Assembly: GCA_007844125.1 (NCBI GenBank)
Contig: CM017567.1
Span: forward strand, 42,987,562 to 43,051,561
Source: Sinonovacula constricta
Lineage: Eukaryota; Mollusca; Bivalvia; Cardiida; Solecurtidae
Length of the DNA: 64,000 nt
Direction: 5' to 3'
Each line of letters opens with the position of its first letter. The stretch's first letter is position 1. Under the pieces are notes generated by a model, which saw only the letters and a program-made list of their open reading frames with translations, did not search any database and had not been told where the DNA came from. The position numbers were made by a program, and so were the translations under genes. Below, piece after piece: positions 1 to 64,000 of the stretch.

Positions 1-3000
1 AAACAGGTCTTTGCAGAGAAATGTAAATTAGGTATATAAAGGAACAAGCACCATAAACATTACAGTGTTTAATAATTATATTAATATGTTCGTGAATGTG
101 TGAATTTTTTAGAGTATGTTGTTTATGTACAGAACGGTGAAATTGTTAAACACGAATACACGCATATTATCTAAGTTCAAGTAGACTCGAAATTCGTAAA
201 AGCTGACATCTTCATGAACAACAGAACGCCCAAGTGATTGACGTCGCTCTGAAGGGCATAATGGAATGTATTTTATGGGGATGATAGGCAATAACAGAAC
301 ATCACAGTTGTTGTGTTAGACCCCTTTCAGTGTAGTTGGTAACAGTAAATGTAACTTGCAAGTGTAATAAAGGTAGCTGGCATTAAAAGGAATTCGCTAC
401 TGTTTGGCGAGAAACGAGTAACAAAAGTATGCCGATCTTAACAATGCAGCTTGTACTTACAAATGAAGCAGACAGCAAGGAAGAACGCAAAGTAGCAGAC
501 AGTCTAGTTCCCATCAGACTAACGGTTCGTAACGCTCACATATTTATAAATTAATCGACAGTTAAGAGTGTGTTAAGTTCTCAGATAGTCATCTTCGTGT
601 TTAAAGCGCATGCTGTCCGCGGCGCCTTGAATGTCTCACGCCTATGCTCTTTCTTGTATTTATATGGGATGTGCCTAGACCCATTTTGTACGCAACTTGG
701 AAGGGGATTTGGGTATGTTATCCCGGGGAAAATGCCATCGAAACGCCGTGGATGAATTTTGGAGGGTATTTCCCCAAAAGTCTGGCTGAAAACCTATTTC
801 AAATAGTGTGCATGTTTCCTGACGAGTATTTGTTCATAATCCATTACGGTAAAATACAACATAATCAAAACACGAGTTTAAATTATTTGTTGTTCTATCA
901 GTATGAAGCTCATCGATGCTAACAGAAACACCAATATGTTTTTGATTTTTATCTTTACAGACAACTGAAGTTAAACAATATACAAGAAGATCCATAGCGC
1001 AGGCTAGTTAAATTGTGTTGGTACTATCAAACTTACTGAAATGTAACGATTTACATTTACCTTGTTTGCCTTTGTCTACAGGTAGATGACATTTTAATAT
1101 TTGTGAAAATTTTGATAGGACCTTTTCTTATTTACCTATTAACCTTAAATAGAGTAAAGTCAAACTGAAAGCTAACTGCCGAAGCTGTAGTATAACATGA
1201 ACTTGCAAACGTTTGTGTGGAGTTTATACACCGTGATTTAAGTACTTACATTATTAAAAGGTTTGAAGAGTGTCAGAGGCGTAGCTATGTGTGATATGAT
1301 CTGAACACATGCACTGTAGGGGTTTCTGGGACATGCTTTTCCGGAAACTATTGTTTTTCTACAAATGTGGTGACTTCTGGGAATTTTTTGTATCAAGATA
1401 TAACTAAAATTAAAAGGAACTGTTATGTAACAGACATTTAAATTTTATTATTGTAATTTATCATCACATACTACTTTAAAACAAATGAGAAGCTACTCAA
1501 ACAACAGAGAAACTTTTAGTTAGAACCATTTGTTTAAGATTCGATCCATGCTATTTATTATACAAGGGAATAAATCGAAATGAAATAAAGCAATGGAAAA
1601 ACCAAGGCTAATTACACGAATTGTCTCTCGGATTTATTCGTGACTAAACAAATATCCTTGGCTAGGACTAGCGACTAGGAAGTTCTCCTTACAACACATT
1701 AAATGTTTTATCTGTCACTTAAATAAGGTGCGCATTGTAAATCTAAAACATAAAGAGTAAAGTGGTACACGTGGAACAAAAAGTTGCAATTCTGTACATA
1801 TCCCTCTACCAGATACCACCAAGGTGTGATGGTTCCGAGGACGGAATTATTTTAAACGTTCAGAATGAAATAAAAGAGTACAAAACTTGTCCCATACCAA
1901 ATAAGCGGAGCTATAGACAAGTTACTAAATCGATTTAGTAATTTTACACTCTTTGCGTGGTGCAAAAAGGGGTACTAGTTGATCGCAATAAAATATAACT
2001 TACCCCTTATAGGATTTTTATTACAGACAGACAGACAGAAAATATATTTATTTTTTCAGGTACAACGTTGTACAGCATGGGGCAAGTTATATAATTCCAA
2101 TATTGATACATAACTGTAAGTTCTGGTAAAAAAATACTTTATTTTATTACAAACTGGGTTAAGAAAGTACAGAGTAAAGAGGAGGGAGCAGACAAACAGG
2201 GAGGAGACGATGGAAGCAACAGACAGAGTGAGAAGGGGGAACACACTTTGTGCTCAAAATTTAGATAGTGTAAATGAGGTGTTAGTAACAATAGGCATTC
2301 AATATACACGAAAGTCGTTGTTAGTGTCAATATGCAATCAATACACGCGGTGTGAATAAAACGGTACAATGCTTCAATTATGAAAACGGAAATTTTAAGC
2401 AAAAGTTAGGACGAGGAATGCGTAGGGCTAATAGAAAGAAGAGTGGAAAAGTGGGAGTATGCTTAGAAATAGATGCATGACGGAGGCAGAAGGAGAATTG
2501 GTCATTTCGAGAAAGACGAAGAGAAATGTTGCAAATAGTACACTAGCAAAGGCAACAACAACAATCATAATAATTATCATATTAATTAACGAAGAAAAAA
2601 TAACGATACAACGCATGGTTAAATGACACAGAAACAACATATCTACGACTAAAGACAACGTGCTTCGTGCTCTAGCTTTGGTTTTCGAGTGTCATACAAA
2701 TATGCAAACAGCAATTGGAGAAAATACTAATTGATATTGTAAAAAACAAAACAAGGAAGTCATTAATATGGATTATACGCATTTCAAATATGGATTTGTC
2801 AAATTGCATCATAAACACATGTACTGTATCAAATTGTCTATTCATAGTATTATAGTAAGCAATTACAATGTTATCTGTTTATCGTATTCACAAAAATAGC
2901 ACATAAAACAATTCCATATTGCTGTTTGCTTTATATCCCGGGCTACACCAATAACACATAATATATTATGTGTTTTATGGTGATGCTTACCGAATACATG

Positions 3001-3250
3001 GTGTATAGATGGACTGTGTTTGTTACCTCTTTCAGTGTGACTTGCCGAAACAAGGTGCAAGACGAACAATGGGTTACTCATGCTTAGTAACAAGGATGCA
3101 ACAAGTCCAGCGTTATATTCACTATGTCATTGCACGATGATAACAGAATGTAAACAATCTTACTTTTTTAATTCTGATGTTATTTCAGTCCCAAACATGT
3201 GTTCATAAAGAGAAGCCGTTGTGGCGTATTGGGAGGCACAATTACGCATT
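1..3250. other. AT-rich region without a recognisable gene
   Basis: No open frame here resembles a known protein, and none is linked by plausible splice sites to the transporter gene further right. A short ACAG microsatellite sits at 2023-2039, followed by a T-rich stretch. Some non-LTR elements end in such a simple repeat, so this could be the 3' end of the minus-strand LINE whose RT lies at 3.4-4.5 kb, but nothing proves the link. Confidence 0.5.
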
Positions 3251-3402
3251 AATTTGAACGGTAAAAACTTGTCATGATTTTACAAAAGAAGACAGACACA
3301 TGTCGAAGAAATGTAGCTGGTACACTGGAAAGCAAGAAAACGAGCTGTGTGTTATAGTAAGCCCTATGTGAACCTTTATCGAATAAATTTTGTCTTTCGT
3401 CA

Positions 3403-4508
3403 TTACAGAAATGACATTTCGAGCAGGAAGTGTTTTTCTGAGCCAAAAGCACCTTGATGACATAGTGGGCAGAAACGATGTTCGATTAAGATGCCTTCGT
3501 AACGGCCCGTTTCAATGGGAAGACAGTGGTTTTCTGTGTGGAATCTAAACACGATAAGTGCTTGTTTTAATGTTAATGATTTTATATAATTTTCCATGCC
3601 AAAATTGTCTTTCATGCTCAGGTAAATTTGACCTTTTTTAGAATTTGTCAGTTCGGTATTAAACTGATCAATCAACGATTGTTTAACTAGTTTATGTATA
3701 CCTTTGAGATTTATGTTTAGCTGGTTAGAGAATATATCTGGACGCCAAACTTGCTGGCATATGTCTTTTATCTTGGTAAACCATTTATAGTTACTTGTGT
3801 CAGATAACAGAAAGTTATATACTAATGACGAGATTTTATTTTGTTTGCCCACAACTGATTTGGTCCAAAAATAATCATTCTTATTTTTGCAAGTAATAAT
3901 AACGGGTATCTTTCTAGCTCGCCATGAAGAAAGTTTATTGGTTCAGATTTTTTAGCCATAGTTATTTTACGTAAAAAACTGCAGGGTATTTTTTTGAATA
4001 TTTTAAAATCTTCAATTCTTAATATTTCAGAGCCATACAAAAGGATTGGGACGATTGTATGATCAAAGAGTTTTAAGATGTTATCAAGTGGTAAGTCTGA
4101 GTTTTAGATTCTCGTATAGATAACATGTAGTGCTTTGTTTTCTACCTCGCAAACATGTTTTCATGCACGAAGAAATAATCCGTTATTTGGAAATGTAACT
4201 CCAAGGTAATGATATTGGTTAAGTATCTCCATATTTTCACTGTTCATGTTAAACGAAAAAAATCTTGTTTGTTTCGCTCCAACGACAATAACCTTCGTTT
4301 TGTTGATATTAACTGTCAAATGCCATTCTCTGCAATAATCTAAAAAAAAATTAAAATTGTTGAAGGTTTTGTGGGGAGTTTGATAAAACTATAGTATCAT
4401 CGGCATATAGAAGTAGCAGAAGTTTAAGCCAATAGTCGGTATTCTCAATGTCTACGCCTGATGAACCATGTGTAAATATGCTTCAAAATCATTTAGAGAA
4501 AATTTACT
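3403..4508 (-). pseudogene. LINE reverse transcriptase fragment (RT palm to C-terminal Cys-His region), decayed
   Basis: Read on the minus strand, the region encodes in shifting frames the second half of a non-LTR retrotransposon ORF2. The catalytic motif LYADDT lies at 4410-4393 (YADD at 4407-4396). It is followed by a stretch typical of the RT thumb (NINKTKVIVVG, then YHYLGVTF), a segment with LYGSE, and near the end a zinc-knuckle-like CPLCHQG followed by H. At least three frameshifts or stops separate the blocks, so no functional protein is made. The endonuclease and the first RT motifs are missing, because the LINE similarity stops at about 4508, exactly where GC-rich virus-like sequence begins. 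A CR1/Jockey-type clade is likely but was not tested. Confidence 0.85.
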
Positions 4509-4510
4509 AC

Positions 4511-4597
4511 CTCGTCCCTGAAGACGCGGAGCTCCAGGAAGTAAGGGAGGCAGTTTACCAGGCCACAGGCAAATCAGTTCTAACCTTAGTTAGTTAG
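4511..4597 (+). pseudogene. Short coding relic at the left edge of the virus-like element
   Basis: A plus-strand frame of 28 codons (VPEDAELQEVREAVYQATGK and a few more residues) ends at TAG 4595-4597. Its composition is protein-like and GC-rich, unlike the LINE sequence that stops just to its left. It may be the C-terminal end of a gene cut off at the element boundary. Family unknown. Confidence 0.35.
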
Positions 4598-4672
4598 TTA
4601 ATGAGCTTGACGACTACCAAAAACTGTTAAATTAAGTCATGTATGAATAAAAATGATGGAAGATACAGGAGA

Positions 4673-4828
4673 ATGGAAGCAGTGGTGGATGAACTGTGTA
4701 ACCGGATGGCAGTTGAGCCCGAGCTCACCGCATCAACCGGGGGAACAACCGGGGGAGGAGGCGCTTGAAAGACTCGTAGACTGGCTGACAGGCTTACCGC
4801 TATTAAGCCTGTAGCCCCCGAGCTATGA
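4673..4828 (+). pseudogene. Small plus-strand ORF with one internal stop, unknown function
   Basis: From ATG 4673 the frame reads MEAVVDELCNRMAVEPELTA, then a Thr/Gly-rich linker, then one in-frame TGA, then RLADRLTAIKPVAPEL and a stop at 4826-4828. Both sides of the TGA look like real protein, so I read this as a small element gene with a single nonsense or frame error. The stop overlaps the start of the following acidic frame. A second plus frame beginning at about 4652 is also partly open here; I cannot tell for certain which was translated. Confidence 0.4.
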
Positions 4829-5054
4829 CAATGATTATAAAAAAGAGCTTGAGGAGACATCCGATCATATATTTGATGTTGACATTCCAGAAGAAGAATA
4901 GCTTGAGGAGGAATTCGATCATCTATATGTTGTTGACATCCCAGATGAAGACGAATAAGAAGAGCTTGAGGAGGAATTTGATTATCTATATGTTGTTGAC
5001 ATCCCAGAAGAAGAAGAAAAAGAATATGAAGTGGCAGTTAGCATAGCAGCCTAA
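4827..5054 (+). pseudogene. Acidic protein segment built from three near-identical repeats
   Basis: In this frame the sequence encodes three copies of about 19 residues of the type ELEEEFDHLYVVDIPEEE, joined in tandem and interrupted by TAG and TAA between copies, ending at TAA 5052-5054. Glu and Asp dominate. A second frame (4825-5046) is fully open and strongly basic (repeats of SLRRNLIIYMLLTSQ). Repeats of 57-63 bp preserve frame, so either frame could stay open by chance. The acidic frame looks more like a natural protein, with a hydrophobic core (LYVVDIP) between acidic flanks. It may be a low-complexity tail of the preceding gene. Function unknown. Confidence 0.4.
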
Positions 5055-5078
5055 AAAGTAGAGCCGGGGCTAAATGAA

Positions 5079-5096
5079 GTTCCGTAACCACGGAAC
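5079..5096. other. Perfect hairpin, 7-bp stem and 4-nt loop
   Basis: GTTCCGT and ACGGAAC flank the loop AACC. It lies just after the end of the plus-strand acidic frame, between convergent reading directions. Confidence 0.55.
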
Positions 5097-5202
5097 ATAT
5101 TTTCTCCTCGTAAAGCTTTATCGCCGGAAGTAGATGTACGAGAGGATTGAGCGCAGCTCCGGGGGGAGATAAATATTTTCTTGGTATGCTGGAGGGGGGT
5201 CA

Positions 5203-5221
5203 CCGTGTGTACTACACACGG
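5203..5221. other. Perfect hairpin, 8-bp stem and 3-nt loop, next to a gene end
   Basis: CCGTGTGT and ACACACGG flank the loop ACT. The minus-strand gene to the right ends at 5225-5227, so the hairpin lies immediately 3' of its stop. A role in RNA 3'-end structure or termination is possible but is only inferred from position. Confidence 0.55.
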
Positions 5222-5224
5222 AGA

Positions 5225-5819
5225 TCAGAGAGATGGAATATTCAACGTTTTGGAAATCTCCGCTTGCGCTTCTTTGCGACCTTCTTTTAGGATTTTTTTT
5301 CGAAGCTCCTCCATGTTCTCCTTAGGTTCATTTAAGGTCTTCGAACTTCTGGAGCTCATATAGAACAAGCCTGTACTCGACGTCGGAAATATTCCCGCCT
5401 GCCAGGGCTTTGATCACGATGTCGCAGATAGTATTCAGCTTTGCTGGGGCCATCGCCTCGATGCGCCGATGCTTAACGAGTTTATGGGAAAGCCGCCTCC
5501 CAGCCACCTTGCCAATAATAACAGAGAGACCCGCGCAACCAAGAGACCCAATCTTGAGCCCTACAGCGATCGGAAGGGCTACGACCGTCGATATGAGAAA
5601 TACACCTCCGATTCCAAGCCCAGCACCAACGGTCGCCAAAGCAGCATCGGTGCTATTTACGGAATTCAAAGCCCTCTTGTATTTCTTGCCGAGGCTTGCC
5701 CTTTTTTTGGCTTCTCGCATTAACTCTACCTGGATTCGGGTTATCTGCTGTAGACGGTAAGCTTGCCCATCACCCTCAGTTGGCAGGGTAGGGTATATTA
5801 ATGGGCGGGTTGGAATCAC
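5225..5819 (-). pseudogene. Conserved-type element protein with central hydrophobic helices, frameshift near the C-terminus
   Basis: From ATG 5819 the minus strand is open for 163 codons. The N-terminal half is charged and probably helical (LQQITRIQVELMREAKKRAS). Two hydrophobic Gly/Ala-rich segments follow (around residues 60-105, including GLGIGGVFLISTVVALPIAV), then a basic stretch and a helical C-terminus (ISDVEYRLVLYELQKFEDLK). The frame stops at TGA 5328-5330, but one base out of frame it stays open for another 30-odd charged residues (ENMEELRKKILKEGRK) to TGA 5225-5227. A single indel near 5334 would therefore join both parts. I believe related uncharacterised proteins occur in similar elements of other invertebrates (recollection, not a search). 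The hydrophobic pair suggests a membrane-active or membrane-anchored role. No enzymatic motif is visible. Confidence 0.6.
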
Positions 5820-5842
5820 TCTGTCGGTGCAGCCTCAGTTAC

Positions 5843-6045
5843 ATGGCAACTTTCATGACGGTTAAATCGCAGGGCGGACACAGGTGGACCCGCCGGCACC
5901 GAAACTGCATGGCAGCCGTGAAGCGGTAGCTGCTGCGCCAGCAGGCAGCGGTGAAGCTGCGCGAGCACATTCCGACGAAAAGAAGGCTCTGGTTGTCGGT
6001 GGGGTTACCGTAGGGCTAATTGCCCTTTGGCTGGTGTTTCGATAG
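5843..6045 (+). pseudogene. Small single-span membrane protein, one frameshift
   Basis: ATG 5843 starts a short frame (MATFMTVKSQGG). One base out of frame, from 5869, a 58-codon frame runs to TAG 6043-6045. It is Ala/Pro-rich (REAVAAAPAGSGEAARAHSD), then has DEKK directly before one strong hydrophobic helix (ALVVGGVTVGLIALWLVF) and a final Arg. A charged cluster followed by a 17-18 residue helix and an abrupt end is typical of a tail-anchored or small virion membrane protein. It lies between the ends of two minus-strand genes, on the opposite strand. One indel near 5868 explains the broken start. Function unknown. Confidence 0.5.
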
Positions 6046-6089
6046 CCACTCTTGGGCTGCAACCAGTAACAGACCCCCGGGCCGGGGAA

Positions 6090-7032
6090 AGAGGGGGCGG
6101 AGCCACCGGTTAGTGCTAGGACGAGCGTGCTGATGGTCATCTCGATTGCTGTGAGGATGGATACAGTCTTGATCCGCTCTGCCAGCGTGGTGTCTTCTTG
6201 CAGGATTCGCCGCAAGGTTTACCCAACCCGGCTGATCTGCGATCTTAGAGCTTCTCGGTTAGCTGAAGCCGCCTCGAGCCGTGCGGCCTGCTCATCCTCG
6301 AGGTTTCTTATTCTCTCCGAGATACGCCGCTTCATCTCGGGGTCATCAGTCTCTCCTAGTTTTCCATTCTCTCGATTAAAATGCCTGTCAATGTCAGAGA
6401 GTCTGGCTTGGTTGTTTACAAGTTCTCCTCGTTGGATTTGCATGGCCTTGTCGAGCCCTTTGAGTTCCCGGAACCGCATATAGAGCTCGAAACGCTCCAA
6501 GCCCGATGTACTCAGTGGTGGGGCTCCGATTGTTTTCATCGCGGTCTCCTCCATTTCAGAAAGGGCGGAGGCTGCTCTGTCGAAATCTGCCAACTCAATA
6601 TTTCTGCTTGCACTAGCGCGCATCACTTCGTCCAGTTCTCTATTAGTCCGCTGTATTTGGGCGACAGTTTGGACGGGTAGAGCAGGAGGCCTATCGCGGA
6701 GCCCCATTCCGATACCCGAGTTCACCCCGGATAAAGGCCCGATCGCCTGCCCTTGTTGCTATAGTGGATAATGCTAGGGGTCTTCCAGTATTTCTGTTGA
6801 CCAGATTAATATCTGGGTGGGCCCTAAGGCGGAGCTGACCACGGCTGTCGATCGTAAATTTTTGGTAGTCCCGACCCGCAGAGGGGTGACCCTCACCCAA
6901 TCCGTTGTAGAATTCATCAACGGTTCCCGTAAGTAATTCAGTGAAGATCGAGGTAGTTGCAATATCGTTCGTGGCTGAATCCAACGCCACCAGCCGGTCG
7001 AAGTCTTGCAGCGGGATGCCCTCGTCAGACAT
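6090..7032 (-). pseudogene. Long element protein: globular N-terminus, coiled coil, C-terminal membrane helix; two breaks
   Basis: ATG 7032 starts MSDEGIPLQDFDRLVALDSA; this frame runs to 6691. A second frame overlaps it at 6691-6725 and continues with RTNRELDEVM, a long heptad-rich coiled coil and a Glu/Arg-rich segment, up to TAA 6219-6221. The same frame then goes on past the stop with RRILQEDTTLAERIK and a hydrophobic helix (TISTLVLALTGG), and stays formally open to 5862. One frameshift near 6700 and one nonsense codon therefore break a protein of about 310 residues. The architecture (coiled coil plus terminal membrane anchor) and the divergent pairing with the capsid-like gene suggest a structural or membrane-associated virion protein; that is inference. 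No catalytic motif is seen. Confidence 0.6.
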
Positions 7033-7067
7033 TGAATTAAAGACATGGGTGAATTGGTCAATACAAG
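7033..7067. promoter_or_regulatory. 35-bp divergent intergenic region between two start codons
   Basis: The start codons of the minus-strand coiled-coil gene (7032) and of the plus-strand capsid-like gene (7068) are only 35 bp apart. Any promoter must be bidirectional or lie inside the neighbouring gene. No clear TATA box is visible. Confidence 0.4.
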
Positions 7068-8186
7068 ATGTTTCAAATCGCTTACGGTCAAAAGCTCATT
7101 CCACACCGGCGCCTGAGAGAGCCCCTAGGGGCCAAGGGCATCCGCCAGTCGGTCGTGATCACGAACAACTCATCCACGATCGACCAGAACCAGCAGCTGT
7201 TAGTGCGCTTCCCGAATCTCGGGCCCAACGATGTAATCGTCCCTGGGACTGCCAGGCTGGCTTTCCAAATTAAGCTGGTCTCAACCAACGCTGATCGCTC
7301 AGTGGTCAACAATTTGGGTCAGGCGATCGTTAAGAAGACCACGGTTAAGATTTCCGGGAACGAGGTCATGAGCATCGACGACAGCGACGTGTTCGGATGC
7401 TACACAGATCTCTGGAAAACGGAAAACGAGAGGGCTAACGCTCAGTACCAGGGAATCGACATCTCCGATGATCAAACCCTAACTCGGATAAGGATCGGCG
7501 CCGGAAACCGGGCAAATAAAGCAAAGGATGCCGCCATAGCAAATGCTTATAAAAACCGCTTTCATATCCCGCTCGATTTCGAGATGGTGACCACCGAAAA
7601 CATCCGCAACCAGTACGCAGGGAAGATGGTGATCCTTTATGACAGGATCCTCAGGCATCGCAGGATCGTGACCAACAAGTCCGACACGCTGTGGAACTTA
7701 AACCTGAACGTCCCCACTCGTTCGATGGAGGGGGTCTTAATGCTGTTCGAGGAACCGACTCAGCCCTTTCAACGCCAGAGCGAAGGTTTCTTTAACCCCA
7801 GGATCACGAAAGTGGAGGTCACTGTCGAGGGCATCCCAAACCAGCTCTATGCTCAAGGCATGCACCCTTACCAGACATGGGACGAGGTCAGAAAACTTAT
7901 GGTGGGTGGAATTAAACGGCACCCTGAAGTGGCCATGGATGACGGGTTCCACGCCTGCAGCCTAGGAAAGTACCCCACAGAGTTCGCTCTCTGGCTGGAC
8001 TTAAGGTCCAGCGATGACGACGACTTGCATGGCAACGGCCACCGGATCGAAAACGCCAGCATGGGGATCACATTTCAGCTCGCCAAGGAAGCGGAAGCTC
8101 CTGGAGCATTGAACATTTACCTCTTTGTCATCATGGATGCACAGCTAAACATTGAGAATGAACATTTCGTGTCAGCTATTTACTGA
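7068..8186 (+). CDS. Major capsid protein-like ORF (double jelly-roll type proposed), intact
   Basis: An uninterrupted 372-codon frame runs from ATG 7068 (an in-frame TGA lies four codons upstream, so this is the first usable start) to TGA 8184-8186. The protein is rich in beta-prone segments separated by polar loops, with no signal peptide or membrane segment. Landmarks include VVNNLGQAIVKKTTVKISGN, IDDSDVFGCYTDLWKTE and a C-terminal MDAQLNIENEHFVSAIY. These resemble, from memory, capsid proteins of Polinton-like elements in invertebrate genomes. 372 residues is short for Polinton capsids but similar to the smallest double jelly-roll proteins. The ATPase gene follows with a 29-bp overlap, and capsid plus ATPase is the usual morphogenesis pair. 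It is the only long gene of the element without a break. The jelly-roll assignment needs a profile or structure search. Confidence 0.6.
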   Translation: MFQIAYGQKLIPHRRLREPLGAKGIRQSVVITNNSSTIDQNQQLLVRFPNLGPNDVIVPGTARLAFQIKLVSTNADRSVVNNLGQAIVKKTTVKISGNEVMSIDDSDVFGCYTDLWKTENERANAQYQGIDISDDQTLTRIRIGAGNRANKAKDAAIANAYKNRFHIPLDFEMVTTENIRNQYAGKMVILYDRILRHRRIVTNKSDTLWNLNLNVPTRSMEGVLMLFEEPTQPFQRQSEGFFNPRITKVEVTVEGIPNQLYAQGMHPYQTWDEVRKLMVGGIKRHPEVAMDDGFHACSLGKYPTEFALWLDLRSSDDDDLHGNGHRIENASMGITFQLAKEAEAPGALNIYLFVIMDAQLNIENEHFVSAIY

Positions 8187-8443
8187 AGAGCCCCACTCGG
8201 TGATAATTTGCGGCATGACTGGCTGCGGGAAAACGCGATTCGCGCTTGACCTCCTCGAGGGCCATGTCTGTGTCCTGGCTCAGTGGTACAATGCCGTCCT
8301 CAAGGACCTCCGAGAGCAAACGGGTTGGGTCGTTCTCTCTTCCACTGCAAAGAACGGCATGCCCCGTGCGGGAAAAACTCGCCAAAACGAAACATGTGAA
8401 GCTGCTGTTAAATGCCTCGCAGCCAAGTAGCTATGCCGTGTGA
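8158..8443 (+). pseudogene. FtsK/HerA-type packaging ATPase remnant, internally deleted and frameshifted
   Basis: ATG 8158 overlaps the end of the capsid-like ORF in another frame. After HSVIICGMTGCGKTRFALDL the Walker A motif is clear (GMTGCGKT, 8212-8235), preceded by the expected hydrophobic strand. Full-length viral packaging ATPases have about 200-300 residues with Walker B and an arginine finger. Here the frame ends after 91 codons from ATG 8158, at 8430. A second frame at about 8351-8443 ends in HVKLLLNASQPSSYAV and looks like the genuine C-terminus. The Walker B half is therefore missing through internal deletion, with at least one frameshift. DNA packaging into capsids is the known role of the family. 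This copy cannot be functional. Confidence 0.65.
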
Positions 8444-8674
8444 ACATCAAACGCCTATACGTTGCCGCCGCCTGCGTCGGAGGAGGAGTGGCGGCTCTCC
8501 TTCATCACACTTAGACTCGGTTTTAGCGTGACAATAGCAATGGAATGCAACGTCATTATTGACGAACTTCTTGCTGACGAGCCAGTGCCGCCTGCGCGGG
8601 CAATTGCTCGGTCTGGAGGCCACGAGCACGGCGGAGAGGAGCCTGCAAACGCAGAACGACAAAGGCAAAGGTAG
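8444..8674 (+). pseudogene. Broken small ORF region, possible membrane segment then acidic tail
   Basis: Directly after the ATPase stop a frame reads NIKRLYVAAACVGGGVAALL (a hydrophobic helix) and then hits a stop at about 8510. Another frame continues with CNVIIDELLADEPVPPARAI and a Glu/Arg-rich stretch to TAG 8672-8674, and the same frame continues into the next ORF. It may be a separate small membrane protein or the broken 5' part of the following gene. No family recognised. Confidence 0.35.
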
Positions 8675-8692
8675 AGGTTGGCCGCACTTGCC

Positions 8693-8983
8693 ATGGTGGG
8701 TCAGTCAAGGCAGTGCATAGGCATAGAGATTTCTGCGAATCAGATCGATAGCCTACCCGATGATGAGATCGGCAAGCTCTACGTCCGATTCGAGGCTCGA
8801 CTGGGGGATAGTATGACAAAGACTCTTGGCTCCGAAGCGCTCCAGATTTACACTACGGTGGTAAGCCAGATCCCGGCTGATCGGCAGGATTTACTGATCG
8901 CTGACCTCGAGGCAGATCCGTTCGTTGGGCATGCCCTTACCACCATCACCTGCGAGCTATACCACCGCTATGGCATGTACTGA
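8693..8983 (+). CDS. Small all-helical element protein of unknown function
   Basis: ATG 8693 opens 96 codons to TGA 8981-8983; the frame is also open a few codons further upstream. The protein is acidic and probably helical throughout: LPDDEIGKLYVRFEARLGD, then LGSEALQIYTTVVSQIP, DRQDLLIADLEADPF and a final YHRYGMY. No cysteine pair, signal peptide or membrane segment is seen. It sits between the ATPase remnant and further small plus-strand ORFs. Similar short proteins exist in related elements (recollection). A structural or scaffold role is possible; no function can be assigned. Confidence 0.5.
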   Translation: MVGQSRQCIGIEISANQIDSLPDDEIGKLYVRFEARLGDSMTKTLGSEALQIYTTVVSQIPADRQDLLIADLEADPFVGHALTTITCELYHRYGMY

Positions 8984-9025
8984 GCACCTATTACAGCAAT
9001 GCTTAGCACTTTTAAACATTTTTAA

Positions 9026-9331
9026 ACATCTACTGAGCGAGTGGCGGAACCTACCACGGCGACGGAGTGTACACCGGGTTTGGAGCCGACGGATGAGGCG
9101 CCACAAGAATAGAAGGATGAGGCGCCGCTAGAGAAGGTGACTAGGAGTAAGGACCATAAATAGTTCGCTGCGGGGCGGGCTGGGGCAGATGCGAGAAAAA
9201 GGAAGCAACAAAAACTCCTATATGATAATCGGCGCCTTAAGGCGGCGGTGGCGAAGCGCCCGGCGAACGACCGCAAGCCACCCACCCCGTCAGACAAGCA
9301 CAAACCCCCGCCACCTTCAGCAACGCCTTAA
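9026..9331 (+). pseudogene. Acidic-then-basic small protein with two internal stops
   Basis: One frame can be followed through TAG 9110-9112 and TAG 9161-9163 to TAA 9329-9331. It begins acidic (EPTTATECTPGLEPTDEAPQ), then turns basic (ARKRKQQKLLYDNRRLKAAV) and ends Pro-rich (KPPTPSDKHKPPPPSATP). The smooth change of composition across both stops argues that this was one gene. The basic part could bind nucleic acid, as in viral core proteins (inference only). The next ORF starts only a few bases after its stop, suggesting one transcript. Confidence 0.4.
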
Positions 9332-9337
9332 CGGCTG

Positions 9338-9550
9338 ATGATCGTTGGAGTCGGAGTAGCCCTTGCTGGAATCTTATGGAGGGTTAAGGGCTCCCTTGAG
9401 GTCTACCGAATAGGGCGCTCTGTTACGGAGCCTGACGAACCCGTCCTCTATTACCTAATAGATGGACCTGGGCGAGGCTTTGTGCGCGATGAACTCCTCG
9501 TGGTGCCCCCAGACACCCAATTACCCCCCGATAGCGTGCTCAGGCGTTGA
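9338..9550 (+). CDS. Small protein with N-terminal membrane helix, 70 residues
   Basis: ATG 9338 opens 70 codons to TGA 9548-9550. The first 14 residues form a hydrophobic helix (MIVGVGVALAGILW) followed by Arg and Lys, so the protein is probably membrane-anchored. The rest reads YRIGRSVTEPDEPVLYYLID and ends PPDTQLPPDSVLRR, compact and beta-prone. It is unbroken. Its last bases overlap the convergent end of the minus-strand helicase-HNH gene (stop at 9540-9542). Function unknown. Confidence 0.45.
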   Translation: MIVGVGVALAGILWRVKGSLEVYRIGRSVTEPDEPVLYYLIDGPGRGFVRDELLVVPPDTQLPPDSVLRR

Positions 9551-10902
9551 GGGCTGTGGCCCCTCTTTCTCGATTGCTCTCAAGACAGGCCAAGCAAACA
9601 TTGCCATGGATGTGGCCTCTGGAGTTGTCCAGCCGGTCCACACTGCTGTGTGTCTTTTGGGGCTTGAACCCAGAGCAGCTCGATGTTGCATATTGTACAA
9701 CGGTTGTTTTGGGCCTCCTTGAGCTGCAAGATGTGATCGACCTTAAGGTTAAACCCCATGAGTCCCTTAGCTTGGTCCTTGCGCTTATAGGCCACGAGCT
9801 TCCTTTGGATCGCCTTGCGGAGTTGCTGCTCGGTGAGTTGCATGACCTCGGAACCCTCTTCCGGGGGACAGACAACCCGTTCGAGTTGGTGCATGTACTC
9901 CACTCGAGACACCGCAAGGTAGGCCAGATTGGACCTCTTGAGAAAGTCGTCAATAATCCATACTTTTTTAGGGCTGTGGATTGTCAGACCCTGGGAGGAG
10001 TGAACTGTGATGGTATACCCTAGACGCCAGTCATTTGTCTGTATAGCAGCCTCTGCAGCCTCGACTGAGACTTCCACGCTGTCATTCAGAGCTAGCACTT
10101 CCTTTCGGTCTGCACCCGGAATCGCCACCTGAATACTCTGCTTCCGACTGTCTTTCGGGTGGTATAGAAGAGGCACCAAGGTGCCCCAAAAGCGCCCCTT
10201 GTGCCTTTGGAATAGAAGCCACTGTGCTTGGTCGCGCACCTTTTGTCTCGAAGTCAGTATGAGGTCGCCTGGCTTCCATGCATCCACAAACCGATCCCAT
10301 CCGAGGCAGCCGGGGAGGGCCTTTCGAATCCCTTGGCACTGGTCTTTGTCTGGCCGGAGACGGATTTTTCGTTTCAGGTCCCTGAGGACGTGGTCCTTCG
10401 CTCTGTGGTCGAGACAGTCGAGAAAGATCTCGAGGTTAGGCCGGGGTACGGTACAGATTTATCCCAGATGATCACTATCGGGACGAACTTATGTCCCATC
10501 CTATCTGGGATCCACTCCGTTTGTCCGCTCCAGCGGAAGAAGCTGTAATAGGTTTGGGCCTTTACATCCCGAGTCCGCATCTCTTTGGCCAGGCGATGGG
10601 TCGGAGTGAAGACTAAGGGGTCCCTGGCTCGGAAGAGCTCGATGGCTCGAGTGGTTTTACCACAACCTCCACCGCCGTTGAGATAGCTTAACTTATACCT
10701 TGACAGTGGATCATTATGACTTGGTGCCGTGGATGGTGGCAGGTATTTAGCTTGTGCAATCTATTCGGGTTTTGAGGTGTATGAAGCGTGCTTTGCTGGC
10801 ATGTATATTTCCTCGCCCTTGTTTCTCCACTGAGGTGGGGCGACGGGGGTCAGGGTTTCTATTTCTAAGAGGCAACTAGGGCAACAGTCCTCCATGCAGT
10901 CA
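9540..10902 (-). pseudogene. SF1 helicase with fused C-terminal HNH domain, several frame breaks
   Basis: Reading the minus strand from about 10900: a Cys-rich start (CDCMEDCCPSC), an in-frame TAG at 10763-10761, then LSYLNGGGGCGKTTRAIELF with Walker A at 10676-10650. Walker B follows (IVIIWD, near 10470) and the frame shifts there. The 235-codon block from 10287 holds the helicase C-terminal motif GYTITVHSSQGLTI (10020-9979) and LAYLAVSRVEY, as in RecD/Pif1-like SF1 enzymes. After a helical linker come CTIC (9699-9688), another frameshift, and SVDRLDN...GHIHGNVCLAC up to TGA 9542-9540. The paired cysteines and DRLDN/NV residues match HNH (endonuclease VII-like) fingers. The likely role was unwinding and resolving element DNA. 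At least three breaks make it inactive. Confidence 0.7.
9549..9565. other. Short hairpin at the convergent gene junction
   Basis: GAGGG (9549-9553) can pair with CCCTC (9561-9565) around a 7-nt loop. It lies at the 3' ends of the converging plus-strand small protein and minus-strand helicase-HNH gene. Weak; a structural or termination role is only inferred. Confidence 0.3.
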
Positions 10903-12578
10903 CATTTTTGGGGGAGCAGCAAACGCCCCAACCCCTTGCAGCTTGGGCGAGGCTACTTTCCTCACAACGATGGAATCGGTTGCCACTCGGACAGCCTTGT
11001 CAGGCGTGAACCGGCAAAGCATCTCTAGGAGGTTGATGTGGGCATAGGCCAGCATGCTTGCCCTTAGGTGGGCGTACTGCGGCTGGGTGCCGTCGTAGTA
11101 AGTGAGGACATGGCCCAGCGGGCATATTGACGAGGCCCCAACCAGCGTGCCGCTTTTGCGGGTATCGCGGACCAGGAAGTCAAGCTCTCCAGGATCGGTT
11201 TCGAGCCACCTGGTCAGCCTTTTTCCATCGGCCTTGTTGCCCTGTGTAGATTTCCCGATAACACTGCAGCCCTGGTTTCGGTCTTCCGGGAGCCAGACCT
11301 ATGTTTGTTTCTCGAAAGCGATGATAGCCTCTCGGACCTTGATAGAAATCAGCAGGCCACTTTCCCCAAGGTAGGCCAACAGGGCCATTGGGGCCCAACA
11401 CATCTTTGCTAAATGCTTCCCAAGCCAGGCAGGGATGACTGGGTGGACCTTTGTTGCGAACTCCCACTCCTGAACCTCGGCGAAGCCTGAGCCAATATCT
11501 TCTGGGAGGGTTCCATTAATGGCCACACGGGCCATGCGGTGACCTGAATGCCCGAACCTTTGGAAATAAGGCTTCGCCTCACTGTGCCCCAGGAAGCTTG
11601 AGGGGTAGCAGCCCTTCATGTGGATAGAATTAACTTCCTCCGTGTCGTAGCCCATCGAGTTCCCAAGCCCGCCGTGGCCGTGCTCCACGCAAGAGCTTCC
11701 AGCCGTTGCGCTCTTTGGTCCTGATACTGGCTGCATGGTTCTCGCCAAAGGCTCTCTTGGGTAAAGACTTCCAAGGCTCTACACACTCTCTGCAATTTTT
11801 TGTGGGCCTCCTGTGTTCGGTACGTGCGACCGTCCAGCAGCACAAAATGGTCGACGCTGAGCTGCCTGTCTTGTCCTCCGAGCAGCCAGGCGGCTATCGG
11901 CTCACACTGGGTCGCTTGTCGAATGGCTTTCCAGACGTCGCCCTCATACGTGTAAACCTCTCTTACAGCCGGGAAGTGGAGGTCCATGGACCAGGCGTGG
12001 CTGTTATGGCATATGAGCTCTACAGGTTTATGGAAGCCCTGCATGTACATGCCACTGCTGTAGATGAACTGTGAGGCCCCAGTGATGTCCCGAAGGACAA
12101 TTGCTCTTTTGAGGATCTTTTCTAATCTTGCCAGATCTTTCACTGTAGCTCTTGTTTCATGGACCCGCTCTTGCCAGTTCTGTATTTTCAGGCGCCTTTA
12201 GGGCGTAAGTCCCTGACCTCTCAACATACCTTTGAAGTGCTCTTCCACCCGCTGAGCCACGCAGTTAAGGTTACCGTCCTTTAGTGGGACTAAGTTGGCG
12301 GGGTCGGGGTCTCTGATGCTGTAGAGCCCATACACCACTGCGGTGACACGATAGGCGTTCTGATAAAACACACTGTCAACCCCAACAAGGGCGCCCGGCT
12401 TTGTGTCTCAGGAAATCTCAACTACCGCCTGCCCCTTCATCCTCTCTTCACGAACTGGGTCGAACTTGTCTTCGACGATGCATTTGTCCTCAGTCCCCTT
12501 CCTCAAGAATTTGATTCGCAAGAGGAAACGGCCCTCTGGAAGAGATGCGAGGAACTGCGTCGCTCTTGCATAGGTCAT
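10900..12578 (-). pseudogene. B-family DNA polymerase, multiple stops and one frameshift
   Basis: From ATG 12578 (MTYARATQFLASLPEGRFLL) one frame runs to about 11700 through TGA 12410-12408 and TAA 12200-12198. It then shifts into the frame that carries the motif A region MKGCYPSSF (11619-11593) and, after TAG 11301-11299, continues to motif C, VATDSIVV (10986-10963), and TGA 10902-10900. Spacing between A and C (about 210 residues), the preceding LRASMLAYAHINLLEML and the order of motifs fit viral protein-primed-type B polymerases. The residue five before the motif A Tyr is His, where the metal-binding Asp is expected, and motif C has A-T-D-S rather than D-T-D-S. It would have replicated the element genome. 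A slip at the C/A homopolymer near 10903-10913 would join it to the helicase frame. Confidence 0.7.
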
Positions 12579-12913
12579 GCGCCATCTACCTCAAACTCAT
12601 TTTTGGCGTCTTTTATCATCTCGACCCATGGATCGGCTGGAAATTTCACCGGGTGTGGAACCTGGCCATCCAGATGGATGAACCGCCGAGGGCCTGCTGG
12701 CGCTCTTTCCTGGTGAGGGCCGGCGGGGGTTTCGTCCGTCAGGTCGATGGCAGCCAGGCGAAGAAATTCATCGGCAAGGACCCTTTCCCCGATTTGCTCG
12801 ATTAGCCTCTCAAGATCGGCGGGAGGCCGCGGATTAGGCAGTAACTCACCGGTCAGCCTGAAGTATGCCTCCCGCGCTTCCCGCGCTCGTATGTTGTGCT
12901 GTTTACCATAGTG
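12575..12913 (-). pseudogene. N-terminal segment upstream of the polymerase frame
   Basis: An open minus-strand frame of about 112 codons, bounded by TAG 12916-12914 and TGA 12577-12575. It is charged and helical (IRAREAREAYFRLTGELLPN, LERLIEQIGERVLADEFLRL) and ends in PADPWVEMIKDAKNEFEVDG. Its stop overlaps the ATG of the polymerase frame (ATGA). It is either a separate upstream gene with translational overlap or the polymerase N-terminus in a shifted frame. No motif allows a function call. Confidence 0.45.
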
Positions 12914-12945
12914 CTATGGGTAAATACATATCCATACACATCTTT

Positions 12946-13190
12946 CTAATAGGGAATTTCGATGGTCGCCAAACGCATAAATTCCTTGGTAAAGGCTCTC
13001 TGCTTACGCATGTAATATTTTGGCTCCTTCCTCCTATAGTCACTGGTCATGCAAAGCCCCAGGCCGTTTTTGACGCCTACCCCGCAGAATTTGCAGGGTC
13101 TCGTACTGCCACCATTGCGAAATCTCATGAGGTGAATTTTCCCCTTCGGTAGGGCCCAGTCTGTGTACTCTGAGTGTACTCTGGGTGTGC
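12946..13190 (-). pseudogene. Cys-containing N-terminal segment of the replication gene block
   Basis: This minus-strand frame encodes WALPKGKIHLMRFRNGGSTR, then CKFCGVGVKNGLGLC, a possible zinc-binding cluster, then the basic YRRKEPKYYMRKQRAFTKEF, ending at a stop at 12946. The frame is open further right to about 13251, but beyond about 13190 it reads LINE ORF1-like sequence. The junction is thus an accidental fusion at the element boundary. The segment probably began the polymerase or a preceding DNA-binding protein. Confidence 0.45.
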
Positions 13191-13199
13191 TAGGACACG

Positions 13200-13580
13200 G
13201 CGAAATGTCAAGAAAGTCTCGTAAAAGATTACCCATTTTGTCATAAAACAATTTTCATTATGTGACTCTGAGATACCCGAAAAAAATTAGATTGTTTCTG
13301 CGACTTCTTGCTTCCTGGTCCAAAAATTTGTATTCTAGAGCAGTTAACCGGTCAACAAATGAGGCCGCTTGCTGTTCAAGATCACTGACCGTAGTGTAAT
13401 GTCAGACAATCTTGAATTTTGTTTTCCAAATTACACAATTTTAACAAAACAAGTTCAAGTTTCTTTTCTTGTGTCATGTTTTCAAAATCTTATGGTTTTA
13501 ATTCATCCGAGATTTCACTAGAGCTTACCCTCGGCCTTTTTTGTTGTTTACAGTTGTCAATCCGTTATCGGGAATGCATG
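13200..13580 (-). pseudogene. LINE ORF1 (coiled-coil, nucleic-acid-binding) fragment
   Basis: On the minus strand the sequence encodes CKQQKRPRVSSSEISDELK, a stop, a Leu-rich coiled-coil region (KKLELVLLKLCNLENKI), a frameshift near 13395, then LEYKFLDQEARSRRNNLIFF and, after two stops, DKMGNLLRDFLDISP. The ARSRRNNLIF signature after a coiled coil is typical of ORF1 proteins of LINEs. It is cut at about 13200, where the GC-rich element begins. Orientation matches the RT fragment on the other side of the element. Confidence 0.65.
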
Positions 13581-13599
13581 TAGGTGTAAACAATTGTCT

Positions 13600-14640
13600 T
13601 TCTCTATCGCCATATTGGTCACCACATTGGTTCGGGGCAGGGGCTTGAGTATCATTGGACTGTGTCGAACATACCTGTTCGATCGGGGTACACATGCGTC
13701 AATTTGATGAGCCATAGTTCATAGTCGTGTTGGCAAGATAAATAAGATAATGTGACGACAATACGCGAGTAAATAAGTATATCTTTTCAAGAGCGAGAGA
13801 AAAAGCACAGCTTTTTTAAATCCATCCATATTTAATATTTTTATGTTTTCATTCTTTAGGGACTATGGATACGCATCTACGCGCCTGAGAGTAAATTATT
13901 CAAAACAAAATCAATAACTGCTGATGATTTAATTTGGGTCAATAGACGATACTGTGACAAAGACTCTAAAATTATTTACAGCCTCATTAACGCCGCGTAT
14001 TTTTTTAAATTATTTTAAAATTAAAAATTCCATGTTTACAATGATTAGGACAACATCACTACAGTTGTTTAAAGGAATGCTCTGATTCTCTTTGAGTTTA
14101 ACACCTTTTAAAGTTTTTCACACTGAACAATATATTTAAGGGTAGTCAGACTAATTGATGAAGACACATTAGAAGCAAGCACTTTAAACAACATTGATGA
14201 CAGAGAAAATATTTAGATTGTTATCTAAACGCTGATGATAATTGAACTTAATAAGGCTTGTTGCATTTAATCCAATTAAAATTGGTGTTTTGAATTTTGG
14301 AAACAAACTCATAGATAACAGTTTGAAATCACCTTCTAAATGTGACCGAAAACCATACAGATTTAGATCTAACCTTAAACAACAAGTGTAAATGACACGC
14401 TCAGTTTAATAATGTTATTATTAAACAACACGCCTTTTAGTTAAAATGCATTTATAATTTACAGATCCAGGTAAAATTACCTATCCAATTTACATAAATT
14501 GAATAAGCATCTATTTTTAAGAAAATAATACTGCTCAAAAGTGATGAATTAGAATGAAGGAAAAGAATGAATTGGAAATGGAAGTTTTCTGATTCCATTA
14601 TTTATGTTATTCTGTTATCCGACTGGCACTCTGCTAATTA
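13600..14640. other. AT-rich spacer, nothing recognised
   Basis: No protein-like frame, RNA gene or repeat array was recognised on either strand. Confidence 0.4.
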
Positions 14641-14644
14641 TTGT

Positions 14645-15400
14645 ATTAGGGTTATTCAACATTTAGTCCGCTGATTCTTATGACTCTTCATCTACATGTA
14701 ATTATTTGGGTCATCCAACATTTAGTCTGCTTATTTTAATTATTCTTCATCTAGTTATTAGGGTCATCCAATATTTAGTCTGCTTATTTTCATGATTCTT
14801 CATCTAGTTATTAGGGTCATCCAATATATAGTCTGCTTATTCTAATTATTCTTCATCTAATTATTAGGGTCATCAAATATCTAGTCTGCTTATTTTAATT
14901 ATTCTTCATCTAATTATTAGGGTCATCAAATATCTAGTCTGCTTATTTTAATTATTCTTCATCTAGTTATTAGGGTCATCCAATATCTAGTCTGCTTATT
15001 TTAATTATTCTTCATCTAGTTATTAGGGTCATCCAATATCTAGTCTGCTTAATTTAATTATTCTTCATCTAGTTATTAGGGTCATCCAATATCTAGTCTG
15101 CTTAATTTAATTATTCTTCATCTAGTTATTAGGGTCATCCAATATCTAGTCTGCTTAATTTAATTATTCTTCATCTAGTTATTGGGGTCATCAAATATCT
15201 AGTCTGCTTATTTTAATTATTCTTCATCTAGTTATTAGGGTCATCAAATATCTAGTCTGCTTATTTTAATGATTCTTCATCTAGTTATTAGGGTCATCCA
15301 ATATCTTGTCTGCTCATTTTAATGATTCTTCATCTAGTTATTAGGGTCATCCAATATTTAGTCTGCTGATTCTAATGATTCATTGATCATTTACATTATC
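14645..15400. repeat. Minisatellite, 53-bp unit, about 14 copies
   Basis: The unit contains TTATTAGGGTCATCCAATAT followed by CTAGTCTGCTTATTTTAATT and ATTCTTCATCTAG. The spacing from one GGGTCAT to the next is 53 bp (for example 14761 to 14814). Copies differ at a few positions; the outer copies are most diverged. Confidence 0.9.
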
Positions 15401-15419
15401 TATATATTTAGTCGGATGA

Positions 15420-15555
15420 CACTCTACTTATTTTGTCATTATAATTATGATTATTATTATTATAGGGCCAATCGGATGACACTCTACGGATATTATCATT
15501 ATTTTTATTATTATTATTATTGTTATTAGTATTGTTATTATAATTATTATTATTA

Positions 15556-15593
<38 letters not shown>

Positions 15594-15829
15594 GGGCCAG
15601 TCGGATGACACTCTACTGATATTATTATTACATATTATTATTGTTATTATTATTATTATTTTGTTATTATTATAATTATTGTTATTGTTATTATTATCAT
15701 TAATTTTTTTATTAAAATTATTATTGTTATTAATATTATTATTATTATTATTATTAATATTATTATTATGTTATTATTATAATTATTGTTATTGATCTAT
15801 TATTATTATTAAAATAATAATAATAATAA

Positions 15830-15881
<52 letters not shown>

Positions 15882-15885
15882 AGGG
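15420..15885. repeat. ATT/TTA trinucleotide microsatellite with interspersed GGGCCAGTCGGATGACACTC blocks
   Basis: Long TTA-type runs are interrupted three times (about 15464, 15593 and 15883) by a block of roughly 25 bp, GGGCCA(A/G)TCGGATGACACT, so this is a compound repeat in which a unique block was copied together with its microsatellite. Confidence 0.85.
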
Positions 15886-15899
15886 CCAGTCGGATGACA

Positions 15900-17600
15900 C
15901 TGCACTGTACTGCTTCCATTTATTCTTCATCTTATAAGGGGCATCCGACTCAGTCGGATCCCCGGATCCCTTGTTGATTAAAGATGCGATCTTAACACGT
16001 GACTTGGTGATCTCAAGCATCGAATATATAGTTTAGAGATTCATGGGTCCATGTTTAACTACATTAATATATCAATCTAGTATATACAACAGACTGTTAA
16101 ACATTATTGTGTGTTGATTATCCTGAGTACACAAGGTTCACCATCACAAGCTTTACAATCAAACAATTCTACCGACGCACTGCCTGTTTGGCAGTTGGTT
16201 TACTTCAGGTCTAGCATACCACCGGGGTTGCCTGGCTCCATATTGCTCTTGCGTAAAACTGTTAATTGAAGCGCTGAGTGCCAACGTCGTTGTGCCGAAA
16301 AAGGACAGCACAAATTTCAGATCACATTAAGGTGCCCAGTCAGCTTGAGTGCTAGTGCCTTCTGAGCGACGACTTCACGGAACCAGCAAAATACCAGTAT
16401 ACCCTGTCTCATATTGCTGTGACCTGTAAACCTTAATATAGGTTTTATGAGATGTATGGGCGGGGTTCCGGTTGACGTCAAAGGGTTGTTAACACTGTCT
16501 TAATAGGGTTGTGTTTTGACATTAATCATTGCTCCAATCAAACTAGTAAGAATAATCGGTTTGTACAGATTACTTAATAATGTGTGGCTGGCTTGATTTC
16601 CTGGAAAATAATATACTACGTGTAGATTGGAATAAAATACTTGTTTTGAAGCCATTTATTGGTTATTGGTGAAGAAGAACCATGAGGTCTATGCTTGCCC
16701 CCAGAGTAACACGTGGAATCGTTACAGTCATTGTTTCAAGGCATTTCTGGTTTTCTGGTTTGTATATAACATCTGCATCTAAGAATTGCTGGATTTTTAT
16801 ATAAAGAAGAGTGCAAAGTTTTCTAAGGAATATATTTACTGAACCATGTGTGACGTCAAGATACGAAAACCCCCAAGAGGATCTGGTTCATTATATATTT
16901 TTTATTTTCCGCGAAAGCTAAATAATACGACCCTTTAAAATCCAATCTTGTACGTTTTGACCACGTTTGGCATGAAATGTATTCATTTGAAAGTAGTTTG
17001 TCCGGATGAGCATGACCGATTGATAACACAGGGCATTGGTAACACAAATATTATCACACAGGGATCCTCTATATCTCATGTCCAATGTTATTGTAGGAAA
17101 AAGATAAATAATTAATAGGCGAATAAATTATGTTCTATGGTTATTCACTACTGGCATTTCAAAAAGTGATATATAACAATTTTGTACATACACTCTGGAA
17201 ATAGCAATCAGTCTTTACTTTAAATCACTTCAAAATAACGCCATATAATTTTTGGGAGTCTAATATGTTGTATGATTAGGCTTCTGCTTTATGAAATCAC
17301 CCGTTGCTTGTGTTGTAACAGTGCTGAGTTACAAGGCACAATGTACATTTTAGTCACGCATTAACATGTCTTAGCCACCAGGAGCGCACTCATCACTTTT
17401 ACTTTATAGGAATAATCGCGTGTAACATTAAATTGTATCAGTAGGAGAAATATCTATGATTTGCATGATTTGCACAGAACTGAGGCTCCATAGAGCCTTT
17501 TAACACTATAGGGAAAGTTCAGCCTTAGTTTAAGTGTTCAGAGTTCTGATCGCCGGTTGGGACAAGTCTGGCTTGTCAATGAAAGTATAATACTGAATAT
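15900..17600. other. Largely featureless region downstream of the last transporter exon found
   Basis: At 15905-16020 the minus strand is open and protein-like (LEITKSRVKIASLINKGSGD followed by a Lys-rich stretch), but I see no good acceptor and cannot tie it to the transporter. The block TTCTTCATCTTATAAGGGGC (15921-15940) resembles the neighbouring 53-bp repeat unit. The rest, to 17600, shows no exon, RNA gene or array. In particular, the transporter exon expected after 17608 was not found here. Confidence 0.4.
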
Positions 17601-17607
17601 AACTTAC

Positions 17608-17728
17608 CGCAAACACCTGATGTAATGGATATCGGATGATTCTGAATCCACCAGATGGGGTCCAGACGGGCACCGGCATGGTGTAATTGGCCAAATATAG
17701 ACAAAGGATGATCGCAACCCCCATTGTC
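17608..17728 (-). CDS. SLC23: SLC23-like transporter, exon 6 of those found
   Basis: Acceptor CTACAG (…17729) and donor GCG|GTAAGT bound a 121-bp exon. With one base completing a codon from the previous exon it gives 40 residues: TMGVAIILCLYLANYTMPVP, then VWTPSGGFRIIRYPLHQVFA. This is strongly reminiscent of SLC23 (nucleobase-ascorbate transporter) proteins, where a membrane helix is followed by a P-V-P-x-W-T-P loop and a Y-P-L-H-Q-x-F helix start. It ends in phase 0. The intron separating it from the preceding exon is only 289 bp. The next exon is not visible downstream in the window; a phase-compatible one sits at about 58 kb instead. Confidence 0.85.
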
Positions 17729-18017
17729 CTGTAGGGATAGCACAGATGTTTTTTGTATTCTCGGAAAGCATGTTGACATAAATAAAATTGTAACGAATGC
17801 TGCTGGCATTTAAGTATATGAATGAATATTTTTATATCACGGGCTGATTAGTTACGATTGGGTGAAATGCAACTGATTCTATGATAGTTTTATGTCTTGA
17901 GCTTGGGTTTCAAAAGCACACAGCGTATTTCTGTAGAGTGATTTTATTCAAACGGGCAATGTTTATACATTCGAATTTAGGTATGCGAAATGATAAAGAA
18001 AATAAGAAATCAATTAC

Positions 18018-18199
18018 GACATAGCGATGGGCCATGATGTCTCGACAAACTTAAGGACCGGTCCGACGAGAAAGATGAAGATAAGTGTGAGGGTTGGTAC
18101 GATCGTGATGGGTCCGACAAACCGCAACAAGACTCCGATGAGACCCGTAAAGCCCAACAGGAAGTGGACGACACCCGCTAACATCAGGCTCCCCTGAAG
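18018..18199 (-). CDS. SLC23: SLC23-like transporter, exon 5 of those found
   Basis: A 182-bp exon after acceptor TTTTAG and before donor GTC|GTAATT. It encodes LQGSLMLAGVVHFLLGFTGL, then a second helix region (GPITIVPTLTLIFIFLVGPV) and KFVETSWPIAM plus two bases. The Q-G-S-L-M family signature, the G-x-T-G-L segment and G-P-I-T-I-x-P-T are typical of SLC23 membrane spans. Phase at the 5' end is 0 and at the 3' end 2, matching both neighbours. The protein would sit in the plasma membrane; family members carry nucleobases or ascorbate with sodium. The substrate of this member cannot be read from the sequence. Confidence 0.88.
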
Positions 18200-18609
18200 C
18201 TAAAATCATACATGCCAGTGTCATATAAAAAGAAACGAAGTTAATGCAGTCAATGTTTTACTGTCGGAAATCAAATACTAAACACGGTATACCATGTATT
18301 TATCTAAAATGTACATACACAAAAACAACGAACGTTTAAAACAAAAACAAAGTAACTAATTGACATACAGAAATGTTTATAGTATATACAGACAACATCA
18401 TGAATATGGAAAACAGATACTGAAGAGGCATTATGTAAAAAAAATAAACGTAGGTAAAACAAGAAATGTCGCTGTAAACAGACATATGCCCCCGAAGTCA
18501 TGTCCAGTGAAGGAAATTTTGTAATTGTCATGGAGGTATTTGAGTTATTAAAAAGACAATAGCATTAGATTTATGTATATAACCATATTGAAATTTTTAC
18601 CTCCTATCA

Positions 18610-19370
18610 TTTGTTTTCAACAGGCAAACAAGAGGGTCATGATGCCCCTTAATCTTTCACCTGAGGACACAGGCTTTTAGTAGTCTCATATCTGGTGTCA
18701 AGTAATTAAGAGTTGTTTACTTTAGAAACCTTTGGTGAAGATTGGACCATTGATTTGACCACTGGGCTGATAACATTTTCTGGCATTTTACCTAGTGACC
18801 TACTGAATCCACATGTCTCACTTTAAAACATATTTAAGATTTCATACTGGAAACATTCTGGCCAAGTTTGGTGAGGATTGAACCATCAATGTGGCCACTA
18901 AGTGTTTTCACAAGGTTTTTCTAAAATGTGAACTAGTTGATGACCCCAAGTGACCTTGTTACAAACTCACCCAAGATTTCTTGCAGGCAAACATTCTGGC
19001 CATGTAGATTGTGCTATAAATGTAGTCTCTTGTGTGTTCACAAGCTTTTTCTGAGATTTGACCTTGAGCGCGAAACGTAGTCTTCGTGTGTTTGACATTT
19101 CTGCCAAGTTATTTTAAAATTCATTCAGGAATGACGGATTTATTGAGCGGACAAGAATATCGGACAGACAGGCAGACGGACGGACAGACATTTCTGCCAA
19201 GTTTTTTTAAAATCCATGCAGAAATGATGTAGTTATTGAGCGGACATGAAGCGGACATGAATATCGGACAGAAAGACGGACAAACAGGTGGACAGACGGA
19301 GAGACAGACAGATGGGCAGAGGTATGGATAGTCGATTCGACTATTATATGTCCGCCTTCAGGGGCATAAA
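18610..19370. repeat. Interspersed repeat with degenerate internal modules and a GGACAGACAGAC-rich end
   Basis: Modules containing ACATTCTGGCCAAGTTTGGT recur at roughly 130-bp spacing, followed by CATTTCTGCCAAGTT twice and a G/A/C-rich tail of GGACAGACAGAC type up to about 19330. It lies inside an intron of the transporter gene. It is probably a dispersed mollusc-type repeat; its class was not determined. Confidence 0.55.
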
Positions 19371-19624
19371 AAGCTTATAAAGATACTGAATATGTTTTGT
19401 TTTAAATACATTATACCGTTTCAATTCTGGTCATTAAGGAGACGCCCAGTTTTGATGGAGGCAGATCACAATGTCGGTAGAATCACAAGCTCACCGCTGG
19501 TCAGCTGGAATACCTTCCTACATAAGGTCCTTCGCCCCGATCGGGACACAATCTTACACAGTGAGAACCTAAGCATTCAGAAAAAGTTTAAGCTCGACTC
19601 TGCAAATATGTAACCGATAGTTGT

Positions 19625-21130
19625 TGACCGGAAGCTAATCAACACTTACAGCCATGTAGAAACACAGACAGACAGGAAGCTGATCAACAGTTATAGCCAC
19701 GTAGAAACACAGAAAGAATGGAAGCTGGTCATCACTTATAGCCATGTAGAAACACAGACAGACCGGAAGCTGGTCAACAGCTATAGCCATATTGAAACAC
19801 AGAAAGACCGGAAGCTGGTCAACAGCTATAGCCATATAGAAACACAGAAAGACCGGAAGCTAATCAACACTTATAGCCATGTAGAAAAACAGACAGACCG
19901 AAAGCTGGTCAACAATTACAGATATATTGAAACACAGAAAGACCGGAAGCTGGTCAACAGCTATAGCCATGTAGAAACACAGACAGACCGAAAGATGGTC
20001 AACACTTATAGCCATGTAGAAACACAGACAGACCGGAAGCTGGTCAACAGCTATAGCCATGTAGAAACACAGACAGACCGAAAGCTGGTCAACAGCTATA
20101 GCCATGTAGAAACACAGACAGACCGAAAGCTGGTCAACAATTACAGATACATGCATATTGAAACACAGAAAGACCGGAAGCTGGTCAACAGCTATAGCCA
20201 TGTAGAAACACAGACAGACCGAAAGCTGGTCAACAATTACAGATATATTGAAACACAGAAAGACCGGAAGCTGGTCAACAGCTATAGCCATGTAGAAACA
20301 CAGACAGACCGAAAGATGGTCAACACTTATAGCCATGTAGAAACACAGACAGACCGGAAGCTGGTCAACAGCTATAGCCATGTAGAAACACAGACAGACC
20401 GAAAGCTGGTCAACAGCTATAGCCATGTAGAAACACAGACAGACCGAAAGCTGGTCAACAATTACAGATACATGTATATTGAAACACAGAAAGACCGGAA
20501 GCTGGTCAACAGCTATAGCCATGTAGAAACACAGACAGACCGAAAGCTGGTCAACACTTATAGCCATGTAGAAACACAGAAAGACCGGAAGCTGGTCAAC
20601 AGCTATAGCCATGTAGAAACACAGAAAGACCGAAAGCTGGTCAACAGCTATAGCCATGTAGAAACACAGAAAGACCGGAAGCTGATCAACAGTTATAGCC
20701 ATACAGAAACACAGACATACCGGAAGGTGATCAACACTTATAGCCATGTAGAAACACAGAAAGACCGGATGCTGTTCAAGAGTTATAGCCATATAGAAAC
20801 ACAGACATACCGGAAGGTGATCAACACTTATAGCCATGTAGAAACACAGAAAGACCGGAAGCTGATCAATACTTATAGCCATGTAGAAACACAGACAGGC
20901 CGGAAGCTAGCCAACAGCTACATCCATATTGAATCACAGATAGACCGGAAGCAGGTAAACAGTTATAGCAATATCAACAGAAAGACAGAATGGAAGCTGG
21001 TCAACAATTACAACCATATTGGAACACAGAAAGACCGAAAGCGGGCCAAGTGTTATAGCCATATTAGTACACAGACAGACCGGAAGCTGGTTAACTGTTC
21101 TTATAATTTTGAAACAGATGGACTGAAAGC
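19625..21130. repeat. Minisatellite, 45-bp unit, about 33 copies
   Basis: The unit is GGAAGCTGGTCAACAGCTAT AGCCATGTAGAAACACAGAC AGACC with minor variants (CAACACTTAT, AACAATTACAGATA, some copies 3-6 bp longer). Because 45 is a multiple of three, long frames stay open on both strands (plus, 15-residue repeats KLVNSYSHVETQTDR; minus, repeats of VDQLPVFLCFYMAI). I treat these as by-products. It lies in the intron between transporter exons 4 and 5. Confidence 0.92.
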
Positions 21131-21314
21131 AGGTAAAAGCGATAGTGTCTTGTCACACAAATCAATTTTGTTAGAGGATTGATAAATTTAAACAAGTATC
21201 GTTTTACAATTAATCAACAATAGACCGATATGCCGTGACAAGCCATTTAGGTCACCGATCAGAAGAATCTCGTGCATGACTTGATACTAATAGTGTCTAT
21301 AATATAAAGCTTAC

Positions 21315-21403
21315 AGCTGTAATGTTGCTAAATATCAGTCCCATAACTCGTTCGTCTACATCGGTAGCGTTCATTGTAGAATTGGCATAAGGCGCAAATG
21401 GAT
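21315..21403 (-). CDS. SLC23: SLC23-like transporter, exon 4 of those found
   Basis: An 89-bp exon after acceptor TTCTTTAG and before donor GCT|GTAAGC. Its first two bases complete an Asp codon begun by exon 3. It encodes PFAPYANSTMNATDVDERVM and then GLIFSNITA. Three N-glycosylation sequons (NST, NAT, NIT) in 29 residues point to the extracellular loop that precedes the next membrane span in SLC23 proteins. It joins in phase to exon 5 (…NITA|LQGSL…). Loop sequence is poorly conserved in the family, so the assignment rests on phase and order more than on similarity. Confidence 0.75.
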
Positions 21404-22600
21404 CTAAAGAAGAATATGTAATAACATGATTAATCTGATTTATTATTCTTCCTAAATATACAGTTCAACATTCATTTTATATAGCTTTGTTTTCAAAAAC
21501 TGCTTACATTATTTGAGTCATAAACACACATAGTTTCACATGCACTTGCCATGTCATTAACTTTTGAAACGAAACAATAATCAAAACGCTTGAAAGCGCT
21601 GTTTGGACGATGCTAGTGTTAGCCTACAAGAGATGAAATGTATGCAAGTAACGAAATGGAAATCAAGCAAATCTTCAGCTAGAAAACAGCCAGTTATTCT
21701 GAATAAAAATTATACATTGAGACAAAAGCTAGAACACAGTCACATCTGATTGGATGAAATTGTATATTAAACAATACCTTCTGATTTATTGTATTTTAGC
21801 TAAAATTATGTCGAAAATAACTGCCCATAAGTGCTAAGCGGGCGCAATCAAAATACATTTTCTTCCAAATTAACTCCCAGTTAGAATTTGGTCTGAAGAC
21901 CAACTATAGTAAAAGGCTCCACGACTATCATATTTATTAATTTGGTGAAGACTGGAACTTCTCTCCTGTGATCTGAATCTTAATCTCGCTTGCAAACCTG
22001 GTATAGAGCCGCGGAAGGCAGTGGCATCCAGTGCGGGATATCGCATATAGTATATAGTGCTAATCCAGCGGAGCACTCGCCTAATAACATATTTCTCCCA
22101 CAATGCGCACCAATGCGCGCCAATAGTCAATGTGGGATATTGTTTATTCATAAATCTGCATTTCGTGTATATTTGAATTAAACAATATAATCACTTGAGC
22201 ACCTAATAAGTCACCTTCTACATACATATTTGTTTCTGTACACGGACTGCTTTTTCCCAGGTAGGAAGACTGACCGCGGATCGTCAATCATGCACGCTTC
22301 TGAAATTAAGCTGTCTCATAAGTGAACATTAATTATGTCATATTCTTTTGGATGTTCTTTCAAAGCTTGAGACCGTTACTTGTCCGTTATGCCTAATGCT
22401 TATAAATTTATACGGTGCTTTGATAGCGTGGGGGCTAAGGAGACTGGCGCCCGTCATATTCACAAACGCCACTTAAAGTTCAGGCTGCTTCTCTGGCTTT
22501 GATGACCTTCTCTGGTAATGTTTTTCTTGATTCAAAAAGTCAATTTCACTAACTGTTAACGTTTTTTAGGTCTTCTAATCGAATTAATACCTATCTCTCG

Positions 22601-22870
22601 TCATAACTTGTCAAACAAAACGTCAGCGCTTGGACACTTATTCAAATGGATCGGTTTTCTTTTCATTGCTTGAATTCGAGAAACCCACCAGGAAGTGCGA
22701 GGTGAGAGCTCTGTAAAACCGGTTTAAGCACCCCAGTCGGTCCATATTGCCGGGTTTGCTCTTATTGTTAAATGACTCATCACGGATTTGTTCTCACATT
22801 TACTTTTGGCGTGTATGTGAATACCTTAGTCCTGTTTCTTTTCAATTTTTGTATATGTTGCAATGCTCAT
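22601..22870. repeat. Dispersed repeat, copy 1 of a family also at 26.2-26.9 kb
   Basis: Begins CATAACTTGTCAAACAAAAC, includes CCACCAGGAAGTGCGAGGT and GTAAAACCGGTTTAA and ends near GCAATGCTCATAG. It lacks a block of about 20 bp (GACCGTTCCAAGGCGCTAAC) present in the other copies. Confidence 0.7.
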
Positions 22871-23039
22871 AGGACTTTTCCTTATATATTCGTATTCAGA
22901 TTGAAAGTCATGCTACTTGTCTGGTTTCTTTTGGCGTTCACATTGAAATTCGTGCGGCTTTCTACCATACGTTTCAAATTCATTCTTCTGCTCTGTCTTT
23001 TCTGGCATTCACTTTGAATTTAATGCTTCTTCTTTGGCT

Positions 23040-24380
23040 TTGTTCATCTTCAGATTGAAATTCATGCTACTTCTCTAACTTTGATGACCTTCACATTGAA
23101 ATTCATGCTACTTCTCTAACTTTGATGACCTTCACATTGAAATTCATGCTACTTCTCTAACTTTGATGACCTTCACATTGAAATTCATGCTGCTTCTCTG
23201 GCTTTGATGACCTTCAGATTGAAATTCATGCTACTTCTCTAACTTTGATGACCTTCAGATTGAAATTCATGCTACGTCTCTAACTTTGATGACCTTCACA
23301 TTGAAATTCATGCTACGTCTCTAACTTTGATGACCTTCAGATTGAAATTCATGCTACGTCTCTAACTTTGATGACCTTCAGATTGAAATTCATGCTACGT
23401 CTCTAACTTTGATGACCTTCACATTGAAATTCATGCTACTTCTCTGGCTTTGTTGACCTTCAGATTGAAATTCATGCTACGTCTCTAACTTTGATGACCT
23501 TCAGATTGAAATTCATGCTACTTCTCTAACTTTGATGACCTTCACATTGAAATTCATGCTACTTCTCTAACTTTGATGACCTTCACATTGAAATTCATGC
23601 TGCTTCTCTGGCTTTGATGACCTTCAGATTGAAATTCATGCTTCTTCTCTAACTTTGATGACCTTCATATTGAAATTCATGCTACTTCTCTAACTTTGAT
23701 GACCTTCAGATTGAAATTCATGCTACGTCTCTAACTTTGATGACCTTCAGATTGAAATTCATGCTACGTCTCTAACTTTGATGACCTTCAGATTGAAATT
23801 CATGCTACGTCTCTAACTTTGATGACCTTCAGATTGAAATTCATGCTACGTCTCTAACTTTGATGACCTTCAGATTGAAATTCATGCTACGTCTCTAACT
23901 TTGATGACCTTTAGATTGAAATTCATGCTACGTCTCTAACTTTGATGACCTTCACATTGAAATTCATGCTACGTCTCTAACTTTGATGACCTTCAGATTG
24001 AAATTCATGCTACGTCTCTAACTTTGATGACCTTCAGATTGAAATTCATGCTACGTCTCTAACTTTGATGACCTTCAGATTGAAATTCATGCTACGTCTC
24101 TTACTTTGATGACCTTCACATTGAAATTCATGCTACTTCTCTAACTTTGATGACCTTCACATTGAAATTCATGCTGCTTCTCTGGCTTTGATGACCTTCA
24201 GATTGAAATTCATGCTTCTTCTCTAACTTTGATGACCTTCATATTGAAATTCATGCTACTTCTCTAACTTTGATGACCTTCAGATTGAAATTCATGCTAC
24301 GTCTCTAACTTTGATGACCTTCAGATTGAAATTCATGCTACGTCTCTAACTTTGATGACCTTCAAATTGAAGTTCATCCT
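23040..24380. repeat. Minisatellite, 41-bp unit, about 32 copies
   Basis: The unit is TTGAAATTCATGCTACTTCT CTAACTTTGATGACCTTCAC A, with CTACGTCTCT and GCTTCTCTGG variants that form small higher-order blocks (for example, the block with CTTCTTCTCT near 23640 recurs near 24215). It lies in the intron between exons 3 and 4. Confidence 0.92.
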
Positions 24381-25554
24381 GCTTCTTTGCTTGTTTTACT
24401 TCATATCTCTGGCTTTGATGCTCTTCAGATTGAACTTCGTGTTACTTTTCTGGCTTTTTATCTTCAGATTGAATTTCATGCTAGTTCTAAGGTCTTGGTG
24501 ATCGTCACATTGTATTTCATTTTATGCCATGCTACTTCTCTTGTTGTTGTTGTTTATTTTCAGATTAAATTTTAGGCCACTTCTCTTGCTTTTCTACCTT
24601 GACTTCTACTGCTCTGGCTTTGACGACCTTCAGTTAGAATTGCATGCTACTGTTCTTCAACTTAATACTGATGGTATTTTTATGACCTTTTATAAGTGTC
24701 AAATGTCAACTGCACCCTTTGATCGAGATTCCTGAAGAATCTTCGCCAAATGTTTTGAAAGCATCACAGTTACAATTGACATGAGTACGAAGTATTTATG
24801 CTGTTACTTTATCGGAAAGCACGTATATTCAAATCAACATTTAAAGTAATCGGCAGTTTAAGTTTCCCATGCAAGACACTCTGAAATCGTGAAAGTTAAA
24901 TTGTTTGTCTACCATGCTGTTCTACCTTCGTAAATTACAAAAGGTCGTTTAAATCATGTTTGCTCAAAACAAAGTCTTCTAGCAGACATAACAATGTTCA
25001 ATAACGGCTGCACAGCCCAACGAAGTTAAGTAGTAAAATGTTTTATACATTTGAGAGAATAAAAACTCTTTCTTAAACTTTTGAACAATGCACGAATGCA
25101 CAATAAAATTAACATTATTTTGTAAACACGGCTTAATTTTAATTTGGAGATCCAAAGATATGAGCCAACTTGTAGAATCTGTTTTCAGTTGAGATTTTAA
25201 TCAGGCTAAAATTTCGAATCAGTTTTTACTCGTATAACCTGTTTAACACTTCATTAAAATACATTGATACCTTAATTTTGTAAGATTAAAGGTGTTTAAC
25301 CTGTTGGAATTGTAACATTTTTCTCCAGAAATTTGAGCTTCAACAAAATCCTGAAAAATGTTCCTGCATGTAGGATATGGTTTGATTTGATTTTAGTCAG
25401 TTTCCTTTTAATATGTTGCATTGGCAAACAGTGTTTTACATTAAAATGTTTATTTTTTAAATAATCTTTTTTCTTATACGATATAATGTCACTCAATATC
25501 TATTACTCTTCTATGGGAGACTCTAGAAATAATAATGTGTTATATCTGTCTCAC

Positions 25555-25646
25555 CTTGACCAATAGTACAGAAGGATCCCTCTGAGGTGGAGAGCAATAA
25601 CAGTGGAACCACATACTCGGAAGCTGCTCCTTGGAACAGGGGTAAT
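25555..25646 (-). CDS. SLC23: SLC23-like transporter, exon 3 of those found
   Basis: A 92-bp exon after acceptor CATGCAG and before donor CAAG|GTGAGA. The first base completes an Arg codon (AG|A) from exon 2, and the last base starts an Asp codon completed by exon 4. It encodes LPLFQGAASEYVVPLLLLST and then SEGSFCTIGQ. R-L-P-x-x-Q-G followed by a V-P hydrophobic span is a well-conserved block of the SLC23/NCS2 family (end of one span, re-entrant region and next span). Splice phases match on both sides. Confidence 0.9.
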
Positions 25647-25859
25647 CTGCATGGAATTAGTATAGTGAATAAGTCGAATAATGCACTATATAACATGACC
25701 GTGAGCTACGCTGGCTGGTAAGGTAAACTCTTTTTTATAAAGAGGCATGGTAGAAAATTACTTGAACAAAAATCAGTAAAATAATCCATTGATTGTAAAT
25801 ATCTTCTTTTCTTCTGAACTAACTTTAAACGAAAAGTGTTCCTTCTTTTTGTAATCCTT

Positions 25860-26075
25860 ACATATAAATTGCAAGAGTTGCAATCATTACCTGATTTCAA
25901 ACATAGTCTTTTTATTCTCACCTGATGATTTCAAACAGTCATCGTAAATGTTGTCATTCTTACCTGATTTCAAACCTAGACATCGCAATGAATATATTTC
26001 TTTACCTTATTCCAAACAAAGTCAATACTATGGTTTCAATTCCTACCTGAATCCAGCCATAGTGATCGCTAGGGT
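25860..26075. repeat. Diverged patch of the exon-2-derived 41-bp satellite
   Basis: About five degenerate units (TTACCTGATTTCAAACATAGT, TTCTTACCTGATTTCAAACC, CCTACCTGAATCCAGCCATA) match the unit of the large array at 39.3-41.9 kb. The patch sits at the far end of intron 2, about 210 bp upstream of exon 3. Confidence 0.7.
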
Positions 26076-26228
26076 TGCAATTGACCCTTTTAGTTGTTTA
26101 AACATGTCGAGTCGGACTGACCTTCATATAGATAAACAGGATCATTTTTGCATTGCAATGTAGTATATATAGGGGACAATCGGCTTTTTTATAAATTAAA
26201 CTTCGCCGTTCTTATTCAAAAGAATGCC

Positions 26229-26860
26229 AGATTTTGTGTGAAATTAAGCGTTGGAGACGATTTTTCAATGACGTCACTACTGTCGTCATAGCTTTTCAAA
26301 CAAAACGTCAGCGCTTGGACACTTATTCAAATGGATCGGTTTTCTTTTCGTTGCTTGCATTCGAGAAACCCACCAGGAAGTGCAAGGTTAGTGCTCTGTA
26401 AAACCGGTTTAAACACCCCCAGTTAGTCCATATTGCCGAATGACCGTTCCAAGGCGCTAACTGTCGGGTTTGCTTTTATTGTTAAATGACTCATCACATA
26501 TTTTGTGTGAAATTAGGCGTTGGAGACGATTTTTCAATGACGTCACTACTGTCGTCATAGCTTGTCAAACAAAACGTCAGCGCTGGGACACTTATTCAAA
26601 TGGATCGGTTTTCTTTTCGTTGCTTGCATTCGAGAAACCCACCAGGAAGTGTGAGGTTAGTGCTCAGTAAAACCGGTTTAAACACACCAGTCAGTCCATA
26701 TTGCCGAATGACCGTTCCAAGGCGCTAACTGTCGGGTTTGCTCTTATTGTTAAATGACTCATCACTGATTTGTTCTCACTTTAACATTTGGCATGCATGT
26801 GAATACATTGGTCCAGTGTCGTTTCAATTTTTTTATATGTTGCAATGCTCATAGTCTATT
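26229..26860. repeat. Tandem duplication of a dispersed repeat, period 269 bp
   Basis: TTTTGTGTGAAATTA begins at about 26232 and again at 26501. Both copies run through GACGTCACTACTGTCGTCAT, CACCAGGAAGTG and GTAAAACCGGTTTAAACAC. The second copy continues into the flank shared with 22.8 kb. Confidence 0.8.
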
Positions 26861-27509
26861 TGAAACCAAATAGTAAAAAAAAACTCTTTTTTTTATTTCA
26901 CATAAAATTAATGAAGGTTCGTGTAAAAATCAGTAAATATATGTTTATGCCAAGCATCACAATTATGCAAACAAGAGATTCTATTGTAATGTTTTCGAAG
27001 TACTTTTTTATATTTGTTTTTTATTTCGGATGATTTGTGTTGTTGATTGTTTTACTAAATTTTTTCCAACATATTCTCATATATACATTTATAAAACAGT
27101 CTATAATAATTCCATCAAGTTTCTCACATTGCTATGCAAATGTAACAGGCTTTTAATTCCTCATTTATATGTTATATTATCTTATCTAAATATTAATTGT
27201 TTAAATATATCTACATATAGACCCATTGTTATTACGTTACAACACAGTATGGAACAAATTAAGCCACAATAATAGCCATTTCGGCCTATTAAATGGGATA
27301 AGGTATCCAACTTACAGTTACAATAATGTGTAAAGCTGATCAACATGAATGTTAGCTTCATTTCTGTACCTCTACGCACCGATATCTCGTGCATTGATAC
27401 CCTATATACCGTAATTGTTCAGTCACTTGTGTGTCTGATAGCGCCATCCCCAAAACCAGAATCAAAAAGCATTGCAAACCTTACTAGGACCAGTCTCTTA
27501 AAGATCGGC

Positions 27510-29640
27510 ATGCACGGATGAAAATCAAAGGCAGTCTTGGATTGCACATGGTAAACCCCGAGACAATAACTCAGTTACCTATGTGGAATATAAAGACGCG
27601 AAGCGCGCGTTTCGCAGGCATCATCGTCATGTAGGCAATGGCTTTCATACAAAATTAATTTCAGATTTAGATCGTGCTGCTTGAGTGGATATCAATTTGT
27701 TCTTGATACTGTTTAACAGACGAGGCAATTCCTTGCGAAATGGTAGTGAGATAAATTTTGATGGTAAAATGCTGCGTGGCCCGTCTGAATTTACGACAGC
27801 ATGGGGTAATTAATTCAAAACCTTATACAGTGATGTTGAACACCAATCTTATGACACATATTTTTAACACGATATCGCATATAAAGTAAATGAATTAAAA
27901 GTAAAGCCGTGTCCACGAACTTTCTGTTATAACATAAGTAAACAAGAGATTGAAAAAAAGCATTTTAGAATTAAAAAGGGGCAAATGTGCGGGCTAGACG
28001 GAGTTTACAATGAACATTTGATATATGATAAAACATACGTAATAGATATCTTAATGCAATTCTTCAGTATGATGTTCGAACGCTCATATGTTCCACTTGA
28101 CTTAAAAATGAGTTATATAGTTACTTTATATCAGGGCGGAAATATGCGTACAAACGACCCCAAAAGTTACAGAGCGATGACATTTTCTTCATCTATACTA
28201 AAGCTGTATGGGCGTGTTTACTTCACAGGCTCCAATCAGAAATAAATACAACTATCAATCGTCTACAGGGAGGGTTCCAACACGGATTGGGCTGCAATAT
28301 GACGTAATATCTGGTAATGGAATGTAAATATATCTGTAAAGAAAATAACAGTAAACTTTATGCCTGTTATTTTGATACAATGACCGCCTTTTACAGTGTG
28401 TGACATTCTAAATGTCTGGTTGGTTCCCAGTTTTGCAGGATACTAGACAAAGGGTTGTCGGTCCCCATTTGTCTACCTCCCTTACATAAATGATCTTATC
28501 ACGGAACTTCAAAAATCATCTCATGGATTGCCAATAGTCATAACAGTGTATGCACACCAACAGTAAAGAACGATATGCTTCTCTTGTCCCTGTCAGTTAA
28601 GGGTTTACAAAAAATGATAGACAATTGTTATAAGTACTCCTGCAGGTGGCGATTTCAGTACAATCCTTCGAAATGTGTAATAATTGTTTTAATGAAACAA
28701 AGAGGTTGTCAATGAAGACTAAACGTACATTTGTTCCTGGCAATCGCGCCATCAGCGAAGCCCATGAATACAAACACTTGGGGGTAATTGTACAGCCTTC
28801 CTATTCTTCTGTAAATCGCAATTATTATTATCATTCGAAATTAAGAAAAACCTTTTTCGGCATACTTAACCGTACTTCTCACGATGTTGGTTTAAGCTCC
28901 ATTCCATGCAAGCATATATACAATCACATCGTTCTACCGAAAGCCTTGAATGTTTATATAACTTGAGACAAAGTGAGACAATAAATCTTGAACGTGCGCA
29001 TCGCCTTTGTATTTAGTCAATACAAGGCATGGTATTCACAACGCGAACTGATATTGATCTAAGCATGATTGGTTGTCTTCCACTGAATGCTGAAATTGAC
29101 TTACCTAAGTTAATCCTACTAGGCCATGTCGCCTGTAATTACCTGTACCATTAAACGGCTGTTTTATATAGACTGTTTTAATATCACCAGACAATGGATA
29201 TAATGGGATATAGCCCTAGTATTTACAAGATCTTAAATACATATGCCATTAGAGATTTCGGTCAATTCATTGTCAATATGGTACATCTGATATCTGGTTA
29301 TAGGCATCGTCCAATGTCGGACATGTTAACTTTGGCAAGACCTTTGGTAAGTTAATCGCATTTACATCACGGTTTTAATGAAACTTGTGTCAAAATGTGA
29401 CTCCCCTTTGAATGATGTATGCTTGACTGATCACATATTGTTTGATTGCTATAAGTTTGATGTGTTTAAGGGTAGACTGTTACAGTGTTTCCAGACTGTG
29501 TTTGTGCTGCACAGACATTCCTTAGTCAATGCATTACTTGGTGAGCGCTGTGAAAGATACGACACCTTCCTTGGATGTACATTTAAGTATCTTCACTTTG
29601 CAATGACTTGCATACAATTTAACACACTTCAATAACACAT
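27510..29640 (+). pseudogene. LINE reverse transcriptase, heavily mutated copy
   Basis: Plus-strand frames with many stops spell an ORF2 fragment: EYKDAKRAFRRHHRHVGNG, KKGQMCGLDGVYNEHL, FERSYVPLDLKMSYIV, KSYRAMTFSSSILKLYGR, TVKNDMLLLSLSVKGLQ, SKLRKTFFGILNRTS and HIYNHIVLPKALN. The order and wording match the copy at 36.8-39.2 kb on the other strand, so both belong to one family. The catalytic box reads V-K-N-D here against V-A-D-D in the other copy, so this one is dead. It ends near 29640 with the C-terminal region LTDHILFDCYKF. Confidence 0.85.
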
Positions 29641-29649
29641 CCCAACTTT

Positions 29650-30915
29650 ACATAAACTGATTATAAACACTAAAATATTGTATTGTGACTTATCTATCTT
29701 TATGTCACATATTGTTTACATGTTTGATATATCATTGTTTTGTCTACATACATATAGACCGAAATAGACATACACTAACTGCGATTAGATTGTTGTCCTG
29801 TAAAAAATATGCACAAATTATACATTCTTTCTACGATTGTTGTTTATTTTATTTCTATATAAATATTGTATTTTTAAGTTGTTCATTAAATAGCTAATCG
29901 TCGATTCATGCTATCGTGTTTTCTCGCAATTTCATATGTCAATGTTAAAATTATGAACTAAAGAGTGAAGATTGGGGATAGTATGTTGAATTGCATTTCT
30001 AGTTTTGAGTTACTTTTCATCATTTAAACTGCTTTTTCCAAGCAGTTGCAATGTATTTAACAATATCAGTTCAGTAAATATAGACATCTTTTTTCTTTAC
30101 AACGTACAAGCAAAATAACAATTGTCTTACTTAACATAATATGATCCTCTTCTACACACGGATTAAATACGTAAATACGTAATAACACCAGGCATACAAG
30201 TCAAAACCACAGGATTGCAGCTTTAGGACCCTATCGCAGATATCTTTATGTTTATTTTCCTTCAATAGTATGAAGAGTGTACAAGACATACATAATTCGG
30301 AACACAAAACAATATAAAGAACATGTTAATGTAAATGTAGACAACCGTCCATTTGAAATGCATACTCTTACAAATATGATATTATACACTGACATTATAG
30401 TATTTTAAAAGGTTCAAATAGAGAACTTTATTTAAAGAGACACATTGCTCTGATAGCCATCACGTACGAAAAAGAGACAGACGTTTATACATATTAATAT
30501 GAATAAATATGAGAAAAAATCTTCTGACATTTAAATTTGGAAATGATATCTTAACTCCAAAAATATTTAGATCTTGTCGAAACGATAAACAAGATTTAAA
30601 CGATGGGGTTAGATAGATGAGACACCCTGTAGAAAAAAACAAACAAAGAAAACAAGCTTAACAGACAAACTAACAAAGAACATCAAAACGGAAATATCAG
30701 AAACGCATACATACACGTAATCTAAACATTGACACCCTCGTCAGGCACCTTTTTTTCTTTTATTGTCTCCCTGGCCGTTGCGAAATCGAAATTTTAGGCC
30801 AGGGACGAAAATTGAACGGACTAAAATACTCGTACAAGCATACACAGGCACACACAAACATTCACAAACGGGCTCACGTGCGAGCTCTGTTAGCTCATGT
30901 AATATAATGACTATA
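29650..30915. other. AT-rich spacer, nothing recognised
   Basis: No exon matching the transporter and no array is seen. The minus strand carries a few unremarkable short open frames. Confidence 0.4.
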
Positions 30916-30920
30916 AAGAT

Positions 30921-30968
30921 GTATATATATATATATATATAAATAAATATAAATATATATATAAATAA

Positions 30969-31050
<82 letters not shown>
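30921..31050. repeat. (AT)n microsatellite
   Basis: Two AT runs separated by AAATAAATATAAATATAT sequence. The run from about 30974 to 31048 is pure AT. It directly precedes the 22-bp array. Confidence 0.95.
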
Positions 31051-31053
<3 letters not shown>

Positions 31054-31124
31054 ATTCCAATAACAGCCATCGCTTGTGTTGGAATTGCCAATTGATTAAA
31101 ACATAATCATCGGTTTTCTGTACT

Positions 31125-31878
31125 TCGTTCATAGATAGTAAGTGCTTCGTTCATAGATAGTAAGTGCTTCGTTCATAGATAGTAAGTGCTTCGTTCATAG
31201 ATAGTAAGTATTTCGTTCATAGATAGTAAGTACTTCGTTCATAGATAGTAAGTGCTTCGTTCATAGATAGTAAGTACTTCGTTCATAGATAGTAAGTGCT
31301 TCGTTCATAGATAGTAAGTGCTTCGTTCATAGATAGTAAGTACTTCGTTCATAGATAGTAAGTGCTTCGTTCATAGATAGTAAGTACTTCGTTCATAGAT
31401 AGTAAGTGCTTCGTTCATAGATAGTAAGTACTTCGTTCATAGATAGTAAGTACTTCGTTCATAGATAGTAAGTGCTTCGTTCATAGATAGTAAGTACTTC
31501 GTTCATAGATAGTAAGTGCTTCGTTCATAGATAGTAAGTACTTCGTTCATAGATAGTAAGTGCTTCGTTCATAGATAGTAAGTGCTTCGTTCATAGATAG
31601 TAAGTACTTCGTTCATAGATAGTAAGTGCTTCGTTCATAGATAGTAAATACTTCGTTCATAGATAGTAAGTACTTCGTTCATAGATAGTAAGTGCTTCGT
31701 TCATAGATAGTAATACTTCGTTCATAGATAGTAAGTGCTTCGTTCATAGATAGTAAGTGCTTCGTTCATAGATAGTAAGTACTTCGTTCATAGATAGTAA
31801 GTACTCCGTTCATAGATAGTAAGTACTTCGTTCATAGATAGTAAGTGCTTCGTTCATAGATAGTAAGTGCTTCGGGCG
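31125..31878. repeat. Minisatellite, 22-bp unit, about 34 copies
   Basis: The unit AGATAGTAAGTGCTTCGTTC AT alternates with the TACTTCG variant in an irregular pattern. One copy near 31710 lacks one base. It is very homogeneous, suggesting recent expansion. It abuts the LINE fragment that starts at about 31.9 kb. Confidence 0.95.
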
Positions 31879-32033
31879 TAATTCTTTCTTCATTCTAAAC
31901 AAAAGTTTAGCAAGTGTTGTAATTTTACCAGATTCGATACATCGCTTGGGTTGTTATTCTTGCATGATTCCGAAAACAGAGCTATGGATTTTATTTCGTA
32001 CATAACTTCAAACCTTTTCATCGCAAGAGAAAA

Positions 32034-33411
32034 TTGGAAAGAGCCAAATGGATCCAAGCGGGTAGACCAAGAGATAAAAACAACATCAAGTACACAAATT
32101 ACAAATCTGCGAAACGAAATTTTGTAAATAAACAAAAGAATGCATTTTCAAATATTAATAACCAATTTCTGAATGATTTAAACAACGCCGCTGGCTGTGA
32201 CATGAAGTTTTTCTGGCGGCTAATCAAGCAAAGACGCAAATCACGCCACAACATGGTAACGGAGATCAACATTGACACAGGTTGTACACGTGATCCATAT
32301 GGCATTGAAAATGCATTTAAATCCCACTATGAAAGCATTCTGAAACCATGCAATAAATCAACGTTCGACAATACATTCCTACATGACTTAGACACTCAGG
32401 TGGAAAGCATTATAACAAATAACGACTTCTCTATAGACACCATCCTATCAAAAGCAGTTGATACAGCAATAATTGCAAAATGCTTATCAGAACTAAAAAT
32501 GCGGAAAGCACCGGGCTTTGATTTGGTCACACCAGAGCACATAAAATATGGGGGAAGCACTCTATATCAATACATAGCACATTTATTTACCCTGATTATT
32601 GATAGCACACACATACCCGCTAATTGCAGGAACTGTGGTCAAGTATGACCCACTCATGCATGCTTAGGCTAGAAAGATTTATCCGACTTTTCGCTAAAAA
32701 GGCTCAGCACTTACCAATCGCAACGAGAACATTAAGCCTGTTAGGTATGCACCCAATGGAATATTACATCGACCAACAAAAATTAGGCTTCTTCCAAAAA
32801 CTGTGTGGAATGCCAACTGAATGCTTAACTAAACAGTTATTCTTGTACAGACTCAATTTATACGCGGTCAGAGATTTTAATCACCAGCTACAGTTTATTT
32901 CAGACATATTCCGCATTCTTAAAAATACAAATTAATGAAATACATTACCGACTACCTGAAAAATAGCACGTTCCCGTCAAAATCAATATAGAAACAAATC
33001 ACATTACGAGCACGAAATACTTACTACACAGATGAGTGGAGACACCGAATAGCAACCGACGATACTTTCAACCACTTTCGCAACGTGCACAGGACAATTC
33101 AGCCATCCATATTATGGATCCATTCGCAATCGCGCCATGAAATTGTACATGCTATAAGTGCAGCGAATGCACTATCATACACAGACTTCTACCCAACAGT
33201 CACATGCAAGCTATGCAATAGTACCACACCACGAATCATGAAACACATATTGGCCGCATGCATCAGTCGATCAGCACAAAAGCGGCGTGACTCCTTTCTG
33301 GCCGACGTAATTATCATTTGCGGAAAACACGAATCCTCATACCTTACATCATCCGAGGACACGATGTTTGAGCATCTTTTTCAAACCGAGTTCCTAGTAG
33401 CATGCGTATAA
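32034..33411 (+). pseudogene. LINE reverse transcriptase with the catalytic core deleted
   Basis: The first frame (32034-32648) reads AKWIQAGRPRDKNNIKYTNY, CDMKFFWRLIKQRRKS and MRKAPGFDLVTPEHIKYGGS, that is, the linker before RT and its first RT blocks. At about 32640 it jumps directly to the post-RT region: RLFAKKAQHLPIATRTLSLL, QKLGFFQKLCGMPTE and, after more breaks, the C-terminal CKLCNSTTPRIMKHILAAC (zinc-knuckle-like). The segment with the ADD catalytic residues is absent, so this copy is an internally deleted derivative. It shares the G-R-P-R-D start with the copy at 39.2 kb. Confidence 0.85.
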
Positions 33412-33650
33412 GTATCCTCGAAAATAGTTGAAACACACTGTGGAAAAGTGTCTTGCAATTTCTCTTTCGGCAAGATTCTGTCTTCGCAAGTATTGTTATT
33501 ATATATGCTATACCACGTATTAATAGTACGTACGCTTGTATTTCTTATAACATGCGCTCGTGCAGGTTTACCGCATGCTCACTTCAAAATTGTGCGTATG
33601 CTTACTATAACTACGTACATGATAAATAAAAGTTATATTTTGACATCGTT

Positions 33651-34112
33651 TTGCCATCGTATGATATGTTTTTTTCAGAATACTCCACATCGAATGAGGC
33701 AGAGAGGAAGAGACTGTACAGACAACGTAAAAAGGAATCCAAAGATGGGGGAAAAAGAAAATCTAACGAGTATCAACGACGCTGGCGTCTGAAGAAATGT
33801 TCTGAAAACATCAATAATGAAATCGCAAAATTTCCAAATAGACAGAACAAATCCAGAGCTTTGAAAAAATTAAAAAAGTCACTCCCGAAAACCCCGTCGA
33901 AGCGGGCAACAACTGTTGCTGCGTATTTACAATGTTCTACATCACCAGCGGTAAAATCACACACCCTGGAGAAGGAAACAACAGATGACTGGGGAATAAC
34001 TTGGCAATGCGGCACGTCGGTGATAAAGGGGTTTTATTATGAACATTTAAAGGAAAACCATCTCAAAAACAAAATGATAAAAAAGCACATGGCACTGGTC
34101 CCTTCTATGTGA
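33651..34112 (+). CDS. Basic protein of unknown function, probably transposon-related
   Basis: An open frame of 153 codons; the likely real start is ATG 33663 or later. It is very basic at the N-terminus (EAERKRLYRQRKKESKDGGK) and continues with KSRALKKLKKSLPKTPSKRA, a Lys-rich segment with an S-L-P-x-T-P-x-K-R motif that I have seen at the N-terminus of uncharacterised invertebrate proteins from mobile elements (recollection). The C-terminal part has CGTSVIKGFYYEHLKENHLK. No catalytic motif is seen. It lies right after a LINE fragment. It could be a single exon or a relic. Confidence 0.35.
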   Translation: MPSYDMFFSEYSTSNEAERKRLYRQRKKESKDGGKRKSNEYQRRWRLKKCSENINNEIAKFPNRQNKSRALKKLKKSLPKTPSKRATTVAAYLQCSTSPAVKSHTLEKETTDDWGITWQCGTSVIKGFYYEHLKENHLKNKMIKKHMALVPSM

Positions 34113-34114
34113 GT

Positions 34115-34990
34115 TGTGTACATAGTGGAGACGAACGTTAAGTCAAAGATATCATTCACGATGCCAGAAGACGAGCATTTAAAAATATTGGAAATTGTAT
34201 CTAAAATAGAGATTAAGAGTGTATCAATTAAGACAGTTAAGCAAATAAAATATTAAAATTATTGAGTACACTTCACATAAAGATACATATTTTTGTCATT
34301 TTGCCACCAAACTTATCATAACAAGTGACCGCTTAGGTATCAGTATAAGCGGACAAACCTTTTCTTATTACTTTATTAGCAGATTGTTCAATTATTCGTT
34401 TTGTGTACTCATTATGTTATTGTCACGTGTATTTATGATGTAAATTAAAACAAAAATAGGCTGTGTTGATACGTTATTTAGACTCGGGACGTCAAAAACG
34501 TCGAAATTTTGACGTTACGCTTTATAGCTCCAACTTACGACGTCGCGTCTATGCATATTTTTATCTTCAAAATTTAAATTTCTGCCATCGTCTTCCATAT
34601 CATCATTATCATCGTCTCTGTTTAAATACACTCATTAAAACTTATTATCATCTCAATAAAATCACACTGTTATAATTATATTGCTCATTTATGTATTGTT
34701 CTTTTTAACAATAGCAACAGCGAAAAGCAGCGATCAGTATTAATTGATTTGTGTTCTCATGTATTTAATTATTTCTCTACCTGTATTGACGTTTTCCTTA
34801 CAATAATAATGTATATACATTCATAACATCATGTTTATTTACTGTGTTCATTGTAAATTTAACTTGTACATTATCTGTTTGTACCATAATGTATTTGCAT
34901 ATGTGAACTCGCTGTAAAAGTGGAAAGAGTATATATATAGTGGTGTAATTGCCTAGATTCCATTGACTCAGACACCGATATCAACTCCAT
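34115..34990. other. AT-rich spacer, nothing recognised
   Basis: No convincing coding, RNA or repeat signal. TATATATA at about 34931 lies about 60 bp upstream of the LINE frame at 34995. Confidence 0.35.
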
Positions 34991-34994
34991 TACA

Positions 34995-36050
<1,056 letters not shown>

Positions 36051-36229
36051 GTATTTCTGTATTTCCTCCTTTAACAGAAGATTGCATTACAATACATAAA
36101 TATAAACATATACAAATAGAATTACAACATGAGCTACTATAAATCAAACACATGTCGCATCTATGATGAGGAATAGGCGTACACAAACATCAACAACTAG
36201 AGAATGAATAACACGTGAGCAATGGAAAG

Positions 36230-36400
36230 GATCAAAACACAACATTCATGCGCACATAGACACACCCAGATACAAACAGACACGCATACGCGCGTCACAC
36301 ACACGCGCCTATTTGCGCGTGCACCCGCACGCACACGCATACACATGCACAAGACACGCCCACATGTGTGTCAGAAAGAAAAAAAAAGACGAAAAAAAAA
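36230..36400. repeat. CA/CG-rich low-complexity tract
   Basis: ACACACGCG-type alternating purine-pyrimidine sequence from about 36238 to 36370, followed by A-rich runs. Such sequence can adopt Z-DNA. Confidence 0.7.
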
Positions 36401-36756
36401 GCATACATGTAATTGAAAAGAACCAGTACAGTTGTTTTACGTTTGTAGCTTTCACTTACTTAGAGCTTGTAGAAACAAGAACTAAAAGTGAAGTACTCAT
36501 TAGTAAAATAAACTAAACAACTGACATTTTATGCACTTACGCTTATATGCTCAAACTTGCCGAAACGAAAAACAAGAAGAGCGTTAATTAATAAGAGTGC
36601 ATATGCAGGACAGACGATTTACTTTAAATATATCAACAATATATTAATAAGAGTGCATATGTAGAAAAGACGATTTACGCTAAATGTGTTAACAATACAT
36701 AAATGATGTGGACTAAAAGCGTAGACATCGTTATCCAAATCCAAGATGCGTCTAAC

Positions 36757-39240
36757 TTATTTGTAAGATAACCACATGAGATGGACATGGCGAAATAGAA
36801 CATTTATCAAAAAATGATAAGGTATGCTTAAACAAGCAGACAGTGCTGGACACTGGCCGCCAAGAAGTGCATTCACTTTTGTTCTCTCATCTAAAGAGAG
36901 AAAGGTTGACAACACGTGATCTCCGAATTCGCTTTGCAGACAGACCGCCAACTGACGTCGGTGTGTATACAAATGTGGACAGACAGTGAGAATATGATCA
37001 GTAAGATAAGTGTCGTTTAGCTCAACGCCACATCTTCGACATGACCCACCCTGCCATGAAAAATAAGTAACCAGTTTGCAAACTGTACTGCAATAAGTAA
37101 GTTGGCAAGAATTTCTATAATTATACTGCCAAATCTCGCTTATCTCATACAGTGTATGAATAGATCGGACACGAGCGAATTCCACCGCACAATATCTATC
37201 TGTCCAGTCAATGATCGCCTTTGAAATGATCTTGAGATAAACGATGCGTTTCCATGTAAACTTTCCCGGAAAATTTCCGTCGCCTAGGAAATCGTTTAAA
37301 TAGTTTGTTAAATTATAATACTCAAGCAGACCCCACATATCCTTAAAGAAACCAGATATCCTAGAGGGGTTTAACTTGCTATAAGTTAACCGAAACAGAA
37401 ACATGTGCCTTACTGCTTTGTTACCCAGCAGGCGACACAGTTGACCAAGAAAAATCATTTTCCGTTGATCAATAAGACATTTTATAGGTAAAATATTAAG
37501 CATACTAAGTGCTATATCAGTACGTGTCCTCCAGTTGAATCCTTGCATAGATTTGACGCACCTACGATGCGCCCTCTCAAGGGAGATTATTTCATGAGAC
37601 GATAAGGTGTATAGACATTCAGTACCGTAAAGTGCTTTTGGAAGGACTATGTGATCATAGATCCTTTTACATGTGATTGGATTTAATTGACTGAGAGATT
37701 CATTGTCCAGAGTGCCGAAGAACGTTTTCCGTAATTTTTCGGAAATAAATTTAATCCGTTGGTTTAACTTATAGTCACAGTAGCACATAACACCCAGGTG
37801 TAAGTAGTTATCGACTTCGGATATTGTGTCATCACCCAGATGCCATGATCTGGCCGAACGGAGGTAAGATATTTTATTTTCATTGAAAACCATAACGGCA
37901 CATTTAGCAGGATTATATTGAAACCTCCACTTGCACGCATACCGGTGACAAGTGTCTAGAAGAGTTTGGAGGCCCTGCATTGACAGAGATAAGAGAAGCA
38001 TATCGTCGGCTACGGTTGGTGCACATAGATTGTAACCGTTTATACATAAACCGACCTGTGTATTAACAAGTTGTTGTATTAACTCATTAATGAAGCACAA
38101 GTAGAGAAATGGTGACCAACGCGAGTCTTGACGGGTGGACTGAAGTATCGGGAACCAGTCAGATTTACGTCCCTGTACAATACACAACTGGTCATTCCAG
38201 TGTGCATATTCACAATCGCATGCCAGAGACGACCTGTTATACCCATAGAATATAGCTTGTAGAAGAGGCCATTATGTCATACCCTATCAAAAGATTGACG
38301 GGCATCCAAATAGCATGCATATAACTTGCTCTTGTTTTCTTTACAATAATGTATACACTCTTGTAACAGAAAACTGGTCATATTACAGCCCATCCCCTCC
38401 TGAAATCCGCCCTGTAGTGGATGAATAGGGATATTTATATGTTCTTTTAACCGTAATAAAAGCATGCTCTCGTACAGTTTGAGAAGACATGAAGAAAGAG
38501 TGATAGCTCGATAACTATTCGGATCATCTTTACGTTTATTGCCTCCTTTGAATAAGGTAATAATGCAACCTTGTTTTAACTGACTAGGTACATAAGACTG
38601 CGACAACATATTATTGAATAATAAAAGTATATATTCGTAGAGTACATGCCCTCCATTAATTATATGCTCATTATAAATGGAGTCTAAACCGCACATTTTA
38701 CCTTTATTTAGGCTTTTAATACACCCCATCAATTCCTGGAGTGAAAATGGAGGCTGATCAGGGACCATATTGCTTTCACATTTCAACTGATCAACTGTAT
38801 TATCAACTACTTGACGAAAGCTTTGATCATACAACTCATGATTTGTATCAGTATACAAATCAGCGAAATAGGAACCCCACTCCTGAGTAATATCGTTAGC
38901 GTCGCGTACTACACGACCATTAAAGTTAAGCTCACATGTACATGATGATGAATTGCCCTTTCTCTTAGCATTAAACAGCTTCCAGAACAACCCGCAGTCA
39001 ATAGGTACAGCGGCCTCAATATCACGATACGTTTGACTCATATAATTACGAACCGCGCTACGGTGAGAGCGTCTAAACTTTGCTTTGGCCTCCTTATATA
39101 ATATGAAAGTTTCGTGAGTTCTATCACGTGGTCTACCGGCTGCTAGCCACTCACCGCGCTTCTGACGCATCCACGCATGAAGGCCCTTTAAGGTCTGGCC
39201 CCAATATGGTCTGAGGTATGAGCGATAGAATGAGCGTGGA
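36757..39240 (-). pseudogene. LINE reverse transcriptase, nearly intact copy (one nonsense codon, one frameshift)
   Basis: Minus strand. The frame enters at about 39240 (SFYRSYLRPYWGQTLKGLHA), runs through GRPRDRTHETFILYKEAKAK, RT blocks GKMCGLDSIYNEHI, IITLFKGGNKRKDDPNSYRA and LYACYLDARQSFDRV, then a TGA at 38279-38277. That codon is probably a mutated Trp, because HNGLFYKLYSMGITGRLW follows in frame. Near 38180 the frame shifts into the long block 38187-36757 with the catalytic TVADDMLLLS, YNPAKCAVMVF, HLGVM, LRKTFFGTLDNES and the C-terminal CRRCGVELNDTYLTDHIL zinc-knuckle region. The 5' part (endonuclease) is missing, cut where the 41-bp array begins. It lies in intron 2 of the transporter on the same strand. 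Confidence 0.92.
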
Positions 39241-39261
39241 AGACATGTGTCCGATGCATAC

Positions 39262-41868
39262 GGTTGTAATTCTTACCGGATTTCAATCATAGTCATCGCG
39301 CAGGTTGTAATTCTTGCCTGATTTCAAACATAGTCATCGCGCGGGTTGTAATTCTTGCCTGATTTCAAACATAGTCATCACGAGGGTTGTAATTCTTGCC
39401 TGATTTCAAACATAGTCATCACGAGGGTTGTAATTCTTGCCTGATTTCAAACATAGTCATCACGCGGGTTGTAATTCTTGCCTGATTTCAAACATAGTCA
39501 TCGCGCGGGTTGTAATTCTTGCCTGATTTCAAACATAGCCATCGCAAGGGTTGTAATTCTTGCCTGATTTCAAACATAGTCATCGCAAGGGTTGTAATTC
39601 TTGCCTGATTTCAAACATAGTCATCGCGCGGGTTGTAATTCTTACCTGATTTCAAATATAGTCATCGCGCGGGTTGTAATTCTTGCCTGATTTCAAACAT
39701 AGTCATCGTAAGGGTTGTAATTCTTGCCTGATTTCAAACATAGTCATCGCGCGGGTTGTAATTCTTGTCTGATTTCAAACATAGCCATCGCAAGGGTTGT
39801 AATTCTTGCCTGATTTCAAACATAGTCATCGCGCGGGTTGTAATTCTTGTCTGATTTCAAACATAGTCATCGCGCGGGTTGTAATTCTTGTCTGATTTCA
39901 AACGTAGCCATCGCAAGGGTTGTAATTCTTGTCTGATTTCAAACATAGCCATCGCAAGGGTTGTAATTCTTGCCTGATTTCAAACATAGTCATCGCGCGG
40001 GTTGTAATTCTTGTCTGATTTCAAACATAGTCATCGCGCGGGTTGTAATTCTTGCCTGATTTCAAACGTAGCCATCGCAAGGGTTGTAATTCTTGTCTGA
40101 TTTCAAACATAGCCATCGCAAGGGTTGTAATTCTTGCCTGATTTCAAACATAGTCATCGCAAGGGTTGTAATTCTTACCTGATTTCAATCATAGTCATCG
40201 CAAGGCTTATAATTCTTGACTGATTTCAAATATAGTCATCGCAAGGGTTGTAATTCTTACCTGATTTCAAACATAGTCTTCGCAAGGCTTATAATTCTTG
40301 ACTGATTTCAAACATAGTCATCGCGCGGGTTGTAATTCTTGCCTGATTTCAAACATAGTCATCGCGCGGGTTGTAATTCTTGCCTGAATTCAAACATAGT
40401 CATCACGAGGGTTGTAATTCTTGCCTGATTTCAAACATAGTCATCGCGCGGGTTGTAATTCTTGCCTGATTTCAAACATAGTCATCACGAGGGTTGTAAT
40501 TCTTGCCTGATTTCAAACATAGTCATCGCAAGGGTTGTAATTCTTGCCTGATTTCAAACATAGTCATCGCGCGGGTTGTAATTCTTGCCTGATTTCAAAC
40601 ATAGTCATCACGAGGGTTGTAATTCTTGCCTGATTTCAAACATAGTCATCGCAAGGGTTGTAATTCTTGCCTGATTTCAAACATAGTCATCACGAGGGTT
40701 GTAATTCTTGCCTGATTTCAAACATAGCCATCGCAAGGGTTGTAATTCTTGCCTGATTTCAAACATAGTCATCGCGCGGGTTGTAATTCTTGCCTGATTT
40801 CAAACATAGTCATCGCGCGGGTTGTAATTCTTGCCTGAGTTCAAACATAGCCATCGCAAGGGTTGTAATTCTTGCCTGATTTCAAACGTAGCCATCGCAA
40901 GGGTTGTAATTCTTGTCTGATTTCAAACATAGCCATCGCAAGGGTTGTAATTCTTGCCTGATTTCAAACATAGTCATCGCAAGGGTTGTAATTCTTACCT
41001 GATTTCAAACATAGTCATCGCAAGGCTTATAATTCTTGACTGATTTCAAACATAGTCATCGCAAGGGTTGTAATTCTTACCTGATTTCAAACATAGTCAT
41101 CGCAAGGCTTATAATTCTTGACTGATTTCAAACATAGTCATCGCAAGGGTTGTAATTCTTTTCTGAGTTTAAACATTATCGATGCAAGGATTATAACTGT
41201 TACCTGATTTTAAAAATATATCTTATTAGAGTTGCAATTCTTACCTGATTCTCGAGGGTTGCAATTATTTTCTGATTCCAAACGAAGTCGGCGTGATGGC
41301 TGAAACTTTTATCTTCTTCAAAACACAGTCATCGCAAGGGTTGTAATTCTTTCTTTATATCAAACACAGTCATCACTGGAGTTGTAATTCTGACCTTATA
41401 TCAAACATAGTCATCGCAAGGGTTACAATTCTTACCTTATATCAAACATAGTCATCGCAAGGGTTACAATTCTTACCTTATATCAAACATAGTCATCGCA
41501 AGGATTGCAATTCTTACCTTATATCAAACATAGTCATCGCAAGGATTGCAATTCTTACCTTATATCAAACTTAGTCATCGCAAGAGTTACAATTCTTACC
41601 TTATATCAAACATAGTCATCGCAAGGGTTTTAATTCTTGCCTTATATCAAACATAGTCATCGTAATGGTTGCAATTCTTGCCTTATATCAAACATAGTCA
41701 TCGCAAGGGTTACAATTCTTGCCTTATATCAAACATAGTCATCGCAAGGGTTACAATTCTTACCTTATATCAAACATATTCATCGCAAGAGTTGCAATTC
41801 TTACCTTATTCCAAACATAGTCATCGCTTGAGTTGTTTTTCTTACCTGATTCCAAACATATTCATCGC
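39262..41868. repeat. 41-bp satellite derived from the exon 2/intron 2 boundary, about 63 copies
   Basis: On the minus strand each unit is 23 bases like the 3' end of transporter exon 2 (GCGATGAATATGTTTGGAAT CAG) plus 18 bases like the start of its intron (GTAAGAAAAACAACTCAA). The first unit is the real boundary itself (41868-41828), and the next starts exactly 41 bp on. Units near the exon keep GTAAGAA at the junction; most distal ones have GCAAGAA (plus strand TTCTTGCC), some GACAAGA. The array ends at the LINE at about 39250. Confidence 0.93.
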
Positions 41869-42003
41869 AATCGTTGTTATTCCATTCATAAAGAGAGTAG
41901 AGCTAAGAAGTCGTGCTTTCATGATGTCGTTTTGTGACGCACAAACAGCCTCAGCCACCAACAGAGAAACAATCAGTTGGCTTGACAATGCCAGCAGGGC
42001 TTG
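41846..42003 (-). CDS. SLC23: SLC23-like transporter, exon 2
   Basis: A 158-bp exon after acceptor ATATTGCAG and before donor CAG|GTAAGA. It encodes QALLALSSQLIVSLLVAEAV, then CASQNDIMKARLLSSTLFMN and GITTIAMNMFGI, plus two bases of an Arg codon. The span, the following V-x-A-E/D segment, the S-S-T-x-F-x-x-G-I-x-T block and the final F-G-I-R are hallmarks of SLC23 proteins. The highly conserved Gln-His pair of the first membrane span would fall exactly on the exon 1/exon 2 junction. Here it reads Gln-Gln. The 3' end of this exon is the seed of the 41-bp satellite in intron 2. Confidence 0.92.
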
Positions 42004-42209
42004 CTGCAATATTCAAGGCATAAGTTGCAATTTTATTGTAAATAAATCAGACAAGTGGTTTCCGTTAAAACAAACTTACTTAAACTTTCCAAAGATTATA
42101 TGGAATCCATTACTCGAAGCAATCTAAATATAAAAAGCGAAAAAAAAAATTGTTTGTGCTGTTTAAGAGAGCGTTGTTCATTGAACTTAACACGAACCCA
42201 CAAACGCAC

Positions 42210-42479
42210 CTGTAAGCCACAGATTAGTGTTATATGAAATGGTGGTGTGTCATTAACGCCATAAATCAAATGCCTTGTTGTATAGTCTACGGTCCTATCC
42301 AGTTGTGCTGATCCTTCTGTATTCCCGTCATCAGATGATGCTAGTTGTTTTGTTTCAGCGTCACAGTTCCCTGTTATATTTTCGTTGATATAAGTATTAC
42401 ATTCATCCGTTGACATATTATTTAGCTCTAACCCCTTGCTCTGTGAAACACTGGCGTCCGCACACTCCTGATTCGACAT
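42210..42479 (-). CDS. SLC23: SLC23-like transporter, exon 1 with start codon
   Basis: ATG 42479-42477 has an in-frame TGA four codons upstream, so it is the natural start. Ninety codons run to CTTACAG|GTGCGT, phase 0. The N-terminus is acidic and polar (MSNQECADASVSQSKGLELN), as expected for a cytosolic tail. It ends with HLIYGVNDTPPFHITLICGL, matching the family pattern L-x-Y-x-(hydrophobic)-x-D-x-P-P at the start of the first membrane span. The intron to exon 2 is 206 bp. Six exons together give about 304 residues, roughly half a typical SLC23 protein of about 600. Confidence 0.88.
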
Positions 42480-44170
42480 GTCCACAATCCTTCATAAAAG
42501 TACAATGCCTTATATGAAATTATTTTAAAGATGGATCCAGATATGCAGAGCTCAATCAAAGCGGCCTGTGCAATCTTGGACCTAGGAGAAAATGAATCGT
42601 TGTAGATATTAAAACTGCCACCGCTGGTCTACTTGTTTTGCAAAAAAGTCTTTATAGAATTAGGATAATCTTCATTCATAATCACGTCTTTAATGTACAC
42701 TCACGTAAATTTAATATAATGGGTCTGATCATACAGATGCAAGGAACAGAAGTCATGAGAGGTCTTAATAAGGCATACAACCTAATTAAAACAGACTGAC
42801 TATTTTTTAAAGTGACATTAACTACAGAGCTCCCTGTCACATCAAAAAACAAACATTCAAGTACAGCAAAAGTAGTCACAAAATTCATGGCAACACGCCT
42901 ATTGTTTCCCCATTGACAATAAAAGAGGCACACATTTTTGTGCAAGAAAAGTGAAATAAAACTGCTAAATATACAGTTAATTTTGAATATTACATTGAAA
43001 AAAGAACATGTTTGAAAATAAAAAAATGTAATAAAATTGCTGATACAAGTCAACTGTAACATATGTTGTGATACAACATCCATCAAGGCGTGGATATAAA
43101 AAATGAAAAGTAATACAATACTGAGTAATTTAGCAAGACAAACCGCAGTTTATTTATATGTCAGCATTATCTTTTATTGTAAAGAGGCATCCACCAGTCA
43201 CCAATAAAGATACAACATTAGTTTGAACATTATTTGTTTAAGTAGTTTCGAATGTAAACTGCACAATTGCACAATTCGAAAAAATAATGTATATTGAAAA
43301 AGGCAAGTAAACAAAAAGAAAGAGATGTAGCAGAATTATAATGGACCTTTTGGTTTAGGTACTCTTAACCTAGATATAGGAATAGTCAGGGCGATTTCTT
43401 GGTTAATAGCAAACAGGTGAGTGACACACAAACTAAACGACAACTGTTAATCGACAAATATTAATTACAAGTGAATATTTGTGGTTGAATGTTAGCAGTA
43501 AATTATGAGGCAGGTTAATGAGCAACGGCAAGTAACGTATTTACGTAAGCCTATATTTCGTATTATACAACCAATCCATTTCTTACTTCGAATGCTTCAA
43601 GTACTGATGTACTTAATTGCATATGATTCAAAAATTTCCGCATTTCATGAGTTCTGTAAACTTAACAATTGGCCGAGTATAATAATATTTTTTGCGAAGG
43701 TTTGTAAAGCACGGGCATATCAGAATAAAGTGGTATTCATCTTCGAAGTCTCGAATTGCTAACAGAACAAAAGGTCTCATCAAACGTGGAACGCGCTTGT
43801 TAACTTATGTAATGAGAGTCTCAGTCTGGCTAAAGGGACATAATATTTTTTAAGTAAAATTTCTAAATACCTTTCCAAACCAAGTGCAGTTTTTATAGTT
43901 TTATACGTTGATAGACTGCGAGAATTATATAGCTCAAACCCCCAAGCTTGTAAGAACACACCTATTCAACGATGTTTGAATATTTTTGGAGACCTTGTTA
44001 TGATAAATTTGAGAAAGGATCATTCTAAATATTTGAAAAAACAACACAACAATCCATTAAAACTTGTCGTTTGAAGCCCAATTATTAAGACCCTATTACA
44101 ATCATCTAATAAAGTACGATACTGTGACGTAACAACAACATATTCAGATTTTTGGGTGGTGTCGCAACCC

Positions 44171-44188
44171 GGTGTCGCTTGCGACACC
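44171..44188. other. Near-perfect palindrome GGTGTCGC-TT-GCGACACC
   Basis: An 8-bp inverted repeat with a 2-nt centre, preceded by a third copy of GGTGTCGC at 44158-44165. A hairpin is possible. It may be a transposon end; no partner was found. Confidence 0.5.
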
Positions 44189-44600
44189 GTTCAGAGTTAT
44201 GAGAAAGTTAGATTTCGAAATCACACAGGAATCCCTCTGCATGATGTTGATTACTCGCAGTCTGTTATTTATGCCTGGGAAGAAATAGTGCGTGAATATA
44301 ACAAATAGTATATCCAAGGAGACTAGACGCGTCAATTGTGTCCAGGCATGCTTTAAATGTTAATAAAGTGTTGTCTGTTTGAATTGGAAGTTCATTATTT
44401 TGGGTAATTGAGATAATATTCATACGCGACAGTGTTCATTCATAGAAATGCATCTCAATGTCAACAGGAAAGAGTCGAAATGGAGAAGCGAACTGTTGTC
44501 AGAACGAGTGTCCTACTGACTATGAATATTATCTACTAGGCCGAGGTATTAGTAAAATCTTTCGCGGGGCCTCACTGCCTTCTGTGGCTCTGACCCGTTC

Positions 44601-44650
44601 AAATCATCTTCGGCTCTTTCCGTACACTTTCGGAAAAGAACATCGAAGGT
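44601..44650. repeat. Short dispersed repeat shared with 60308-60357
   Basis: ATCATCTTCGGCTCT(T/C)TCCGTACA followed by TTCG(G/A)AAAAGAAC and (C/A)AAGGT occurs here and at about 60311-60357, in the same orientation. A short mobile element relic is likely. Confidence 0.5.
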
Positions 44651-44949
44651 AAGAGTATTGATACAACGGGGTTCTCGGTAAGCGCTTCGGTCTTCATACA
44701 TCGAAAAGATGCTCCTGTACATTTAAAAAAAGTTAAATTGCACAATCAAATAATCAAAATAGCTTATTTTGAACAATGCATTGATTACCAATATCAGGCT
44801 TTAACAGTTAAACGTCAATTTTTCACCTCAAATAAGGGCAACAACAACACACGGATTGGTACCAAATCGGTTTCTAAAAATAGCATTGTACTTTTTTGGA
44901 GTTAATTTCAAACTCATTTTGTTAAGGTCGAATGCGGTACAATGTATGA

Positions 44950-46090
44950 GCATTTTCTTTAGTTCTAACTTAAGTTAAAATGGAACATTATAAAGAAAGT
45001 ATTTAATAAGGTTTGTATTATCGGATGTTAGTGACTCTGGTGTAACTTTTGTCTCAATGCATATTCTATATTTTAGATGATGAAAACCTGCTTTCCCATT
45101 TACAATGCCTTGTACATATGGTTTTCTACAGAATAATTTTGACCATTGTTTGCACACCAGTACAGGGTAAAACTTACACCGACCAAACAGCGCTTCTGAG
45201 CGCTTTGATAATAATTTGCACCAGAATTTAATAATACGACGATCAATATATAAGAGATATCTACCTAACTCTCCATAAGCAACATTGGTGCTCGAGGACT
45301 GTTTCATCTTTATAACATTCTTACAAAACTTTAAATGTACGGTTTTAATGTTTTAGACTTCGAAAAAACGTACTTCGCAAACGGAATTCAAACTTGTCTT
45401 AACAAAAGCATCAAGTAGCTAGCACATTGTTTTGGTTTAAGGCAATAGTTTCTTATGTTTACCATTAAAGCATTCAAGGCCTTTGATCCTTTCCGACAAT
45501 AAACTAGACATGATTAATACAATTTCCAGTATAATTGAATACTGTTCCTAAATAAATAAACTCGTCAACATCATATGACATATTTCCTTTATAAGTCAGG
45601 GAGATATTAGACGCTAAATGTCCACGTTTTCAAAATATAGGTATTTTTTCTTTTTGATTTATTTACATGTAGTCCCCACATATCAGCGTACAACTCGAGC
45701 AAATTTATATTTTTGGAGCTTTTCTGTACTCTCTGCTAGAATAACCATGTCAACTGCAAAAAACATCAATGTTACTTATGTCATCACTAGTAAGTGTGGA
45801 AGTAACATCGCCACGTAAATGCAATAACATATATTAATAAATAATGAAAAAATTATTGGGGAACGTACTTCGCCTTGCTTTAATCCTACTGCAACTTCAA
45901 AGTATTCAACAAAATAATTAAACAATTTAATTTTCAATTTGACTTTTGAATACATGTCATGAACAATAGGAATATTAACACCGAATATAAATAAAACACC
46001 ATCAAACGCTTACTTCAAATAGATCAACGCACAGTACAGTATCTTTCCGTTACTTAAAAAGGGGTTCTTGAAAGTCGCAATTATCAGCAA
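44950..46090 (-). pseudogene. LINE reverse transcriptase fragment, heavily mutated
   Basis: Minus-strand frames carry VNIPIVHDMYSKVK, FEVAVGLKQGEVRSPIIFSL, then FFAVDMVILAESTEKLQK (the catalytic box, with F-A-V-D where F/Y-A-D-D is expected), and at 45307-44975 the post-RT region VAYGELGRYLLYIDRRIIKF with WCKLLS. Stops and frameshifts separate all blocks. G-L-K-Q-G-E-x-x-S-P and A-E-S-x-E-x-L-Q suggest a family different from the other LINE copies in the window. Confidence 0.85.
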
Positions 46091-46299
46091 TATCAAAGTC
46101 ATATCAGTACAAACAATCAGCGGCTTTAATATCATTATCACCACCTACGTCATATGACAGATTCGAAAAGTATTCAAAGAAATCATTTACATTGACTTTG
46201 ATTTTCATTTACTAAAAGGTTTGCAATAATCTTAGGGCTTTGTATGTTTCATTCTTTCTATTTTCTTCTTTTTGTGTTTAAGACTTTTTTCTGTCATGA

Positions 46300-49200
46300 C
46301 TGAAGCAGTGGGGGACTATCATAAATGGAGCAGTGAGGGCCTGACATGACTGGAGCAGTGAGAGAGGGCTATGATTGGAGCAGTGAGGGCCTGACATGAC
46401 TGGAGCAGTGAGAGAGGGCTATGATTGGAGCAGTGAGAGAGGGCTATGATTGGAGCAGTGAGAGAGGGCTATGATTGGAGCAGTGAGGGCCTGACATGAC
46501 TGGAGCAGTGAGAGAGGGCTATGATTGGAGCAGTGAGAGAGGGCTATGATTGGAGCAGTGAGGGCCTGACATGACTGGAACAGTGAGAGAGGGCTATGAT
46601 TGGAGCAGTGAGAGAGGGCTATGATTGGAGCAGTGAGGGCCTGACATGACTGGAGCAGTGGGGGACTATCATAAATGGAGCAGTGAGGGCCTGACATGAC
46701 TGAAGCAGTGAGAGAGGGCTATGATTGGAGCAGTGAGGGCCTGACATGACTGGAGCAGTGAGAGAGGGCTATGATTGGAGCAGTGAGGGCCTGACTTGAC
46801 TGGAGCAGTGAGGGCCTGACATGACTGGAGCAGTGAGAGAGGGCTATGATTGGAGCAGTGAGGGCCTGACTTGACTGGAGCAGTGAGAGAGGGCTATGAT
46901 TGGAGCAGTGAGGGCCTGACATGACTGGAGCAGTGAGAGAGGGCTATGATTGGAGCAGTGAGAGAGGGCTATGATTGGAGCAGTGAGAGAGGGCTATGAT
47001 TGGAGCAGTGAGGGCCTGACATGACTGGAGCAGTGAGAGAGGGCTATGATTGGAGCAGTGAGGGCCTGACATGACTGGAGCAGTGAGAGAGGGCTATGAT
47101 TGGAGCAGTGAGGGCCTGACATGATTGGAGCAGTGAGGGCCTGACATGACTGGAGCAGTGAGGGCCTGAAATGTCTGGAGCAGTGAGAGAGGGCTATGAT
47201 TGGAGCAGTGAGGGCCTGACATGACTGGAGCAGTGAGGGCCTGACATGATTGGAGCAGTGAGAGAGGGCTATGATTGGAGCAGTGAGGGCCTGACATGAC
47301 TGGAGCAGTGAGAGAGGGCTATGATTGGAGCAGTGAGAGAGGGCTATGATTGGAGCAGTGAGAGAGGGCTATGATTGGAGCAGTGAGGGCCTGACATGAC
47401 TGGAGCAGTGAGAGAGGGCTATGATTGGAGCAGTGAGGGCCTGACATGACTGGAGCAGTGAGGGCCTGACATGACTGGAGCAGTGAGAGAGGGCTATGAT
47501 TGGAGCAGTGAGGGCCTGACATGACTGGAGCAGTGGGGGACTATCATAAATAGAGCAGTGAGGGCCTGACATGACTGAAGCAGTGAGAGAGGGCTATGAT
47601 TGGAGCAGTGAGGGCCTGACATGACTGGAGCAGTGAGGGCCTGACATGACTGGAGCAGTGAGAGAGGGCTATGATTGGAGCAGTGAGGGCCTGACATGAC
47701 TGGAGCAGTGGGGGACTATCATAAATGGAGCAGTGAGGGCCTGACATGACTGAAGCAGTGAGAGAGGGCTATGATTGGAGCAGTGAGGGCCTGACATGAC
47801 TGGAGCAGTGGGGGACTATCATAAATGGAGCAGTGAGGGCCTGACATGACTGGAGCAGTGGGGGACTATCATAAATGGAGCAGTGAGGGCCTGACATGAC
47901 TGAAGCAGTGAGAGAGGGCTATGATTGGAGCAGTGAGGGCCTGACATGACTGGAGCAGTGAGAGAGGGCTATGATTGGAGCAGTGAGAGAGGGCTATGAT
48001 TGGAGCAGTGAGGGCCTGACATGACTGGAGCAGTGAGAGAGGGCTATGATTGGAGCAGTGAGAGAGGGCTATGATTGGAGCAGTGAGAGAGGGCTATGAT
48101 TGGAGCAGTGAGGGCCTGACATGACTGAAGCAGTGAGAGAGGGCTATGATTGGAGCAGTGAGGGCCTGACATGACTGGAGCAGTGAGAGAGGGCTATGAT
48201 TGGAGCAGTGAGGGCCTGACATGACTGGAGCAGTGAGAGAGGGCTATGATTGGAGCAGTGAGGGCCTGACATGACTGGAGCAGTGAGGGCCTGACATGAC
48301 TGGAGCAGTGAGAGAGGGCTATGATTGGAGCTGTGAGGGCCTGACATGACTGGAGCAGTGAGGGCCTGACATGACTGGAGCAGTGAGAGAGGGCTATGAT
48401 TGGAGCAGTGAGGGCCTGACATGACTGGAGCAGTGAGAGAGGGCTATGATTGGAGCTGTGAGGGCCTGACATGACTGGAGCAGTGAGGGCCTGACATGAC
48501 TGGAGCAGTGAGGGCCTGACATGACTGGAGCAGTGAGGGCCTGACATGACTGGAGCAGTGGGGGACTATCATAAATGGAGCAGTGAGGGCCTGACATGAC
48601 TGGAGCAGTGAGGGCCTGACATGACTGGAGCAGTGAGAGAGGGCTATGATTGGAGCTGTGAGGGGCCTGACATGACTGAAGCAGTGAGAGAGGATATGAT
48701 TGGAGCAGTGAGGGCCTGACATGACTGGAGCAGTGAGAGAGGGCTATGATTGGAGCAGTGAGGGCCTGACATGACTGGAGCAGTGAGAGAGGGCTATGAT
48801 TGGAGCAGTGAGGGCCTGACATGACTGGAGCAGTGAGAGAGGGCTATGATTGGAGCAGTGAGGGCCTGACATGACTGGAGCAGTGAGAGAGGGCTATGAT
48901 TGGAGCAGTGAGGGCCTGACATGACTGAAGCAGTGAGAGAGGGCTATGATTGGAGCAGTGAGGGCCTGACATGACTGGAGCGGTGAGAGAGGGCTATGAT
49001 TGGAGCAGTGAGGGCCTGACATGACTGGAGCAGTGAGAGAGGGCTATGATTGGAGCAGTGAGGGCCTGACATGACTGGAGCAGTGAGGGCCTGACATGAC
49101 TGGAGCAGTGAGAGAGGGCTATGATTGGAGCTGTGAGGGCCTGACATGACTGAAGCAGTGAGAGAGGGCTATGATTGGAGCAGTGAGGGCCTGACATGAC

Positions 49201-49515
49201 TGGGGCAGTGAGAGAGGGCTATGATTGGAGCAGTGAGGGCCTGACATGACTGGAGCAGTGAGAGAGGGCTATGATTGGAGCAGTGAGGGCATGCCATGAC
49301 TGAAGCAGTGAGAGAGGGCTATGATTGGAGCAGTGAGGGCCTGACATGACTGGAGCAGTGAGAGAGGGCTATGATTGGAGCAGTGAGGGCATGCCATGAC
49401 TGAAGCAGTGAGAGAGGGCTATGATTGGAGCTGTGAGGGCATGCCATGACTGAAGCAGTGAGAGAGGGCTATGATTGGAGCTGTGAGGGCATGCCATGAC
49501 TGAAGCAGTGAGGAA
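46300..49515. repeat. 25-bp megasatellite, domain 1
   Basis: Two 25-bp variants alternate irregularly: AGCAGTGAGGGCCTGACATG ACTGG and AGCAGTGAGAGAGGGCTATG ATTGG, plus a rarer GGGGGACTATCATAAAT form. Since three units make 75 bp, short open frames recur on the minus strand every few units; they have no coding meaning. It adjoins domain 2 without a gap. Confidence 0.96.
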
Positions 49516-52500
49516 ATGTCATGACTGGAATGCCATGACTGAAGGAGTGAGTGAATGGCATGAGTGGAGCAGTAAGGGACTGTCATGACTGCAGCAATGA
49601 CGGACTGTCATGACTGGAGCTGTGAGGGACTGTCAATACTGGGGCAGTCAGGGATTTCATGGCTGAAGCAGTGAGGGACTGTCATGACTGGAGCAGTGAG
49701 GGACTGTCGTAACTGGACCAGTCAGGGAATGTCATGACTGGAGCGGTAAAGGACTGTCATGACTGGAGCAGTGAGAAACTGTCATGACTGGAGCAGTGAG
49801 AAACTGTCATAAGTGGAGCAGTGAGAAACTGTCATGACTGGAGCGGTAAAGGACTGTCATGACTGGAGCGGTAAAGGACTGTCATGACTGGAGCAGTGAG
49901 AAACTGTCATGACTGGAGCAGTGAGAAACTGTCATAAGTGGAGCAGTGAGAAACTGTCATGACTGGAGCAGTGAGAAACTGTCAGAAGTGGAGCAGTGAG
50001 ACATTGTCATGACTGGAGCAGTGAGGGGCTGTCATGACTGCAGCAATGACGGACTGTCATGACTGGAGCTGTGAGGGACTGCCAATACTGGGGCAGTCAG
50101 GGATTTCATGGCTGAAGCAGTGAGGGACTGTCATGACTGGAGCAGTGAGGGACTGTCGTAACTGGACCAGTCAGGGAATGTCATGACTGGAGCGGTAAAG
50201 GACTGTCATGACTGGAGCAGTGAGAAACTGTCATGACTGGAGCAGTGAGAAACTGTCATAAGTGGAGCAGTGAGAAACTGTCATGACTGGAGCGGTAAAG
50301 GACTGTCATGACTGGAGCGGTAAAGGACTGTCATGACTGGAGCAGTGAGAAACTGTCATGACTGGAGCAGTGAGAAACTGTCATAAGTGGAGCAGTGAGA
50401 AACTGTCATGACTGGAGCAGTGAGAAACTGTCAGAAGTGGAGCAGTGAGACATTGTCATGACTGGAGCAGTGAGGGACTGTCATGGCTGAAGCAGTGAGG
50501 GACTGTCGTAACTGGACCAGTCAGGGAATGTCATGACTGGAGCGGTAAAGGACTGTCATGACTGGAGCAGTGAGAAACTGTCATGACTGGAGCAGTGAGA
50601 AACTCTCATAAGTGGAGCATTGAGGGACTGTCATGACTGAAGCAGTGAGGGACTGTCAGGTCTTGAGCAGTGAGGGATTGTCATGACTGGAGCAGTGAGA
50701 CATTGTCATGACTGGAGCAGTGATCGACTGTCATGACTGAAGCAGTAAGGGACTGTCATGACTTGAGCAGTGAGGTATTGTCATGACTGGAGCAGTGAGG
50801 GGCTGTCATGACTGGATGACTGGAGCATTAAGGGACTGTCATGACTGGAGCAGTGAGGGGCTGTCATGACTGGATGACTGGAGCATTAAGGGACTGTCAT
50901 GAGTGGAGCGGTGAGGGGCTGTCATGACTGAATGACTGGAGCATTAAGGGACTGTCATGAGTGGAGCAGTAAGGGACTGTCATGACTGGAGCAGTAAGAG
51001 AATGTCATGATTAAAGCAGTGAGGGATTGTCATGACTGGAGCATTAAGGGACTGTCATGAGTGGAGCATTAAGGGACTGTCATGAGTGAAGCAGTAAGGG
51101 GCTGTCATGACTGGATGACTGGAGCATTAAGGGACTGTCATGACTGGAGCAGTGAAGGAATGTCATGACTGGAGCAGTGAGGGGCTGTCATGACTGGATG
51201 ACTGGAGCATTAAGGGACTGTCATGAGTGGAGCAGTAAGGGACTGTCATGACTGGAGCAGTGAGGGGCTGTCATGACTGGATGACTGGAGCATTAAGGGA
51301 CTGTCATGAGTGGAGCGGTGAGGGGCTGTCATGACTGAATGACTGGAGCATTAAGGGACTGTCATGAGTGGAGCAGTAAGAGAATGTCATGATTAAAGCA
51401 GTGAGGGATTGTCATGACTGGAGCATTAAGGGACTGTCATGAGTGGAGCATTAAGGGACTGTCATGAGTGGAGCAGTAAGGGGCTGTCATGACTGGATGA
51501 CTGGAGCATTAAGGGACTGTCATGAGTGGAGCAGTAAGAGAATGTCATGATTAAAGCAGTGAGGGATTGTCATGACTGGAGCATTAAGGGACTGTCATGA
51601 GTGGAGCATTAAGGGACTGTCATGAGTGGAGCAGTGAGGGGCTGTCATGACTGGATGACTGGAGCATTAAGGGACTGTCATGAGTGGAGCAGTAAGAGAA
51701 TGTCATGATTAAAGCAGTGAGGGATTGTCATGACTGGAGCATTAAGGGACTGTCATGAGTGGAGCATTAAGGGACTGTCATGAGTGGAGCAGTGAGGGGC
51801 TGTCATGACTGGATGACTGGAGCATTAAGGGACTGTCATGAGTGGAGCAGTAAGAGAATGTCATGATTAAAGCAGTGAGGGATTGTCATGACTGGAGCAT
51901 TAAGGGACTGTCATGAGTGGAGCATTAAGGGACTGTCATGAGTGAAGCAGTAAGGGGCTGTCATGACTGGAGCAGTGAGGGGCTGTCATGACTGGAGCAG
52001 AATGGGGCTGTCATGACTGGAGCAGTATGGGGCTGTCATGACTGGAGCAGTATGGGGCTGTCATGACTGGAGCAGTGAGGGGCTGTCATGAGTGAAGCAT
52101 TAAGGGACTGTCATGAGTGGATCATTAAGGGACTGTCATGAGTGAAGCAGTAAGGGGCTGTCATGACTGGAGCAGTGAGGGGCTGTCATGACTGGAGCAG
52201 AATGGGGCTGTCATGACTGGAGCAGTATGGGGCTGTCATGACTGGAGCAGTATGGGGCTGTCATGACTGGAGCAGTGAGGGGCTGTCATGAGTGAAGCAG
52301 TAAGGGGCTGTCATGACTGGAGCATTAAGGGACTGTCATGACTGGAGCATTAAGGGACTGTCATGACTGGAGCATTAAGGGACTGTCATGAGTGGAGCAT
52401 TAAGGGACTGTCATGAGTGGAGCATTAAGGGACTGTCATGAGTGAAGCATTAAGGGGCTGTCATGACTGGAGCATTAAGGGACTGTCATGAGTGAAGCAG

Positions 52501-55500
52501 TAAAGGGCTGTCATGACTGGAGCAGTGAGGGGCTGTCATGACTGGAGCAGTATGGGGCTGTCATGACTGGAGCAGTATGGGGCTGTCATGACTGGAGCAG
52601 TATGGGACTGTCATGACTGGAGCAGTGAGGGATTGTCATGACTGGAGCAGTGAGGGATTGTCATGACTGGAGCAGTATGGGGCTGTCATGACTGGAGCAG
52701 TATGGGGCTGTCATGACTGGAGCAGTATGGGGCTGTCATGACTGGAGCAGTGAGGGGCTGTCATGACTGGAGCAGTGAGGGGCTGTCATGACTGGAGCAT
52801 TAAGGGACTGTCATGAGTGAAGCAGTAAGGGGCTGTCATGACTGGAGCATTAAGGGACTGTCATGACTGGAGCATTAAGGGACTGTCATGACTGGAGCAT
52901 TAAGGGACTGTCATGACTGGAGCATTAAGGGACTGTCATGAGTGGAGCATTAAGGGACTGTCATGAGTGGAGCATTAAGGGACTGTCATGAGTGGAGCAT
53001 TAAGGGACTGTCATGACTGGAGCAGTATGGGGCTGTCATGACTGGAGCAGTATGGGGCTGTCATGACTGGAGCAGTATGGGACTGTCATGAGTGAAGCAG
53101 TAAGGGGCTGTCATGACTGGAGCATTAAGGGACTGTCATGACTGGAGCATTAAGGGACTGTCATGACTGGAGCATTAAGGGACTGTCATGAGTGGAGCAT
53201 TAAGGGACTGTCATGAGTGGAGCATTAAGGGACTGTCATGAGTGGAGCAGTAAGGGACTGTCATGAGTGGAGCATTAAGGGACTGTCATGAGTGGAGCAT
53301 TAAGGGACTGTCATGAGTGAAGCAGTAAGGGGCTGTCATGACTGGAGCATTAAGGGACTGTCATGACTGGAGCATTAAGGGACTGTCATGACTGGAGCAT
53401 TAAGGGACTGTCATGAGTGGAGCATTAAAGGACTGTCATGAGTGGAGCATTAAGGGACTGTCATGAGTGGAGCAGTAAGGGACTGTCATGAGTGGAGCAT
53501 TAAGGGACTGTCATGAGTGGAGCATTAAGGGACTGTCATGAGTGGAGCATTAAGGGACTGTCATGAGTGGAGCATTAAGGGACTGTCATGAGTGGAGCAT
53601 TAAGGGACTGTCATGAGTGGAGCAGTAAGGGACTGTCATGAGTGGAGCATTAAGGGACTGTCATGAGTGGAGCATTAAGGGACTGTCATGAGTGGAGCAT
53701 TAAGGGACTGTCATGACTGGAGCAGTATGGGGCTGTCATGACTGGAGCAGTATGGGGCTGTCATGAGTGAAGCATTAAGGGACTGTCATGACTGGAGCAT
53801 TAAGGGACTGTCATGACTGGAGCAGTATGGGGCTGTCATGACTGGAGCAGTATGGGGCTGTCATGAGTGAAGCATTAAGGGACTGTCATGACTGGAGCAG
53901 TATGGGGCTGTCATGAGTGAAGCATTAAGGGGCTGTCATGACTGGAGCAGTATGGGGCTGTCATGACTGGAGCAGTAAGGGGCTGTCATGAGTGAAGCAT
54001 TAAGGGACTGTCATGACTGGAGCATTAAGGGACTGTCATGACTGGAGCATTAAGGGACTGTCATGACTGGAGCATTAAGGGACTGTCATGACTGGAGCAT
54101 TAAGGGACTGTCATGACTGGAGCATTAAGGGACTGTCATGAGTGGAGCATTAAGGGACTGTCATGAGTGGAGCATTTAGGGACTGTCATGACTGGAGCAG
54201 TATGGGGCTGTCATGACTGGAGCAGTATGGGGCTGTCATGACTGGAGCAGTATGGGACTGTCATGAGTGAAGCAGTAAGGGGCTGTCATGACTGGAGCAT
54301 TAAGGGACTGTCATGACTGGAGCATTAAGGGACTGTCATGACTGGAGCAGTATGGGGCTGTCATGACTGGAGCAGTATGGGGCTGTCATGACTGGAGCAG
54401 TATGGGACTGTCATGAGTGAAGCAGTAAGGGGCTGTCATGACTGGAGCATTAAGGGACTGTCATGAGTGAAGCAGTAAGGGGCTGTCATGACTGGAGCAT
54501 TAAGGGACTGTCATGACTGGAGCATTAAGGGACTGTCATGACTGGAGCATTAAGGGACTGTCATGACTGGAGCATTAAGGGACTGTCATGAGTGGAGCAT
54601 TAAGGGACTGTCATGAGTGGAGCATTAAGGGACTGTCATGAGTGGAGCAGTATGGGGCTGTCATGAGTGGAGCATTAAGGGATTGTCATGACTGGAGCAT
54701 TAAGGGACTGTCATGACTGGAGCATTAAGGGACTGTCATGACTGGAGCATTAAGGGGCTGTCATGACTGGAGCATTAAGGGACTGTCATGACTGGAGCAG
54801 TGAGGGACTGTCATGACTGGAGCAGTATGGGGCTGTCATGACTGGAGCAGTATGGGGCTGTCATGACTGGAGCAGTATGGGGCTGTCATGACTGGAGCAG
54901 TATGGGACTGTCATGACTGGAGCAGTGAGGGATTGTCATGACTGGAGCAGTGAGGGATTGTCATGAGTGAAGCAGTATGGGGCTGTCATGACTGGAGCAG
55001 TGAGGGATTGTCATGACTGGAGCAGTATGGGGCTGTCATGACTGGAGCATTAAGGGACTGTCATGAGTGGAGCATTAAGGGACTGTCATGACTGGAGCAG
55101 TATGGGGCTGTCATGACTGGAGCAGTATGGGGCTGTCATGACTGGAGCAGTATGGGACTGTCATGACTGGAGCAGTGAGGGATTGTCATGACTGGAGCAG
55201 TGAGGGATTGTCATGACTGAAGCAGTATGGGGCTGTCATGACTGGAGCAGTGAGGGATTGTCATGACTGGAGCAGTATGGGGCTGTCATGACTGGAGCAG
55301 TGAGGGATTGTCATGACTGGAGCAGTATGAGGCTGTCATGACTGGAGCAGTATGGGACTGTCATGACTGAAGCAGTGAGGGATTGTCATGACTGGAGCAG
55401 TGAGGGGCTGTCATGACTGGAGCAGTATGGGGCTGTCATGACTGGAGCAGTAAGGGGCTGTCATGACTGGAGCAGTATGGGGCTGTCATGACTGGAGCAG

Positions 55501-56110
55501 TATGGGGCTGTCATGATTGGAGCAGTATGAGGCTGTCATGACTGGAACAGTATGGGGCTGTCATGACTGGACCAGTGAGGGGCTGTCATGACTGGAGTAG
55601 TATGGGGCTATCATGACTGGAGCAGTATGGGGCTGTCATGACTGGAGCAGTATGGGGCTGTCATGATTGGAGCAGTATGGGGCTGTCATGACTGGAACAG
55701 TATGGGGCTGTCATGACTGGAGCAGTATGGGGCTGTCATGACTGGAGCAGTATGGGGCTGTCATGACTTGAGCAGTGAGGTATTGTCATGACTGGAGCAG
55801 TGAGGGGCTGTCATGACTGGAGCAGTATGGGGCTGTCATGACTGGAGCAGTATGGGGCTGTCATGACTGGAGCAGTATGGGGCTGTCATGACTTGAGCAG
55901 TGAGGGATTGTCATGACTGGAGCAGTGAGGGGCTGTCATGACTGGAGCAGTATGGGGCTGTCATGACTGGAGCAGTATGGGGCTGTCATGACTGGAGCAG
56001 TGAGGGATTGTCATGACTGGAACAGTGAGGGATTGTCATGACTGGAGTAGTGTGGTACTGCCATGGCTGAAGCAGTGAAGGGCAGTTATAACTGAGACAG
56101 TATGGGATTT
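49516..56110. repeat. 25-bp megasatellite, domain 2, with higher-order repeats
   Basis: Units of the AGCAGT(G/A)AGGGACTGTCATG ACTGG type, with GAGCATTAAGGGA and GTATGGGGCTG variants. A segment of about 440 bp is duplicated (about 49.56-50.0 and 50.03-50.47 kb). Between about 51.37 and 51.95 kb a 158-bp higher-order unit (six 25-bp units plus an 8-bp insertion, GGATGACT) repeats four times, marked by TAAGAGAATGTCATGATTAA at 51378, 51535, 51693 and 51851. Confidence 0.96.
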
Positions 56111-57955
56111 CATGACTTGAGCAGCACTGGTAACATCGGAGTCTTTTCTTGGAAAAGATCTTACCAAACAGCTGCCAATTTCTGTCATTGCCTGCTAGAT
56201 TACTGTCTCCATTCACCTACTTTTTCCACCAAAGCGACGCCAAAACCAAAGCGGGAATGTCTTATGCAAATCGTTATAAGACGAAGCAAACACGCTTTCT
56301 TATACTGTTACATTATGTTATAAAAGTCAGATCTGTTCATTTCTGATATTATTTTAGAAATGTTAACCTCGTTTATGGCTTCGAAACGGACCAATTAGTT
56401 TGTGTTAGCCTATATGATCTTGTAGTGCGAATGTTTAAATGCTCAATAGTACAGTATGGTATGGTATGGTATGGTATGGTATGATATGGCATGGCATGGC
56501 ATGGTATGGCATGGCATTATGCATTATACATTATGCATTCCAAGCATTGTGCGATGGTGCCATCTTTCCCGCACTTAGTCTTTTTACAAGAAAACACTTT
56601 CAAAATGTACATTAGTGAAACTTCTCAGTTAGCTTCAATCCTTTCTGCATTTTACAATTCGAAACAGAACATAAATCAACATTATTTTTGCGTATGACTG
56701 AGATAATTCATTTCCTTAATCTTTCATTTGACACATTAAATTGTCTTAAGTCTCAGTCATTTTCTAAATTATACATTTAGGAACGTTAGAACTTTAACAA
56801 ATGTTAATGGTCGCAAACTTGCTCTACTCTAACTTGCTTCATTACGGTTCATTTTCATTTCAATACGTTATATTGGAAAATTAAAAAAAAAACAATGTGA
56901 AAAGTTTTCTGAATTAAATTGTAAAGATGCAGTATAATGTAAACGGGTTTCGCATCAGCTGGTACTGGTTAATCCCGACTGATGAATAAAGACTGCGATC
57001 TATAGAAATATTTTCATGACAAGAACTATGCCCGACAAAACTATTTTAAAACAAATTTTACCAATTTACAACGCTTTTATTAGGATTCACCAGTATTTAA
57101 ATCTGAATGTAAATTTAGAAGGACGTACGACTGGTTAACAAAACGTGATTTAGCTTCTAATTTACTGGGATATAAAGTGGGTGAATAAATTAATGTGAAC
57201 CCAATTTAAGTTTGTAAATTGTATGTTAATACTTACAAGCCTTGACAATTGTTATATCTTAACGTACATGTTATTAAGCGAGAAAAGACGTTTGCCCAAT
57301 GAATCCACATAGAAAATAGTAAAATAATACAAGGCATTTAATTTAGATGTTTTGTCAAACCGTGATCTCATGTTTTCATATTTCCCTCATTCAGTTTATA
57401 TAGTTTCAAGTGGAACATTGATTTTTTCTTCTCTTAAGCTTTATGAGAAAAAAACTTCGTACTACAGACTGGTCTTGGACAAGACACAAGTTTGTGGATT
57501 TGTTATACTATGACAGTACCACATTAATGAAGAAAATAAAATATAGGAAAAAGTCAAACAATAATACCAAATTAATGCATGCGATTTTGCTTAAACAAAA
57601 AGTGAGTAATTAACGATAAGTGTATTTCCAATTGAAATACATGTACTCCAAATTTTTCATTTTGTCCTCTTTATGTTTGTGTTTTAGTGTACTTTGCTTA
57701 TTATGATCAGAGAAGTTCGATACAATGGATTTGTTACTTAAAATTTGGTTTTAATATGTTCATATTTCAGTACTGCAAAACAGCTGCAAAATTCCTCTTA
57801 TTGCAAACTACAATATTTTCTTCATTCACAGAGCTATTCCATGAGGCCCCTCCCCAGGGTGGTGCTTATAAACATTAAAACTCCATGTCAATGTCTCCCC
57901 GTAATCTAGATGGGATTTAAATGATTTAAAACGAACCTTAGTTTAGTAACTACAA
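56110..57955. other. AT-rich region between megasatellite and orphan exon, no gene recognised
   Basis: If the exon at 58 kb belongs to a second transporter gene, its next exon should lie here or further left, but none was recognised. The first 50 bp are degenerate edges of the satellite. Confidence 0.4.
56452..56517. repeat. Pentanucleotide microsatellite (TATGG/CATGG)n
   Basis: Tandem GTATG units turn into GCATG units within one tract of about 65 bp. Confidence 0.9.
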
Positions 57956-57959
57956 GTTA

Positions 57960-58112
57960 GCATGGGAGTGTAAACCATGGGTTGCTGTAGAGTATGTCAG
58001 TGGGGGCGTTGGTTCGAGCCTTGTACTGGACATTGTCTGGGTCGTCCGTGTAAGTACCAACTGCCGTCAGGATGACACACAGGCCCCAGTTTACCAATAT
58101 CGAGATAAGAAT
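57960..58112 (-). CDS. SLC23: Orphan SLC23-like transporter exon (seventh in family order)
   Basis: After acceptor TTCTGTCAG the minus strand is open in phase 0 for 51 codons: ILISILVNWGLCVILTAVGT, then YTDDPDNVQYKARTNAPTDI and LYSNPWFTLPC. A helix with W-x-x-C/x-I-L-T, a loop with D-P, A-R-T-(D/N)-A and P-W-F is the family's segment directly after the Y-P-L-H-Q-x-F exon, and the phase fits the 3' end of exon 6 at 17608. But it lies upstream of exon 1 on the same strand, so it cannot follow exon 6 in this arrangement. The donor is unclear: GTTTAC after CCATG (about 57974) is the only GT nearby. It is a second paralogue, a relic, or misplaced. Confidence 0.75.
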
Positions 58113-58919
58113 CTGACAGAAACAACAAATGCAATTTAAATGGCTGTGCAGAGCTCTTCAATTTCGTCCGTAAAATTTAAATAATCTTTCTGCGTGATAT
58201 GTTTGGATTATATACATAGTTTCCACATCAGTGAAGATCCCTTATCTTGAAAGCCATCTTTGATGGCAACTTGAATGGATTTTCAGATGAATTGTAATTT
58301 CTTCATTTTTGGTCCAAAAATTAAAATCGATACACCATTGGAAAGCTCTTGAAATTCATATTTTCAGAATACAATATTTTTAAAATTGATAAATGCACAA
58401 AGAATTAATACACAGAAATAAATAAAGTTATTGGCTCATCCTTAAACAAAATGAACAGTGTATCTTTTTTGTTTGTATTTTTTTAAATTTTAAAATATCA
58501 AAATATAGTTTTGATATTTAAAGTACATCATAAAAGCTGTTGAATTTGATATAAAATTCAGTAAAATAGACTGAAAAATAAAAAACATGTGGCGAGTGTA
58601 ATACAGCACATATTTCCAGAGTTCGGCATGCATTTGCTTCTGCCTTTAAAGATGGCTGCCTAAAACTTATCAGTGCCTATAACATCACATGGAAACTATA
58701 TCTTTTCACCATGAAGTTGAAAGGTTTAGCAGATTAGATGAAATGATTCAACTTTTGTGTATGTCTTCCTTGTCTAAACTTAAAACAGAGAAAGGTATTA
58801 GAACACCTGCTTTTGCATTCATAATTAATTCTAGCTAATAGGAACATGTAAATGTAAAATTCATGAACACGACAGAGATGTGCAGCGCCACAGAAAATAA
58901 ATGTGCAGGTCTCAACCGG

Positions 58920-59500
58920 GTTAAAAAAACTGGGATTCTTAGGCAAGCTACTTGATGTTTTAAAGTTAATAGTTGACGGCGTATTAATAGGCATTTCAAA
59001 AGAGGTAAATGAGCTCAAAGCCGAATATACTGGTCTAAAGAAATGACTCTCGGCTCTTTAGTTTCTGCAGTTATGCGGGTGCAATTAAACAGTACACTCG
59101 CAGCAATTGTTTAATACTTAGAGTGTCGGGGATCAGAGAAACTGTCTCGAGTCTACAGATTTCCAATAAAGGACATAGCCGCTGACATCGGAGTCGACGT
59201 ATCCCTAAAAGACATCGATCGAAGCCATCGCGTAGATTCAAAGCCTACTTGAAGCAGTGATCCTCGTGCAATCATTCTCAAGTTTACGACATACCGTGCT
59301 TGCCAAAAGTTTTATAGGTGTTGAATAGAATGCGCGAAGCAAAGATTACCGTGGCGTGTACATCAACGAAGACCTAACTTAGACACGGAACAACATCCTA
59401 TATATTGCTAGAAGCCAGGAAATTAGTAAGAGTTTGCTGTATGCTTGGACACTTGATGACACTAACTTTGTCATATATATCCACGGCATTGTATGTTCAT
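58920..59500 (+). pseudogene. LINE ORF1 fragment (coiled coil and RNA-binding-like region)
   Basis: Plus-strand frames read VDGVLIGISKEVNELKAEYT, YLECRGSEKLSRVYRFPIKD, IGVDVSLKDIDRSHRV, then RAIILKFTTYRACQKFY and, after breaks, YRGVYINEDLT with NILYIARSQEISKS. The order coiled coil, D-I-(D/E)-R-S-H-R-V, R-A-I-I-x-K-F, Y-R-G-V-Y-I-N-E-D-L-T is that of L1-type ORF1 RNA-binding domains. Several stops and frameshifts are present. It is separate from the LINE ORF1 relic at 13.2-13.6 kb. Confidence 0.75.
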
Positions 59501-61255
59501 CGTTTCACCAGTTTGACGGACCGAGCTGTGAATCCCCAGTGATTAATACATCGCACATTCTGATGTACAGTTATCCCTCCCAGAATTAAACACGTCAACA
59601 TACGTGTCCAAGCATCTGTTGTGCATAATGACGCGTATAGGTCAAACACCCCATACACTGGAGTAGAGTACAATCTATAATTCCAACCAATAAGTATATG
59701 AACAAATACGCAAAGCCTTATTACTAATTATTAATTTAACTCGATTTCTCCCAGACTAACTGCATCGTCAGACACCCACGACCGATCCATTCTGTTACTC
59801 TCCATTCATCGCCCTAGTGATATTTAGTTCACTTTTCGCCGTTTCTGGTTATGATATTTCATTGGTCGCTTCATAACTCGATGAAGATTTCGGTCCAGTG
59901 ATAAAGCTCGTTCTTTCATTGTTTCGACGGACTTGTCAAAATGGCGACGTCATTGTTATGCTTCTAGTCTCCACGCCGAAGAGTATGAATTTTGTAAGCA
60001 GTATTATGATTGGCCAATTCTTGTTCTATTCAGTTCGATAAGACGACAGAAAATTTACCGATAAACCCACGGTCGACAAATGTAGAAAAACGGAATAGTC
60101 GAGCGTCGGTATCCGACGGTAGATTTACTTCGGCTGCACTCTTTTAGTTAACCATTTATATCAAACGGATGATCATTGGTTGTTTCACTGTGTCAAACAA
60201 ACCATAACCGGGTGGGGTTAAGCTTTTCACAAAAGGGTAGGTAGCGTATTGCATTCTAGTAAGTCTGAATAACCTTCTCGCAAACTGTTGGCACCTAAAA
60301 GAAATTCGCATCATCTTCGGCTCTCTCCGTACAGGTTCGAAAAAGAACCTCCAAGGTCATAGAATTGCTTCTTTGTTAGTCTTATCGTCCCACCAATTAG
60401 TATTTCAGTTATTTGGTGACGGTGTCCACTTAAAGCAGATATAATGCTGCCTTCACTGCGTATACCATGTTGTGAACACCTGGCATGATACCACACCCAA
60501 TCACATTATCCTGACACCGGGCCAACTATTATTGGATTACCCTTATATTTGTTTAAGCGTTAGAAAGGGAGCTATACCATTACCATTTTAACGACTTTGG
60601 TATGTAGCGGCCCTCGATTGAATCAAGGGCCTTCCGTTATTGGAGCCGACGCTCTACCGATTGCGCTACCAGGTTCAGTGTAATAGAATTAATACATCGG
60701 TACTCGTTGAAAACAAATTGCACCATGACCCGGTTATAAAAGACCCACATAACCAGACATAGGTGAAAAAATTCATTGTCCATCAGAAAGACCCAGAAAT
60801 AAGTCAACTTTCAAAACATGTAAAAAGGTCTGCTTATAGAAGGCACATAGCGTCCAATAGCCAGTCAATTATTTTGTAAAGGAGTTCATGATTTAATTAG
60901 GGGCGGGGTTATACATGAAATTGCTAGCAGTAAACTGCAGTTGCTGAATACGTAGTACATTTTTCAGAAAACAAAATATAAATATTATGAATTTGTTCTA
61001 TGTGCCATTTTAGCGGCCATTGGTATAAAATGATAATATGAGAACAGAAACGTGAACACAGGCAAATGAAACGACATACAGGCTTTTCCTGTGTTTATGT
61101 TTATCAATGTTTACTTGCAAATCGTTTTATATAGCATGCTATTCACTGATGTGTCTGTATCTATTTAATTTTTTAATAAAACAATCAAATTTGTTCCAAC
61201 CCCACGGTCTGTAGGTACATATGTAGCAGTCTAGCGTACATGTACTATCGGTACA
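59500..61255. other. Spacer with a short repeat copy and a tRNA-like relic
   Basis: No gene recognised. 60311-60357 is the second copy of the short repeat at 44.6 kb. The tRNA-like sequence is listed separately. Confidence 0.4.
60604..60676 (-). repeat. tRNA-like relic, possible SINE head
   Basis: On the minus strand GGTAGCGCAATCGGTAGAGC resembles a pol III A box with D arm, and TTGATTCAATCGAG resembles a B box / T arm with the usual spacing between them. The anticodon stem does not pair properly and the acceptor stem is unclear, so it is not a functional tRNA gene. A tRNA-derived SINE or tRNA pseudogene is likely. Confidence 0.4.
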
Positions 61256-61259
61256 AATC

Positions 61260-64000
61260 CCCTAATGGTTCATACTACAGTCACATATCTCATGATCTCA
61301 CGAACCACGGATAAATATTCCCCAATTGCAAATATTACAATTACACATCTCACAATATCACGGACTACAGGAACATATGCACAATCTCACATACAACAGA
61401 AACATATCTCACCATCTCACGTTCTTTTTGTACATATTTCACAAAATCTCAGACTATTTTATATATCTCATAATCTCACGTAAAACAAGCACATGTACGA
61501 AAATATCACGGATTACAGGTACATATTCTTAAATTTCACTTATTATAGGTACCTGTCTGACAATCTCACGGACTGCAGGTATCTCACAATTTCATAGATT
61601 GTAGTAAACGTCTCAAAGTTCATACACGGCCAAATCCTCAATCTCACGAAGCTACATATTGCTCAATCTCATTGACTATCGGTAGTACTACACAACATAA
61701 CGTGCTACAAAAACGCATCTTCGAATCTCAAGGACCATTGGTACAGATCACCAAATCTCACGGCGAACAGTATGTATCATCAAATCTCACAGAGTACAGG
61801 TACATATCCAATTTCACGGAGTACATGTAAATATCACCAAATCCCAAACACAAAAGATACAAATCACCCAACTTCATGGACTACAGGTGCATAGACACAA
61901 TCTCACGAAGTTCAGGTATCCACATTCTCACGGTGTACAGGTATCCACAATCTCACGGTGTACAGGTATCCACAATCTCACGAAGTACAGGTATCCACAA
62001 TCTCGTGGAATAGAGGTTTCCACAATCTCATGAAGTAGAGGTATCCACAATCTCATTGAGTACAGGTATCCACAATCTCACGTAGTAGAGGTATCCACAA
62101 TCTCATGGAGTACAGGTATCCACAATCTCATGGAGTACAGGTATCCACAATCTCATGGAGTACAGATATCCAAAATCTCATGGAGTACAGATATCCAAAA
62201 TCTCATGAAGTACAGGTATCCACAATCTCATGGAGTACAGGTATCCACAATCTCATGTAGTACAGGTATTCTCAATCTCATGGAGTACAGGTATCCACAA
62301 TCTCATGGAGTACAGGTATCCACAATCACATAAAGTACAGGTATCCACAATCTCACGGAGTACAGGTATCCACAATCTCACGGAGTACAGGTACATATCA
62401 CAATCTCACGGAGTACAGGTATCCAGAATCTTATGGAGTACAGGTCTCCACAATCTCATGGAGTACAGGTCTCCACAATCTCATGGAGTACAGGTATCCA
62501 CAATCTCATGGAGTACAGTTATCCACAATCTCACGGAGTACAGGTATCCACAATCTCACGAAGTACAGTTATCCACAATCTCATGGAGTACAGGTATCCA
62601 CAATCTCACGGAGTACAGGTATCCACAATCTCACGAAGTACAGGTATCCACAATCTCACGGAGTACAGTTATCCACAATCTACGGAGTACAGGTACATAT
62701 CACAATCTCATGGAGTACAGGTCTCCACAATCTTATGGAGTACAGGTCTCCACAATCTCATGGAGTACAGGTATCCACAATCTCACGGAGTACAGGTATC
62801 CACAATCTCACGAAGTACAGTTATCCACAATCTCATGGAGTACAGGTATCCACAATCTCACGAAGTACAGTTATCCACAATCTCATGGAGTACAGGTATC
62901 CACAATCTCACGGAGTACAGGTATCCACAATCTCACGAAGTACAGGTATCCACAATCTCACGGAGTACAGTTATCCACAATCTACGGAGTACATGTACAT
63001 ATCACTATCTCACGGAGTACAGGTATCCACAATCTCATGGAGAAGATGTACATATCACAACCTCATGGAGTTCAGGTATCCACAATCTAAGGGGGTACAG
63101 ATATCCACAATCTCATGGAATACAGGTATCCACAATCTCATGGAGTACAGGTATCTACAATCTCATGGAGTACAGGAATCCACAATCTCAAGGAGCACAG
63201 GTATCGACAATTTCACGGAGTACAGTAATCCACAATCTCACGGAGTACAGGTATTCATAATCTCATGGAGTACAGGCGCATATTCATAATCTCTCGAAGT
63301 ACGGGTATCCACAATCACAAAAATCTCATGAAGTACATGTAGTAAAGGTGAAAATTTACAATACTCTCATGGAGTACAGGTATCCACAATCTCACGGAGT
63401 ACAGGTATCCACAATCTCACGGAGTACAGGTATCCACAATCTCATGGAGTACAGGTATCCACAATCTCACGGAGTACAGGTATCCACAATCTCATGGAGT
63501 ACAGGTATCCACAATCTCATGGAGTACAGGTATCCACAATCTCACGGAGTACAGGTATCCACAATCTCATGGAGTACAGGTATCCACAATCTCACGGAGT
63601 ACAGGTATCCACAATCTCATGGAGTACAGGTATCCACAATCTCACGAAGTACAGGTATCCACAATCTCATGGAGTACAGGTATCCACAATCTCATGGAGT
63701 ACAGGTATCCACAATCTCACGGAGTACAGGTATCCACAATCTCATAGAGTACAGGTATCCACAATCTCATGGAGTAGAGGTATCCACAATCTCACGGAGT
63801 ACAGGTATCCACAATCTCACGGAGTACAGGTATCCACAATCTCACGGAGTACAGGTATCCACAATCACAAAGATCTCAAGGAGTACATTGAGTATTGGTG
63901 CATATTCACAATACTGTCATGGAGTTCAGGTAGCCACAATCTAACGGAGTACAGGTATCCACAATCTCACGGAATACAGGTATCCACAGTCTCATGGAGT
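61260..64000. repeat. 25-bp minisatellite, more than 90 units, runs off the window
   Basis: The unit is CACAATCTCATGGAGTACAG GTATC, with a CACGGAG variant. From about 61900 it is regular; between 61260 and 61900 units are degenerate with variable spacing (CATATCTCAC..., GGACTACAGGTACATATC). Long plus-strand frames arise because three units make 75 bp; I do not regard them as coding. Small indels at about 62680, 63290 and 63860 divide the array into blocks. Confidence 0.95.

Follow-up and report, generated by a model that had tools for sequence, protein, structure and literature searches.

The second intron of an SLC23 transporter gene in Sinonovacula constricta contains a tandem array of 63 units of 41 bp that repeats the junction between exon 2 and intron 2, including the predicted 5' splice site. 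The array most probably represents a minisatellite that was seeded by chance at this junction and has been tolerated by the gene at the cost of what would be some decoy splicing, a reading to which we assign a probability of roughly 80%. The unit matches the exon end in register, the exon and its intron are older than the array, and the donor-like sites of the array are distributed in blocks. All positions refer to the 64,000-nucleotide stretch analysed here, called the window.

Repeat unit and host gene

The host gene lies on the minus strand. Exon 1 (coding part, 42210..42479) is followed by the 158-nt exon 2 (41846..42003), which resembles SLC23 and Xan_ur_permease sequences and terminates in phase 2 (GGA ATC AG|GT). 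The predicted true 5' splice site of exon 2 (CAG|GTAAGA; 41844..41845), as read from the sequence, opens a 16,199-bp intron 2 (25647..41845) that was delimited by the exon limits and the unit search and carries array units at both ends. Exon 3 (25555..25646) resumes the reading frame with AG|A TTA CCC CTG (RLPLFQG) and is followed by exons 4 (21403-21315), 5 (18199-18018) and 6 (17728-17608). The limits of all six exons were checked, together with the frame of exon 2. Joined together, exons 1–6 form 304 stop-free codons with AG and GT at the internal limits, and the adjoining 20 kb to the left of the window contain more exons of the SLC23 family.

The exon 1–6 translation matched 14 proteins, all of them bivalve SLC23 members (best E value of 1.3e-64), with identities over the aligned parts of 64% in Ruditapes, 55% in Mercenaria, 55 and 71% in Dreissena, 43-54% in Mya, 38-50% in Tegillarca and 40% in Argopecten. 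No near-identical protein was observed among these 14 bivalve matches. Exons 1 and 2 matched PF00860 (Xan_ur_permease) with an E value of 5.1e-05 and 22.6 bits, which is below the curated cut-off of 27, and the Pfam score increased once exon 1 was joined to exon 2. Exon 2 also matched solved SLC23A1 chains in the PDB, weakly (E values of 0.059 and 0.075). The permease domain and the family exons in frame identify the predicted host gene as an SLC23 nucleobase-ascorbate transporter gene. Elsewhere in the window, a ten-kilobase array of 25/50-bp units is located upstream of the gene (46291-56124), and a series of long reading frames, perhaps a mobile element, extends over about 4600-12900 on the minus strand and includes a weak AAA_19 match below the cut-off (10377-10760, minus strand).

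The 41-bp array occupies 39258..41845 on the minus strand within intron 2, as defined by TRF, wrap-around alignment and the donor count, and runs in register from inside exon 2 (41868) down to 39258. Wrap-around alignment of 41960-39256 resolved the exon unit at 41868, followed by 63 intronic units with a few degenerate ones among them, in agreement with the roughly 60-fold amplification of the junction that an earlier note on this DNA had proposed. TRF called 39262-41882 with periods of 82 and 123, and 39262-41218 plus 41321-41870 with a period of 41. The exon unit shares 34 of its 41 bases with the first intron unit. When the array was masked, the best matches of the first intron unit in the window had 33, 33 and 31 identical bases, followed by 28; in our own reading of the sequence, the first three correspond to relic units near exon 3.

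The exon copy of the repeat unit comprises the last 38 nt of exon 2 (41846..41883, minus strand). Within it, 23 nt are strongly alike, and the 15 nt on their 5' side match the distal consensus in register at 11 positions, a level reached by 102 of 122,620 other window 15-mers against any of four unit variants. Because these 15 further exon nucleotides match in register, an equivalent description of the unit is the final 38 nt of exon 2 followed by GTA. The earlier note had described the unit as the end of exon 2, counted as 23 bases, plus the start of intron 2, and had suggested aligning the units to the exon boundary, with a likeness limited to a few chance bases as one outcome that would refute it. 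The alignment (34/41, plus 11/15 in register) upholds the description, extends the likeness beyond the 23 exon bases and is not a matter of a few chance bases. The tandem array repeats the predicted 5' splice site of its exon and starts within or directly at the end of that exon.

The proximal block of the array is GT-rich and of the ATAAG type, the middle is degenerate (about 41335-41145), and the distal block is homogenised, with 46 clean units that mostly carry GC donors. Of these blocks, the distal one resembles the exon slightly more closely than the proximal one does (rho +0.33, p 0.011), which argues against simple growth of the array outward from the exon.

Precedence of the exon over the array

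A search of the genome with the exon-2 protein (E value up to 10) returned 23 places, with 25 candidates scored, which correspond to the target and 22 paralogous exons. In 21 of the 22, GT directly follows the conserved G-x-R codon (read past the match end in L016), and L012 is the sole paralogous exon that continues without an intron at the junction codon. Neither the 41-bp unit nor a tandem array at the junction was found in any of the 22 paralogous exons, and the nearest array behind any paralogous exon-2 donor starts at +122 (L023). In the closest paralog (L010), which is 77% alike, the exon end reads GGAGTAACAACGGTGGCCATGAACCTTTTCGGTGCAAG, and no array is present. The pairs L020/L021 and L027/L028 are each 99.9% identical, so the number of independent paralogs is below 22. 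The SLC23 loci L020 (C4) and L021 (C15) are on different contigs and share this 99.9% identity over 1.45 kb, which reflects either very recent copying or a problem of the assembly.

The protein alignment of the exon-2 block covered 13 of the 14 homologs. The exon-2 peptide is represented by GITTVAMNLFGIR in Mercenaria (P0006) and GVTTVAMNLFGIR in Ruditapes (P0001), and these two proteins read GVTT/GITTVAMNLFGIR at the block. Seven other homologs have a recognisable, more different block (e.g. GVTTVCQNLFGIR and GITTFCMNIFGI), and P0012 starts inside it. The block is absent or different in P0002, P0003 and P0004, perhaps owing to gene prediction.

Given GT at the same codon in 21 of 22 paralogs and an array in none, the intron and the exon predate the array, and the exon is its seed. 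The repeated exon end is accordingly part of a predicted coding exon that is older than the array, and the direction given in the earlier note, from exon to array, stands on the array-free paralogs and on the like peptides of Mercenaria and Ruditapes. The opposite direction, in which an unrelated satellite overwrote the exon end by conversion and thereby made the exon a copy of the array, has to be considered, as likeness alone does not give a direction. It is extremely improbable: the unit was not found outside intron 2 in a genome search whose counts are lower bounds, and like peptides occur both in relatives and in the closest paralog, the latter array-free.

The unit written as 38 exon nucleotides plus GTA would also suit the birth of intron 2 itself by tandem duplication of an AGGT-containing stretch of exon. 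Such gains have been published; the report on potato RdRp describes intron gain by tandem genomic duplication (PMC4974935), and as in that case, splice sites in the SLC23 gene were supplied by tandem duplication of exon sequence. Unlike in the potato case, the SLC23 intron predates the duplication, with GT at the same codon in 21 of 22 paralogous exons. Intron gain by tandem duplication was rejected on this ground, and we give it next to no credence.

Genomic distribution of the unit and relics near exon 3

A DNA search of the whole 1.22-Gb assembly (177 contigs, with the window on contig C13) with two consensus units as the query, in which counts are lower bounds, returned at least 37 unit matches, all in intron 2: 35 in the array and two on the same strand at 25860-25986. 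As none of the at least 37 matches is outside intron 2 of the SLC23 gene, a dispersed satellite family was rejected as the source of the unit. Local search and alignment, together with the genome search, define six degraded relic units at 25839..26090 (minus strand), about 190-440 nt upstream of exon 3; five have readable donors, and the sixth is too degraded. The relics are located at the far end of the same intron, about 13 kb from the main array.

A LINE-like reverse transcriptase stretch with RVT_1 in two ORFs (36757..39272, minus strand) adjoins the distal array end and stands between the array and the relics. The same interval contains a second, weak RVT_1 match in an ORF at 35790 (E value of 0.0057, below the cut-off) and another array with a 22-bp unit. 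We infer that insertions split a once-longer array. In the same region, a like stretch of ~80 nt on the minus strand (CACTTCCTGGTGGGTTTCTCGAA...) was noticed by eye beside the relics (about 26300-26400) and in intron 3 (22600-22720), and it is perhaps a dispersed element.

Tandem arrays are known to collapse in assemblies, and the length or content of the present array could in part be an assembly product. This is quite unlikely, as the variant units are arranged in ordered blocks and relics are found about 13 kb off the main array.

Donor-like sites of the array

The 5' splice site region is repeated in most intronic units. A pattern count that includes the predicted true donor identified 59 donor sites, consisting of 15 GT, 32 GC and 12 sites that are neither. 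The earlier observation that the units repeat a donor-like sequence on the sense strand is supported. The GT donors comprise seven CAGGTAAGA (true donor included), seven AAGGTAAGA and one CCGGTAAGA; two weaker GT sites, at 41394 and 41203, lie beyond the 59-site pattern count.

The earlier note had further described GTAAGA as kept close to the exon and had proposed that donor strength is lost with distance. This loss is not confirmed. Exact copies of the true donor are observed further along, at 41244, 41080, 40998, 40260, 40178 and 39645. Donor scores, which were derived from general splice-site frequencies and are secondary here to the GT, GC and neither classes, do not fall with distance (59 clean intronic units, rho -0.15, p 0.26). 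GT units account for 8 of 12 in the first 500 nt, 0 of 1 at 500-700 nt, and then 2 of 15, 2 of 14 and 2 of 17, and GT is kept in all five readable donors of the far-end relics. The donor pattern is a step between two blocks and not a slope, as expected if one variant block was re-amplified, and donor decay with distance was rejected. In the distal block, a base other than the majority one stands in column +1 in 11 of the 46 units and in column +2 in 6 of them. Because other columns depart as often and the copies are not independent, these numbers do not speak to faster mutation of the donor bases.

Intact units contain AG|GTAAG, the core of both U1 snRNP binding sites and recursive-splicing ratchet points as these functions are generally known. 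The donor repeats might accordingly guard the 16-kb intron from premature polyadenylation or act as ratchet points. Such a role is very improbable, given that 32 of the 59 counted donors are GC and 12 are neither, and that a clear pyrimidine tract before AG was not seen in the alignment as read by eye.

The reading frame of exon 2 across the junction is ATC AGG TAA. As the in-frame TAA comes directly after ATC AGG, use of any decoy donor would yield an immediate stop, which confirms in the sequence what the earlier note had pointed out.

Tandem arrays in the introns of SLC23 genes

Seven SLC23 genes (243.5 kb, 62 tblastn exon hits, one entered by hand) were surveyed for TRF arrays with a period of at least 10 and at least 3 copies. 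The 41 arrays found cover 11% of the 243.5 kb. Arrays are so common that a junction-seeded one is to be expected now and then, given very many junctions, although this is an estimate and not a genome-wide computation.

Of the 23 intronic arrays, 10 begin no more than 250 nt behind an exon, and 2 reach their end at most 250 nt before one. A uniform distribution predicts 3.4 on the donor side at 250 nt, compared with 9 of 22 when the target array is excluded (P 0.00045) and 7 of 18 when low-complexity and short-period arrays are excluded as well (P 0.0025). At 100 nt, the corresponding counts are 4 of 22 (P 0.037) and 4 of 18 (P 0.011), and only a weak excess remains at 500 nt (P 0.059 and 0.084). 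At 10 nt by TRF limits, one of the 22 other arrays qualifies, that of L015 (P 0.14). This array (L047-L049, stitched 13019-16077) has a 28-bp unit in ~110 copies, begins at about +8 behind the donor and is preceded by the exon LEGSLMVAG...WGVSFM. A two-copy tandem duplication of 59 bp from about +3 of intron 3 in L010 (L032, about 6017-6135 of the locus) fails the three-copy criterion and is outside the 10-nt count. Around the 22 exon-2 copies, which form an overlapping set, three lineages have an array within 400 nt on the donor side, and no lineage has one that close on the acceptor side; beyond 400 nt, the acceptor side has five arrays and the donor side three.

For the other nine arrays starting no more than 250 nt downstream of an exon, an origin from the exon junction was rejected. 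Eight of them gave shuffle fractions from 0.08 to 0.94. The ninth (L011 28071) beat all 300 shuffles, with a match at +75 to +139 of the intron; as this match is directly before the array, it looks like outlying array copies and not like exon sequence. The donor-side lean was noticed post hoc in one gene family with exon limits set partly by tblastn or by eye, and it is offered as a hypothesis. It would be explained if 5' splice sites were preferred birthplaces of minisatellites in this genome, and perhaps in animals at large, with the SLC23 array as the extreme case in which the seed keeps its exon and with the human CBS and ABCA7 arrays as outcomes of the same process. We regard this generalisation as tentative and rather doubtful.

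Discussion

The array would have been born when the exon 2/intron 2 junction of the SLC23 gene was duplicated in tandem. Because the first copy still provides the complete coding end together with a strong donor, all further copies would lie inside the intron and be free to multiply and drift. Units would once have been present near the far end of intron 2 as well, and later insertions, the LINE-like element among them, would have parted the two sets. One block, with mostly GC donors, was then probably re-amplified and homogenised. Normal splicing is expected to use the first, exon-proximal donor, with the decoys behind it. If a decoy 41 x n nt downstream were occasionally chosen, the resulting mRNA would carry an immediate stop and be open to decay. 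Any burden of the array on expression would therefore be mild and would depend on array length.

Three published systems bear on this course of events, one of them the potato case above. We group the two human ones with the present array as splice-junction minisatellites, by criteria of our own. The 31-bp VNTR of human CBS is named c.1444_1467+7(16_21) and is located at the exon 13/intron 13 boundary in 16-21 copies (PMC2630376). By our arithmetic from that name, its unit consists of 24 nt of the exon end and 7 nt of the intron (PMC2630376), so that, as in the bivalve gene, the tandem unit spans the exon end and the intron start at a donor boundary. CBS activity is reported to be lower with more VNTR copies (PMC5188458, citing Lievers 2001). 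The bivalve array differs from the 16-21 CBS units in having 63 units of 41 bp with far-end relics, in another gene and another phylum.

In human ABCA7, a 25-bp VNTR of intron 18 with about 12 to 427 units starts with the exon 18 donor GT; splicing also takes place at a cryptic donor one unit further downstream and results in a frameshift (PMC5954066). According to a review, longer ABCA7 arrays are associated with lower expression and more exon 19 skipping (PMC6660495). The ABCA7 unit begins at GT and leaves the exon outside, in contrast to the bivalve unit, which includes the last 23-38 exon nucleotides. By analogy with the human cases, some use of the first decoys and decay of the resulting mRNAs would be expected in the bivalve gene, and some effect of the array on gene output is plausible.

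A stronger version of such an effect, in which the array is a selected regulator whose length and donor mix set the amount of SLC23 mRNA through transcript decay, draws on the in-frame TAA directly after the true donor, on 14 further high-scoring GT donors in the array (scored with general splice-site frequencies) and on the copy-number effects published for human CBS (PMC5188458) and ABCA7 (PMC6660495). We consider it unlikely, as the array is present in none of the 22 paralogous exons, big arrays are common in SLC23 introns away from junctions, and donor strength is not graded along the array. A chance origin at the junction, followed by tolerance, remains our preferred account.

The bivalve array therefore belongs to a kind of repeat known from human CBS and ABCA7 and is a new example with an unusually clear history. 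Outside vertebrates, it documents the passage from a splice junction to an array together with the seed exon, two blocks, far relics and array-free paralogs as controls. In human CBS and ABCA7, similarly built arrays have been linked to reduced gene output. If the donor-side lean holds genome-wide, splice donors would be a source of repeat birth.
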